DNA of 64,000 nt from Parelaphostrongylus tenuis (Eukaryota > Nematoda > Chromadorea > Rhabditida > Metastrongylidae): NCBI GenBank assembly GCA_019055375.1, contig JAHQIW010003656.1, positions 1 through 64,000 of the forward strand, in the 5' to 3' direction. Position 1 is the stretch's first letter; every line of letters begins with the position of its first letter. A program made the position numbers and the translations under genes. The notes beneath the pieces are model-generated. The model saw nothing but the letters and a program-made list of their open reading frames with translations, did no database searches and had not been told where the DNA came from. Positions 1 through 64,000 of this stretch are shown here, one piece after another.

Positions 1-1949
1 CCGAGAACCCGCACCGCGCCTCCCGAAACACTGACGCAAGAGACAAGAACCATAAAAGACAGAGAAAATACCGGCAAAACCTCAAAATGTATCACTCACC
101 TTCTCGTTTGATAACTAACAACCTTAGTATAGGTAATACTGTTCAAAAAGGTATTAAAATTTGAACAAAAAAACAAACAGATACTTGCGAGCCACTGGTG
201 TGAATGGATTAAGGGGTTTCTTTCTATTCCGTAAGTTTCTTGAAGGTAATTTATTGGGGTTCCTTTCTGTTAGACGCCAAAACAAATGAAGAAATGACCT
301 CTTTCGCTGAAACAAGAAACTTTCTATGGCATTTTCAGTACTCATTTGAAGGGCTCCAATCTCTGGCTACGTACTACGTAAACCGTCTTTAGGATTATTC
401 TCTTTATAACGCTGCAAGCTAAAAAAGAAAACACATATGTTTCACACACGCAACTTGTAAGTAAACTTTTGATAGCTCACGTTGTGGGTATTTACAACAC
501 TGTGCTTATTTTTTCGAAATTACCGTTTCATTCCAGTGTAGCAGGTAAAATAGAATTGAGCTTCACATGCGCGCGTTTGTTTTCCGGCCAAAGTGTGAGC
601 TGGGCATTACCTAGCAAAGCCGGTGAGGAGATGCTGGCCCGTCAACTCCATGCGGCGATCGAATCGATCGCGTTGACGCGGTACACGTTGTAGTTGCCAT
701 TTGTTGTTATTAACTTGAGATTTTTCTCCTCTTTGGAAGAAATTCCGGAGAAAAACGTACAATCCTAATATTAAAAGATTTCCTCTACACGTTCATGTGC
801 TTTTCGGAGGGAATAATAGTGAGGACGGGCGGCCGGTGTAAGAGATAGTTTTACTTTGAAGGGTACCAGTGTTATAAAAGGGCCTAAAAAGAGCAAGTAG
901 CGCCAGTAACCCAGAGTTTTAAACTTTCCAATTCACTATTAACACTCTTGTGGAAAATTCTTGTCCAGCGAAAGAGGTCATTTCTTCATTTGTTCCTCAG
1001 ATAATAGAAAAGCACCGGAATATACGATTTACTCTTCATCATTTAGGCCACCTTCGTTGTGATCATCAGAAATAATTCATACTCACTTTCTAAGTGCTTT
1101 CTAATATTCGAAATGCCCATTAACTCTGAATATTTTAGTGTTGGTAATTGGTTTATCCTCCATAATGACCTTTTCATTCAGCCATTGTACACCGATGCAT
1201 TTTCCGACAAATCATACCAGTTTACGACAGTGATTGCACGATAAATAATATAACAGAGTGCGTATGACGAAGTGCTTCATAGTTTTCTAATGTCCCGATT
1301 TTGAATGAAGGTTGAGCAAAATACGTCTGAAGGAGCGCACAAGTAGGAAGGCACAAAACCACAATGACCAGCCATGCATGGCATTGTGTGTCGTCTTTGC
1401 ATTATCGACACCTTTTTATAATTTCACATCAAAATTTCATGTAAAGGAAGGAAAGATTTATACCTCGATAAATAGCACTAGTCCAAAAAAAGGAAAATTA
1501 TTGATCCACTATCGATCATTTATACTCAAAGACAACCAGATTAGAGACCTCGTCAAATTGTACTTTTCACTTCAACACATGGCAATAGGTTTCTTCATAA
1601 TGGATTAATCACTGAATATTGATCACATTTGAGCAGATGTAGTAAAAGCTTCAAGTTCTACATGATTTTTTCTTATTTGAGTGGGAAACTACGACTTCCA
1701 CAACTAGAGGTTAATTCATCTGGCAGTGTCTTCTAGGCTGATTGGAAGCTAGATAATTTCCTCTTAAAAGCTTAACCAACATCCGCGCCGCATAAATGAG
1801 CAGCACGCACTAAGCAGTTTTGTTGTATACCGGAGAAGCAGACACTTCTTTGGCGAGATAACTGCTTGGATACTTTTACTCTTTTTTAGCACTCTATTTG
1901 ATCCGTCATCACAGCGTTTTTTTCACTGTGTGAATCCCATTAACTCTAG
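1..1949. other. No gene recognised; AT-rich intergenic sequence
   Basis: I find no exon with family resemblance and no consistent splice-phase chain on either strand. Open frames here are under 100 codons and look like chance runs in AT-rich DNA. The first 120 bases are cut by the window edge, so an exon of a gene lying to the left cannot be excluded. Confidence 0.5.
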
Positions 1950-2143
1950 CATTCAACTCGTTTTTAGTTCTCGTCTTGAACGGCGTAAAATACTGGTTGA
2001 GCGAATCCCCTTGCAATCTCGAGGATAGCCTGGCTGTGGCGTTTATAGGACGTTGCTGTTGACTGGCGGAGAGAGTTGGGGATGGAGCTTGGCTCCACGC
2101 ACACCATCACAAGCATCATAACCATTCGGCGACGGAGCCCCTT
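1950..2143 (-). repeat. tRNA-derived SINE-like repeat, family B (partial)
   Basis: This is the reverse complement of a repeat seen also at about 22430, 38995, 56695, 57931 and 63016. The shared parts are a tRNA Ser/Leu-like head with GGCCGAGTGG-type A box, the block read here as GCCACAGCCAGGCTATCC, and a 3' part carrying TACTTCTAGCA in reverse. This copy is diverged, and its head lies at the high-coordinate end. Family membership is by eye from shared blocks. Confidence 0.6.
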
Positions 2144-2574
2144 GCTGAAATAATAAGAGAAGAAACTAAGAGAATAGAAGTAAGCTCAGGTACCTAGTTC
2201 AAAGTGCGCGAGAAGGCGTAGAAAACTAAAATCCCAGAGCAAGATCACTTAGAATTTTTGGAAAAATTATCATTAGCAAGCTTAATTTAGAGAGAAATCA
2301 TCCTGAATACTTATAATCGAGTACACGAAAGACGCCTTGCTAATAACGATTCACTTTTAAAAGTAGCATGTAATGCATATGTTATTCTAGATATAATCAA
2401 AGAAAGGTTTTCTGAACTCCTCTAATTCGCAAAGTTCGAGACATCAACGGATTTGGAATAAAAACAATCAGAGTTTAGAAGTTTTCTGTTTAACACTGCC
2501 TTGTTTCAAGAAAAAATTTCGCCACAATTTAGTTTCTTTTTTCTCGGTGAGCAGACACGAGATTGCTAGTATCA

Positions 2575-3085
2575 GGCTGGTGCAAAAGTTTTTGTGGTTT
2601 TAGACCGTGGCGAAACCGCAGTTACTTTTACACCAACATAATACTAAAATGGCAACCTCGCATCTACTCAAGGAAAAACTGAGCCGTAGCGAATTTTTCT
2701 ATCAAAACGGGCATTGTTAAGCATATAAGTTCCACTCTGTGACGTTTTTTTTTTTTTCGGAACTTTTGATGTGTCAAGCGAGCGACCGTAGAATGATCAA
2801 CATTGAGTTTTCCTGAAGCATCTCGTGTAGTCTTAAGAAAACATTCTTTTATAGCCTTTCAGCATTTAGATTTTTAGTTGATGCAAAAGTAGTTGGGTTC
2901 TTCATCTTCGAAGCTTTCGCACATTTACGAAATTTCTTGAGCCACTGCTGTACTATACTTTAGCAGTTCCTAGGCCAAATGCGTTGTTGATATTGCGAGT
3001 CGTCTCTGTTGCTTTACGACCCATTTTAAACTCGAATGAGAAAATGGCTCGGTTTCACTTTTTGTTCAACATCATTTCCATAGTC
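2575..3085 (-). pseudogene. Degenerate mariner-type transposase N-terminal region
   Basis: On the minus strand, broken frames read through the N-terminal helix-turn-helix region of mariner transposases: FSFEFKMGRKATETTRNINN followed by AFGLGTA, and further on KMKNPTTFAST. Stop codons and frame changes interrupt it, and no DDD catalytic region is visible. The lower-coordinate part (TGCAAAAGTTTTTGTGGTTTT) resembles a mariner-like end. It is a dead element. The mariner assignment rests on the ETTRNINNAFG-type motif. Confidence 0.7.
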
Positions 3086-3089
3086 TAAA

Positions 3090-4338
3090 AGAACTATAAA
3101 ATAAATAGCAAATAATACGTCATAAGCAACAAAATATAAAACGAGAAATGCGCATTGAAGCGATGTATAACATAATCACATTTATTAAAAATATAATGCA
3201 ATATCAAATGGTGCATATCGACAATGCAAGAAACGCAATTCCTTTTCCAACAACCTATTAGTAAAATTTATTGAATAGAACGCAGTGCTTAAGATAGTGG
3301 CTGACTTTTCAATTGTATCGCCTTTGCAGAGCCTCGAACGGTTAAATTGATTAGAAGTTCTTTCAGTCAAACATCTTCCTAACTTCAGCAGTAACGTGGT
3401 AAACAAATTTTGGTATGCAGAGCAAAGAGCTCCTTTTTTTTTACACTAACTATTTTGTTCTTTTCAAGACTTCCTACTATAATTAGAGACATACTGCACG
3501 TCTTTTGCATAGGGAAGGAGTTCGCCTAGTTCACTTTCTTGAAAAATGGAAAGTCCGCTTTCACGGATTATGCGAGCCTGGCACATTTCCATTCGTCGTT
3601 TCTTCTCGCGATTGTCGTCGACGGTGGTGGTTTGATTCGGACACGGCGGCTGACGCGAGTTTCACACCGTGTTCTGTAAAATATCTGCAGCTGTGAGCAG
3701 AGCTGATTTATTCTTTTTGCAAACACGTCAACCCGAAGTAAAGGTAATCGTACTTGGGAAGTGGTGGATCGTAGAGACCGCTCTACAGTTCATTTCGTAC
3801 ATCTGTCGTCTGATCTTCTTACTACATGATCGGCCCATCAGTGTTCACTATCAATGCATGCTTTTCTGTGTCGCGAAGATGTGGTTCGGAGATTTGAGCT
3901 GCGCAGGTAGCTAAGTGTTGTAAGTGCCAAGTGATTTCACAAGACATCGCTCAAGAGCTCTCTGAGTCGTTCGCAGTAGTCTTGATGCGGTCCATATATT
4001 AGCTCACGAGAACGCCAAAAGGACTGTTGAATTAAAAATGTTAGCGCGTAAATTTGGATCTGTTATTTGGTCCGTAGCTTCTTTGAGAGGCCCGAATGTG
4101 GCCCACGCTGCTCTCCTTATTCTATCAATTTCCTCCTTCATCTTGTTCTCCATATTTCCGTTCTCCGTTCTCTCTTGTTTGGCCAGAGAAAATCAGCTCA
4201 AGGTATGGCGTGAGGGGAATCTAGCCAGAATGCCTCAAAAAAGCATTCTCTGTTGTTGTTTCGGATTTCTGTGTAAGAATGATGACTTCTACTCTAAAAT
4301 CACCTACGTTGTGTTTTTGTGCCTCATATCTGCATAAT
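3090..4338. other. No gene recognised
   Basis: Open frames on both strands (for example the 99-codon frame at 4038-4337) have no recognisable domain and no supporting splice-site chain. I see no RNA gene. Left as unassigned intergenic sequence. Confidence 0.45.
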
Positions 4339-4580
4339 GAGCGCATGTGGCGCAGTGGTTAGAGGTGCTTTATGTCGCATACATGTCGATAGTTCACTCT
4401 CGCACTCATGGCTCACCAAACCATCCATCCCTTCGCGATCGGTAAATTGGTACCAGACGGGTCTCAGGCTTGTCTGGGAGGATAAGCAGCATTGACTTGG
4501 TTCAGCGAAAGGCCACCGCGAGTCATTGTAAAGGTCAGATATGCATTCAATCACCTCGAACGAATTCCAAATTGAATGTA
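4339..4580 (+). repeat. tRNA-derived SINE, family A, 3' truncated
   Basis: It begins GAGCGCATGTGGCGCAGTGG, which contains a pol III A box (TGGCGCAGTGG). The B-box area is mutated. The body follows (CCATCCATCCC, TTGGTACCAGAC, GTCTGGGAGGATAAGCAGC, CCGCGAGTCATTGTAAAGG, ATGCATTCAATCACCTC). The 3' end of the full-length family (GCGCATCCCCCAGGGATTGATCAACG plus a TTTATCC tail) is missing, and a Penelope-like remnant follows directly. Confidence 0.8.
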
Positions 4581-4920
4581 TATGGATGTAATGTAGTCTA
4601 CCCACTTCGCCAATGTATTCGCTCCCGCGTGCTTTACAAAGGATTAGGTAAACCATGCCAAAGTCTTCTCTACCGCTGAGGCAAATTAGGTAGTTTTTTC
4701 ATTTCGCATAGGCGTCATATAATCGGCTCTGAATAAGCTGGTGTCTTAACGTGATCAATGGTAATTCAACCATTGCAGCTGACTCGTATAAACCGGCCTT
4801 CGAGCAACTTTTTATAGCTGTGCTTATTTCGTTTTGTATAGAAAGCCGGATGAAAAGAACCTTGTTTTCGTTGTACTTATTGTTTAAGGGCTTCGTTTCT
4901 TTTGAATCCACTCCGAGCCG
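4560..4920 (-). pseudogene. Penelope-like retroelement 3' coding remnant (GIY-YIG region)
   Basis: Read on the minus strand, a frame contains ELPLITLRHQLIQSRLYDAY and, 100-150 bp further, VYLILCKARGSEYIGEVGR. The second matches the CxxCGxxYIGETGR signature of the GIY-YIG endonuclease domain in Penelope-like elements, and the first resembles the conserved segment just before it. The Cys pair is damaged (CKARG instead of CKxCG) and a stop lies between the blocks, so it is a fossil. It abuts a SINE A copy. Confidence 0.65.
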
Positions 4921-6066
4921 CCAGTGTTTCGTTTCTGTTAGAAACGGCTGCTTCTCGCGTCAAGTTGGGGGATTCTCCCTTTTTCCCCATTTCTGTGTAT
5001 TAACTAGTGAGTGTTCGAAACATATGGAACGGGAAGGATTGGTCATAATCACGTGTGACCTTGTGCCATACCTGAGGCTGATTCTTTTCAACCTGAGCAA
5101 AGCACATTCCCATCACAAGCAAGACTGTGCGCGCTATATCTTCACTGAATAAAACTTAACTCAAAAATTAATCAAACTAAAAATCTAAATTTAAAACTGG
5201 AGAACTTTATAAGATCAAAACAATGATTTTCTTAAAGATCGGTTTACTCTGAGAACCAAAATTTGTTCTCTGAATTATTCTGCTGAGGTTATCTATGTGT
5301 GTGGCTAAATAAATTAATAATCATTTTGACCGTTTGAGGCTCGAATAAGGCGATATTGTCGTACCATCAGTAATTATGATTGTAATTCATTACAATCAAT
5401 TAACTTTGCATACTTATACTGCTAACAACTTCTCATTGCATATCATGAGAAAATATTGAATTGTCCGATAAGTGTCGCATTTGATAGAAGTTGGTGGTGG
5501 GAACTGCTACAACTCAGCTTCTTCAAGAAAGGAAAAAGACATTTCTTTCACCCATTTAGAAGTGGATCGCTTTTAATCATCTTTATTGTCTCTCCACCCT
5601 TTGACCATCAAGTTGTTCAAATGCTTGGGTGATAAGACATGATACCATATCGTTAGCTCCTCTTGAGCAGATATAGCTAATGCGCCAAACGTTCCAGCTC
5701 AAGTTCACCATGAATGCTTATACAGCACTGCTAATGGTATTCGACCAGCAAAATAGCTCATAGATCTGGATTACTCCTCATTTTTCCAATGCACGATGGT
5801 CCCACCTTGATCCTCTTAGAAGCTCGGTAAACAATGAAGGATGCACTTTCATTATTCAAATCTGGTGTTGAGGTACATGAACTCTTTATTAGTAGAGGTG
5901 GAATCGTTGAATCAAAAAGAAAGAAGCAGATCTGTATCTTACCTGTTCTTCTTGTTCTTGCAGCGTCCGCGCGATATTCGCTTTGCTCTGTTCTGCTGTG
6001 GGGCGAATATCATCACACAGACGTCCTAACTAAAACGAACAAGACTGCAGAAATAAGGGACTTCTT
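4921..6066. other. No gene recognised
   Basis: AT-rich sequence with a 133-codon open frame (4751-5152, +) that overlaps the Penelope remnant antisense and shows no known domain. I see no splice chain, RNA gene or clear repeat ends. Confidence 0.4.
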
Positions 6067-6838
6067 TTCTGTTAGACGGCACGGGATCAAAAAGCGATCC
6101 CATTGACTGTACAGGCACTTTTCATAGAAGTATTAGTGATCATTGGAAAGCTTAAACCTGTGACTAAAGCCGTACGTGGCCGTTTTCTTCGAAAGGCCTT
6201 TATATAACACGGAAAATATTAAATTAAAATATGCTCAACAACGACCGCTTAATCCAACTGTTTACCTCGCCGGAAGAACGAAAAGCACATAAACGTGTAG
6301 CGAAAAATCTTCTAGTATTAGAGTCAGAGGTTTTAATCTGGAGTTTTCTTTCAAAGCGAAGATGCAACTCCTAATTGAATAACAAAAATCGCACTTCCCT
6401 AAGGCCCGCGAAAGGACCAATCGATTAACGTTCGTGTTGGGGACTTGCCACATCTGTTCTGGCCCTAACCCCTCCATCTCGCAGAATAGCCAGAATACCC
6501 CACGCTTGCGTATGTGAATTCAATCTTATCTTCACTGCTGCACCTTCGAAGAAACGATCTTCCAGAAAATAAGGAAATCGTTGTAATCTTTTTATTTTAC
6601 TCTATCGCATGATTATTAATAGTCCAAAGAAGGAACTCTGTCTTGCCAGGAAAACGCGTATGTGAAACACAGATGTTTTTTCTTTCGTTGAAGCGTTATA
6701 ATAAAGGTTTTTTTGGGAACGGCCACGTACTGCGCTAGCCAGAGATTTGTGCTTCCAAATGATTACTAACACACTTATGAAAAGTACTTGTGCAACGAAA
6801 GGGATCGGTTTTTGATCCCGTGCCGTCAAGCAGAAAAA
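6067..6838. repeat. MITE-like element with about 140-bp terminal inverted repeats
   Basis: The left arm, from about 6067 (GTTAGACGGCACGGGATC), recurs inverted at the right end near 6838 (GATCCCGTGCCGTC). Further matching blocks are CACTTTTCATA with AGTACTTTTCATAAGTG-type sequence and TACGTGGCCGTTTTC with GAACGGCCACGTA. The arms run to about 6205 and from about 6703. The 500-bp interior shows no transposase. It is a non-autonomous element of unknown superfamily. Confidence 0.7.
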
Positions 6839-7265
6839 GGGCCAATGAGTGTTTTTATCAATGTGACTAAGCATCTAAGAGAGACACGTTTTCTCACAAA
6901 CATTGTTTATTGAACGTTCAATCGAAAACTGTTTGGCTACAACTTGATATCGTAACCGCGATGTCATCAGTAACAACGAAGATAATTGTAGAGGACGACT
7001 ACCAATTTCAACTTTATTTTTTTATAACGTTGTTGATTGTGACGATATGCTATCACCATTCTGACTTCAAGTATTTAAGTCTACTATGCTGTTATTGTAC
7101 AATAATGAACTTCTCATTTCAAACTTACTGAGCAATTCATAAAGTATCTACGTATTATAACTTTATTTCGAGTGTTTTCATCAAGACCACGCTCAGATTG
7201 CAATATATCTCGTAATAATTATTTGAGCCAACATGTCATGTGATCTGATAATGGGCACTTGTACA

Positions 7266-7309
7266 GCCCGATACACGATTTTCGACCTTACAATCTCCTC
7301 AGTTACGCA
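7266..7309 (-). ncRNA. Hammerhead-ribozyme-like motif, degenerate
   Basis: The minus strand shows a core that has drifted (ACTGAGGA instead of CTGACGA), a stem II (GATTGTAAGGTC), GAAAA, and a 3' half closing in GTATCGGGC. Stem I is broken. It mirrors the better copy at 7541-7583. Confidence 0.5.
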
Positions 7310-7540
7310 GGAACCGTTCGTTTTTTAGTTTTTAGCCAGTCTTCTCGGGAGCCCCTACTCTGCGTATAAAGAGCTAAGTGACGACGAACGATTTACACTG
7401 TAAGTCAAGTGAAATTATCACCAAATATACAGTGTTGTACACTCGATTGCTCTTTTGACTCGTATTTTTACGATTTTTATACCCTTAATTCTCCCAGGCT
7501 TCCGGGAGGATTGGCTAAAGACTAAAAGACGTAGGGTTCT

Positions 7541-7583
7541 GCCCGACTGACGAGACTGTAAAGTCAAAACACGTGTATCGGGC
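7541..7583 (+). ncRNA. Hammerhead-ribozyme-like motif, type I, one core change
   Basis: Forty-three bases fit the type I hammerhead. Stem I is GCCCGA with TCGGGC, the core is CTGACGA, stem II is GACT-GTAA-AGTC, stem III is the palindrome ACACGTGT and the cleavage position follows A. The conserved GAAA reads AAAA, a change of a core G, so this copy is probably inactive. The structure is read directly; activity is inference. Confidence 0.75.
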
Positions 7584-8235
7584 TATACAAACAGCCCATT
7601 AACAGATCACATGATATGTTAGCTCTAACAATAATTGAGATATCTACGTATTTATTAAAAGACGCTTTTGAATGTCTAAAACCTTACATTACAACTTGCA
7701 TCTCAGTGATCAAAGGCCTATTGCGATAACTTTCGCGTCAATAAATGAGAAAACTCAACGCATCTTTGACTACTGCAATACTTCAGTAATTCTAATAATT
7801 TCCTCCCACATTTGTACTTGTTGTAATAATACAAGCAATAGCCGCTTATAGCGCAGTGGTGTTAGATGTGCTTAGCTTCACGCCATAAGGTCCGAAGTGA
7901 TTAGAAAACGTTATATCTTCCTTGTTATTCCAAACATCCCTTGTTAGAAACATCTATTTGAAAAGATTTTATATCTTCGTCTTTCATAAAAGACATTAAC
8001 AAGCCATGAGTAGACCGAGAAGTATAAAATCGGGGAGGGAAGATCGATAGCATTAGTGAATGTAAAAGGGTAAATTGGAATGTTTCACTGTCATGAAAAG
8101 AGCTTACGAAACACTTTTTGTTGATATAACAATAGTGTGACTGAATTGATAACCGAGAAACACATTGTGCGCATTTAAAAGTAAAAGGGAGATTGTACAG
8201 TCGTTTGAACTGGCTAGGCACAACAGCAACCTAAA

Positions 8236-8302
8236 GGGTAAAAAGCGATCGGCGTTGACCCATCCCCTATGGGTACACCATGCATACGACTTCACCAAGC
8301 AT
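8236..8302 (-). repeat. SINE family A, 3' end fragment
   Basis: The bases read GATCGGCGTTGACCCATCCCC and then ACCATGCATACGACTTC. These match the inverted 3' end of SINE A (CGGCGTTGATCAATCCCTGG, GCGCCATGCATTCGACTTC). Only about 65 bp remain, without the tRNA head. Confidence 0.6.
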
Positions 8303-11300
8303 AATAAAGAAATCCTGATCTATACCGTGACTCAAGTGCCCTATGCTGCATTCAAATCGGTTTTTTATCCTTCCAAACAGGCCTGCTGCTGATTCGCTTA
8401 CGCTGCAGCGATGGTGGGCTTGGTTTACTAAAGGAGTGGAACCGGAGTAACGACTGCGTGTGTGTGAGTGTTGTACGACTCTTTCGACCAATGTGCTCAA
8501 ATCGCCCTCTTAACACTATTCTCTAAAATATCGAAGTTAAACATGTTCATTTTTTCTTAAAAATGAGCTTATTCCATTGCCTAGGAAATCATTCACCGCT
8601 GGAGCAGACGTTGGAAACAGAAGTTGGTGACAAATTGAGTCGAGGCAAGCACATCGTGAAACATTCGCTAACAGAAAAAGACCACGCTGGTGGTTCATTG
8701 GTTCTCCATTTACCAGAAGAGGTTGTCCGCGCTGAACACCCGTAAACACCGCAGTGCAGCTATTTCAGGATTGCGGTGAAAAAAGCTTATTCAAACACTA
8801 GAAGCCGGTTGGATGGAAAATGTGCTGAAAATCTCACCGCTTGTGAAAACAAGAAGTGTGAAGATTGAAAACGCAATGTCTAATGGTCAGAAAATATTTC
8901 TCGTCATGGAAGCCTTTCCGACCTTTTGTTATTTGAGTTCACAACCCAGGGAACCCTTCGCGTGAACTGTACGAAGAGCAATCTAAACATCTGCTTTGGC
9001 TTTCTAATCTCCAAAGTGATACGATGTTTCATTTTTCTTCCGCTCGATTCGTATCCCCATATCTGCTATTCATTGAGTCTTCAAACCTTCCTCCTCGTGG
9101 TTTCCAATTGTTGCTTAAGGCATGTTTTCCTGTTCATCAGGTACACCACTGAATACTAGTCGAGAACCTTTCTCTAGTCCTGATACAGCTATATCATGGC
9201 TTTCCCATTGAACTAAAAGTGTGTGAACTGTTTCCAGGCAGGTTCAAAACCAATCTCTGGACTTCAGACGAATGAGAGCGTCACTAAGCTTCGGGCGGAG
9301 TTCAAACGGCGGCTGTTCAGGGTGGGCGGTCGGCTTACTGAACAGAATTGGCAATAACATGTTCAATGCAACATCCCATCCAATCTGGCAAGTTGCGTTC
9401 CACTCGGTGCGTTTTTCCATTCGATTGCAGTGCGACATCTATGGGCACCCGTTCTAGTGTAATTTTCCGTAGGACCCAGAAAAAAGGGGTCGGTGAACTG
9501 GTTTCTTGAGAGAGCCGTGATAATGTTCGGTTTCCACAAGGAAAGGAAGGGAAAAAGTTACAGGCCGGAACAGGGCAGCTTTTGAAGGCGAAAATTGAAG
9601 AACTGTTCTCTAGTTATGGACACTGTAGCGTTCATGCCGGCCGGAGCGTGTCAAGCAACGTGAGGCCTGGTTAGTGCATGGCCTGGAGAGACAGGATAGC
9701 TGTTCCGTAAGACTTATTCACGCGGTTTTTTCTAGGATTATCTTTGTTCATGATCAATAAGATGATTTTTTCTTGGGGTGGAGTCTCCGATGGCGAGTAC
9801 TGAAGAACAATGAGAGGAAAGTAGAATGTAAAGATAAAGCAAGATGACTTATCATGGCATATGGCTCTCATGAGCTGGCTATATCGCCGGAACCTAAGTA
9901 GCCACCGACGTTGTCAACCTCGAAAAGGCTTAGAACTTTTCCATAAACTACAATGAATGTTTATAACGAGGTTTGAAACAATTGACTGGAATGCATTGAG
10001 CAGGAAATCTCAAGGAACATGTTCCTATCGGTCTAATGCCAAAACTCCTATCAGCCCGAAAGCGTTTAGAACGATGGCGGCTAACAAAGCCAGTTTTCTT
10101 CGGACAACATTCGCTTTGCAGGCGTTTCAAGCCCTAAGTGTCTAGCTGAACCATTTGAATGGTTGGGAAGGAAAAAGACGAATGTGGCCAGTTCGTGGGG
10201 AGAAACACGTCGAGACGAACGAAGATTACTTTCTCGGTCTCGATCTGCTCCGAAATTAGAGGACGACTAGCAAGTGAGCTTATTCAAAATTCACGAAAAA
10301 TACGAGGAAGAGGGAAGAAAGGAGTTCACAGGAGAGAGATCAGGTCCGGATTCGTCCGATGTGGGAAAACGGATACTGGAGAGAGGCGGAGAAGAAGGAC
10401 GGAGAGAGGGAGGGAGAAGGGAGGAACAGAGGGGATGGGAGGGAGGGAGAGGCATGGAGAGAGGAAGAGGGAGAGAGGGGAAAGCAAGGATTTTCTAGGC
10501 GCCAAGACCCACTCAACAGCAGGTAGCCCCCTCAGGGTGTCCGTCCGCTGTACGGCTGGCGACGGCGACAGCGACAAACGACGACGTGGGTGTCGCAGCG
10601 GCCGCCGTCGGCGACCACCTCCGCGACGGACGAATTGATCGCGCCTGGTGGCCTCACGTTTCGCAATGTCCGCCCGCCCACATCATTCTGCCAACCTAAC
10701 CCTGGGGGCGGGCGATTCGGTCTGTTTCTGGGATGCGATCACCCCCATATGGGGAATCTCCTACTTCACATCGTTTGACGCTGAGATCTTATCGCTATGC
10801 CGTTGATTTGTCATCGTTTTTCTCTGATTTCTGGACTTCTTCCGAAGGGTTCATGTGGCTTTTCAGACCATTTTTAACCCTAAAAAACACAACAGGAAGC
10901 AGGAAAACGTCGAATTGAACCCAGAGCGAGGGTTTAATATCGCTGGCGACAAGTGGAGTCCCATTCAGTCCTGGCTCAGCAGTTTTTATCGTCATAATGA
11001 CAAGCTCCAGTAAGTCTTCGTTTCCCCCACACCCTTCATAATAAATTGATTCCACCGAGTCAGCATGGTGTTCGGCTAGGTTTTTTCTATTTTTATTAGT
11101 TCCTATCTTATTATTATCTCCTTATTGCCTTCGTTTACTCGCTTTATCAATACATGGAGAAGGAGTTTTTGCCTGGGATCTCTTTGTTTCGCCTACATCT
11201 CCTGCCTTTGTGTAATTTAGCCCATTCGCGACGGCGTGTATCGAGAAAGATTCACGATTTTCTGAAGGGTCTTCTCGCTGGAAAAAGCTTTTTTTCTTAG

Positions 11301-12252
11301 ACTTTCAATAACTATCCGAAAGCTTAAATCTCGTGCGATCTCAAAAATGTGTTGGTTTTTGAAAAGCCTCTCTTATTGCGTTATAGCGGCGAAAAGAATA
11401 TTAAGGTTTACACTCCGTTTCTCTTCGTTTTCCTCGATTCCGGTACCGTGGATGGCTTTTTCGCTGGGCTTGTAGTGGTCCTACGATATTTCTAATCTCG
11501 ACAATTCCAAAAAATGTTTGGTTTTCAAAAAGGTTATTATAGAACGTTGTAAGAGTCAAGGAAAGATTGCGTTCCACTTTCCGGCTTTTCTCCGCAATTA
11601 TAAGATATAAATGCGCCAAGTATAGGGAAATGTAAACAAAATCATAGTGTATCACAGTAACACGAAAAAATCCGAAGTGTTCTCAAAATGGGGAAAAAAC
11701 CCTCAAGGAAATGACGAAAATCGCGCGCAGCCCCGTGCGACTCGCGCTGTGCGATCGATCATCTACCGTCCCACGGGGGATAATCCCAGTTTATTGAATA
11801 CGTGAAATGTTTTCTAGCTCGTATTTCCCCTGTAGATCGATAGTCAGGAGCCAAATTCATTCGTTGGCTTTGCTTCAAGACCGTTTGTCGGTGTTTTCAT
11901 CGAATAGCAGTCCCCGTTTTCCTTCGCGATCCTACGCTCTGTACGTTTTTTTCTTCTTCTTTTCGCCTCCGACGAATTCTTTCGTATCTCCCGTTGGTTT
12001 TGGTGGCTTCAGTGACGTACCTGTGACTTTTAGGGCTTAGGAGCAACGTCCCGACGATGACGACGACGACGACGACAATGACGATGACAGTTTTGGTGTG
12101 ATTCATCGACCGCCAGCCTTCCAGTCGGCCAACCAACTCCCTGCAGCTCGACGACGTCGTCTCTTCTGGATGCTCTTCTACTCGTTCTATTCATCCTTCA
12201 GATCTTCATCTCATCATCTCTCATCTGCTTGAAATTTGATCGTTGACCAGTC
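8303..12252. other. No gene recognised; upstream region of the Slingshot-like gene
   Basis: I find no family-matching exon. Landmarks are a purine-rich stretch of GGGAGA-like repeats (about 10380-10500), a GC-rich segment (about 10540-10720) and a GAC/GAT trinucleotide tract (about 12055-12090). The 100 bases before 12253 are pyrimidine-rich (TCATCTC repeats) and may be 5' untranslated sequence of the Slingshot-like gene. Open frames of 60-160 codons in the purine-rich part are arginine- and glutamate-rich by composition and are not credited. Confidence 0.4.
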
Positions 12253-15200
12253 ATGTCGCTTGTTCAAGTACAACGCTCACCCTCACCGTCGATCGTCGAC
12301 GAAAGTGAGATTCTGGTCAGTTTAGAGCCTACCGTTCGTTTTTCTTTTCCTTTCCATATCTAATCACTTCATTTCACTTAATAAAGTAAACCTTAGAGAA
12401 TTCAGATGGTGAGCAAAAATTCGACCTCACACGGGAGTTGAACCCGTGTTTCCCCCTATAGCGGGGGGGGGGGGGGGGCGTGCTATCGCTACACCAGAGG
12501 CACATTTGCGCCACCACTCATTTAGAAAAGCAGTAAAACACAAGAAATTCTGAGTAGTACGTATCACAATGGCTGTCAGCTTAACTGGGTTTTCACACAG
12601 CGAAACAGCATACCCGACGAGACCTGTTGAAGGTTGGTGGCTGGCTGCTATCATGAAGACATTGAAGAATGAGTGGTGGCTCAAATGTGCCTCGGTGGTG
12701 TAGTGGTAGCACGCATTATCGCTATGTGGGAAATGCGGGTTCAACTCCCGTCTAAGGCTGAATTTTTGCTCACTACGCCATACCCTAAAGTATATTTGAA
12801 ACACAATCACATTGTGAAAGAAGCAGTAAGACATAAACAATCCTGAGCATGTTCCATTCACTTTGAGATTCAAGTGGTAATTAATTATCTTTTTACTCAA
12901 TCATGAGAACGCATGTGGTGCATTGGTCAGAGGAGCTTTGCGATACACACGTGGCCGATTGATCGATGGTCGATGGTTCGATCCCCGCGCTCACGGCTCA
13001 TCAAGCCTTCCATCCCTTTGGGGGTGGTGAATCGGTACCAGACTTGTCGTGGAGGATACCAGTACTGAGTTCATGCATCCGAGGGCCACTGCGAGTCATT
13101 TCAAAGGCCCAATATGGATTTAATCACCTCTAAGGATGTTATAATAAGGAATCGATTGAATGGCGCATCCCTCACAAACTGATCAATGCTGTTAGCTTCA
13201 TCCTTTTGTCCTTTAACCTTGCGTACTAGATGAGTAAATTTATAGTTTGTAATTTATTCACTTATGAGTTGTGGAGACCAGAATGATGTGCTTTTCACGC
13301 CTCAATTTTTCTTTTTGTACACGAGTTATTCAAGGAGTTTGATGATTCGCGATGTTCCTCCCGAAATCGAAGCATTTCCGAGTGTTATTTTGCTGTTAGA
13401 GGAGCTGCTGTTATTCTACCACACGGGTAGGCCTCTATCGATATACTCATACCTCGATATTCAATATACATGTTCATATATATTTTGATTTGATTTGTTT
13501 TCTAACGTCGGTTTATTGCAGTCTTATAAGAGCCTCTTGTAATGTTCATTTCACCCAGCACCAGACCCGATATCGTCGTCTTTGTCATTTCCAGTGAAAC
13601 ATCTCGATGCGAGTGAAAAAACATATCAAAACCGTGTTAAAACATAGACGATCAAAGGACGAGTACTGACCAGCTTTGTAAGCTAGAGGAGGTCTATGGA
13701 GTATTTCGAAAAAGACGGGACAATGTCCTAATCTTCTGAATGTGAGGACGTCCTGATTTCTTTGGAATATCTGGTGGACCTTCTCCAGCTTACAGAGATG
13801 TTTGATGGACGTCTTTGGACAATCTAAGTCTTGATGAGGCTTTGCAATCCGTTCCTTCAGTCGCTCTGAGGTCGTTTTGTGGCGACGATAACCACGATGT
13901 CGGGTTCGGTGCTAGTAAGATGGAAAGTATCGTGTGACAGTCTGAATTAAATATCGCGGTTGTCTCTCATGATTGTTGCTCAAAAAGCTTAGTTTATTTT
14001 AACAATTCAAAAGTTCGACTTTCTATAAACCTCGGCATAATTAGATGTTGTATGAAATCGAGAAAACTTATCTTGATTAGCTGACGCGAGGTTGGTGAAT
14101 TAGTCGTAGAAATTCGGCTGACGTTTCGGCGACCCGCCTTTTTTCAGAGCCTGAGTGTACGTAGTATTACTATTTGAATGATTCGGATGGTCTTTTTTTA
14201 TATGCTGCCTAGGTCAGGTTAGAAGATCAAACGAAGAAAAGGCGCGAGATCTCGCGTGATGGTGACGCTCTCGTCCTTCCGGTTCATTTTGGGATTTTGG
14301 GCGTTTATCTAAAATGCCTCAAGAGTTTTTCGCGAGGATGTTTTCGATTCCTGCGCTAGGATTGTGACAGTAACATCGAAATCCTTGTTGTTGTGATTTT
14401 GTGCCCTATGTGAACCTCAAAATTTGGTTTATCTATTTTAGATTTACTATCTAGGTTTTCTTTTATGCGGATGAAAAGTGGTCCACCCGTTTCGCCTATA
14501 TATTTTTCCCCGCATGTTTTACATATTAGTAAATAAATTGCGCCCGATCTCATACAATCCCCCTTTACTAACATGTAAAACATGCGGGGAAGAATATACA
14601 GGCGAAACGGGTAGACCACTTTTCATCCGCATAAAAGAACATCGGGATAGTAAATCTAAAATGGATAAAATCAAATCTTTAAAGTCACATAGGGTATATA
14701 AACGCAACAACAAGGATTTTGATGTGACTGTCACAATCCTAGCGTAGGAATCAAAAACATCCACGCGAAAAACTCTTGAGGCATTTTAGATAAACGCCCA
14801 AAATCCCGAAAGGAACCGGAAGGACGAGAGCGTCACCATCACGCGAGATCTCGCGCCTTTTCTTCGTTTGATCTTCTAGCTTGACCTAAGCAGCATATAA
14901 ATAAGACCATCCAATCATTCAAATAGACTAATACTACGTACACCCAGGCTCTGAAAAAGGCGGGTCGCCGAAACGTCAGCCGAATTTCTACGACTAATTT
15001 ACCAACCTCACGTCAGCTAATCAAGATAATAATTTGGAGTGCTGTGCAAAAACGTTTGCGTCAGCCGGGATTTGAACCCAGATCTTACTCTTTCCGGGAG
15101 CGAATGCTAACCGTTGCACCACTGACGCTCGTTTTTTTTTGTGGGTTCAATGCCGATAGTGGCTGCCCCGCCAGACCGTCGACGGTTGGCTGTTGGCAGA

Positions 15201-18200
15201 CAACGCGTTATAGCGTAAATAAGAGTGCTGTGCAAAACGAGCGTCGGTGATTATGCAACGGTTAGCATTCGCTCCCGGAAAGAGTGAGATCTGGGTTCAA
15301 ATCCCGGCTGGCGCAAACGTTTTTGCACAGCTCTCCACATTATTGGGTATTCTATAACATCATACCACTGAAAGTGGCAGTCAAATGAAAAGAATTCTGA
15401 CTAATCAAGATAAGTTTTCTCGATTAGTTTTATTCTGTTTTCTTACAACTAAGTAGTCACCGCGGCTATTCAAGATAATCTAGAATATATCCAATAATAT
15501 TAAGTCTTGTGCAAAACTTTGACGTTGGATAGGAATCGAATCCACATATCACCTTCCGGCGGCGCATGCTAAACAATTGCATTAGCACGCGTCCTTGGAA
15601 ACAGCAAGATGCCTGTTCGATTCACGTCTGGCGTCAAAGTTTTGCACGTCACTTCACATCAGTGGGTATATCTGTGATATTATACCGCTACTAAAAGCGG
15701 CTAAATAAGAAAGATTCTTGTCAATTTAGAGATAATTCTCCTACTTCTTCGCATGGTTCGGCAAACGCTGCTGAGATAGAGGGCCACCTGCAGTTAATGC
15801 TGAGAAGTTTACGTCCCCAGGACAAAATGAGTATGGCAGTTCGGCTTCAAACGCAGGTATCCTTTGTAATCTCATCTTTTTCCTACTTTGAATGTAAATT
15901 TTTGAGAAAAAGAAGTGTTAGATCTCTTTTATCATATATTCATCGAGCTTATTTATATAATGAAATTCTATTGCGTATCATGATTCTTTTGTTATCAAGG
16001 TATCCGACCATGCTCGATATCTTGCTGTCGTTTCAAATGATGACAATGAAAACTTACTCTTTTAATTGGAATGGATCATTACAAAGGACATATGACGTAT
16101 GTTATTGAGAGTTTTAATTTTGTATTCCATTCTACATGGAGCGCCTTTGGCGCATGTTAGTGCTGCTTCGTGACACGCACATGGTCCATAATCAATGAAT
16201 GATGGTCCTATCCTGCACAATGCTAACCAAGTCTTCCATCATTTTGGTTTTGGTGAACTAGTACCAGATTTGTTTGGGAGTTTGGCACATAGGCTGCCGT
16301 GAGTCATTTTGAAAGCCGGAGATACATTCAGTCACCCTTAAGGATTCTCGGTGAGCTAGATCGCATGGCGCATTCCCCAGAGATTGACCAATGTCGGGAG
16401 CTTCATTCTTTATTCTTGAGGTTTTATTTTACAAATTATATATTTTCAGAATAGGTGTAGTTCTGCCGCTGTTTGTGGTGTAGTCGCGTTGAATTAGCCG
16501 GTGATGGGGGTGTTGCTGTTTATGGATCTGGTTCATGCAGTAAAGCAGACAACGCTCTCTTGTTTCGGCCAGTATCTGTACAAGCTATGTGGTAAGTGAA
16601 CGATTTGTGAGGCTCTCCTCTATATGCGCGTGGTTGAATTCCGTTGTTTTGATGAGCAACACTATTAACTTTTTCGCGACCATGGACTTACGGCCTCTGC
16701 ACTCTAACTGGCAAATCTGAACGGTCTGCTCTACCTCCTATTCATCTCTGACCTCCAACGTGCCATTGTTGGACGCCACGCTGGCGGTCAGAGATGCAGG
16801 AAAGGTGGAGCACACCGTTCAGAGTCTCCAGTCAAAGATTCAGAGGCCGCGTGTTTACGGCCCCGAAAGGGCTAGTGAAGTACTTGAGACTTGCTTTTTT
16901 TCTATTTAGGTCACATATTCAAATGCGATGGGTCCCCTAATTGATCATTCCATCTGTTTTTCTTCTCCTTCTCCAAGTGTTTTTCTTACAATCAATGGGG
17001 CTCATTAGGCCACACGTGCTCATACGTGTTTACAAGTTTTTTTTTTTGTAGTTTTACTCGAAAGAAACCACTTATGCATGCTTTGTTTTTGTTTATCTCG
17101 GATTAATCAACTCAAAGGCAATCATCGTCGGTCTTTACAAGGAAGTACAAGGGAGTTTTGCTCGGACGGAGATTTGCTACAATGCAACTGAGTTGACATT
17201 AGGCGGATGAAGATTCTAGGCATCTATTACTACCTAAGCTGCCGTATGAAGGTGTCGGACTTGTTGTAGCTAGGGATATCCTGCTCATCACAGCTTAGCG
17301 CCCGAGGATATAGGTACCCTAACACCCATCCACACACTTGTGGCGTAGTGGTTGAAGGTGCTCTGCGGCATGCACGTGGTCGATGGTTCAATCTCGTGCT
17401 CATGGCTCGCCAAGCAATCCATCCCCCCCCCCCCCCCCCCCCGAGTCGGTAAATTGGCACTAAACTGGTCCTAGACTTGTTTGGGAGGATAGCAGCATTG
17501 AGTTGATACATCGGTAGGCCCGCGCGAGTCATGGTACTGACCAGATATGCATTTAATCACTTCTTATGATGCTGGACGCAGACGAATGTTTGGTTCATCC
17601 TTCAGGGATTGGCGAACACCGAGAACTTCATATCCTACTCAGTACCAAGACCGCGATAAGACGGCACAGCGGAAGAGAAGCACGCGTTCTTTAGTATTTG
17701 GTTGTGTTTGAGAGGAAATTTTCTAGAATGAAGAGATAGTTTTAGCAGTTTACGTAAGCGATTACCACCTTATACACTTCAGGTTTGTCTTCCAATCTCT
17801 CCACAAGGAACTGGACGGTACACGTCGTGAAACGAGAAGACTCAGAGAACCTGCTACGACCACAGAATATTATATGGATCGCATATCTTCACCGGATTTC
17901 TTATGCGCTCAGTGGTAAATGTTTCCTAATGATTCTTGAAAGTTCCTTACTGACAGCTTCCATGGTATTTCAAACTACCGAAAGCTTTTGATTGGTAATT
18001 TTGCAGGCAACAGTCCCCATTGGATGTGGATTTTGAAGATGAGTTGAAAGCTGATGCAGTTCGTGATTATCTCTCTGAAGGAGGGAAAGCAAAGGTTAGC
18101 GTCACTATCAAAAGTTGCAGGATGTTTGATAGGCTAGGTTTGGTGACTGTACTAATTTTGAAAATTTTTTTCTGAAGGAAGCTTTGTTACGAAGGGAACT

Positions 18201-21200
18201 GAGGCAAATCATGCAAAGTGTGGATTTGGACAGCGTCACAAGTCGCGACATCCGAGACACTTTAGCTCAACGTGTTGGATGTGTGGACGGGCATAAGGTA
18301 GGAGTTTCGGGTAGTATTCTGTTATCGGGAGGCATTTTTCAGCCATTCGAATACGAGACCTTTTCATTCCTTCCGTAAACTCGATCTTCATTCTATATTA
18401 AATCTCAGTGTTTCAAATCTGTAGTTGTTTTCTGAAAAGGTCATAATGTTCTGCAGCAACGGAAATAAAGTTGAGCTTCACGCTCGGCGCGCATTTCCTA
18501 CTCGACTGTCAGGCTCCACAGCGAGTTCATTTGGTAACGTGAAAGTGGAGGCTCATACCCATAGAACGACAGAACAGTGTTCCTTTCACATTTCTAATAC
18601 AGAAAGTTTTGAAATCTTTGGAACGGAGAAACCGTTTTTGGTTTTCCATCGTTATCCGTGTGCATTTTGGAATAACAACAATTTTTATAGAAATAGTTTG
18701 TTTTGCTTCTGCCACAGCATGTATTAACTCATTTGGGACCGAGGACCCACGGCCTCTGCATCTGTGACTGACAACTCTGAAGGGTCTGCTCCACCTCCTC
18801 TACATATCTAACCCCCAGCGTGCCACTAATAGACACAGCGGCAGCGCGACATTGTTAGACGCGACAAGCTTGCCATTATCAGACGCAGTACGCTGGGTAT
18901 TAAAGATGCAGGGAAGTCAGGACAGATCGTTGAGAGTTGCCGGTCAGAGACGCAGAGGCCGTAGATCTAACAGTCCCGAAAGGGTCAGTGGGAATTTTCG
19001 GGTAACAAGCACCCAAGCACCGTATAAAAGGTACAAAGATTTAAAACATTAAATGACTATAAAAAGTTAAGGGAATGAGCTCTGTTCAGCGAAGAACGCG
19101 TAAAATGTGAAATTAAATTTTTTTTTCGCTGCTGCAGCATACTGCTCAGGAAAAAAGCACAGTCATGGAATCACTGAGATTCACTGAATCGTATGGATTA
19201 CTAAAAGTCTAATGGATTATCGAAAAAGACGTCCCTAGGGGATTGAAGAATGCGTTCCGAAAATAGGGTTGTACCAGTTTTTGTCAGAAGCACTTTACGT
19301 ATAAGCTCCAGCTTCTCAACTCATCTTAAGGACTTCATTGATCGAGAGATGCTCGTGATATTGGGTCAAATGGATAAGCCAAGTCGTATTTTTCATTATC
19401 TTTTACTTGGAACGGAATGGAATGCTTCTAATTGGGAAGAGCTGAATAAGAATAAGTTTGTATTCTTTCTTCCACTTGTGTTTGTAGTTCTCTTGTCACA
19501 TACTGCGAATCCTTACTATTGTTCCATGGAGAAAGATCCATTATTTCAGTGTGGGCTACATTCTCAATATGACTCGAGAGGTGGACAATTTCTTTCCAAT
19601 GCATTTTAAATATCTCAAGATCTCGGTTTCTGATGAAGCGAGCACTAACTTGCTGAATAGTTGGAACATCACTTATAGCTTTATTAAGGAGGCAAAGTAA
19701 GCATCATTTTCAGTGGAAGTATCATAGGCTGTTCATCACCAAAGAACTTCATTTTAAGAGAATCGGGCAAAGTTTGTTTGGTGCACTGTAAAAAGGGTAT
19801 CAGTCGCAGCTCCTCTACAGTGATTGCATACGCTATGAAAGAATATGGATGGAGTCTGGAACATGCATTGGCGTATGTGAAGAAAAGGAGGAACTGCATC
19901 ACTCCTAATAAGGTAATTGCCATGTTATTCTTGCTTATTTCCGCTAATGAAGTCAGTATGAAGCTCCAATTTCTGCAGAGTTAGACTTGGTAGGAATATT
20001 CATTCAAATCACACAGAATTCTTCACGTTTGGAAATAACTGTGTCGTACACGAATTCCTTTTGATGAGAATACAGCGAAGAAGGTCGTTAACCGATTCAC
20101 TTCCGCGAATCCACGCTGGGCGTGTGCGTCAGCGCCGGAAGGACTCCAATTCCTGTGCCCCGATTAGTCGCCGATTACAGTACTACTGTTCGTTGCAAGA
20201 CTCACCAGCAGCTAAGCTTTGGACTAATTCGCATGCGGTCTTGCGACGAAAAGTAGTACTGCTGTCGGCGACTAGTCGTGATAGAGGAGGTAAGCCATTC
20301 CCACGCGGGGGAGCGCGCCTAAAGTGGGTCCACGGGAGTCAACCGAAGGACAGTATGTAGACCAACTCTTTACGGACGGTAGTTGAATGATATTGGCATG
20401 CGGCGCACGACTTCCGTTACTTGATAAGGATTTTTTTCGTTTTGGAGAAAAAGATTTCAGGTTTTTTGCATTAGTCTGATACTACGCAATTTCCTCTACA
20501 GGCTCATATACTTTATGTGTATCTATAGCTCTTATGTGCGAAAAATTATCTCCGGGCGTGAGACGTAACCTTCTTTTTGCTCCTGCAGTGCACTACCATG
20601 ATGTTTTCAAAAATGATATTTCGCTTCAAAATCAGCGAGATTTGTACAATCGTATGAGCTTTATTCTATTCTATCGAGAGCCATCCACAGGCTCTAACCG
20701 TAGAAATATATTATTCCTAGTGTGAGAATTAACTTTTTTTTCCGCAACTACATTATAATAAGGAGGCCTTCCAGAAAATTAACACCGCGTTCAAATTGTG
20801 GAGATTTGAGCTTTCGAGTAGCCATTAATATTTTGCTAGATAGACTCTGCTTAGCGAAAAAGACCCCTAGAAAGTTGTGCACTGAGAACGATGCACATTG
20901 CCTGTAAAGGGATAAAAGGCTTAATACGGATGACAGTATTTGTGCAAACGACTCAATCGACTCAAACATATCCTCGATGATTGGCTTCATTTTAGGGTTT
21001 TATGGAGCAACTCCAAACGTTTGCGGGAGTTTTGAAGGCATCAAGACATCGTCACGCTCCTCAGTTTAATGGACAAAGCCGAGCTCCCTCTACCGGAGGC
21101 TCACGAGCTCATCCCCCATCCAGCACCAAAACTACCCGGCGAGTCTCATCTGCTAGCGACTCGGTACGCTTCATCATACGTGAATTTGAGCTACGACGTC

Positions 21201-21280
21201 GCGGTGCCGAGGACACCGTTCGCCACTCATTCCCCCTCGATGTGATCAATAAACGGAGTTCAATTCAGCAAATCAGTTAA
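12253..21280 (+). CDS. ssh: Slingshot-family cofilin phosphatase (protein phosphatase Slingshot)
   Basis: Slingshot enzymes dephosphorylate and so activate cofilin, controlling actin turnover. Twelve exons join in phase: 12253-12315, 13335-13426, 15730-15856, 16000-16096, 16450-16591, 17783-17914, 18007-18094, 18178-18297, 19331-19455, 19550-19696, 19759-19912 and 20996-21280, giving about 520 residues. The start MSLVQVQRSPSPS matches the family N-terminus. SSH-N landmarks are SECYFAVRGAAVILP, EGHLQLMLRSL and FRPVSVQAMW. A DEK-C segment reads LRQIMQSVDLDSVTSRDIRD, then FIDREMLVILGQMDKPSRIF and TEWNASNWEEL. The dual-specificity phosphatase loop is LVHCKKGISRSSS, with catalytic Cys near residue 389, followed by STVIAYAMKEYGWSL. 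The C-terminal tail is short (about 90 residues after TPNK). Anomalies: a 1- or 2-nt indel near 16054 brings a TAA, and a second one at 16472-16487 brings a TAG, both in the SSH-N region, so the gene is either mis-assembled or decayed. The phosphatase exons are intact. Exon 2's acceptor and further 3' exons are uncertain. Confidence 0.93.
12409..12775. repeat. Inverted double-headed tRNA-like element (subfamily D)
   Basis: A reversed tRNA-like head (GGGAGTTGAACCCGTGTTTCC, reverse of a B box) sits at the left. A forward head at 12692-12763 (GCCTCGGTGGTGTAGTGGTAG with A box, GGTTCAACTCC as B box) sits at the right. Outer ends match in reverse: GAGCAAAAATTCGACCT and AATTTTTGCTC. The interior block CAATGGCTGTCAGCTTAACT is shared with the copy at 59283-59738. 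A run of 16-17 G interrupts the left head. It lies in the first Slingshot intron. Confidence 0.7.
12903..13220 (+). repeat. tRNA-derived SINE, family A
   Basis: A near full-length copy begins GAGAACGCATGTGG. It has a B box (GGTTCGATCCC), a body with CATCCCTTTGGGG and GAATCGGTACCAGAC, and a 3' part TGGCGCATCCCTCACAAACTG ending in CATCCTTTTGTCCTTT. An A-box change (GTGGTGCATTGG) weakens the promoter. It sits in the first intron of the Slingshot-like gene. Confidence 0.8.
14116..14151 (-). ncRNA. Hammerhead-like motif in Penelope arm
   Basis: The minus strand reads stem I GGCT, a CTGAAAAAA core (expected CTGANGA), stem II GGCG-GGT-CGCC, GAAAC, GTC, and then AGCC closing stem I. Stem III is essentially absent. 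The core has lost the GA of CTGANGA and carries an extra A, so activity is doubtful. Confidence 0.6.
14947..14981 (+). ncRNA. Hammerhead-like motif in Penelope arm
   Basis: This is the mirror of the motif at 14116-14151. It has GGCT, CTGAAAAA, GGCG-GGT-CGCC, GAAAC, GTC, AGCC. Stems I and II pair perfectly; the core lacks the consensus GA and stem III is minimal. Confidence 0.6.
15030..15400. mobile_element. Inverted double-headed tRNA-derived element with 13-bp target-site duplication
   Basis: The 371-bp insert is flanked by exact 13-bp copies of CTAATCAAGATAA (15017-15029 and 15401-15413) and interrupts the right arm of the Penelope palindrome. It holds a reversed tRNA-like head (about 15051-15121), a spacer, a forward head (about 15245-15317), then a body (TTTTGCACAGCTCTCCACATT, ATTGGGTATTCTATAACATC) ending AAAAGAATTCTGA. 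Both heads keep GCGTCAG- and CTGACGC-type acceptor stems and a GGTTCAAATCC B box. Confidence 0.85.
15051..15121 (-). other. tRNA-like sequence (SINE head), near-complete cloverleaf
   Basis: Read on the minus strand, a perfect 7-bp acceptor stem forms (GCGTCAG with CTGACGC). There is a D-arm TGGTGCAACGGTTAGCA, an anticodon arm with loop CCGGAAA, and a T arm CTGGG-TTCAAAT-CCCGG. C instead of U at position 33 and the repeat context argue against a functional tRNA, so I call it a SINE head and not a tRNA gene. Confidence 0.7.
15507..15718. repeat. Inverted double-headed tRNA-like element, compact hairpin form
   Basis: The outer sequence GTGCAAAACTTTGACG is mirrored by CGTCAAAGTTTTGCAC. Between them lie a reversed and a forward tRNA-like head, with TCGAATCC and GGATTCGA-type B-box remnants and CCTTCCGG or TCCTTGGAAA anticodon regions. 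The usual body (TCACATCAGTGGGTAT, ACCGCTACTAAAAGCGG, AAATAAGAAAGATTCT) follows. It ends directly against the acceptor of Slingshot exon 3 at 15730. Confidence 0.65.
16138..16422 (+). repeat. tRNA-derived SINE, family A (diverged)
   Basis: It starts GGAGCGCCTTTGGCGCATG. It shares the body blocks ACTAGTACCAGATTTG, CGTGAGTCATTTTGAAAG, ATGGCGCATTCCCC and GATTGACCAATG, and ends CATTCTTTATTCTTG. It sits in the 353-bp intron between Slingshot exons 4 and 5 and fills most of it. Confidence 0.75.
16680..16885. repeat. Short palindromic element, family P
   Basis: The left arm (TTACGGCCTCTGCACTCTAAC, then TCTGAACGGTCTGCTC, ATCTCTGACC) is mirrored on the right (GGTCAGAGATGC, GAGCACACCGTTCAGA, GATTCAGAGGCCG). 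It is about 200 bp, with no coding capacity. A related copy is at 18730-18990; both lie in Slingshot introns. Confidence 0.65.
17331..17637 (+). repeat. tRNA-derived SINE, family A, with poly-C expansion
   Basis: It shows GTGGCGTAGTGGTTGAAGG (A box), GGTTCAATCTC (B box) and the body blocks CTCGCCAAGCAATCCATC and AAATTGGCAC. A run of about 20 C replaces the usual CCATCCCTCCGGG segment. The 3' end is diverged. It lies in the intron before Slingshot exon 6. Confidence 0.75.
18730..18990. repeat. Short palindromic element, family P
   Basis: The left arm (CCACGGCCTCTGCATCTGTG, CTGAAGGGTCTGCTCCACC) is mirrored near the right end (GGTCAGAGACGCAGAGGCCG). The interior has several repeated AGACGC-type units. 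It is related to 16680-16885. Confidence 0.6.
20085..20347. repeat. Palindromic element, family Q
   Basis: GTTAACCGATTCACTTCCGCG at the left is mirrored by GTCCACGGGAGTCAACCG at the right. Internally CGATTAGTCGCCGATTACAG mirrors CTGTCGGCGACTAGTCG, and TTGCAAGAC mirrors GTCTTGCGACG. It lies in the last Slingshot intron. Relatives are at 39619-39967 and partly at 51215-51350. Confidence 0.6.
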
Positions 21281-22427
21281 TCTAATTGTGATTGTTATTG
21301 TACAGATGTATATTGTTGTATCTGAGAATCGAATTTACCATAAATCAAATAAATCTGTTCACTAAAGTCAAAAGAATTCAGGGAAAAAGTAGGAAAGGTT
21401 TAATGTCTGCAGTGATGTTGATGGTCATCATTCGTAATGAAGCTCCAGCTGAGCTGACATGCTTCCTTAGACACTGCTCAGCAAATATTAAAGTTGGTAT
21501 TTTTGTAGTTCCAAGAGAAATCCCAAATTTGACGGCGATAGAAGTTCCTATGGTGGATCAGTTGAACTGTTTAACCATTTTGGTACCGCCGCTGATGGGA
21601 AGCGGCGTCGCGTTGGTCGTCCGCGCGGTAACCACGGGCAGATAAGCAGCATCTGCACGTCATTTGCGCCTGCAGATGCTGCCTGCCTGCCTTCCCGATA
21701 AGCGGCGCTCTTCAGTACAGTAGCTAGGTGAGCTCGACGTCGCGCGGCGTTTTACGTCAAGAAGCACGTCGTCCCCAAAGGGCTAATGTATTTTTCCATA
21801 ATTACTGACTATAAGTTTGCTATGTCGGGATGAGTTCAAACCTTGGAAGATGTGTCAGCGAAGTCTAGACGTCGATCGATAATACATTTCTTACTATTAC
21901 TTGTACCCTGTGAGCAAAAGTATCGCTAGCAATGCCGGCGGCATACGTTCTGCTGGGGTTTTCTTCCTCAACATTTCAACCTTATAAACTCCATTTTATA
22001 ACTTGATAGCCGATGTAAACTATATTGTTTTGCTGTCTATATGGTCCTGTCGCATTAAAACCAACAATTCGACCTGTTATCCGGACAGCTTTTTATTACT
22101 TATGATCGTACAAGCGGTGAGCATTTTGGTGCACAACGCTTAAGGAGCTCTTAATGGAACTGCTAAGGTGCGGATATTGAGCCCTTTAACTTTGCTTGTG
22201 AAGCTCTGATGCGATTCGTGTCGTTTTCTTTCACGTATTTCTTCGTGCATGTTGCAATCACAAAACGAATATCTGCATAAAGAGACATAATAGCACATAT
22301 TAGAAATTTCAAACAGCGACGGTAATAACATTTTTCACTGTACATCAAGCTCTTGCATTATGCATTGCGTTGTATTTTTTACATATTACTTATAATATAT
22401 TATACATTACACATACATATAGGGAAG
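21281..22427. other. No gene recognised; probable 3' flank of the Slingshot-like gene
   Basis: The 117-codon frame at 21292-21645 follows the Slingshot stop and has no known domain. A GC-rich hairpin-forming stretch (CAGCATCTGC with GCAGATGCTG, about 21645-21690) may be a small repeat. An AATAAA-like hexamer lies just inside the last exon near 21249. Confidence 0.35.
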
Positions 22428-22680
22428 AGAGGGTGGCCGAGTGGCTAATGATGCTTGGTTCAGAATTGGTCCCCCGACACTTTCCGGCGGCCAGCCAACG
22501 AGCGCCCTAAAGAATACCCCAGTCTAGCTATCCTCGAGTCTGTAAGATCTGCTCGATTGATATTCTACGACGTGCGTGAAAAGGGAGGGGTCCTCAATCA
22601 AGCGAATGAGTGCGCAAGGACGAATCGAATGCTTGGAGTACTCAGATCCGCACAACAAAATGTGAAGACAAGTCGTGAAA
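22428..22680 (+). repeat. tRNA-derived SINE-like repeat, family B
   Basis: It begins GGGTGGCCGAGTGGCTAATG, whose GGCCGAGTGG is the classic A box of tRNA Ser/Leu. The shared family blocks follow: CTATCCTCGAG, ATATTCTACGACGTG and GAATGCTTGGAGTACT. No intact B box is visible. It is noncoding. Confidence 0.75.
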
Positions 22681-23569
22681 AAAAAGGCTCCTAACTACAT
22701 AACATTTTATTAAATCTAGTTGATTGACGTAGGAAGCAGTGAATTCAACAGCTGTCGGCCTAGACGGCACAAATTTGTCCGACAATCATATACTACTCGG
22801 GCAAAAAATCTGACTTCCAGGGATGCACAATGACGAAAGCGGAAATTCAACCTGCACAACACGGAGGTGCCTCATGTGCCACTAGTACTATAGCGTATGC
22901 GCCTCCATGGCACCTGTTTATGAATTCATGAAAGTTTTAATTCTAAGCAAAGGAATGGAATGAGAGACAGCCTCCCATACAAAAAATCCTCCACCCCCCT
23001 TGCGGAAAATCTAATGGCGGAAAAAACACTGACACTTGTCGAACAAACCTAAGTCATCCTACTAGCCTTTACGCGGAATATCAAGACAAATCAACCAGGC
23101 TAGAAAGTCTAATATAGAAGACCGTCGATTAGAAGACAGTGCTCAAACTATTTACAAGTCCATTTATTTATTTATGAGTCCACATATTTATCCGTTTCGC
23201 TGAGCTCTTCAGATACCATTTATCCTACAGTGGTAACTTATGATATTCTATAAATCAAAGGTTTCCAATGTTCGTAAACCTTCCAAAACATTTCATGAAT
23301 CCCAGAACGTTCAGCTTCAACAAATGAGCACTTTGCAATTTTTGAACAAGTAGTTATATTAGGAAAAAAAACAAGAAACGCACTTCACCTGTCGTTTCCC
23401 CAATTTCCCTGCATGCTGTTTTGTAGGATTATGTTGTATGTGAACAGTTACACGGCTGATCGACTCTTCATCAGAACCTATTATTCTGTACTCTATAAAC
23501 CTCCTTCGAAAATCAGAGTAACAATAAACACATCAATGACCGAGTAGATGCATAACTAATGAGCTGAGC
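22681..23569. other. No gene recognised; 3' flank of ATP synthase subunit c gene
   Basis: AT-rich sequence without recognisable exons or repeat ends. The minus-strand ATP synthase gene ends at 23570, so its 3' untranslated region should lie at the high-coordinate side of this stretch. Confidence 0.4.
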
Positions 23570-24463
<894 letters not shown>

Positions 24464-25251
24464 TGCTTGATCTGAACGCAATGATTTAGTCACTTAACGA
24501 GTAGGACTAAGCAAAAAAGTACCGTAATCGTAATCGCGACGTGACAACAACGAATTAACAAATAGGCGAATAAACAAGTAAACAAATAAACAAACGAAAT
24601 CGGAGGACAAACAAGCAGCAACCACACATCACCTACGAGCCCACCATTGGGAAGAATTGCACCGCCCGGGCGGTGCAGCCTAGCGCAAAATTGGGTCCTG
24701 TACAGATTAGGTGTACTGTAGCGGAGATGACCCCGCCCATTCCTGTCACGAGAGGGTCACCTGAGTTCTTCACTCGAGGCGGGGTCGGTCCCGGCTGCGC
24801 ACGTTTTTTTGCAAGGATTCTCGCTCTCGTGGATGTTCCGGGGAATGCCGACACTTCGGAAGCTGTTTTAGCGTGTTTTCCTCCTGCAATTCACTTGTTC
24901 TTTGGTGTTAAGATCTCTTATCAGCATCAGACGATCGTATAGAGACGTGCCATTTTCACCGATGGATGCCATCTAGTCAGTTTTCCTCTCATCTTTTCAT
25001 CTCGTTTTTCGATGATTTCAGTCTTGCGTAAGTTTCTTGTTCAGCAGACACGAGTCTGGTAACGGGCGGTTGATTCAGTAATAGAAGGGCTGTTGCAACG
25101 GCTGGCGTCTCGACGAGTCTCGCCGTCTTCAGAGTCTGGAGAAGGCCAAATTGATCCACCATCCGCACAGTCAAAGATTCTCTAAATCCCGGGAGAAGGA
25201 CCTAGTAAACAGATTTTTAAGTCGCTTAGTAAAAAGGTTCATAAGGTGTTT
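24464..25251. other. No gene recognised; 5' flank of ATP synthase subunit c gene
   Basis: It contains a GC-rich segment (about 24650-24860), within which no pol II element can be named with confidence. The segment 25040-25190 recurs inverted around 25860-26000 (GTTTTTGACTGTGTGGATGG, GAGACGCCAGCC), framing the mariner foldback in a larger inverted repeat. Confidence 0.35.
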
Positions 25252-25255
25252 CCAT

Positions 25256-25825
25256 AAGTTTTGACACTAGGCAGTAAACACCAAAATTCTCAGCCAGAAG
25301 TAATTAGAATTGCATAATTTTGGTATCGTTCAATTGCGCATTTTCTTGCGAACATTTTGGTATACAACTTGCCTATATTTACTTCAAGATGGAGCTGTCG
25401 TGGAAGCAGATTCACTCGCTACGCTACTCATGCACGAATGGAGCGTAAGGGAAGATGCCAGTGAAGCGGCGCGCAGGATTAATGGAGCTTGGAAAGTTGA
25501 TACGGTTGTAGAAGGACGGCTAGGAAGTGGTTCATGCATTAAAGCCGGAGAGGACAGTCTAGAGGATCAGTCGCGCTGGGGCCGTCCACAGGGAGCTCCA
25601 TTAGTCTTGCGCGCCGCTTCGCTAGCATCTTTCCTTACGCGACATTCGTGCATGAGTAGCGAATGAATTTGCTCCCACGACAGCTTCATCTTGAAGCAAG
25701 TATAGGCAAGTTGTATACTAAAAGTTCGCGAGAAAATTCGCAATTGAACGATACCCAAATTATGCAATTCTAATTACGTCTGGCTAATAAATTTGGTATC
25801 TATACCTCCAGTGCCAAAAGTTGTG
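25256..25825. mobile_element. Foldback mariner derivative with transposase fragments in both arms
   Basis: The arms of about 270 bp are inverted copies. The plus strand encodes MELSWKQIHS, EWSVREDASEAARRINGAW, and further DSLEDQSRWGRPQ. The minus strand repeats KMKLSWEQIHS, KDASEAARKTNGA and CGRPQ. These are mariner transposase motifs (the helix-turn-helix EAARxING and the linker SLEDxxRxGRP). The catalytic domain is absent. The end sequences read ATTTGGTATCTATAC or similar with GCAGTAAACACC. A related copy is at 43516-44083. Confidence 0.75.
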
Positions 25826-26424
25826 GCAGGACCTATTGCACCTTTTTACTGAGCGAATCGAAAATCTGTTTATTACGTCCTTCCCTCGAGGTGAGAGTTT
25901 TTGACTGTGTGGATGGTGGATCAATTTGATCTTTGCCGGCTCTTAAGAAGGCGAGATTCGTCGAGACGCCAGCCATTGAAGCTGTCCATATGGCACTAAA
26001 GAAATCGTCCGCAACTAAACTCGTGTGCGCTGATTATAAAAGTTGGGGATTTATTCGATCAATGTCGAGGCTAATCGATAGTCGGTACTGGGGATTTCAG
26101 TCTTCTTTTCAGAATATTTTAGTGCTCTATGATTTCCAGTAGCTCGTCCGCAAATGAGGAGACCTATTTCGCTAAACCCGAGCATCTCTTCCCACATCTC
26201 GAGGACGGTAAAATTCCCACTGAGCCATTTCTCAGCGCTTGTCAAGGTATAGCCGACTTCGTGGGTGAGCCATTATAAGAGTCTCTGTATGAATTCTTTA
26301 TTTTCAATGCTTTTCGGCAATGTTATAACTATACTTATAAGCGTAATGAACAAGAATTTTATGTTTAACCGCTCTTTTAGTCGTAGTATGTTGCTATAAC
26401 TGTAAATCCAATTATGTTGACTGA

Positions 26425-26860
26425 GATGCAAAACTTCAAACCTCGGACGGGAATCGAACCCGCACTTCATTCTTTCGCGGCGCGCACAAACCGCTGCGTC
26501 ACCGTGACTTCTGTTGTGCCATCATTCTGCGATACAGGTAATTGATGTCAGAGACCAATCGTGCCGCGAGGCTTTGTAACAGCGTTAAGTGTCAGTTTGA
26601 GCCTACCAGGCCAAATCTTTGACGCATGGTTGCTGACAGAACTGATAGCTTTTATCGCAAGAAGATTGATAGCTGAAGAGGAGCCTCGATGGCTGTTGCT
26701 TAGCACACCCTCCCGGAAAGGGTGAATTACGAGTTCGATTCCAGTCTTACGTACGACGTTTTGCATCCATTCAACATTATTGAATAGTAATCATAACATC
26801 TGAGTATTGAGTGGTAAAACATAACACTCCAAATGGGAGTTGAACCTGCATTTCACCTAT
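26425..26860. repeat. Pair of inverted tRNA-like heads with SINE body
   Basis: A reversed head occupies 26430-26510 (CGGGAATCGAACCCGCACTTC, a reverse B box). A forward head at about 26690-26765 has CCCTCCCGGAAAGGGTG and GAGTTCGATTCC. The body ATTCAACATTATTGAAT follows. It has the same composite plan as 15030-15400 but is more diverged. Confidence 0.6.
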
Positions 26861-27519
26861 ATTGACGGCACTTCTTACCAATAGACCTCTGATATCCCTA
26901 TGAGGATGTTAGTCCCGTCTTACCATTACTTTTAATCCTTCGCATTAAATGTGATTTTCCAGACTGATTGGCGTTAATTTTGTGATCGGTAAAGTCTTTT
27001 TGGATTTCGGAACTTTATCTTCATAGAAGAATCTTACTCCATTTAATCAATCTTATATTTAGCTCTTTATTGGGTTAGGCCTTTTATATTCAATATGTAT
27101 AGAAGCGTCTCAGAAGTATGTCTATAAATTTGAAGTTCTCAGATATAGCAGCGGCCATATAGCAGCAGACATACGCAATACATTGGGAAGCACCATTACG
27201 TGCTTGACGAGATCCACTTTTTAAGGTTCTTCCATTTGAAATTAGCCTAAAAGGAAAAATCCAGAAAATCAGAATCTTGTCTTACTATCACAAGAGAACT
27301 TTTATACCTCAGGCAAAGACTTCTCTTGTCTAGTAGAACCAAATTTCTTGAAATTAACAAGGAACTGAGAGAAGTTGATTCAAAGTTGAAAGCGGCCAAT
27401 ATTTCCGGGACTTGTGACACCTATAGAAGTCACGTTTTCACTAGAATACTAATTATATTGATAATACTTCACCATATGTACACTTCGTGCAAGATTTTCG
27501 ATATGAAGTGAGTGTTCAG
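26861..27519. other. Upstream region of GLTP-like gene; possible unplaced exon
   Basis: A plus-strand frame after CTCAG at 27312 reads KFLEINKELREVDSKLKAA and stays open to 27511, ending in SCKIFDMK. It could hold the first coding exon(s) of the GLTP-like gene, because GLTP proteins start with a segment of the FLExxxEL type. No splice combination joins it cleanly to 27520. Confidence 0.35.
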
Positions 27520-29485
27520 GTTTCTTGGGAACAGCATTTCTACCGGTAAAAGCCGATATCAGTGGTAATGTCGCGAAGGTGCGAACCCGCTATGAGAAGG
27601 ATAAAATAGGTTGTGAAGTATTTTTTTTCAGATTCTCAATCTTCTAATATAGAGTCAGGTGACACAAAAGATCTGAGCATTTTCAGGACAACATTTTTTG
27701 CAAGATCTAATTGATAGCGATCTGAAGGATCACGGTGGCGGACTTGGTATTGCTACAGAAGGTCTTTTGTGGCTGAAAAGGCTAGACATATTACTTGTTC
27801 TCCTGCACTTCTACGCTTAATTGATTATCTTCTTCATTTTTTTACGGTTACTTCTAAGAGTGAATACTTTTAGAGGGCTTGAATTCATGTTGGAAATGCT
27901 CACTCTCATGGTGCAAGAGTATAATTCAAGCATCGACAAGAGTAAAACGGATAATCTTGTTGGTGTTATTAGGACGGCATACGAGCGGTCTCTCAAACGA
28001 CATCATGGATTCATGTCGAAGCAATTATTCAAGTTAAGTACGATCTATACTATACTTAGTATGAAAGCCTAGCTATAATACTGAAACCTTCTTAATGAAT
28101 AGCAAATTTATATTTTTTGCTGATTATCCGGAAGCACGAAGTTGATTAAGTAAGCGTAAGTAGTTGACTAAGCTTAGCTTAGTTATCAAGCCAACGTTTC
28201 GACGTGTTCGCCTTCTTTAAGGTCCAAGATTTGAGTCGATTGTCCACCGTCGTTCGTTCTCATTGTGGATCTTCGTCTCTCTTGTCTTTCGGGGCGAATC
28301 TTACATGGAGCATAGATTGAATGAAGAACATTATAAGAACATGGCTAAGCTGTGCTCTACAGAAGATTCGACTCAAACGACAACGAAGACGAAGATTCAC
28401 AACTAAAACGAATAACGAGGTACAATAGACTCGAATCATCGAATCATCGGTTTTGAAGAAGACCAATACGTCGAAACGCTTCTCAAGTAAATTTGTTTTT
28501 CATCACTACAATTTGGTGGATTTTTCTTACGCCTTTCAGAGGTGTGTTATGGCACCGCGAGTGTTAAACGTATATTTAAGTTTCCTCGCAAGCCCCATTA
28601 GTAGCATATGCTTTCCGTACATTCTTGCCCCTTCTATAGAGAATCGAAGCCATAAAAGTCACACTCTGCGAAGATAAAAAGATCACTCAAAGTGGCACTC
28701 TTCTAGAGTGATTGGTTGTCGATTGTCGTTTGCTTGGCTTACGGCTATTACGCCAGTATATGCACGTGTATATACATTTATATGCACATACATATACATG
28801 TATATACGCATTTATGTATATATGTATATGTGTACATAAATAAATACGCATATATATATATACATATATATATATATGTACACACGTGTATATATATATA
28901 TATATATATATACGTATATATATGTATATATATGTATATCCATGCTACACATACATGTTAATACATATGTTAATGATAATATACACACATCAACGCGTTC
29001 AACTGACTATTTTGAGACCTCGCTCAGAAGTTCTAATTAATTTAAAATTCCAACTCGTTCAAAAACCTAATTCCTAAGCGAGATCTCAAAAAAGTCTATT
29101 GAAAGTGTTTTTATCAGTACGCCAGCGCCGCCGACACTTACGATCGCATGTTTCAAGAAACGGTTCTTCTGTGGTGTCATAGATGGCGTAAAATTCGTGC
29201 TGCTGACTTAATCAACAAACTATATTGTTGATTGCTACTACCGAAGTTACATCACGTTGGTTTTGAAAATAATAAATCTATTTTATTGATGGTACTCTGT
29301 TTCAGCTTGTCATTCATGCTGCCCCTTATCGAAGGACCATACTAAAGGCTGTTGCCCTAGGAAAGGATGGCCTCGATGATTTGTGTATTCAACATATTGC
29401 TAGTCATTTGGATAATTTTCGTCTTAACGTTAGCGTACTCGTGGATTACTATATATCAAAGAATTTAGATACTTCTGCATCATAA
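27520..29485 (+). CDS. Glycolipid transfer protein (GLTP) domain protein, 5' end missing
   Basis: GLTP-fold proteins carry single glycosphingolipids or ceramide-1-phosphate between membranes in the cytosol. Four exons: 27520-27609, 27687-27780, 27874 to about 28032 and 29306-29485. Motifs in order: [20 protein letters not shown] (the lipid headgroup DxxGN signature), [13 protein letters not shown] (headgroup Trp and Lys), [17 protein letters not shown] (the conserved His of the family), then [12 protein letters not shown] and a C-terminal helix to SKNLDTSAS. DxxGN-K and WLKR suggest the GLTP or FAPP2 type, not the ACD11 type; this is inference. Anomalies: the exon 2 donor would be GC (AAAG/GCTAGA), and the exon 3 to exon 4 join is one base out of phase, leaving either a non-canonical splice or a 1-nt sequence error. 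The N-terminal exon is not identified. Confidence 0.88.
28746..28965. repeat. TA/TATG-type microsatellite in GLTP intron
   Basis: About 220 bp of ATAC, ATGT and TATA repeats (long TATATATATA runs, TATACATATA). Apparent open frames rich in Tyr and Ile here arise from the repeat only. Confidence 0.9.
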
Positions 29486-29794
29486 CCACCTCTTTCTACT
29501 TTGTGAATGTTTTATCATAGCTCGCTCAGTTTGTTCTTGTCTCACTGCATCATAGATACTTACTAGAAAAAGGGTAATCAAGTTGTGATTCTCTCTTCTA
29601 TCTCCTTCTAGCCCGCCATATGTGCAGTTTCGCTGGCGAAATGTCTTGACAAATCGTGTCGTGTATGCCTAGGTGCCAAGTGAAATATTTATCAAACTTC
29701 GTGTTACTGAAACACAACATGAAGGTTATTCCACATGTTATCACACCTAACTGTTCTGATGATTTGTTATGAATCATTTAAAAGAGATAATACC

Positions 29795-31600
29795 CTATAT
29801 CAGCCTCTCACTCGTGTGGTCATCATCCACGGTATCGTCTCGACGTGGTTTCTTCTTGACGTCGTATTCATGTGAGTCTTCAGGGCTATAGCTTCGTTTC
29901 CGCTCTTTGGAAAAAAGCCTTTCCATTTCATTGCCTGATGTTGACGGTTCACCAGATGCCTAGGTTAATTTAGTCTCAGCTAGTATTCTTAAGGCCTTTC
30001 TTAGCATGTAGTAAGAATTGACGTACCGTGGAACCATGAAGTAGGAGGCTATCAAGGATAACATTTAGCAGATTATTAATTCCTTTGTTCATCATAGGCA
30101 CAGTTGTTGTTAGCTGTTACAGAGATTTTGTAAAAAAAAAACCATAGTAAGCGCCATTAGGTTTACATCATTTGGAAGATTACACGTACCTGTTGACATA
30201 CCATAACTAGCTGACGAATAGAGGACTTGAGAGACATAATTTCGGAGTTCTGTTTCTCTATGATTTTATCTTGTCTAGCCAGTTTATCAGCGAAATTCTT
30301 GCGCCATTCACAGCTGTCCACACATACTTCACTAGAGAATTGAGATATTCAGAGAAGCGAGTCAACGAAAACTGGTAATTACTTTAACAAACGGAGGATT
30401 ATAACGACTAAAAACCAAACCAACCTGGTTGATGAGGACGTCTTAGCAGAGGATGGATGTAATAATGGATGTATAGGCACAAAATACGAGGACGACAGGG
30501 GACTGGATGTTGTAGAACGAAGCGATGGTTGCACGTGTTCTTCAAAATGCTCCATAGCCATGCTGTTAATTTGAAAATCAAATCCGATAATTTCTTGAAT
30601 TTACAAGAAATTTGGACTGTCTATAAGATCTGTGGTGATTTATCACTTCATAAGATCTGTAAAGATCTTTTGTGCACAGCGGTGGACTTAGTGAATCTCA
30701 TCAAACGACCACATAGGAATATGATTTCTACTGATAACGTAGCTGATATGATCACCTTGATAAGTCCCTCAAGTCCTTCAAAAGTTCGTGAATGTCGACG
30801 GTAAGTATGCCGCCACCTCTATCGTGTGATTTCTTCAAAATGTCAAGAATACGGAAGAATTCGTCCAGAACCTTCAAATGATCAAAAATGACACAAATTT
30901 TACATTCTCTGGAATGTGAATTATGAACCTAACCTTTCCTGGTATGAAGCAAGTCGCTTTAACATCAATAAATTTCCTATAGGTCATCATCATAATGGAA
31001 AATCTGGTGTCCAAACCAGCATACGCATCGTTTAGGCCAGATAGTCGATGTGACCTGAAAAGATCCTCAGTATAATAACAGAAATCAGTTGATCTCATAG
31101 CACAAACCTTCTCATCGACTCCCGTCTCGGTAGTTCTCGTTTGATACGTAATTTTTCCTTGTCTATTTCGATACCCAACTGCTGGAAACCTCGGTTTAAA
31201 AGATAAGAGCACAGCGTATTCATTAATTTGCAAGTCTGTAAGCGAAGTTTATTGGGTACCAGTCATGTCCTACGAAGAACAGATTAGGTAATAAGAACTA
31301 ACCCTTCTCGATTTTGCTATGTCGTCATATGACAGATATGCTAGGATTTCCAAATGAATTTCAGTGGGCAAGTCCATGAAGTGTGTCCTGCCATGAGCCG
31401 TTTCCTTCTCGGCCTCTGCTTCTTCATTGCTTACACCAGCGCTTGAAGTTGAAGCATACAAAGCCTTCTGATCCAAAGAAATCGGTAGCGTAGAAGACTC
31501 ACCTCCCTATAAATTGGTGTATTACTCTTTTGAAACTGTTTGATTACCCAACTTTATGACAACTCACCTTATGTTGCAAGATCTTCTTTATCAAATTCAT
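29795..31600 (-). CDS. fbxo28: F-box only protein 28 (FBXO28) orthologue
   Basis: FBXO28 is a substrate adaptor of SCF (SKP1-CUL1) ubiquitin ligases, mainly nuclear. Nine exons join in phase without error: 31600-31568, 31506-31303, 31235-31108, 31054-30934, 30871-30756, 30562-30425, 30331-30190, 30113-30027 and 29959-29795, giving about 377 residues against 368 in human as I recall. The F-box is LPTEIHLEILAYLSYDDIAK (residues about 48-67). Orthology landmarks follow: ELPRRESMRRSHRLSGLNDA, DTRFSIMMMTYRKFIDV, CFIPGKVLDEFFRIL and LRDLSSMAMEHFEEHVQP. A Ser/Pro-rich linker then leads to a predicted coiled coil (KLARQDKIIEKQNSEIMSLK). The tail is basic, with KRKRSYSPED and KKKPRRDD as candidate nuclear signals. 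It converges with GLTP and diverges from the NCBP2AS2-like gene across 181 bp. The start (MNLIKKILQHK) is the first in-frame ATG before exon 2. Confidence 0.95.
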
Positions 31601-31781
31601 AGTCTCGAGAGGTAAAAGGTGCAGAGTTTTCTCATAGCTTTGGATTTATTCCTTTCTGAAACTGTCATATCAATGAATATTACTTCGATCTCACATCATT
31701 TCGTGGCTTTTCGTACCATATTCAGCGAAACAGTGATGCCATGATTACATCTCTTAATGCTAACGATCTCTTCCAGATAAA
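31601..31781. promoter_or_regulatory. Shared divergent upstream region, FBXO28 and NCBP2AS2-like
   Basis: Only 181 bp separate the two start codons, which face away from each other, so both promoters must lie here or overlap the transcripts. No TATA box stands out. A CTCTTCCAG acceptor ends 5 bp before the plus-strand ATG. Confidence 0.55.
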
Positions 31782-32807
31782 ATGGTCTTTCGATTCTTAC
31801 GAGCCCTGCTCAATGATGAACGATTTATTCAGCAGGTGAGAAGTTCTCTTTATCTTGTTATCAAAGAGCCAATACATTGTGAAATATGCACACAAGTACG
31901 CAGCTAAGCTAGCTTTGTGATCACAAGCGTTGAGCCGCTATCACTTGAAGTATGCTAAGAACTTCTATTTATAACTATAGATCCAACTGTGCTGAGCTCT
32001 CGCCCCTGGAAAGGGTGAGATATGCGGGCTCAACTCCTGCCTTAGCTTCAAAATGTTGCATATCACTGAAAATTCCTAGACATATAGTAACAAGAAGAGA
32101 ACGCATGTGAAGCAGTCGACACGCACGTGTTCGATCAGTCGATGGTCGCTGGTTCAATCCTTCGCTTAAGGCTCACCAAGCTCTCCATCCCTCGGGGGTT
32201 GGCGAATTCTTACCAGGCTTGTCTGGGAGCATTCAGCGCTGACATGATATGTCGGTAGGCTATGGGAGTCAGTACAAAGATTATACATGCATTCAATCAC
32301 CTCTAGCAATGGTTCATTAGGATGAAGTCTAATGCATGGTGCATTTCCCAGGGACTGATCAACGGCGAGAGCTCTATCCTTTTCAGCCTTTATATTTATG
32401 ACGTCATGTCACTGCTAAAAAGCGGTTAAATTAAGAAATCCTATGATTACTGGTTCTGGCGGTGTTGCCACAGGATAGGCTTCAGCCTTTCGTGTAACGT
32501 GTAACCGGAATGCGAGTAGATTACATTGACGAAAATCAAATACGATTACGGGATCTTCAAATCTCCCAAGCGCTTGTGCTTGCTGTGCCTTAATTGCTCA
32601 AAATTCTCTTGTGCTGCCCTCTTTTAAATTTCTATTTCTACTTCTTTTCAGTTATCCGAGTCTGCACCAATTCGTGCTCTTGCCAAAACAATCGTAAGAG
32701 GAGGAAAAACGTTGGAAGAACGAGTTGAAAAGATGGCAGTGTCTTCACAAATAGATAGATTCACGAAGACTTTCAAAGAGGAGTATCAGAAAAGCTTGAA
32801 GAAATAG
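31782..32807 (+). CDS. NCBP2AS2-like small conserved protein
   Basis: Two exons, 31782-31835 and 32652-32807, encode 69 residues. The protein starts MVFRFLRALLNDERFIQQ and continues LSESAPIRALAKTIVRGGK, then EERVEKMAVSSQIDRFTKTF. Human NCBP2AS2, as I recall, starts MVLRRLLAALL with LSESRPIRRAA, so the N-terminal amphipathic stretch, the LSESxPIR motif and the helical C-terminus line up. The human protein is reported as mitochondrial or secreted; its biochemical role is not settled, so none is assigned. CTTCCAG 5 nt before the ATG suggests trans-splicing. An AATAAA-like signal (GCAATAAAAG) lies near 32944, past the convergent POLR3K gap. Its intron holds SINE A and tRNA-like repeats. Confidence 0.85.
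31972..32085 (+). repeat. tRNA-like repeat head with short body
   Basis: It contains CTCGCCCCTGGAAAGGGTG and GCGGGCTCAACTCC (B-box remnant), followed by CAAAATGTTGCATATCACTG, as in the double-headed family. The 5' half of the head is diverged. It lies in the NCBP2AS2-like intron, immediately before a SINE A copy. Confidence 0.5.
32098..32394 (+). repeat. tRNA-derived SINE, family A
   Basis: GAACGCATGTGAAGCAG (mutated A box) and GGTTCAATCC (B box) precede the body blocks CTCTCCATCCCTCGGGGG, CAGGCTTGTCTGGGAGC, TGCATTCAATCACCTC and GGTGCATTTCCCAGGGACTG. It ends near CTATCCTTTTCAGCC. It is nearly full length and diverged. Confidence 0.8.
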
Positions 32808-32985
32808 AAAGAGTACTATGAATGAAACAATAGATCACCAGAAGATAGTTGCTAGTGTGTTGGTTACATATTACGAAGTGGCAATATAAACGGGCATGCA
32901 TCTAATGGACATAATCCATATGAACCGATCAGTTGAGATTATAGCAATAAAAGTTTATTTTATCGTTTCTGAAGGAAAATGAATG

Positions 32986-35253
32986 TCAGTCTTTCCACCG
33001 ATGAGTACAATCAACATTCGCACATCGATAGAATATCGTCATTGGTTCGTCGGCTGATCGTGTCTGTATCTGCATGAAATAGGCTCGATCGTGTGAACAC
33101 TTCGGACAACGTTCGTTCGTCACCTGAATTTGAAAGATCGACTTTTTGTAAACCTCAGCAGCATGAGTGAATAGAAAAAATGTACAAACTGCCCTTTTCC
33201 TTGAATAAAATTTGCATGAGGTTGGTATTTTCTCCCATCAAATTCGACGGCTAACGTCCCGCCGATTTCGCCTTCGTCGGAGCCTGGGTGGTATTATCGT
33301 ACCATATCTGATATTTGATTAGCATAAATTAAAGTAAAATTAAAGTATTTATAATCAGATATGGTATAATATGAGCGCATGTGGCGCAGTGGTTAGAGGT
33401 GCCCTGCGTCGCACACGAAGTCAATGGTTCGATCTCGCGCTTATGGCTCACCAAGCCATCCATCCCTCCGGGCTCGGTAAATTGGTACCAGACAGGTTTC
33501 AGACTTGTCTGGGAGGATAAGCAGCACTGACTCGGTTCAGCGGTAAGCCACCGCGAGTCATTGTAAAGGCCAGATATGCATTCAGTCACCTCAAACGAAG
33601 TTAAAAATTGAAGTCGAATGCATGGCGCATCCCCCAGGGATTGATCAACGCCGAGAGCTTTATCCTTTATCCTTTATCCTTTATGGTATAATATATTACA
33701 TTCAGGCTCTGCCGAAAGCGAAATTGTCGAAATATTGGCTAACAATCTGAGGTGAAGAGTACCAACCTCGTACAAGCTTTATTCAAGAAAAAAAGAACGG
33801 TTTGTACAATTCACTTGTCTCCTGAATGTTCGTCAACAAATTATGGTAGTAACTCAGTTACAGACTACATTTATGCAAGCAGGCTTCTCGGAATTCTTGA
33901 CCTTGAGACATCTTGCCAGTAACCTACGTTTATACCCAGTATGAATGACTTCATCTTTCGTTGGTATATTCTCCAGACACAAGTGACATATAGGTGTTAG
34001 TGATAAACGATAAAAAAAAAACGTGGTTATTCTGTGCAGAATACTTTAATCTCGATATTCTCATAAATAAATAGCCTTAGAGCACCATGAAACACATAAT
34101 GAACATGCCTAAGTATCAAATCTTTCCCTTGCTATTATCCGTAATCAATAACTTTCTTTACCTACCATCCTCCAAATCGCGTGTAATAGCTTGAATGCTT
34201 CAACGAGGCAAAACATATTTTTTTGAAAAGCGTTTAGGAAGTCTGATAGCGCTTCCGTATTTTCCTGTACTCTACTAGAAATCTAGAAGCCAAAGTACAA
34301 GTAGAGATTTTCTCCAGGAAACGTTAAAAATTGGGATGTCGAACATCCGTGACTCTAGTATCCATCGAAATCTGTAAGAAAAAGTGAGAACATCCACATC
34401 TAGTTGACGAGTGAGGTTTCTAAATTTTGAGCTACCCCAGTCACCAAGACGAGCTCTGGTACCTGCACATCACGTCCACCCATACTTCTGCTGGACTTTT
34501 GAGTTACCTCGACCATTATGACAAGTCCTGCCTGCTGATTGCGTTTATTACAGTCAAGTCTGTGGTCTCCAACTTGAAACTCCTCAGAATCCATTTTTCT
34601 GCGTGTCGACCGGGAATATCATAGACCAGTCATGGAAGAAACTGACTGATATTCCCTGATCTAAGCAATAATATGTGGGGCAGAACAAGTTCGTCACTGA
34701 ATTCACCTCAGTAACACTTTGTATTAACATTTGTGCTGAATGTTTGAAAAGAGCTGGTGATGACGCAACCTATGGAAAAGTAACGTGGTCTTTCTACAGA
34801 AAATGTATGAAGGACGGGATGCATTCTCTAAACTACTCGACTACTGTACTGTACAACGATTCACGTGTCATACGGCTTCATACTTCTATCCTTATCCAAA
34901 TTTCCTGTTCGCTATTTCGTTAGATGCTTTCAAATAAACTAACTTAAATCAGTATATGGCCTTTGAGACTTTGAGTTGAGAACAAATCTGCCAAAGGTCA
35001 CACCTGAGCATTATCCCACGCCGACGGGCCACCGAGTACTTCTTCGAGATCTTTCAGCTTTGGGTAGATTCGACTGCTCACCTGAACTAATTGGCATTCG
35101 TAAATCACTATACACAGCTTCTATGTGTAACATTTGGCTGACCTTCTTCGTTACCGGGCAAACATATGGACACGAAGGACAGGAGAATTGCATAGATATG
35201 TCACCTTCCTCGATCTGCAGCAGTGAACCACAAAACGGACAAAAAACCAGCAT
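32986..35253 (-). CDS. polr3k: RNA polymerase III subunit RPC10/RPC11 (POLR3K)
   Basis: This small pol III subunit is needed for termination and for RNA cleavage at the 3' end, and acts in the nucleus. Three exons join in phase: 35253-35143, 35081-35004 and 33123-32986, giving 108 residues, the same as human as I recall. The N-terminal zinc ribbon has CPFC and CPSC pairs (MLVFCPFCGS, FSCPSCPYVC). The linker is IYPKLKDLEEVLGGPSAWDN. The C-terminal TFIIS-like ribbon has CPKC and CANVDC pairs and the catalytic hairpin TRSADEPMT (RSADE). The stop follows THRWKD. CTTCTCAG ends 3 nt before the ATG. CISD3 ends 262 bp upstream on the same strand, so the pair could be an operon with trans-splicing of this gene. 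Its 1.9-kb second intron carries a nested SINE-in-palindrome. Confidence 0.97.
33249..33284 (-). ncRNA. Hammerhead-like motif, degenerate
   Basis: The minus strand reads GGCTCCGACGAAGGCG, AAAT, CGGCGGGACGTTAGCC. Stem I (GGCT with AGCC) is intact. The core is CCGACGA for CTGACGA and GGGAC for GAAAC, so it is not expected to cleave. Confidence 0.5.
33373..33682 (+). mobile_element. Full-length tRNA-derived SINE (family A) with 12-bp target-site duplication
   Basis: This is the reference copy. It is flanked by exact ATGGTATAATAT at 33361-33372 and 33683-33694. The head GAGCGCATGTGGCGCAGTGG has a consensus A box; GGTTCGATCTCGCGC is the B box. The roughly 190-bp body has GTACCAGACAGG, GTCTGGGAGGATAAGCAGC and CGCGAGTCATTGTAAAGG. 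The 3' end is GCGCATCCCCCAGGGATTG, ATCAACGCCGAGAGC, then three TTTATCC units. The tail is a short tandem repeat, not poly(A). It lies in POLR3K intron 2. Confidence 0.93.
33705..33740 (+). ncRNA. Hammerhead-like motif, degenerate
   Basis: This partner of 33249-33284 reads GGCT, CTGCCGA (for CTGACGA), AAGCGAAATTGTC, GAAAT, ATT, GGCT. Stem I can form only with wobble pairs. It is a degraded copy. Confidence 0.45.
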
Positions 35254-35515
35254 TTACTGAGAAGACGACAAATCAAAAACAATTTTTTAACCGTAGCAGA
35301 AATAACAGCGGATGCGAAAAGAAAGCATCACTGACAATATAAAACTTGACAATTTTAAAACTTGGACATGTCCTAGTGTCGCTTTCGAGTATCAAAGAGT
35401 TGTGCATAGTTTACAAACCAGATATAAAAAGCCCGATTGTTTTGAACGATATCGAAGTGAGAATACAGGAAAAATGAAATATTTATCTACTCTAGATTAT
35501 GGATACAGTAACTAA

Positions 35516-38276
35516 TTATTGAAAGCCTCCATTTTTCGGCCTATAGCCAAGTTTACGAGCAACTCCGTCATAAATGGGCGAATTATCACCAAACTGTACG
35601 AATTGTGACGCGTCATGATCTCTTGGAGCGGCGCTTACCTGAAAATTTTCATAATCCTGTCGTCAGAAATAACGTCCTGAACATTTGAGGAAGAAAATTC
35701 TCAAAACGAAAGGCGAAAATAGAAATGAGAAACGTGCCGTCTTGTGAGATCCGTCACATATTGGTCGATGGTTAGTTTGTTTGCAGTTGCATAAAATGTA
35801 TTCACCACTTTTTTCCACCTGAAAAGCAAGCGCGAAAATGCGGCAAATGAAAGTGTATTAGGAATTATAGGTATTGAGAATTGAAACACATACTTGAAAT
35901 TGGACAGGACGAACATTGGTAAGGCCATCCTTTCCATGAGTTTTATCGCAAAACGGCTGAAAAAAAAAGTTGTTTTCAATATCATATGGCTCTATAACCG
36001 CAGACTCAATAACATCCTAATATTAGTTAGCTTGTAAGATATAAAATGGGCAAAAATGTTACGACTTGGTCCATTCGAAGCTATTCCTTTATCGGGGCTC
36101 AATTTTCAACTGTTTGAGGACAAAGCCTTTTTCACTTTTTCCCTTAGATTTTTAGAAGTCATTCGACATGCTTGAATTCTGGAAAAGGTCTTATTAGCAA
36201 CGAAGTAACATTACGTTCCTTTTCGGCGGGCCATACTGCGCTTCTCTCGAATTACGCTGCACTTAGTGATCTCAAAACCGCCACGAAAGTGTGAAACTTC
36301 GCTATTTGGTTGAAAAACTTTTCTCGTTTAGTGGAGATTTTCTATGTTTTCGTGCTAAAACAAAAAACTTTGCTCCATATTTTCACTAAGAATTTTTTCA
36401 TTTTCGTTTTGTATTGTCAAACAAACCCGTTATAAACTCAAAGCAAATATATGACTACAAAGAATGCGAATTTTAACCTATTTTTCGCTCTTTCAGCGTT
36501 CATCAAAGACTTTTTGAGAAACCGAATTTGGGCTTATAATAATCGAAACTATGCTACCAAATGACTAATGAAGAGCTATTGAAAGACCCATGTTCACTAC
36601 TTCAGCGCCTTAAAGAGGCTTATTCAGAAGAAAAATCTTCTTCTGAAAAAAAAAGGAGAAAAAAAAAGTTATTGGAATCATTGTCTTTCAAGCTATCGAA
36701 TAACTACTAAAAGCCTGAAGAAAATGCGAAAGAAAATCGTGTACTAAAGAGTTGGAAAATGGGTCCCAAAAACCCAATTCTAACGTATATTCGACTGTTC
36801 CACACAATGATAATACTGGCAAAATAAAGTATATAATCAAAAATCGAGCATAACAATGTTTTCTGCACAAATGAATACTTATAGGGAACTATAGTCATCT
36901 CATGAAAACGCAAAGAAAAAAAGAAATATGCCAGGAGAGAAGTAATACGAATACACATCAAATTTCTTAATTTCCAAAATCCCAAACCGACCTGATTGCT
37001 GCTTAATCCACATGAACACCATACGTATGTTTTGCCAGCTTCCAGGCTCACCTTAACAGTGATAGCACTAGCATATTCATAAAATCCACTTCAACAACTG
37101 TTGGTCAAAAACTTTGTAGAGGAAATAAAACGCAATAATATGACATAAAAGGTAGGTGAAACGTTACTAACAGTTGTTTTTGATAAGATCTATCAGATCC
37201 AAAGTCATATATGGACACTCACATTCACTACTGGAAGTATTGATCTACATACAGTGCGGAATCAGCACTTACCTTGGCGGGTTTGTGATCCCATTTCACA
37301 CCTTTATATGGTAGCATGTCGGCTGATGGATTCGATATAATCACTCCTTTCGCTTTCCCTCGGATAGAACTTACCTGCAGAGAGAAAGGTTGCACTTCCT
37401 TTGACCCAATCCATTTTTAAACCTTTCGAGGACAAAAACTTTTCTCGCTGCATATAGACTTTAAGCAGTCATTCGATAGCTTGTTTCGAAGATTTTTATC
37501 CTATAGCCTTTTTTCCCAAAAAACCTCCACAAGGCGCTGTTGTAGCAAAGATAAGATCCCATTTCACACTCGACGAGCATTTTTTGCTCGGCGAAGGTTT
37601 GTGGATGTCTTTCAACAAATAATCGATGGTATCAATTCAGGTGATTATAGAACAAAGTTTGGCTCATGTAAAGATCTTCACATAGCGCTAGAAGAGCAGA
37701 AAGAAGATTAGTTACGCGCCACTAAGCCTCGGCTTAGGATCCTTAGCGGGTTTATATCGTGATATAGAATCAGAGTAAAAGCCTGAGCTCATAAAACAAT
37801 ATAACAGAGTTTCTTCTATAATCCTAATAAGGAAAATCTGAAATTTCTATAAAGCGCAAGAGAAAATCCAAATAAATGACGAAATTCGTACCATTTGGAG
37901 GCGGCATTGAGAGAGCCGAGCGCAGCGCTATTGCAGACGCCCGCCGGAACGCACCCGTGTGAAATTTAATCTTATTTTCGCTGTCATATCACAATGAAGA
38001 GATCTTTTCAGAAACCAGGTACAGCATTGAAATGGCCGAGATTCAAGCTATCAAATGACTACTGAAACACTGGAGAGAACCGGATAAGATTCAGACAATA
38101 AAGAATAAAAGATAGACCAAAATAGAGTATTTACACTAAAGGAAATCTTCTAATCAGACTACACCAATAAAAGATATCAACAAAATGTTTCCATAAAAAA
38201 CATCAGTAAACATAAGGTCAGGAAAAAAACTCACCACTGGCGGTAAAGGACTCCAATGGAGAATATTCTTATACAT
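35516..38276 (-). CDS. cisd3: CISD3-type mitochondrial protein with two CDGSH iron-sulfur domains
   Basis: CISD3 (MiNT) is a mitochondrial matrix protein carrying two 2Fe-2S clusters. Six exons join in phase: 38276-38235 (MYKNILHWSPLPPV), 37374-37273, 37051-36992, 35956-35894, 35818-35708 and 35638-35516, about 166 residues. The first domain is TYVWCSCGLSSNQ then PFCDKTH, with three Cys and one His ligand. The second is YILCNCKQTNHRP then ICDGSHK. The segment MLPYKGVKWDHKPAK precedes domain one. GTTTATTTTCAG lies about 10 nt before the ATG, so trans-splicing is likely. The last exon (VSAAPRDHDASQF to GFQ) and its 69-bp intron are the weakest part; without them the frame would end a little downstream of exon 5. 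The 3' end lies 262 bp upstream of POLR3K on the same strand. Confidence 0.93.
36100..38100. repeat. Dispersed MITE-like inverted blocks in CISD3 introns
   Basis: Several 30-50 bp blocks recur in opposite orientations: AGAAGTCATTCGACATGCTTG (36150s), CAAGCTATCGAATAACTAC (36690s), AGCAGTCATTCGATAGCTTG (37460s) and CAAGCTATCAAATGACTAC (38040s). A related block is in 55780-56110. They look like the ends of a MITE family whose interiors have diverged; exact boundaries are not resolvable by eye. Confidence 0.5.
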
Positions 38277-38539
38277 ATCTTCTCACTATCTGAAAATAAA
38301 CGAAACGAGAACGATACTGGTAATTAGTTCAAATACCCAAGTTTTTGGAAATCCCCCCCCCCCAAGATCAATAATGTATGTAAACCCTAAGGATTTAACC
38401 TGCTTAGTCAACACAAGATTGGCAGTATCAGTGATAGTAATAGTGATAGAGTGGTGGCTGCTGTTGTGGTGATGAAGGCGAAATCGCCGTTACGGCACCC
38501 ATCGGATTACAATAACAACAACAAACTATCAACACCAAT

Positions 38540-38885
38540 TTTCATTATTATTTGAGTCAACTTGTCATGTGATCTGGTAAGGGCTCTTGTACCGCCTGAT
38601 ACACGTGTTTCGTCCTTACAGACTCGTCAGTCGGGCAGAACCCGTCGTCTTTCGATCTTTTTATAGTCAGGTCTCGGGAGCTCTACTCCTTTACAGAGAG
38701 TCATCGAAGACGAACGTTTTAAACTCTATGTCAAGTGAAATTTTCACCAAACAGAGTGTATGAGCACTAGATTGCTCGTTGGCTGGTATTTCTATCATAT
38801 TATACCTTTATTTCGAGTGCTTTACTGAAAGTTGGCTCAACTAATAATGAAAGGATCTATTGAAATTTGAGCGTGGTCTTGATAG
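38540..38885. repeat. Hammerhead-bearing element, family H1, copy 2
   Basis: It begins ATTATTTGAGTCAACTTGTC and continues ATGTGATCTGGTAAGGGC. It then has the hammerhead arm and the ATGTCAAGTGAAATTTTCACC and TTGCTCGTTGGCTGG spacer blocks, and ends near GTTGGCTCAACTAATAATG. Only one hammerhead arm is present; the right arm keeps only the outer repeat. Confidence 0.65.
38594..38636 (-). ncRNA. Hammerhead ribozyme motif, type I, near-perfect
   Basis: The 43-nt minus-strand sequence has GCCCGA, CTGACGA, stem II GTCT-GTAA-GGAC, GAAA, the palindromic stem III ACACGTGT and TCAGGC. Stem I has one mismatch; all core positions match the consensus. It may be active. It belongs to the family best represented at 50309-50351. 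Confidence 0.8.
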
Positions 38886-38994
38886 AGCAGTCGAAATAAA
38901 GGTATATTCACAACACACTACTACGAACGTCGCGACGGCTAAATCCCCTACACTAATCACATGCAGTGTCTGATTGGAACTCGTGATTCGCCAA

Positions 38995-39250
38995 GGGCGC
39001 GCCGTGGCCGAGTGGTTATGAAGCTCGCGGGGGCGAGCGTGGAACCGAGCTCCACCTCCCCCCCCTCTCAACAATTTCCGACAATCAGTAACGAGCGGCC
39101 TAGGGAACGCCACAGCCAAGCTATCTTCAAGAACGCAAGGAGACGGGTTGAACCTCTATTCTACCACGTTCAAGAAAAATACGAAAAAAAACGAACTGAA
39201 TGCTAGAAGTACTAGGATCTTGACGGTGGAAAACACGAGCATGTGAAGAC
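38995..39250 (+). repeat. tRNA-derived SINE-like repeat, family B
   Basis: It reads GCGCCGTGGCCGAGTGG (A box), then GGAACGCCACAGCCAAGC and TATCTTCAAGAACGCAAGG, TTCTACCACGTTCAAG and ACTGAATGCTAGAAGTACTA, matching the other family B copies. It contains a C/T-rich stretch CTCCACCTCCCCCCCCTC. It lies about 215 bp upstream of the NAT9 start. Confidence 0.75.
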
Positions 39251-39466
39251 GGAAGAAAATAAAAAGAAAACTCGCCAATAAAGAAAGGGTGCAAAGAATT
39301 TCACCGCCTTGTGATGAAAATTGCGTCGTATTTGATGCGGGTTCCGAGATTACGTATACTCACTCTATTTCCGCACTTTGTTTCGCTTGAGTTATCTTTC
39401 TTCTTCTCTTCTTTTTTCGTCATCGATATCTCGTCTCGCGCGTTTTCTTCACGCTTTCTTTCAGCG

Positions 39467-42400
39467 ATGAGAACGAACGAGAACACGAAGATCATTGGAG
39501 AGAAGGTGATTCTCATTCCGTACGAGGAGGCGCATGTGCCAAAGTACCACGAGTGGATGAAGGATGACGAGACACGGAGGTTCTCTTCTCTCTCTATCGC
39601 ATCGCTCACTCGTTCCTTACCGGTTGACTTCCGTGGACCCACGATCGTGTCCAACGACTCCGCCCACTCTTCTTTGAGTGGACGTCGATCACAGTTACTT
39701 TTCGTCGCGCGACCCGCAGGTAAGTTTTGGAATGATTTGCATACGGTCTGCGCCGGCGTATTGATTTCTGTTCCTTGATGCAGACACCGCACTTGCACAT
39801 ATATCATCAACAAACGCAGCAAATGCTCCGGCGCGAACCCTGCGTGAATCATTCCAAAACTTAGCTGGGGCCTTGCAACGAAAAGTAGCTGTGGTCAGCG
39901 TCCACTCGGTACGGAGGCGGCGGAGTCGCTGAATACGCCCTTGGGCCCACGGAAGTCAACCGGTTAAGGGGAAGTAAGAAATGCTGAGTGGTATGCAAAA
40001 TTCGGGAAACCTCTGGCGGGAACTGAACCCGCGCGTCTCATCCCCTCTGAGAGCGCGTGTGCTAACATTTTGGAGTTCTTGGGTATATAGTTCTAACATC
40101 TGCGATAATGTTAAGTGATATGCAAAACTTTGAACCTCGGGCGGAATCGAACCCGTATATCATTCTTTGCGGGGCGCGTGCTAATTAGTTGCCTACCGGA
40201 AATCCTATTCTGCTATTTATGACGTCATACAACTGCTGGAAGCGGTCAAATGAGAAGAATTCTTTTGGATCACATATATGCGATATCTGTCAGCGTGATT
40301 GGTTCAGTGCCAATACGTGCTCGCTAGACCAAACTGTTGCCGGTAGATCACTGACAAATCGATACATCGTATCGCAGGAAAGAATGGTGGCAGAACAGGA
40401 TCCTCGAGTAGTGCAGTTGGTTAGCACGCGCCACCGAAAAGGGTGGAATGTTTCTATAGTTCTATAGTTTTGCATACAATTCAACATTGTCAGATATGTA
40501 ATTGTAACATAGGAAGGCTTTTTTAAATAGCAATAATTGTAGCAAATGAAATTGCAGCATAATCCATGTGCTAAAAGTGGTTAACATTTTGGGTACGAGG
40601 GTCCCTGCGCTAGCCCCGCACCGCCGTTGCGTACAGCGGTGAGCAGGCCGCCATGCCGAGTGGTTAGTGATACCGGCCATTGGAAAGAAGGTTGATGGAT
40701 CGATCCTCTAACAAGGCGCTTTATAGCAGACTCTCTTGTGTTGATTAGTAGGGAAGGCTTTTCTAAATACGCAATAATGGTAGCAAAAAAAAGCTCTCTT
40801 GTTAACAATTCGCTCCTTTTTGGTATGAAACAGATTGTTGAATAAATGGTTCACATGAATAAATCGCTTGCGCTTAGATATTATGATAGAAGATATAGTG
40901 TATTAGTGACATTATGCATATTGAAATGAAAACGAAAATAAATACTTTAAAGTGTTGTGGGAGAAGATCGAACCAGCGACCTTCTTCCCGATGACCGACA
41001 TGACTAAGCACTCATCACAATGGGCGGATCGTCGGCTTGCGGCGGGCGGGGCTAGCGCAGTGACCCTGTCGTATCCAAAGTGGTAAATAGAAAGAGATCT
41101 AGTTATAATGTCATTATCTCTGTTACGTAACCAGTAAAGTGAAGAAATTTGTGGATATGTGAAATCGCGTTTGAAGTTTACCACACATCTTTTCCTTTCT
41201 GCCCAGCAGTATCTGTCCGCAGACTTCGGTCCGTTGTCCTTTAACTCAGAGCAGTGCTTATAGGTGATAATCGCTGAAATATTCTTCAGTTGGGAACAGG
41301 ATGGACGTAGTGGATGGTAGGATACTCGATTGAAGTATAATTACCCTTGTGTTTTGCCTGGATGCGATCAAACAAATTGTCAGCTTTCGCGCGCCTTGAA
41401 TGGCCGTCACGTCTCGTACAATTACCAAATCCCTATCGAAACCGAGCATAATTTCACTTAGAAGTTTGCTAGGTGAGGCTTTAGAAGTAGGGATAATATT
41501 TCATTATGAAGAAGCTGTATAGGTGTTTCTTTTTCTTGCTTTTACACGGCTTGATCTTGCATCTCGGAGGGAATCGAGCTAACGTGGATCATTAGTTCCT
41601 TTGTACATTAAGGGTTGAGGGAGGGGATCGAACGAATGCATCACTCATCACCTTGCTTTCTGTAGCTCTACATCATTAACCTCTGTACTGCTTAGCTCTT
41701 TTTTATATGTATTGTACCCTGAACAAATATGTCACTTATTCAACATTTTGGAGCTTATGGGGTTTTGATAGCTATAATGTTTAGTACGCTGTCGGCATGA
41801 GATCTATTGAACAGACTGTCATATTCGGTAGTGCAACGGTTACCATACGCTCCCGGAAAGAGTGAGATCTGCGTTCGAATCCCGGCTGACGCAAGTGTTT
41901 TGCACAACACTCCACATTATTGGGTAGACTGTTATATTGTTCTTGTGGGATTTCCAAAGATCCGAACATTTGTGCTTTCATTTTTACATCGTTCTTGGGC
42001 GATTTTCGCACTTGTGACACATAGGACGCACTTCCCAAAGCAGTAAACTACGCTCTTATTTTTTTCTCTTGGTCAATCAATTTGATACTCGAAGAGCAAG
42101 CATCGACAACAAAAATAAATGTCTAAGTTCAAAAGGCCACAAAATAATAATTATTGCTGATAAAATACGGAATTCGAATCTTATTAGCAATAACTTGGTT
42201 GCTCATATGGCTCCTATTTTAGTCAATAAAGCTGATTACACGATGAAATCTATGCCTAAATTTGGATGGCAGTATTATTCTTGGGTTATCATGTGTTATT
42301 TATGACTCATTTAATCTAGAATGTTTCGCTGACTCAGATGCATTTGAGGGAATCAGGAGATCTAACAATGTACTCTGAGCCTTTCATGAGGTCTGTTATC

Positions 42401-44502
42401 AACACTTATACAGTGCAAGACACGTGTTCTGGCCTTCCAGCGTCGACAGTCGAACGGTGCCACTAGCCCTACATAGAGGAATCGACGACGGACTTTTTAC
42501 GCTCGACATACGGTGAAGCAATCACCATGATGTTCTTCCATAGTGTTCGATTATCGATTGAATGCGTATGGCTGTTACGTGGCATAAGTAACAATCAGTA
42601 CAATTGACTATTTTGATACCTCGCTCGAGGACAATTCAATCTAGCAGTGTGATTTAGGCCTTTGATGAGGTGTCTTATGGACACTTATACAGTGCCCACG
42701 TAACAGCCATGCGCATGAATTCGACAATCGAGCACTCTGAAACAACATCACGGTGATTGTTTCACAGTACGTTGAGTGTAAAAAGTTTGTCGTCGCAACT
42801 TCTATGTAGAGGTAGATCCGCGAGAAACTGACTGAACGAAAAGGCATCGTGCAACTGACGAGGGTGGTAGGTCGAACCACATATCTTGCACTGTATGAGT
42901 GCCCATAACAGACCTTATCATTTGACATGTAAAAGCGCTTACCCACGATCATTCTATGTCAGATTGCTGTTTGATTCTGAGCTTTATAATTAGTTTGTTG
43001 ACAGCACCGATAGGGTGAAGCATGAGTGAGAAAGATACAAAGGGACGGCCTCGGTGATGTAGCGGATAACACGTGCGCCCTGGAAAAGGTAATCGTAGGT
43101 TTGGAGCCGACTCAACTGAGTGTGAGTTTGACTCACACCTCAGTATTGTTTTGGTTGTAAATCACATCTGATCCTCTCACGAAGACGAGTATTCACTGCA
43201 TTAGAAATTGAATAATTGTGTTTCTGAAAATACAACTCATGCAGACTCACTGGATCGGAAGGTTGACTCTAGAAGAGGAATATGAAATGCAGCGAAAGTG
43301 GCGATTGGATGACGATAAGCTCACTTTTATTGTTCTGTCCAGAACGATGTCGGATGGCGGATGTTCTGAAGTTTGTTTCACCCTAACGTAATAACATGTA
43401 CTTCTGTTGCCATTAATTCGAGCATATCGAAATTTATATCTGCATATATATATATATACATATATACGCATATACATGTATATACGTACATGCGTGTGCA
43501 TATATACACATATATAAGCTTTGGCCTTAGAACAATAAACACCAAATTTGATAACCAGAAATAGTTAGGATTCCATGATTTCAGTGTCGTTCAATTGCGC
43601 ATTTTCTTGAGAACATTTTCATACACAGCTTGCTTATACTTGTTTTGAGTTGGAGCTGTCGTGGGTACAAATTCGCTTGCTACTTTGCACGAATGGCGCT
43701 CAGGGGGAAATGCTAGTGAAGTGGCGCACAAGATTAATGGAGCTTCCTGTGGACGGCCCGAGCGCGACTGATCTTTCATACTACTCTTTCCAGTTTTGAA
43801 GTTCACGAACTACTTCATAGCCGTTCTTTCTGCAACCGTATCATCTCTCCAAGCTCCATTATACTTTCGCGCCGCTTAACAAATATTTCCATCTGGGCGC
43901 CATTAGTGCAAGTAGCAAGCGAATTGTTTCCACGACAGCTCCATCTCAAAGCAGGTATAGGCGAGTTGACCAAAATGTCCGCAAGAAAATGCGCACTTTA
44001 AGACGTTCAAAATCATGCGGTTTTGATCTTTGGTAGTTAATGAATTTGGTGTTTACTGCTCTAGAGCCATAACTTATGAAACGGCATAATATGTATGTAA
44101 ACACAGATACATATATGCATGTATATGTACGCATGTACAAAAGTATATATGTATAGGTAGAGAGCATGATCGGTGATGTGAATCTCTTCGTGTCGAGTGA
44201 TCGTCATTCTGGAGAATTAGAAGTTATGATTGCTGAACGAGCCGCTCGTTGCAGTGGAGCTGCCACAGAGGCTGTGACGCTTATGATCTCCTATGCAATG
44301 AAAGAGCTCCAAATGAAACATTTTTTCGTAAAAATCACTGATGATAATACGGCCAGCTTGCATTTGTTTGAACACAAATTGAATTTCAAACGGGTTTTCT
44401 CATAGTGAGATTTTCGGAGAATTCACTTTGGAATTAGCTCCTTCAGAGGCGGGGCAATTCAGGGAATGTGGTGGAGCCAAGGTAGTTCAATATAGGATGT
44501 GA
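39467..44502 (+). CDS. nat9: N-acetyltransferase 9 (GNAT family), frame disrupted
   Basis: NAT9 is a GNAT-fold acetyltransferase linked to microtubule stability; its acetyl acceptor is not firmly known to me. Exons: 39467-39579, 43245-43370 and 44157-44502. Landmarks: NTKIIGEKVILIPYEEAHV and YHEWMKDDETRRLTGSE; then LTLEEEYEMQRKW and DKLTFIVLS; then MIGDVNLF, LEVMIAE (acetyl-CoA-binding strand), TEAVTLMISYAMK and SEIFGEFTLEL. Length is about 190 residues, near the family's 200. Anomalies: one base appears missing at 43261-43262, and one extra T lies in the run 44395-44398; each breaks the frame. The loop usually rich in Gly (RGKG in human) reads RCSGAATE. TTTCTTTCAG ends 2 nt before the ATG. 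Introns 1 (3.7 kb) and 2 are packed with repeats. Confidence 0.9.
39619..39967. repeat. Palindromic element, family Q, in NAT9 intron 1
   Basis: The left arm (ACCGGTTGACTTCCGTGG, ACGACTCCGCC, TTACTTTTCGTCGC) is mirrored by the right arm (GCAACGAAAAGTAGC, GGCGGAGTCG, CCACGGAAGTCAACCGGTTA). It begins about 40 bp after the NAT9 exon 1 donor, and accounts for the long open frames seen over that exon's flank on both strands. Confidence 0.7.
40000..40530. repeat. Cluster of tRNA-like repeat heads, both orientations
   Basis: There are two reversed heads (GGGAACTGAACCCGCGCG near 40022; GGCGGAATCGAACCCGTAT near 40140) and one forward head (TAGTGCAGTTGGTTAGCACG near 40413). The family body appears twice: GATATGCAAAACTTTGAAC and ATAGTTTTGCATACAATTCAAC, plus AGCGGTCAAATGAGAAGAATTC. 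It is a composite in NAT9 intron 1. Confidence 0.6.
41818..41935 (+). repeat. tRNA-like repeat, single head with body
   Basis: The head reads GTGCAACGGTTACCATACGC, TCCCGGAAAGAGTGAGATC and GCGTTCGAATCCCGGCTG (B box intact). The body is TTTTGCACAACACTCCACATT then ATTGGGTAG. The 5' acceptor strand is lost. It matches the forward head at 15245-15317 closely. Confidence 0.65.
42310..42960. repeat. Palindromic element with hammerhead motifs, family H2
   Basis: The left arm CCTTTCATGAGGTCTGTTATC, ACACTTATACAGTGCAAG is mirrored by the right arm CTTGCACTGTATGAGTGCCC and ATAACAGACCTTATCA. A second direct copy of the arm end (TTTGATGAGGTGTCTTATGG, ACACTTATACAGTGC) lies at 42660-42690. The interior shares CGGTGATTGTTTCACAG and ATGTAGAGGTAGATCC with 48330-48620. 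It is noncoding and lies in NAT9 intron 1. Confidence 0.65.
42849..42891 (+). ncRNA. Hammerhead-like motif, family H2
   Basis: It has GTGCAA and TTGCAC as a perfect 6-bp stem I, a CTGACGA core, stem II GGGTGGTAGGTC, GAAC (for GAAA) and a decayed stem III (CCACATAT). The 6-bp stem I and core are clear, but the second core strand is damaged. Confidence 0.6.
43048..43160 (+). repeat. tRNA-like repeat head
   Basis: GCCTCGGTGATGTAGCGGATA (A-box-like), CGTGCGCCCTGGAAAAGG and a weak B-box area (GGTTTGGAGCC) occur just upstream of NAT9 exon 2. It is diverged from the subfamily D head at 12692. Confidence 0.45.
43516..44083. mobile_element. Foldback mariner derivative filling NAT9 intron 2
   Basis: The arms mirror each other (AACAATAAACACCAAATTTG with CAAATTCATTAACTACC-type reverse, ending TTTGGTGTTTACTGC). 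Transposase remnants lie in one arm (GAATGGCGCTCAGGGGGAAAT, translating near EWRSGGNASEVAHKINGAS) and in reverse in the other. Simple TA-rich repeats flank both sides (43437-43515 and 44095-44155), fitting mariner preference for TA targets. It is related to 25256-25825. Confidence 0.7.
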
Positions 44503-45436
44503 ATGTGTTAGAATCTACTGCATTCGTTTCGTTCCCGACGTAGTGTTGTTGGAACAACTTTTAATGCTTCTTTATTTGTGATTATTGCTCTGGGCTTCTA
44601 GGACTATTATGTCATTTTGTTTAGCGGTTTGTTAATTCCGAAACATTTTTCATAGATTTAGATGTGAATTGAATACAGCTGTTGTTGTCAAAATGATTTT
44701 CCATACATACAGACTTTTATTTTACTATTATTTCGTCCATTTCGCAAGGTCAATCCATATACTCAAAAGTCACAGATCTCAAAATCTCGTGTGTATGTGT
44801 TGTTTTTCAGACATTCACGATTGACTAGTTAGCGATTCTAAAGAAAAAGGAGAAGCAATTAAATGTTGTGGCTTCAGAAAAAATGCATAGTGACCAGCAT
44901 GTTTAAAGCCTTTCATGAGATCTGCCTTTTTGGGGAGAAAACTTTATGCATAAGAGAAATCGTCAACGAACACGTTGCACTGCGTGTAAAGTGAAAATTC
45001 ACTTCACCTACGGATAATATAATAGTAGTCAGTCGAAAGAACGCCTCTCGAGAAAGCAGATTTAGCGTGAGAATCTCCGTTTCTTGAACTATCAATGGTT
45101 GCTAAAATAATAGTGAAAAACTTTATAAGGGAAACCACGTTCTAGTGCAATCTATAGATTGCACTGCGTCATTAAATGGTTAACACCTAATTAACCAGGT
45201 CTGTTACACTTTTCACCAGCGGATTCCACAAAAGACGATGACTTTGAAGCTGTGATTTCATTTTGAGCCAAGACACCTGTTCATTTCTCCGCTCCATGCC
45301 AATCTTCGCGTCCAGAACTTCTATGGACACTTCTCTTGAGCACACTCTTAAATCCTTTTCACATTAACAAAAGTACCGATCTTCATTGTTTCCAAGCACT
45401 TAAATTAGCCATTTTCCTGCCACCAGCCACTCACAA
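44503..45436. other. No gene recognised; 3' flank of NAT9
   Basis: AT-rich. A fragment at 44905-45010 (TTTAAAGCCTTTCATGAGATCTGCC) matches the outer arm of the H2 hammerhead family but lacks the hammerhead core. Nothing else is recognised. Confidence 0.4.
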
Positions 45437-45716
45437 TGAGCGCACGTGGCGCAGTGTGGTTCGAAGTGCTCTGCGTCATACACAGAGCCGATGGTTCGAG
45501 CTCGCACTCATGACTCATCAAGCGATGCACTCTTCCAGCGATCGGTAATTTGGTACGAAACTGGTCGCAGTCTTGTCTAAGAGGATAAATAGCAGAATCG
45601 CGATAGGGCGGTAGACCACCACGAGTCATTTCTCAAGCGAAGTAAGAAGACGAACGCATAGCGCATATCTCAAAGGTCGATCAACGCCAAGTGCTTAATC
45701 GTTTTATCTTTTAACC
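45437..45716 (+). repeat. tRNA-derived SINE, family A
   Basis: GAGCGCACGTGGCGCAGTGTGG (A box with a TG insertion), GATGGTTCGAGCTCGCACTC (B box), AATTTGGTACGAAACTGG, CTTGTCTAAGAGGATAAATAG, and a 3' end GCGCATATCTCAAAGGTCG with a TTTATCTTTTAACC tail. Confidence 0.8.
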
Positions 45717-46029
45717 ACTAACTGTCCTAAAGAAAGTTGTAAAAATCTTCGCATGGAATTTCTCTGAGTTATAAATAAGCTAGCATAAGATTTTGTATCC
45801 AATACTTTTTAATTTATATTGACGGCAATCGTATAGCTAAAAATCGATCGTGCAAAAGAAAATTAAAAATTCTCAACTTTCGAGTATTCGTAAAATGCCA
45901 AGAAAGATGATGCTTTTAAAAAATTTACTAATGAATGAAGATTGAAGAACATCAACAAAGCATTCACAAAGACAAGATACTGTCACAATCGCCAGCGCGA
46001 CAAGAATATAACATCAAAGAAGTAATATT

Positions 46030-46930
46030 ATCAATAAAAAAGTAGAAATTTTCTTCTTAACAACTGACTAACGATGAAAAAAACTGACTCAGTGTAATGG
46101 TAAGGAAAATCTTTTACATAATCGTCAAGTGTTGGGCCAATAATTTCAATTGAACTACTGAGAGCTTCAAATGGTTGGGAACAATTCAACTGCATACGAA
46201 CTACATGAAAAAGAATAAACATGACAAGGTCTTCATTAGCATCTAACTCTTTCCTCATCATATTCGAGTGATTCCATGGCACCCCTTCATCCTTGCAATT
46301 GTGGGGGAAGAATGATTAAACTGCTTTAATGTGAAAAGCTTCAAAGTATTTCGACATTTTTCGACAGCAAAACCACTGTTGTAATTTAGTAAGGAAAATG
46401 CATTACTCAAAATAAAGACTTGTCAGTATTCTGTAGACAATGTCGATAGTAAATGAGTGAGGAATTTCACTTTTTAGCCTTTGAGCAAGAGCAGTGAGCC
46501 TTTAACTACTTTCCAAGAATTCTTCTGTAGTTCACAAGACGCATAAAAACTGCTAAGAAGTAGCAAAAAAAAAAAACAAAGAACTAGCCACCCTGCCCGT
46601 GTCGGTGTCTTCGGTAAGGTCAGGGTTCAGTTCGTAGTAATGCGGCGCTACTCGTTGGTCAATGCTCTGGTCAAGAATTTCGAGAGGTGACCTTTCTTCC
46701 CCTTGCATGACATATTTTCCAGAAGCAAGACTCCCTCAAGGCAATTCTCCGCATCATCACAACGGCTACTTTACTCCTGGAAAGCGGAACTATTGTGATA
46801 GGTATCGTTTAACGTACGCTATGCTCTTCACTCAAACTGCGATTCGAGCACGACTACTGGAAAACGATATCTCAAAAGTACCAATAATCTCTAGACAACA
46901 TTTGAGCGGAAGGGTAATTTAGTTTGGGTG
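46030..46930 (-). pseudogene. Degenerate partial duplicate of the chromodomain gene's 3' exons
   Basis: Blocks match 53100-53800 in order and strand. Examples are GCATAAAAACTGCTAAG (both copies); CGGTGTCTTCGGTAAGG against TGGTGTCTCCGACCATGG; GAGAATTGCC or GAGAATTGCT with the EERSPL coding block; GGAAAGCGGAAC against AAAAGCGGAAA; and the last-exon block ATTGCAAGGATGAAGG. Read in the parent's frame it gives EERSPLEILDQSIDQRVAPH, against [20 protein letters not shown]. The frame is broken upstream of that block and the terminal stop is lost. No chromodomain exon is seen nearby. It is a tandem-orientation duplicate about 6.8 kb from its parent. Confidence 0.65.
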
Positions 46931-48329
46931 TTAAATGTAATCTTCTCGCCCTTACAGTGCCCTATAAGATAACCATTCATGAACCAATCACAGCATCGAA
47001 ATTGGAGATTTGAAATATTTGAACGATTAGAAAGAGTTTGACAAAAAGCCATCTACGGGCGTCAGTTGAGCAAACACAGCAAACTAAGTGCCAAACATAA
47101 CTTTATTCTCATTGTTACAACGTGATAAAAAGGCGTTTTTGAGAATCAAACATATTGTTGAAACCGCAGAGATTCAATCTTTCGATTAGATACCAGAAAT
47201 CTTGGAGAAAATTTTGTCCATCGAGAAAAGCTTCCAAGCAATCGTGTACCTGAGGTGGTACAAGCCGTCACGAACGGGTAAAGTGTGGAAATAAATATCT
47301 TTAGAAATCTATCATATTGCGCTTTATTTTTCTTTTGAGTGCTTATACTGGCTCGACAACGCACATGCAATTCACCTGATTTATGGGAAAGATCCACATT
47401 TCAGGACATTATGATGAAAGATTAGTTGAGTCAGTGCATACAGTGATCAAAAGTTTTATTTTAATGATAAAGCTAAACGTGAAGCAGGATATAAAGTGCC
47501 TGTGATTGCATGTAACAAAAGTAGGACTCACCGCAGTTGCTGGTCGTGGGGATTTGTGATTGAGGCGATGAGGAAAAATATAGTCTGAAATATCAAGTGT
47601 TTATCGGCGAGTGTTTGAGGAGAGCGCTGTCATCCAGAATGCAAATCTTTGATGAGCGATGAGTAGATTTTCAAGGCAACGCATTGCTTACATCGAAGGA
47701 GTTAATCGAGTTTAACGAACTTACTCATAACCGATCACTGAGAGTTGATTGTAGAATTGTAAAACATCTATGGCGAGGGAAAGATGTCTCCACAGAAGCT
47801 TCTTCTAGAAGCCAAGAATCATAGATTAGGTGTCTTTAGTCTACGAGAAAACCATTATTTGCTGCTTTTACAGCAGTGTTTGGATGTTATGACTACCCAT
47901 CCAAGACGGAGCAGACAAAAACAGCAATGGCAGAGTAGGGTCTACTCGTGGTGCAGAGGTAGCATGGGCTCCCGCATGGGTAAAACTCGGATCAGTTTCC
48001 GCTTGAAGCTCAGAGCTACGTAGAACACTCACCATTGATAAAAAGAAAACTGTGTTTTATCCAGAAACGCATTATCTCACCCTTTCTTTCAAAGTCATGC
48101 TCAAACACGTTAAACGTTGATCAGTCAGTGAAGACATGGAAACAAGCTGTTAAAGGATAAGAATAACGTCTGTTCGTTGCAGCTAATTCAGTGACAGAAG
48201 ACTATGCAAATTCTGTGCAATTTTCACCTAGAATTGTTATGATAAATACACTTTCATTAACATTTCAAGTTAACCCTATGAGTAAAGACCTCATACATGT
48301 TATAAAGGGGGGATAATTACATTGTGACA
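46931..48329. other. No gene recognised
   Basis: Weak open frames only. A possible diverged tRNA-like or SINE B-type fragment (TCGTGGTGCAGAGGTAGCATGG near 47950) is noted but too short to call. Confidence 0.35.
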
Positions 48330-48625
48330 TTATACTGTTCTTGAGCGAGGTCTCAAAATAGTCGATTGCAGTGTTTCCTACATATGCCCATGGAACAGTC
48401 AATGCGCCAAGCTATCGACAAGCATTCACTCTCGACACTTTGAATGAACGTCACTGTGATTGTTTCACTGCGCTTCGGGTGTAAAGTTTATCGCCGATTC
48501 CTCTATGTACGAGTAGATCCCCGAGAGGCTGACCGAACAAGAGACATTGTGCAACTGACGAGGCTGGAAGAGCGAGACATGTGTCCTGTACAGTATAAGT
48601 GTCTATAACAGATCTCTGAAAGGCG
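48330..48625. repeat. Hammerhead-bearing element, family H2, single arm
   Basis: It shares GAGCGAGGTCTCAAAATAGTC, GTGATTGTTTCACTG, CGCCGATTCCTCTATGTACG and ATCCCCGAGAGGCTGACCG with 42310-42960. It ends in a hammerhead arm followed by AGTATAAGTGTCTATAACAG. Confidence 0.65.
48549..48591 (+). ncRNA. Hammerhead ribozyme motif, family H2, one or two core changes
   Basis: It has GTGCAA, CTGACGA, stem II GGCTGGAAGAGC (GCT with AGC), GAGA (for GAAA), stem III ACATGTGT, C at the cleavage position, and CTGTAC. Stem I has one mismatch and one wobble. A reduced-activity or dead ribozyme. Confidence 0.7.
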
Positions 48626-49960
48626 CAAAATACATAATCAGATTAGAAAGGATTCTGTTTATCGCAAATCGCTTCGGTGAGATTTGAATACTATTGCTTG
48701 ATTGATTTTTTCAGACCGCTCAACATTTCCACGTCGAATGTAAGCTGTTGTGGTGATAACTTTTCTTATCAGATTTGCCACATGGGTTATCAGTCTAAGA
48801 CGGTACATAAGCGAGTTTTTTTATTTGTGAAGTCATTTCTCGGAGCAAAGGAGCTACAACTCTCGAAAATTTTCACCACTGCTCGCTGTATTCTTGTTTC
48901 CCATCATTTCCGTACAGAATGATCTTTTTCTGCAAAACTGGGTCAGTTTAAATCTCTTCTAAAGTTCTAACAAATGTATACGACTCACTTGTAGTGTTGA
49001 AAATGATGACTAAAATGAATGTACAAAGGCTCATAGTTGAGTATCGTCTTCATTTTCGGACTAAATTCCGTGAATCCATCGGTTGCTAAGGCAGCCATCG
49101 AGGCCACCGCACTCGTTTCCTCCGACTGTCCTCCGCATCCACCTCTTTCTGAGGCATTAAATATTAAACCTAAAAATCGACGGCTGCTATCTACTATATA
49201 TGCTAATATAGCTGCTATCTACTATATAAGCAATATGCTACTGCTATATATGCTAAAATGACAACTACTATCAGCTGCTACCGAACCGAGCCAAAATCTT
49301 TCCTGGAATTCCGAAATTTTTTGTATGCTGTAAATTTGCGAGACACTTTTTGATTCTTTATTTTTCTGTCGATATGTCTCATAAATCTTTATATTAATTT
49401 GTCTGTATCTTGAATTTCCAGAATTGGCACATCCACCAACTTCAGCTTCATACGAAATGCTCTCGAAATAGCAAATATTTATTTATTTCAATATGTAACC
49501 TTTCAGATGAAGCTCGAGATGTGTGTCAAAACGGCCAATACGTTGAAAATATAGAGAAATGCAGCTACAAAGCATCAAGACAGTGGAAACGCAGTGAACT
49601 GGGTTATCTTTTGAGGTAATAAAAACTAGTGGATATCTCGTTTGTTGTCTCATTCAAAAATCTTCACGATTGGATAAGCTCACAGTGTGGTTCATTGATT
49701 GGTCAGGTGTGATGTTAGCGATATATTCAATTCACAAACATGCAAAAAAACTTCCTAAGGACGAGTTCAGTGACTAGAAATCTCAGACAGTTGAGGTCCG
49801 CTTCAGTTCTAAGTGATGTGATCAATCATGGTTTTTGCATAAAGTATAAGCTTATGAAAAACTAGACTATACGCAGCATACTGTAGAGCACTTCCGATGT
49901 CGACAACGATGTGTCTTAGAGGTTTGTCACAGTGGAAAATGATAAATCATTATGCCTTAC
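48626..49960. other. Unassigned; possible short Cys-containing exons on + strand
   Basis: After TTTTTTCAG at 48714 a plus frame reads NISTSNVSCCGDNFSYQICH, and near 49505 another reads DEARDVCQNGQYVENIEKCS. Both are short, no phase chain joins them and no family is recognised. They could be exons of a secreted protein or chance frames. Confidence 0.25.
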
Positions 49961-50015
49961 AATCATTTTTGAGCCACGCATGTCAGTGGTCTGTCAAACA
50001 GGGCTGACTTGTAGA

Positions 50016-50058
50016 GCCCGATACAAGTGTTTCGATCTTGCGATCTCGTCAGTCGGGC
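50016..50058 (-). ncRNA. Hammerhead ribozyme motif, type I, minus-strand partner
   Basis: The 43 nt on the minus strand are GCCCGA, CTGACGA, GATC-GCAA-GATC, GAAA, stem III ACAC with TTGT (one mismatch), A, TCGGGC. The core and stems I and II are perfect. It mirrors 50309-50351. Confidence 0.85.
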
Positions 50059-50308
50059 AGATACCTTTCTTGTCTTTTGCTAATCTCTGCTGCAAGGCAT
50101 ATCGAAATTTGAGCTGTGGTCTTGAGAAAACACTCGAACCGAAAGTATGATATATTGAATATACTAGCCACGAGCAATCGAGTTTACAACACTCTATGTT
50201 TGGTGAGTATTTCACTGGACATAGAGTGTAAAACGTTCATCGTCGCTAACTCTTAGTGTGGGGACTGGAGCTCCCACAGAGATTAGCAAAAGACGAGAAA
50301 GGGTAACT

Positions 50309-50351
50309 GCCCGACTGACGAGATCGCAAGATCGAAACACGTGTATCGGGC
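50309..50351 (+). ncRNA. Hammerhead ribozyme, type I, full consensus match
   Basis: Stem I pairs 309-314 (GCCCGA) with 346-351 (TCGGGC), six perfect pairs. The core is CTGACGA at 315-321. Stem II GATC (322-325) pairs with GATC (330-333), with a GCAA tetraloop. GAAA is at 334-337. Stem III is the 8-nt palindrome ACACGTGT (337-344) with no loop, the minimal form known from retroelement hammerheads, which often cleave as dimers. Predicted cleavage is after A345 (GUA, a valid NUH triplet). All conserved core bases are present. Self-cleavage is predicted, not shown. Confidence 0.9.
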
Positions 50352-50580
50352 TCTATAAGTCAGCCCTGTTTGACAGACCACTGACATGCGTGGCTCAAAA
50401 ATGATTGCTAGGCATATTGAATTTGAGCTGTGGTCATAAGAAAACACTCGAACCGAAAGTTATGATAGATCATTAGTCAATTCCGAAGGTACAAGCCTTG
50501 GATTTGACTTTCACCAAACATTGTTCGCGGTGATTGAATGCTATTTGGCCTTTCCAATCTCGTGTTGATCTATCGATGAG

Positions 50581-50728
50581 TCAGGTCGGCGCTGCTATAG
50601 GCCTAGATAAGTATGATGCCAAGTCGCCGAAAGCGGAAGGATGGAAGGCTTGGTCAGCTTTGAGCAGGAATCGAATTATCGACCACGAGTGTGTCGCAGG
50701 GCACCACCTCTGGCTTGTTATGTCACAT
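50581..50728 (-). repeat. SINE family A, 5' portion
   Basis: The bases GAGTCAGGTCGGCGCTGC, GGATGGAAGGCTTGG, ATCGAATTATCGACCACGAG, GTCGCAGGGCACCACCTCTG are the inverted head and 5' body of SINE A. The 3' half is absent. Confidence 0.65.
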
Positions 50729-52159
50729 AACTCACTTGTGAACAGATTGGGACATGATTTTGAATAATTAAATAACATGGAGAAAACAACAAGAGAAACA
50801 ATAAACAATAATAAATTTAGCAGATTAGTGGCAATGTAAAGTGGTACACAAAATAATGCTCACCTACTTCGTCTCCACCACAGATTTTCATCATATTTGT
50901 GTTACATGGAGCTGTACACACCTTTCATTTTGCCCCACGTTTAGCTTTTCAATTGAGATACTTGGATGGTCCGTCTTCATTAGTTGTGCGGATTCCAGCA
51001 CATATTCCGAATGATATAGTCGCTGGTCATGCATATGATATTCCATGGTTTACTGACGTAACCTTGCAAGGGCTTCTGGTCTTGACGGTGTAGTTTCCAT
51101 GGAATAGATTTTGGCGCTGGATTCTTGGCCGAGCTTCCGCTCACGGATGATGTATAAGCCGACACCAAACTTGAAAACATAACATCAGGAAAAAGCATCC
51201 AATACGCCTGCACAGACTGCACGCGGATCATTTCAATGCTTAGCTGCGGATCCAGCGACGGAAAGTAGCTTTAACCGGCTCCCATTTGGAGAAGAAAGGG
51301 TGGAGTCGTTGGACACGTCTCTGGATCCACAGAGTCAATCAATTAGCTTAATGGGTCCATGTTGAGTGCTAAGCCAAGTCCATAAAGACTGATTAGCCAT
51401 CAAGGCTCTTCTAGCTTGCGACAGTCTAGAGAGAACATTTGAGCACCTCTGCGTTGAATAAAATGAAATTTCTCGCTAACAATTGTGTCGTACACAATAG
51501 TTTCTGTAAAGAATGGAACGCAGAAACAAGCTTAATCTGTCAACAGATTAGTACAACATCAACATCAGGGAAGCCACTGATTAAATAGAATAAGCGTGCA
51601 AAAAAGCTCTTGTACTTCAAAGAAGCTTGAGCGAACTAAGTTGATAAATTCAAAGAAGTTGATTTGCTCCTGATGTACGAACAGATGTGCAATTACATCA
51701 AGTCATTGGAATCTATGACTCATAACGATGATTTCATAGCCAATCGCTAATAAGGATCTCCGAAAATCTGTCAGAACTACCGGCCGGTTTTAGTCGCTGT
51801 CAACTCTTTTTCTTTTCACTCGTTGCTTTCGAGCATTGAAAGTTTACTTCTTCTGTTCTCTGCATATAATCATGTGCCTATACAGCGCAGGTCTTATTGC
51901 ACGGTAACAGTTGAGCAAAAGTGTACCATAAACATCATGATGTACAAAGAAGTGCTAGTGGACGAGTACAAATGTCGGTTTTTTGGAAATTTCTCCTTAA
52001 TTACTGGATTTTATACATAACACCTACTATTTGCATAGTAAAAGCAATCACCCTTCGGGAGGGGACGCGTTCGACCTTGCAGTACTCGCAGCTGAAAAGC
52101 AATGCGATTCGAAAGACTTACTATAAGACAAAGAAAATTATTCTTTATTATCGCAAGGA
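50729..52159. other. No gene recognised; fragment of family Q palindrome
   Basis: 51215-51350 (GCACGCGGATCATTTC, GCGACGGAAAGTAGCTTT, ACGTCTCTGGATCCACAG) matches one arm of the palindromes at 20085 and 39619. The rest shows no supported exon; the frames at 50899-51093 and 50980-51231 on opposite strands have no known domain. Confidence 0.4.
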
Positions 52160-52245
52160 GAGCTTGTATGGCACAGTGGTTTGAGGCGCTCTGCGTAGCA
52201 CACGAGGTCGGTGGTTCAATCTCGCGCTCACGGCGCACCAAATTT
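52160..52245 (+). repeat. SINE family A, tRNA head only
   Basis: GAGAGCTTGTATGGCACAGTGG (A box), GCTCTGCGTAGCACACGAGG, and GGTTCAATCTCGCGCTCAC (B box), then the similarity stops after the first body bases. It may be a 5' fragment or a tRNA-like head alone. Confidence 0.65.
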
Positions 52246-53119
52246 ACCATAAGGTAACTCATGCTGGTGAAGATGCTACTTCAACTTGAATCGCATGACA
52301 GATTGACGCCTAGAAAAACAAAGCTGACGCTCTTTGATCTTATAACTAGCCTTTTAAACTTCCCAATGTGGGAGGTGATTTTCCTACTTCGGTCAGAAGC
52401 GAATTGAGGAATAATAGTCGAGGATCCGATTCAAATACTGGGTGCGAAAATTTGTTGGTAATGATTGTAATTCTTAATTCAAAAGTGTACTATTGAGCGG
52501 GTTCTTCAGAATTGTGTTTAAGGAAGGTCTCTTCTCCAGGAACAATTGTAAATTTGCCAATCGTAGAACTTGTAGGAGAGCTATGCCAGATTAAATATTC
52601 TGAGGAAAAGATTGTGTTATACTATTTTTCTGCGAGCTCGCCAATGAAACTCGGCGCCAAAGTCATAGAATTTTTCGTCTGAAATTCCACTTCAGGTTCG
52701 AAAAACTGTGTAGACGATCTTGATTTCAGCACTTTTCTAGATTCATTTAAGCTTTTTCACTGATGGTTCTAATATTACTCATGAATATTTCTATTATGCA
52801 AAAGAAACTCACACCAAAGTTCCAGGTACTCAAAAATGTTACGAATAAGAAAGACAGCTTCTTTGAAACATTTACCAATTTATTACAAAGATGATTTATT
52901 ATTACAATCGCCAACAAAGAGATCAAAAAAGTTGACATGAAAGCGATGATATTGTTTACAATAAGGTAGCAATCCCCTTTTGAACAACCGCTCTACAAAA
53001 GATAAAAACCAAATTTTTTTTCCAAATTTCATATTCTCCGGAACATTTTGATCATATACGATTCACAGCAGAATGGACAAACATGGTAATATATCTATTG
53101 ACACCTAGCTCCTTCCTTA
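52246..53119. other. No gene recognised; 3' flank of chromodomain gene
   Basis: AT-rich. Part of 52740-53100 resembles 45900-46060 (ACAATCGCCA, GATGATATT-like blocks), so the duplication with the 46-kb copy extends into this flank. I see no other feature. Confidence 0.4.
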
Positions 53120-56100
53120 TCAAATTCGGGTGGTTTCATGCTCTTCCTCTTCCTTGCATTTGCGAGACGAAGACGGAAGAGTTCCTATATTGTGAAAAGG
53201 TTGGAAGTAAATCGACGCTTCAGACAACAAAACCAGTGATATAACTTGCTAAGGAAAATGCACTACTCAAGGAAATGTTAGTATTCCGTGGCCAATGTTG
53301 AAAGTAACTGAGTAAGGGACTACAGTTTTCATCCCTTCAGCAAAAGGCAAGTTACCATCAACTACTTTTCGAGAATACTTCTATAATCTACTAGACGCAT
53401 AAAAACTGCTAAGTAACAATAGATAACTAAACAAGTAAGTATACCTACCCTCTCCGCGTTGGTGTCTCCGACCATGGCTGAAAGGATCAACGTCACGATG
53501 CGGCGCTCCTCGCAGGTCAATACGCTCATTGAAATTTCTCAAAGGAGACCTTTCCTCCTCTTGGACATGGTTTCTAGAACCAGGCCGTACTGCTAAGCAA
53601 TTCTCTACATCTTCGTAGTTATTACTTGAGTCCTGAAAAGCGGAAACAAAATGACCTGTGAACAAATATTGGAGAGATTGATATCGTTTACACTTTCAGG
53701 TCCACGTGTACCAGATGGTACATGCTCCTCTTCGTGGTTTCGTCTTTGATCATAGCATAGCATAACATAATCATTCGATGGCTGAAAGAATTGCGGTTCT
53801 AATACTATGTTTGTATCTAGCAAAGATAATATAATAAGCTGCAGCGACTTTAGGCTTTTTTACTTGAGTGTTAATGAACTTCGGACTTGTTTGGTTGGCT
53901 TAAGACACAAGAGTCATATTTGTACCAAAGCGTACAGAACTGTAGAGAAATCGTGAAGTATCGAAGTACCGCAAGAAACCCAGAACTTTTCCGGCAGAAT
54001 GGATAAAACCTTAAGTAAATAAAAAAAAACAGCACGAGGCAATTTCTACCGTGGTCCCGAAAAGGTTAAACATACTTTATTCGCTTCACTGAACCTGTGA
54101 GTTGAGGACTCTTGAAGAAAGGTTTGAAATTATGTCCAAAATCATGCTTTTTGTTTCGACTGTTTTTTGAGGACCACACTTAACTTTCAATATGCTTGGT
54201 TATCAACTTTTGAGCCAGGCATGTGGGCTGCCATAATGACAACTTAAGAGCCCGATACACAAGTTTCGGCCTTGACAGCCCGTCGGTAGAACGATACCCT
54301 TCTCCTTACGCCAATCCTCTCGATGAAACCTAACCCCATACTAAGAGCAGCCGACAACGATCATTTTACACGTACCATTGAGTAAATATATCACTAAATG
54401 GCAGTGCTTTACACTTGACTGCTCTTGGCTGGTATTCTTGAATATGGCCGAAACATGTGTATTGGGATCTACAAATTGCCCTATTACAGTCCACATGCAT
54501 GCCTCAAAAAAGATTATTAGGCATATATTCAAAATTCAATTGAAAAAGGTCTGAAAAGCACACCACTTCATTTGCAAGTTCCCTTAGACGCTTCTTGAAC
54601 TGTAAGTTTGCTCGTTGACTTCTCTTCCGCTTGTTCTTTCGTTTCTCATAAGATTCGAACTTATTGATTAGCTCTGGGCAAAACTGAATGGAGCATGAAT
54701 ATATCAAGAAAAATGAATGCCATAGGATAATATCTATCTAAAAAACTGAACAGAAAAAATTTGCATAAAAATCGTGTGAACCAAAACAGTGTAAAATGTT
54801 ACGAGGAGTTTTCTCATCGGAAGTAAGATATCTTACCATTTGATCCTCGTCTACGAAATTCTCGGGGTCCCATGAGACATCGTATCCCACCCATTTCACG
54901 TGGTACAAGTATGTGCCGTCTGATTTTATCTTCGAAGAGAATTGATGTTAGCGATGTATAGGAGTTATGGTAGAAAAATTAACTACACAGTCGTCACAAT
55001 CAAACCGACATTCAATCAATGAAATTATGCTGAGCTAAGTTATCCAGAGTAAAAAGTCACTGATCAAATAGATACCTGTCTTTTGCTAGGCTCTAAACGT
55101 TGAGGCCTGGTACTGATGAGTGGCTTGCCATTGCACTCGGAGTAGCAGGATGGGCTTACTTGTTAAAGGCCATTTCGAACTGAATTCTATGACTCCCAGG
55201 CGCTGGATTGCAGGCTTTTGCCCAATTCGTCTCGCAGAAATATACGCCTGTCAATCGGCGTTGTAAAAGCAGGGAGTTCGCCTCCTGAATCTACCTGCGT
55301 CTCTAAGAAACTCACGGTCGTTTTTGGTTCGCGTTTAATTTCCTATGCAGCACCTAGATACGCATCAGGTGCCCTCGCGATTAAATGGGCAGGATCCCTC
55401 AGAAAGGAGGATCCGTGATAAAAAGAGCACGGGTGCAAAAGCCTTATACATCAGAATAAACCATCGGCAACGATATATGTTGGAAAAGTCAAGAAGGGTG
55501 ATCTGCTTTCTCATGGAAAGAGTGCTGCTATCTCGAGTTTTTTCACGACGATGATTTCAAGGTTTTTTTCTGATTAGAAGGTAACAAATGAAAAACCAAC
55601 CTCATTTGCTGGAGAAAAGTTTTCATGCAAGGGTTAGTATTATTCGATACCTTAGTTCTCTGGCTAAAGCCCCACCTGGCCGATATTCCAAAACACACTT
55701 TTATAACGCCGTAAATCCGCAGAAAACTATGCCTTAGACGCGCATATTTCCCGTCGAACAGAGCTTTTTTTAGACTATTAGTAATCATTCGATAACGCAA
55801 TTGTTTTTGATTCCAACGCTGCGCTTTTATCCTAAAAAGATCGTTTCTCTGAAACACAGCAAGTAAAACAAGTTGAAATCCCATCTGCGATCAAGGAGGT
55901 CTCTGACCATTTTAGGTGCGTGTGCGTGAGGCGTCGAAAAATCGGTGGTCATCCCCTCATCTATGCCTCACCAGCCGCAAGTAAATTGGCCAAAGATATC
56001 CTTGATAGCAAATCGGAATTCAACTTATTTTACATGCTGCGTTTAACTGAAACGGCTTTTTCAGGACATAAGCACAGCGCTGGAATCAGAAACGACTACG

Positions 56101-57001
56101 CTACAAAATGATCACAGTTATTCCAAAGAAAGAGCTCTTCTGGCAAGAAATGTCCACGTATGCAACTCAAGAAACCTCCTCCTGTAGCAACGAACGTCAA
56201 AAAAAGGCCTTTAAGGGGCAATCGGCAACGTGGGGCTTAAGTCTGTAGTCTAATCTTCCTAATGGTTATTAACCCCCCACCCCCTAATAAAAATTCCTCT
56301 TCAACGAATAAGGTCGGTTTTCAATTTGCTCCCTTATAATCGGGTAGAAACAATTTCACAATTGATAATTACAGGTGAATTTCGAAAAGCTATTCAAATT
56401 GCCGGCTGGTACCACGCGATAGGGATTTTTTTCGAAGTAGCTTGCTTAGAGTACTGAGAACTATTTTGTCATGTTCTATTCAGATTACTAAGTGCTTAAT
56501 CAGCATAGGCCATTGTATTGGATGTCAAATCCGCAAGAGCATTTCACAGTCATCATAATTTGTAGAGGAATGATTGTGAGCGAGAATGGAAAGAGCTTCT
56601 TTCTGGAAAAATTTCATCATTTACTGAGTTTTACACATAACTTCATCTAAGCTACTTGCACGTACGCCACCCTAATAGTTGTGATGGTCGTCACTGCGCG
56701 CGCGAGTCGAATCCCGCTCCCCCATCCCGACGCTCTCCGGCAATCAATAACGAACGCTCCATGGGACGTCACAGCAGGCTATCCTCGCGATTGCAAGCAG
56801 ATTGCTCAAGCAGTATTCTATGACTTTTAGGATGAAAAAGAAAAAAACGGATTGAGTGCTAAAGGTGCTGGGATTCCCAATGTGGATTATGAGCACATGC
56901 ACTACGAAGATGGATCAAATGAATGAATAAAAAATGATATAAATCACTTGAGTAGCGAAAGTACTTACCATTCGTGAGAGGATGCGTTCGACTTCGTAGT
57001 G
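53120..57001 (-). CDS. Chromodomain protein, 5' end not found
   Basis: Chromodomains bind methylated histone tails in chromatin. Six exons join in phase: 57001-56969, 54929-54837, 54683 to about 54567, 53781-53692, 53632-53449 and 53184-53120. The domain starts [11 protein letters not shown] (exon 1 here), continues [20 protein letters not shown] and [11 protein letters not shown], and runs into the C-terminal helix [17 protein letters not shown]. The aromatic cage positions Tyr (HYEVE), Trp (VKW) and a second Trp (SWDPE; the family usually has TWEP) are present. A very basic stretch follows ([13 protein letters not shown]), then disordered sequence ending [19 protein letters not shown] and [11 protein letters not shown]. 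Exon 3's donor could be 3 nt later. No start codon exon is identified upstream of 57001. It resembles small HP1- or CEC-type proteins, but no chromoshadow domain is visible. A degenerate 3' duplicate lies at 46030-46930. Confidence 0.88.
54160..54530. repeat. Hammerhead-bearing element, family H1, degraded
   Basis: It begins TTGAGCCAGGCATGTGGGC and has the left-arm hammerhead remnant (minus, 54249-54291, core CCGACGG for CTGACGA, GAAAC kept, GTATCGGGC closing). A partial right arm follows (GGCCGAAACATGTGTATTGG, ACATGCATGCCTCAAAAAAG). It lies in the intron between chromodomain exons 3 and 4. Confidence 0.6.
55070..56690. other. Intron of the chromodomain gene; MITE-like blocks
   Basis: It contains MITE blocks related to those in the CISD3 introns (GTTATCGAATGATTACTAA in reverse at 55780s, AAACGACTACGCTACAAAATG near 56085). 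Open frames of 63-113 codons on both strands here lack known domains and are treated as repeat-derived. Confidence 0.4.
56695..56900 (+). repeat. tRNA-derived SINE-like repeat, family B (diverged)
   Basis: It contains GCGCGAGTCGAATCCCGCTCC, CTCTCCGGCAATCAATAACG, CCATGGGACGTCACAGC, AGGCTATCCTCGCGATTGC, GCAGTATTCTATGACTTT and GAGTGCTAAAGGTGCTGGG, all family B blocks in order. The A box is not clear. Confidence 0.65.
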
Positions 57002-57065
57002 CTGGCAGCTACTAAACAATGCAAATCGAAAAAATTCAAGAAAGATGAAAGAAAATTGGTTCCTT

Positions 57066-57545
57066 GTTTTCACAGGGAAAAGAAAAGAACAGTTCTGCAC
57101 AACTGACAAGACAGATTCTGATTGCAATTTTCCGGCCTGTAAATTATCAGCTTTCTGCAGCGATTCTTCGCAAACAAAACAAGACCCATTGGAGCTCCGA
57201 TCACTCGTATTCGCGCGGCCTAAAACTAAAAAATTCTGTAAGAAGATAAAATCTGGTAAATATCCGTGTTCGGAAAGAATTACGTACGCTGAGTGACTCT
57301 GCGATAAATTTCTAGGAAGCGTGCAAGATGTTCTGCTGAAATGCCAGCCGACAGAGCGGCTCCACTCAATTCAGTTTGAGTCAAACGATGAGACTCGGGA
57401 GAGTTCACCATCATTCTCATTGCTTTATCAACAGCCTCCTAAAAAGCTACACTACAGAACTTCAAGCAATTCAAATAAAAAAATCAAATCATTCCAAGAT
57501 TTCTCCGCGAGTATTTTTGGCTCTTCATTTCAAATAAACATCTGA
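57066..57545 (+). CDS. Possible exon(s) of an unidentified gene
   Basis: After TTTTCACAG at 57073 a frame stays open to a TGA at 57294, and the same frame resumes to a TGA at 57543. The first part is Cys-rich (FCTTDKTDSDCNFPACK, AFCSDSS) and then LRSLVFARPKTKKFCKK; the second is Ser/Asn/Lys-rich (ESSPSFSLLYQQPPKKLHYR). Coding-like composition and the shared frame are the only evidence; no family is recognised. The in-frame TGA, lack of a start and lack of a good intron make it weak. Confidence 0.3.
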
Positions 57546-57880
57546 CAATGATATACCATGTTCTGAGCCGTGTGTGAGGTCTAAGTGATAGACAGGCCAT
57601 TGTTTCGTCCTCCAGGACTCTAGAGTAGCACAATCCCTCGATTGGGCCGATCCCTTGACTGCTGGTCCCTTCTTTCAGGGAATACTATCAGCTGACTTGC
57701 GGTGATATATTACTCGGCGTCCATTCCTTCATCGAGGAGTACAGCCTCGGGGGATTGGCCGAATCGAGAAACTGTCTATGTCTTATCAAACTGCCTATCA
57801 AGCACTCAGACGTTACCCAAACGGCTCAAAACTGCTTGTATAACTATCGAACTATTATTGTTTTTGAACGAGGTTTTTTT
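57546..57880. repeat. Hammerhead-bearing element, family H3, fragment
   Basis: It shares CAGCTGACTTGCGGTGATAT, TCGGCGTCCATTCC and GATTGGCC with 61867-62490. A minus-strand hammerhead remnant lies at about 57595-57640: stem II GTCCTGGAGGAC and GAAAC are intact, and CTGATGA has become CTCTAGA. Confidence 0.55.
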
Positions 57881-57930
57881 TTTTATTAAAAAGCGGTCGA
57901 ATGGAGAACGTTTGACATTTTACACTTCTC

Positions 57931-58172
57931 TGGTCCGTCTTCACAGTACTTCTTTTCCACAGTGCGAATCCCGTACTTCTAGCACTCAATCAGTTTTCGT
58001 CTTCTTTTTGAGCAGCGTAGAATACTAGTTGAGCACGTCTCCTTGCGATCTCGGATAGCCTGGCTGTGGCGTTCCATAGGTCATTTGTAGTTGACTGGCG
58101 GGGAGTTTTGGGGTAGGGGTTTAGTCCGCGCCCGCCTCGACGAGAATCACATCCACTCGGCCACGGCGCCCC
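57931..58172 (-). repeat. tRNA-derived SINE-like repeat, family B (near full length)
   Basis: In reverse it runs GGGGCGCCGTGGCCGAGTGG, then TGGAACGCCACAGCCAGGC, TATCCGAGATCGCAAGGAG, GTATTCTACGCTGCTC, and TGATTGAGTGCTAGAAGTAC. It is the cleanest family B copy here. It lies only 15 bp from a SINE A copy in the same orientation. Confidence 0.8.
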
Positions 58173-58186
58173 AATAAACATCTAAG

Positions 58187-58486
58187 AATAAAGCTCTCGG
58201 CGTTTATCCATCCCTGAGGGATGCGCCATGCATTCGCTTTCAATTTTTAACTTCGTTTGAGGTGACTGGATGAATATCTGGCCTTTACAATAACTCGCGA
58301 TGGCTTACCGCTCTACCGAGTCAGTGCTGCTTCATTCTCCCTGACAAGTTTGAGACCAGTTCGGTACCAATTTACCAAACTCGGAGGGACGAGTGGCTTG
58401 GTGAGCCGTGAGCGCAAATCGAACCATCAACCTTGTGGGAGGCGCAGAGGGCCTCTAACTACTGCGCCACGTGCGCTTTCATTGGA
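58187..58486 (-). repeat. tRNA-derived SINE, family A (full length)
   Basis: In reverse: GCGCACGTGGCGCAGTAG (A box), GGTTCGATTTGCGCTCACGG (B box), the body (AATTTGGTACCGAACTGG, GAGAATGAAGCAGCACTGAC), and the 3' end ATGCATGGCGCATCCCTCAG, GGATAAACGCCGAGAGC. All three parts are retained. Confidence 0.85.
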
Positions 58487-58734
58487 CATTATAAACGAAA
58501 ACCTACTGTCTTCCGTTTGAGAACACTATATAAGTTAACAGCTTAAACTCGATGATACGTCCGCTTTCAAAAGCATACGATCAAATGCGCCAAAGCGAAT
58601 CACATGATCCATATGTGGTCGACAGATTTGGTCTAAATCTGCATTTTGCGGAAAAATAATGAAGGAACAGAATTTCTTTCATTTAACCCCTTTGAGCAGT
58701 GTAATGATGTTATAGATATCTCCCACCGATGTGG

Positions 58735-59035
58735 AGCGATGTGAAAACTCTTAGTTCAGGATGGACTCTAACTCGTATTTCACTCTGTACAGGGACGCGT
58801 GTTCTAACCAGCTGCACAACCGGCGCCTGTTTTATTATCACTCTTTTTACGCTACAACGCATCTATCTGCCAGCAGTCAACCGTTTACGGCTAGGCCTAG
58901 GTAGTCGCTATCGACATTGAACCCAGTCAAGCTGACAGATATTGGGTATTGCATGATCAAGCAGAGTTCTTTATGTTTATTCGCTTCTAGGCCTCAGGTA
59001 ACGCCTGACGCAAAAGTTTTTCATATCACTCTACA
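58735..59035 (-). repeat. tRNA-like repeat, diverged
   Basis: In reverse the head reads GGCGCCGGTTGTGCAGCTGG, TTAGAACACGCGTCCCTGTA, GAGTTAGAGTCC; a body fragment TGCAAAAGTTTTTCATATCAC lies on the plus strand near 59010. It seems to be an eroded double-headed copy. Confidence 0.45.
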
Positions 59036-59282
59036 TCAGCGATGAGGGAACATTTATAGAAAAAAGGAACAGAGGTAATGGCCGAAGCTGAAGAAGCTGA
59101 GAAGGGCAGTGGCCGCGTCGAGCAAACTTTATGAATTAGAAAACCAACATAATCGAATTTCAAAACTAAAAAGCACAGTTTCCAGAGCAGCAAGGAAGAA
59201 AATCGATTACAACTATTACTCCAAATTCCCAGTGTTTCCTTGTTTTTTCGCAATCTTATGATGTTTCGAATGTACCTAAGAG

Positions 59283-59738
59283 AATTGAGTGGTTAGCATA
59301 GATCCGACCTCAAATGGGAGCTATGCCTCACCCATCCGTGGGCGTGCTACCACTACACCACTGAGGCCACCGCAAACTCAACACTACTCATTATTTGATA
59401 TTTCTCGATTATAGCTATCAGCTAGCAACCTTTAACAGGTATGGTCGGGTTAGCAATATCGCTTCATAGCCCCACTTGAGCTGACAGTCATTGTTCGGAA
59501 GTCTGGAGTATGTATATAACAATGGCTGTCAGCTTAACTAGGTTTATAAAGCGATATTGCTAACTCAACCAAACCTGTTAAAGGTTGGCAGATGATAGCT
59601 AGGAAAGAGAACTTGGAGGATGAGTGGTGGTGAAACTCTTGCTGTAGTGCTCTCGGTGTAGTGGTAGTGCGCGCCCAGTTATACGTGGGACGCAGGTTCT
59701 ATTCCTGCCTAAGGTCGGATTTTTGCTCACCACTCAAT
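59283..59738. repeat. Inverted double-headed tRNA-like element (subfamily D), long palindrome
   Basis: The left reversed head (CCGACCTCAAATGGGAGC to CTACACCACTGAGGCC) and right forward head (GGTGTAGTGGTAGTGCGC to CCTGCCTAAGGTCGG) mirror each other. Inside, GCTAGCAACCTTTAACAGG mirrors CCTGTTAAAGGTTGGCAG, and CTTGAGCTGACAGTCATTG mirrors CAATGGCTGTCAGCTTAAC. The whole 450 bp is thus one palindrome. Confidence 0.75.
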
Positions 59739-60524
59739 TCTCTTAGATGTATTCAGAACTACTATTTGGGTTTTTCTGTAAGCGACGTCCTCCTATCCTT
59801 ATGTAATGAACTGCATGTTGCACATGCCGCTCTACTAATTCTACTATCCGAAATCCGGTAAGCTATCTATATGGTGAAAAATAGAACAACACCTAGCTCG
59901 AGCAATACAAGAACTAAACATCTAGAAAACATTCGAGTAGTTGTCAACAACACTTCTGTTTGGCTCTTCAGCGGTTAAGTGTCAGAATGCAAGGACACTA
60001 CTTTAAAGAAGATCAGTAAGACCATACCGCTGAATAAGGAAAGAGAGAACTTCACGGCATTGATATCAGTTAGATAGACGGTGCTGCGAGTACTCATAAT
60101 CACGAAAACTAGAGAGGAGATCAGAAATTTCCATGTATCATAACGAGGAGAAATCGAGACACGTTATACACCTTAGAATGCTCAAAATCAAATAGATGGT
60201 TGACGCAATGCAACGACGACCTATGCATAAGACGTTCGGCATCCGGCAATCAAAGATCTTCACGAGGCCCTATGAGAGAAACATGGGAATGCTCAATGAG
60301 CCCTTACAAGGAGCAGAACCCACTGAGCTGTCCTCTATGCGGCAGTACAGATGGAAAATTTACTGATGTCCTCTCTAGATATTCGACGATTAAGGGAGCC
60401 AGAAGTGATGATATATGGGGTAAAGGAAATCTTCCAACATTGTACGCTACAATTTAGGCGATCGATAATACTGACATCTAGTGCTAGTAATAGGCAACTA
60501 AGAAGCTTGAGTGCTAGAAAAAAC
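59739..60524. other. No gene recognised
   Basis: A plus frame at 60200-60457 includes NPLSCPLCGSTDGKFTDV, but there is no supporting exon chain or known family. The rest is AT-rich. Confidence 0.35.
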
Positions 60525-60915
60525 TGGACCTCGGGCGGGAGCTGAACCTGCGTTTCGCCTTACCGGGAGCGCGTACTACCACTACACCACCAAGACCACC
60601 GCTTTGAGACCACACTTTCGTCGACACGATACATCAAAGCTGTCAGAAACCAGTCGATATGGCATTTAGTCTGTAATCACCTATCAGTATTCACACCCAC
60701 TAGAGCTGACCGCCTTATTTATATGTATAACTTTTATATCCTCAATTTTAGTGCTTTTTAGCAATGAGATTGCTTCGAGTCATACGTTTAAGCGCGCATC
60801 TCCCGTTGGATAAAACGCGAATTCAACTCCCGTCAAAGGTCCAGTGTTGTGTACCACTCAAGCTTCCTAGATGTATATTTCAACACCATACCTGTGCTAA
60901 AAAGCAGTGAAATCA
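60525..60915. repeat. Pair of tRNA-like heads in inverted arrangement
   Basis: A reversed head at 60530-60600 (GGGCGGGAGCTGAACCTGCG, ACTACACCACCAAGACC) and a forward remnant at 60765-60850 (GCATCTCCCGTTGGATAAAA, GAATTCAACTCCCGTC) are followed by a body-like tail. The forward remnant's tail overlaps the 3' flank of the small gene below. It belongs to the subfamily D plan but is eroded. Confidence 0.5.
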
Positions 60916-60933
60916 ATGAAATAAAGGCTAGTA

Positions 60934-61262
60934 TTAGATGAAATCGTCCAAGCCCCCAACATTCAATGTGCTCTTGAATTTCTCGAAGAGCTGTACGATC
61001 AATGGATCGAAAATTTTGGCACAAGAATAGACTTTTTGAAAGTGCAATAAATTCCGTGTTCATTCCTCAGTCAAAGCACTTGCCATGGCAATTCCTAAGT
61101 GCGTCTATTACTTTGTAATAGTACTTTAGTTAGTATTCGATATTTTCTAGAACTCACCAGTCCGTAACCATAGTTTTTAGAGATTTCGCGGACCTCGACA
61201 AGAAACTGCTCGCGAAAGTCTTCATAATTCTGAACGCAGAACAACTTCTGGGCGCACGACAT
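60934..61262 (-). CDS. Small unidentified two-exon protein
   Basis: Exons 61262-61169 and 61031-60934 join in phase 1 through a G/GTTACG donor and an AAAAAG acceptor to encode 63 residues. It starts MSCAQKLFCVQNYEDFREQF, continues with LVEVREISKNY, and ends KIFDPLIVQLFEKFKSTLN then VGGLDDFI. The sequence predicts amphipathic helices with no signal peptide or membrane span. CCGTTTATAG ends one base before the start codon, matching the trans-splice pattern of other genes here. I do not recognise the family. A stronger-looking donor 11 nt later (CTG/GTGAGT) would give a frame that ends after 10 more residues, so the splice is uncertain. Confidence 0.55.
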
Positions 61263-61369
61263 TCTATAAACGGACGACTATTTGACCACTTCAAATCAAA
61301 TGGGGATCGATAATGGCTCAAGAAATGGCAACGACAGCAAATTCGAATTGCGTTTGAGTTATCTGATAA

Positions 61370-61735
61370 TTATTATTTGAGTCAACATGTCATGTACTCT
61401 GTTAACGGGACCTTGTACAGCCCGATACACGATACACGTGTTTCGGCCTTGGCAGCTTCGTCAGTTGGGCAGGCCCTTTGTCTCTCTCTAGCCAATCCTC
61501 TCGGGCTCCTACCACCCCTATAGAGATAGGTGACGATGAACGATTTACACTGCCGTCAAGTGAAATAAATCAATAGATCGGCAATGTTTGATACTTGATT
61601 GCTCTTGGCTGGTACTTTTGAGATATTAAATCGTTTGTTTGAGTGTTCGATGCTCAAATAATAATTATGAGACTTATTTAACTTTGAGCGAGTCTGAAGA
61701 AAACACTCGAAACAAACGGTACGCATGAGATGGTT
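61370..61735. repeat. Hammerhead-bearing element, family H1, copy at 61.4 kb
   Basis: ATTATTTGAGTCAACATGTC at the left matches copies 1 and 2. The spacer has GACGATGAACGATTTACACTG and TTGCTCTTGGCTGGTA. The right end is GCTCAAATAATAATTATGAG. One hammerhead arm is present on the minus strand. Confidence 0.65.
61420..61470 (-). ncRNA. Hammerhead ribozyme motif, family H1, with small duplication
   Basis: The minus strand has GCCCAA, CTGACGA, stem II AGCTGCCAAGGCC, GAAAC, ACGTGT and A. The stem I strand GTATCG is duplicated (CGTGTATCGTGTATCGGGC), so the exact closing pairing is ambiguous. The core is intact. Confidence 0.7.
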
Positions 61736-61892
61736 TTGAAGAGAAAAATATTTGCCAACATATCCGCATAGTCAAAGTACACATCGTTTTGAACGCTGTT
61801 GAATCACACGACCATCATGTATTGTAATCAATCGATGGACTACCAAAGACAGATCACATTGAAAATCTGATAATGTCTGGTGAGTCACTTAT

Positions 61893-61941
61893 ACAGTACT
61901 GAACGGGTCCGTTTCGCCCTTATAGGCTCATCAGTAGCATA
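61893..61941 (-). ncRNA. Hammerhead ribozyme motif, family H3
   Basis: The minus strand reads GCTA, CTGATGA (the textbook core), stem II GCC-TATAAG-GGC, GAAA, stem III ACGG-AC-CCGT, T, then CAGTACTG. Stem I has one A-C mismatch next to the core. Core positions are all conserved. Confidence 0.75.
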
Positions 61942-62408
61942 GAGTCCCGTTCCAGACGACACCCTTCCCTTGGGGTACATCCCTTTTTATGAAGGAACCG
62001 TCGCCGAACAACAAGTCACCGCAAGCCGAGTCAGGTGATAAATCCCCGATAATGTATTGACCAGCAGTCGACCTAATGGCTGGTAAAATGGATAATATCT
62101 CTTTATTCGACTGCTTTTTAAAACCCCGCTCAAAAGCGACAAAAATCTGAAAATCACATGTTAGATAATTGATGTTATATTATGCACACAACTTATGTGA
62201 TTATCAGATATTGTTGTTTTTGAGTGAGTCCATATATAGACGGTCGAGAGTAAGGTAAGAATCATTCTACCAGCCGCAAACACTTGACTGTAGTCACTGC
62301 AATGTCGGGAAATTTTGTCACCTGACTTGCGGTAATTTTTGCTATTCGGCGCCGATTCCTTTACAAGTAGGTATGTATCCCCAACGGATCGGCTCCACAG
62401 AAAGACTC

Positions 62409-62459
62409 TGCGCTACGGATGAGCCTACAAGGGCCGAAACGGGCCCGTTTAGTAGTGCA
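62409..62459 (+). ncRNA. Hammerhead ribozyme motif, family H3
   Basis: It reads TGCGCTA, CGGATGA (one change from CTGATGA), stem II GCCTACAAGGGC, CGAAA, stem III ACGGGCCCGT, T, TAGTAGTGCA. Stem I pairs CTA with TAG and TGC with GCA across an internal loop, as in natural type I hammerheads. Confidence 0.7.
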
Positions 62460-62490
62460 TAAATGCCCTACCAGACCTCATAGTAGGCTT

Positions 62491-63015
62491 AAAAGACGTT
62501 ACGCAATTTTGAGATTATTATTGCTTTTAAGCGAGGTCTATAAAAACAGTCGTATAAAGAGAAAGATCGCAATTGTTGGACTTGAGTCATGGATAGCCAC
62601 AGTTTTAGCCATCAAACTGTGAGAGAAAACTGCGCTTTGAACGAATTGGTTTCGCGCGCAAGGAACGATTGGTTGTGCAGATAGCGGCAGCCACAGAGAC
62701 TACTGCCGTTTAGGAGAGAGTAGAGATCTGATGGCCATTCTTCAGCGAGGATGTTTGCTGCAGGAGGCATCGTTTCCTTACACGAAGATGGTATTGTGCA
62801 GAGAAAACACTGATGGGATCGTAGACGACATTTTTGTATTGATTTTCGCCAAAATCACCTCATGAAGTGACACTTCTCACAAAGATATTCCCAAGGGGAA
62901 CGTGCTATAGCGAAACAGCTCATTAGTGTGATAGCTAGTGGCATACGGGTGTTACAAAACTTGCCGTAACACCACACTACAAACTTGGGTGTACCAAGGA
63001 TTGACACTTTGATAA
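62491..63015. other. No gene recognised
   Basis: AT-rich flank between the H3 palindrome and a SINE B copy. I see no supported exon or repeat end. Confidence 0.4.
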
Positions 63016-63250
63016 TCCGTCTCCTCTGTGCAAATCCCAGTACTTCTAGCATTCGATTCATTTTCTTCGTCTCCTTGAGCATCGTGAATTACTGGTTGAG
63101 CTCGTCTCCTTTGGACCTCAAGTACAGCCCCGCTGTTACGATCCATTGGGCGTTTGTTTTCGACTGTCGAGGTGCGTTGGGGCTGGAAAGGGAGTTGAGT
63201 CCCGAGCGCGTCACGGTGAGCATCATCACCACTCGGACATCTGTCCCCGA
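63016..63250 (-). repeat. tRNA-derived SINE-like repeat, family B
   Basis: In reverse: GGGGACAGATGTCCGAGTGG (A box mutated), then CAGTAATTCACGATGCTC, AAGGAGACGAAGAAAATGAA and TCGAATGCTAGAAGTACTGG. It is near full length and moderately diverged. Confidence 0.7.
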
Positions 63251-63815
63251 CTAGATTATCACATAAAACAATATTGAACATTCCTGATATGGGAATGACA
63301 AGCCCAAAGAGACGGAAATATAAACAATAGTGCTATTAGTCAGATGAGACATCACAAAGACTAACGAAGCACGGCAACAGTGGCAAGACATCGTTGCAGT
63401 ATTGTGTGAGTGATTCAAAGAGGGAACCTTGCACAATAAACTGTGGCTATGAAATTCTGAAAAAGACGGAAGGCGGAAGGGATACTCGAATGGGCACATA
63501 AATCGATGCCGGGTCTTATGTACGGCTCACGAATGGGCGGAGCCTGCGTCCATACTTGGCCGACGTCTGCGCGAGTGTAACGGCTTCGAGGAGGAGGTCG
63601 CAGGTATGGCAGACAGATGAGCGTACTGCCCCCATCCTTGGGCGGGATGGCATAGGGCCAACATGTTACGGAGTTACTTCACATCCATCGAGAACAATCT
63701 CCGACGGGAAATAGTTTTGGACTACGATGGATTTTATGAAAGATGAAAAACCTAATAACTAAAATAGATGTTTGCTGCCATAGTAAGATAAAGACATGTT
63801 CATGAAGACTGCTTT

Positions 63816-63975
63816 CAAACGTGTAGCGCAGTGGTTAGAGGTGCTACAAAGAACACGTTTTGTCGTTCGCTTGATCCCGGTTTCAAGCCTCAGCGGTAGT
63901 TCATGTTTTCCGTAACGACGATTTGGTACGAAATGTTCTATCAGGAAAGCAGCATTAACTTTTAGCATTGACAAA
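63816..63975 (+). repeat. SINE family A, 5' part, diverged
   Basis: CAAACGTGTAGCGCAGTGGTTA carries the A box and GAGGTGCTACAAAGAACACG continues the head. B-box and body are eroded (TTGATCCCGGTTTCAAGCC, GAAAGCAGCATTAACTTT). The window ends shortly after. Confidence 0.6.
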
Positions 63976-64000
63976 TCACCTAAGGCTACTGTATAGAGCA

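Follow-up and report, generated by a model that had tools for sequence, protein, structure and literature searches.

The question raised by this locus is what a hammerhead ribozyme with all of its conserved parts is doing in noncoding DNA of a nematode, and how it came to be there. The motif lies at 50309-50351 (+) in a 64,000-nucleotide stretch of the Parelaphostrongylus tenuis genome (contig JAHQIW010003656.1), hereafter the window. A first-pass annotation, made from the letters alone, had described it as a consensus-perfect hammerhead in a noncoding palindrome, had supposed a worm genome, rightly as the nematode source shows, and had considered it a possible active self-cleaving RNA of a form known from Penelope-like retroelements. 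Here, we argue that the ribozyme belongs to a non-coding, ~315-nt nematode retrozyme-like element that is copied in circular or multimeric form and owes its insertion to Penelope-like machinery, a reading to which we give a probability of roughly three in four. The architecture of the insertions, their ends, the flanking duplications, the crossed unit junctions and one Penelope-like element with a matching signature are present in the genome and carry this argument.

A Type I Hammerhead Motif

The 43 bases read, in order, GCCCGA - CTGACGA - GATC GCAA GATC - GAA - ACACGTGT - A - TCGGGC. Stem I (GCCCGA/TCGGGC) is paired in 6/6 positions and stem II (GATC-GCAA-GATC) in 4/4. Helix III, ACACGTGT, has 8 nt, is loopless and fully self-complementary, just as the first-pass annotation had it. 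H17 is A50345, after which cleavage is predicted. With the core CUGANGA, the GAA, A15.1-U16.1, the NUH triplet and the opening at stem I, the motif is a type I hammerhead. A strict descriptor agrees with the core, the 6-bp stem I, the 4-bp stem II and the GCAA loop previously noted: it finds two sites in the 64-kb window (50309-50351 on the + strand and 50052 on the - strand) and none on either strand of 300 simulated 64-kb windows with the same first-order composition, which rules out a chance origin of the motif. A conserved TNTACAAG-like stretch adjoins stem I, and a GYAA loop II occurs in 5 of 12 parsed copies.

The Rfam covariance search that had been proposed as a check gives a divided answer. 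On 81 bases, RF00163 (Hammerhead_1) matches over its full length (model positions 1-45 of 45; 27.7 bits, E 1.7e-5), but the score stays below the gathering score of 34 and longer stretches return nothing: the whole window at gathering scores yields three tRNAs and no hammerhead, and the 1-kb stretch around the motif yields no hammerhead up to E=10. These misses appear to be a matter of filtering. A loopless helix III of 8 nt is also part of the Rfam type I consensus. Scanning prokaryote genomes and viral contigs for the pattern gave no match, nor did a search of plasmids.

The 509-bp Insertion and Its 315-nt Unit

The motif is part of a 509-bp insertion (49953..50461) that consists of two head-to-head arms with their RNA 3' ends outward. 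The right arm (50091..50461, +) is ~1.2 units long, crosses a unit-unit junction near 50155 and carries the tailed end, which we call Y; the left arm (49953..50089, -) carries the tail-less end X and a second, inverted hammerhead (50016..50058, -), whose helix III, ACACTTGT, has one mismatch. The two outer ends are unequal, as Y extends ~47 nt beyond X, and this tail (X to Y; 50415..50461, +, from an alignment read by eye) is found at one outer end only. The insertion is flanked by target-site duplications, ATGATAAATCATTA on the left (49939..49952) and ATGATAGATCATTA on the right (50462..50475), which match at 13/14 positions, a level equalled by none of 300 random zone pairs. The unit's 3' end is present at 50091-50155 and again 315 nt later at 50406-50470, and one 315-nt unit as defined here spans 50156..50470 (+; GC 0.44). 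No reverse transcriptase (RT) or GIY-YIG frame was found in 49953-50461, where the longest listed stop-to-stop frames have 76 and 80 codons. The noncoding palindrome of the first-pass annotation is recovered, with arms at 49944-50089 and 50277-50423 that are 94% identical; new to that description are the second, inverted ribozyme, the family of repeats and the structure of the insertion.

Upstream of the ribozyme, inside the unit, lies a hairpin with TTTGGTGA..TTTCACT (50187-50231), with equivalents seen by eye in other copies. An Rfam match of the same bases to MIR6146 is sub-threshold (23.6 vs 59) and marks this hairpin. For the tail, a pol III B box (GGTTCGAGT in the 50-kb copy) was considered and dropped because other copies, by eye, read TTTCGAGT. 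A dispersed repeat (50517-50705, 33398-33602, 4385-4561, 17357-17424 and 24266-24338) has one copy that adjoins the ribozyme insertion; its 33-kb copy resembles, by eye, a tRNA-derived SINE with a TTTATCC tail.

Predicted Folding and Activity

Two 43-mers are predicted to fold into a double hammerhead at -36.9 kcal/mol, whereas the computed fold of a single 43-mer is not a hammerhead (-14.5 vs -10.9 for the hammerhead). Of 9 copies, 2 have the exact double hammerhead as their energy minimum, namely 50309-50351 and the + copy at 7 kb. The dimer energy itself is equalled by 6 of 300 shuffles and the energy gain over two monomers by 141 of 300; we dropped this gain as evidence, since it is no better than in shuffled sequence. 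For a transcript of the whole insertion, a hairpin of -321.8 kcal/mol is predicted in which 42 of the 43 ribozyme bases pair with the antisense arm, and the insertion is thus a product and not an obvious source of active ribozyme. The "active self-cleaving RNA" of the first-pass annotation would fit not this insertion but family members in tandem or circular form. We infer cleavage, perhaps by paired ribozymes.

Related Copies in the Window

BLAST of the locus against the window detects related repeats at 7, 38, 54 and 61 kb. A family covariance model built from five window ribozymes, 50309-50351 included, gives 11 matches at E<0.001 in the window, the building five among them, and two more near 0.1; a lone ribozyme is ruled out by these matches. 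Sorted by hand, the window ribozymes form three sub-families with different stems.

The closest parallel is the insertion at 7157..7640, with hammerheads at 7258-7316 (-) and 7533-7591 (+), a perfect 12-bp duplication (TATCTACGTATT at 7145-7156 and 7641-7652) and unequal X and Y ends as in the 50-kb copy. A test for different templates of its two arms, applied to this one locus only, gave 677 of 2000 bootstraps. The insertion at 38529..38909 has a hammerhead at 38586-38644 (-), a short right arm and a 10/11 duplication, and Rfam scores its 38594-38636 stretch at 27.0 bits. A decayed relative at 54130..54544 (ends uncertain) retains a hammerhead at 54243-54300 (-), half a motif at 54405-54475 (+, E 0.097) and an 11/12 duplication. 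At 61364..61722, the hammerhead (61412-61478, -) is accompanied by no flanking duplication above chance, and the same holds for the more distant copies at 42 and 62 kb, i.e., the sub-family B pair at 42405..42899 (42405-42463, -, and 42842-42899, +) and the sub-family C pair at 61888..62474 (61888-61948, -, and 62402-62474, +, E 0.07; helix III ACGGGCCCGT in the + copy). For the copy at 61906-61960, the Rfam type III model fits best (23.2 bits, E 0.0025). A single sub-family B hammerhead lies at 48541..48599 (+). By eye, six window arms run from one unit into the next.

Covariation and Conservation of the Ribozyme

When 12 copies are aligned in a fit to the structure model, and hence leaning towards that model, 20 two-sided cells are counted vs 8.0 in shuffles, a value reached by 0 of 500 shuffles. 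The covariation score is 0.420 vs at most 0.072 for slid structures, and the number of pairs with two-sided changes, five, is not above shuffles (4.4) in these 12 copies. In 12 hand-parsed copies, pairing is better within a copy's own stems than in permuted ones (0.0038 for stem I and 0.00055 for stem II). Five sequences aligned without structure show weak covariation, with 33 to 65 of 500 shuffles reaching each measure (33 for the score). If wobbles are allowed, 6 of 10 parseable copies have a fully self-complementary helix III, with three different sequences among them, ACACGTGT, ACATGTGT and ACGGGCCCGT.

Of the arms found genome-wide (see below), 67 were aligned to the unit at an identity of at least 85%, and 60 of these span the ribozyme. 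The core and both stems are intact in 35 of the 60, and helix III is ACACGTGT in 53. Stem II occurs in seven variants, each in one arm, only two of which keep four pairs; one is GACC/GGTC, where the four pairs are kept through changes on both sides. In a single arm, helix III is ACGCGCGT, also self-complementary, and the remaining variants break pairs. The ribozyme is the best conserved stretch of the unit: among 272 windows of 43 nt, its own stands at rank 8, and the three highest begin 1-3 nt further on. The probe used to select the loci covers the ribozyme stretch and favours it in locus choice, yet conservation is lower elsewhere in the probe (0.957 and 0.958 vs 0.975).

Copies in the Genome

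A 171-base probe was run against the genome assembly (481.5 Mb, 5105 contigs); 40 of its 1130 first-look candidates were scored, and 50 matches were listed. Among those listed, 40 matches, the window's own included, cover nearly the whole probe at 96% identity or more. The 38 other loci behind these 40 rows (one locus has two) form the sample and were mapped to a doubled 315-nt unit. By orientation, 26 loci are '-+', two '-++', six '-', three '+' and one '--'; hence 28 of 38 are two-armed and head-to-head with the RNA 3' ends outward, and 10 have one orientation only. No locus of the 38 contains converging arms within the 60-nt clustering rule, under which two pieces at distances of 390 nt (L010) and 346 nt (L022, 72% identity) count as separate.

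The unequal ends of the window copies recur in this sample. The 26 '-+' loci comprise 21 with one Y and one X, two with X and X, three unclassed and none with Y and Y, with class limits that were set after a first map had been seen. Mixed ends are thus present in 21 of 23 classifiable pairs, the longer end exceeding the other by ~50 nt (end-shuffling permutation p 8e-5). Direct repeats scoring at least 8 flank 19 of the 26 '-+' loci (one of low complexity) vs 2.3% of 2000 random zone pairs; seven pairs are without a clear duplication, and three of the remaining 12 loci have a duplication score of at least 7. Across the family, the short duplications measure 8-16 bp. In eleven loci where the repeats were placed, the ends fall near ..GATTGCAAGG(CATAT) and ..CGAAACGAAAG(TTATG).

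In 27 of the 38 loci, an arm crosses the unit-unit junction, as expected of tandem units, yet no arm has two full units and the longest reaches ~1.4. The inner arm ends are scattered: counted by hand, 6 of 67 lie within 8 nt of unit position 191, where ~3.6 are expected. cDNAs stopping at the ribozyme cut were therefore rejected. As the inner ends show no pile-up at the cleavage site, the templates generally did not end there, which leaves circles or uncut multimers.

In 20 genome stretches (194,936 bases; 16 of them are the rest of this contig), the covariance model gives 16 matches at E of 0.01 or below. Neighbours within 1 kb are '-+' in six cases, '--' in two and '+-' in one, a converging pair 921 nt apart in L053, outside the 38 loci. 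A rough extrapolation puts the family at tens of thousands of copies in the genome. Four of the 16 matches sit in a 600-bp stretch that is present twice with its ribozyme pair (L048:1801-2400 and L052:1600-2199, identical, 40 kb apart on the same contig), either through recent duplication or as an assembly artefact.

A Penelope-Like Element With the Same Insertion Layout

The window also contains an inverted pair formed by a decayed Penelope-like 3' end (14068..15029), with GIY-YIG-like frames at 14359-14622 (-) and 14475-14744 (+). It is a near-perfect ~960-bp palindrome with a hammerhead-like string on both arms. Pfam gives E 0.13 for one of the fragments and no match for the other, and searches of protein collections with them returned no match; their nature was clarified by a genome copy. 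With the 14475-14744 fragment as probe, the genome gave 8162 first-look candidates, of which 150 were scored and listed. Among these 150 places, open frames reach 902 aa; of the neighbours no more than 5 kb apart, 28 pairs diverge, none converge and one lies on a single strand.

One autonomous Penelope-like element, L067, of which the window pair is a relative, was read. It has a 902-aa open frame, of which 901 residues were scanned (RVT_1 3.4e-12, GIY-YIG 1e-5), and two head-to-head arms of 1225 nt that are 100% identical. L067 has the insertion layout of the unit, with inverted arms, one tail and a 13-bp duplication (CCATTTACATACG at 140-152 and 4235-4247, 13/13). Measured by hand, the extra stretch on one arm is 51-62 nt, as the duplication overlaps the arm, and the last 27 nt of the tail recur at the start of the ORF. 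Before the tail end, both arms contain GGCT CTGAAGAA GGCG GGT CGCC GAA ACGT C AGCC, which we propose, by eye, to be a minimal Penelope hammerhead; neither Rfam nor R1 recognised a ribozyme in L067. This string is different from and smaller than the hammerhead of the unit, and the element is otherwise unlike the unit in sequence.

Proposed Mechanism and Alternatives

In the proposed scheme, tandem transcripts would self-cleave at their hammerheads, probably through two ribozymes with a common helix III, and the monomers might be closed into circles by a host ligase. A circle or uncut multimer would then be copied by a Penelope-like RT/endonuclease that is primed on each of the two target strands, with one start at the tailed end Y and the other at X, and the two cDNAs could be joined in the middle to give the palindrome. 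The full version, in which nematode retrozyme circles are inserted by Penelope-like machinery with both target strands primed at two fixed internal starts ~50 nt apart, strikes us as an even bet.

The main alternative for the inversion is self-priming on an antisense template in place of priming from both strands. In a section of PMC3846280, this is proposed for rotifer Penelope elements with a head-to-head layout, but by itself it would leave the one-tailed pairs and the scattered inner ends unexplained, and we consider it doubtful, if worth keeping in mind. The insertions might also be truncated leftovers of autonomous Penelope-like elements, in which a terminal pLTR and its hammerhead were copied and no separate non-coding element exists. 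Their architecture does match that of L067, and Penelope copies are often 5'-truncated according to parts of the same paper (PMC3846280). However, the six window arms and the 27 of 38 loci that run from unit into unit argue for a non-coding repeat as the template, and the unit has no match to L067, making such an origin quite unlikely in our judgement.

A fold-back or MITE-like DNA transposon that carries the hammerhead by accident would be palindromic, non-coding and flanked by short duplications as well. Its ends would not be expected to differ as X and Y do in 21 of 23 pairs, nor would arm length and break point vary by copy and unit-unit junctions lie inside, and we regard this origin as highly improbable. 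Another reading concerns the ribozymes and not the insertions, namely that the hammerheads are relic passengers and inactive today. The weak single-molecule fold and the 25 non-intact arms among the 60 point this way, while arms that are 82-98% like the window's unit, the many exact duplications, the conservation of the ribozyme above the rest and the paired changes in single arms (stem II GACC/GGTC, helix III ACGCGCGT) point the other; we find inactivity unlikely. The retrozyme-like element inserted by Penelope-like machinery remains our preferred reading.

Relation to Known Elements

The unit shares much with metazoan non-LTR retrozymes, which passages of Cervera and de la Pena (2020; PMC7229834) describe as non-coding, 170-400 nt long, with a GC content below 45% and a type I hammerhead, in some with a weak or palindromic helix III, and with unit-unit junctions. 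At 315 nt, it also falls within a retrozyme size of ~150-450 nt non-coding with a hammerhead. In contrast to the direct tandem arrays described there (PMC7229834), the nematode copies are mostly head-to-head with one tail and duplications. Small circles are the form in which animal retrozymes are expressed, with Penelope-like elements as suspected helpers, according to portions of PMC7229834 and PMC7761336, the former calling autonomous Penelope-like elements "a strong candidate" for retrozyme mobilisation.

With Penelope-like elements, as characterised in parts of PMC3846280 and PMC11167929, the unit has in common inverted arms, 3' ends outward, one tail, short duplications and a hammerhead near the 3' end. 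Penelope copies are reported to have inverted pLTRs, an optional tail on one and short duplications (in a section of PMC3846280), and a Penelope-like protein from Anolis cleaves both strands of the target, extends them and begins internally on its RNA (in a portion of PMC11167929). Penelope-like elements encode RT/endonuclease, whereas the nematode unit lacks both and measures only ~315 nt. The retroelement and Penelope connection of the first-pass annotation, with a loopless helix III of the type thought to act as a dimer, is therefore supported, but the motif belongs to a non-coding 315-bp unit whose size is more like that of animal retrozymes than that of a coding Penelope element. The small Penelope hammerhead variants have a loopless or minimal helix III as well; the nematode motif differs from them in its 6-bp stem I, which likely has an internal loop, and in a GNRA-type loop II. 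These variants reportedly cleave as dimers, a result said to come from Lunse et al. in 2017. The nematode motif presumably stands closer to newt and retrozyme hammerheads than to them. Schistosome Sm-alpha and newt satellites likewise have a type I hammerhead in a repeat, and the newt one acts as a dimer, according to passages of PMC6155905; their arrangement and hosts are different.

Penelope-like elements are mentioned in a nematode in a passage of PMC7960049. In the open-licence literature on nematode hammerheads, retrozymes and Penelope, we found no report of a natural nematode retrozyme, nor an earlier description of nematode elements of this kind that are inserted in the Penelope manner. 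The mobilisation of animal retrozymes is given as an open question in part of PMC7229834, and a ribozyme-bearing non-coding element with a Penelope signature supports the suspected link between the two. As the non-coding element and an autonomous Penelope-like element with matching signature are present in one genome, mobilisation can be put to the test with RNA sequencing and in vitro insertion assays. That each pair has one tail as a rule constrains the insertion mechanism in a specific way; if true, two-strand priming at fixed starts would count as structural evidence, drawn from insertions in the genome, on the movement of animal retrozymes.

Other Features of the Window

Among the host genes, a 101-residue frame at 23573-23875 (-) encodes ATP synthase subunit c, with the best of 5119 relatives in Ancylostoma duodenale (91%), which points to a nematode host, perhaps a strongylid. 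Pfam identifies a dual-specificity phosphatase exon (19688-19981, +), a GNAT acetyltransferase exon (44157-44402, +) and two zinc-ribbon exons (32989-33237 and 35014-35253, -), which we take to be like RNA polymerase III subunit K. Judged from their repetitive translations, 28690-29074 and 43250-43590 are likely simple repeats.
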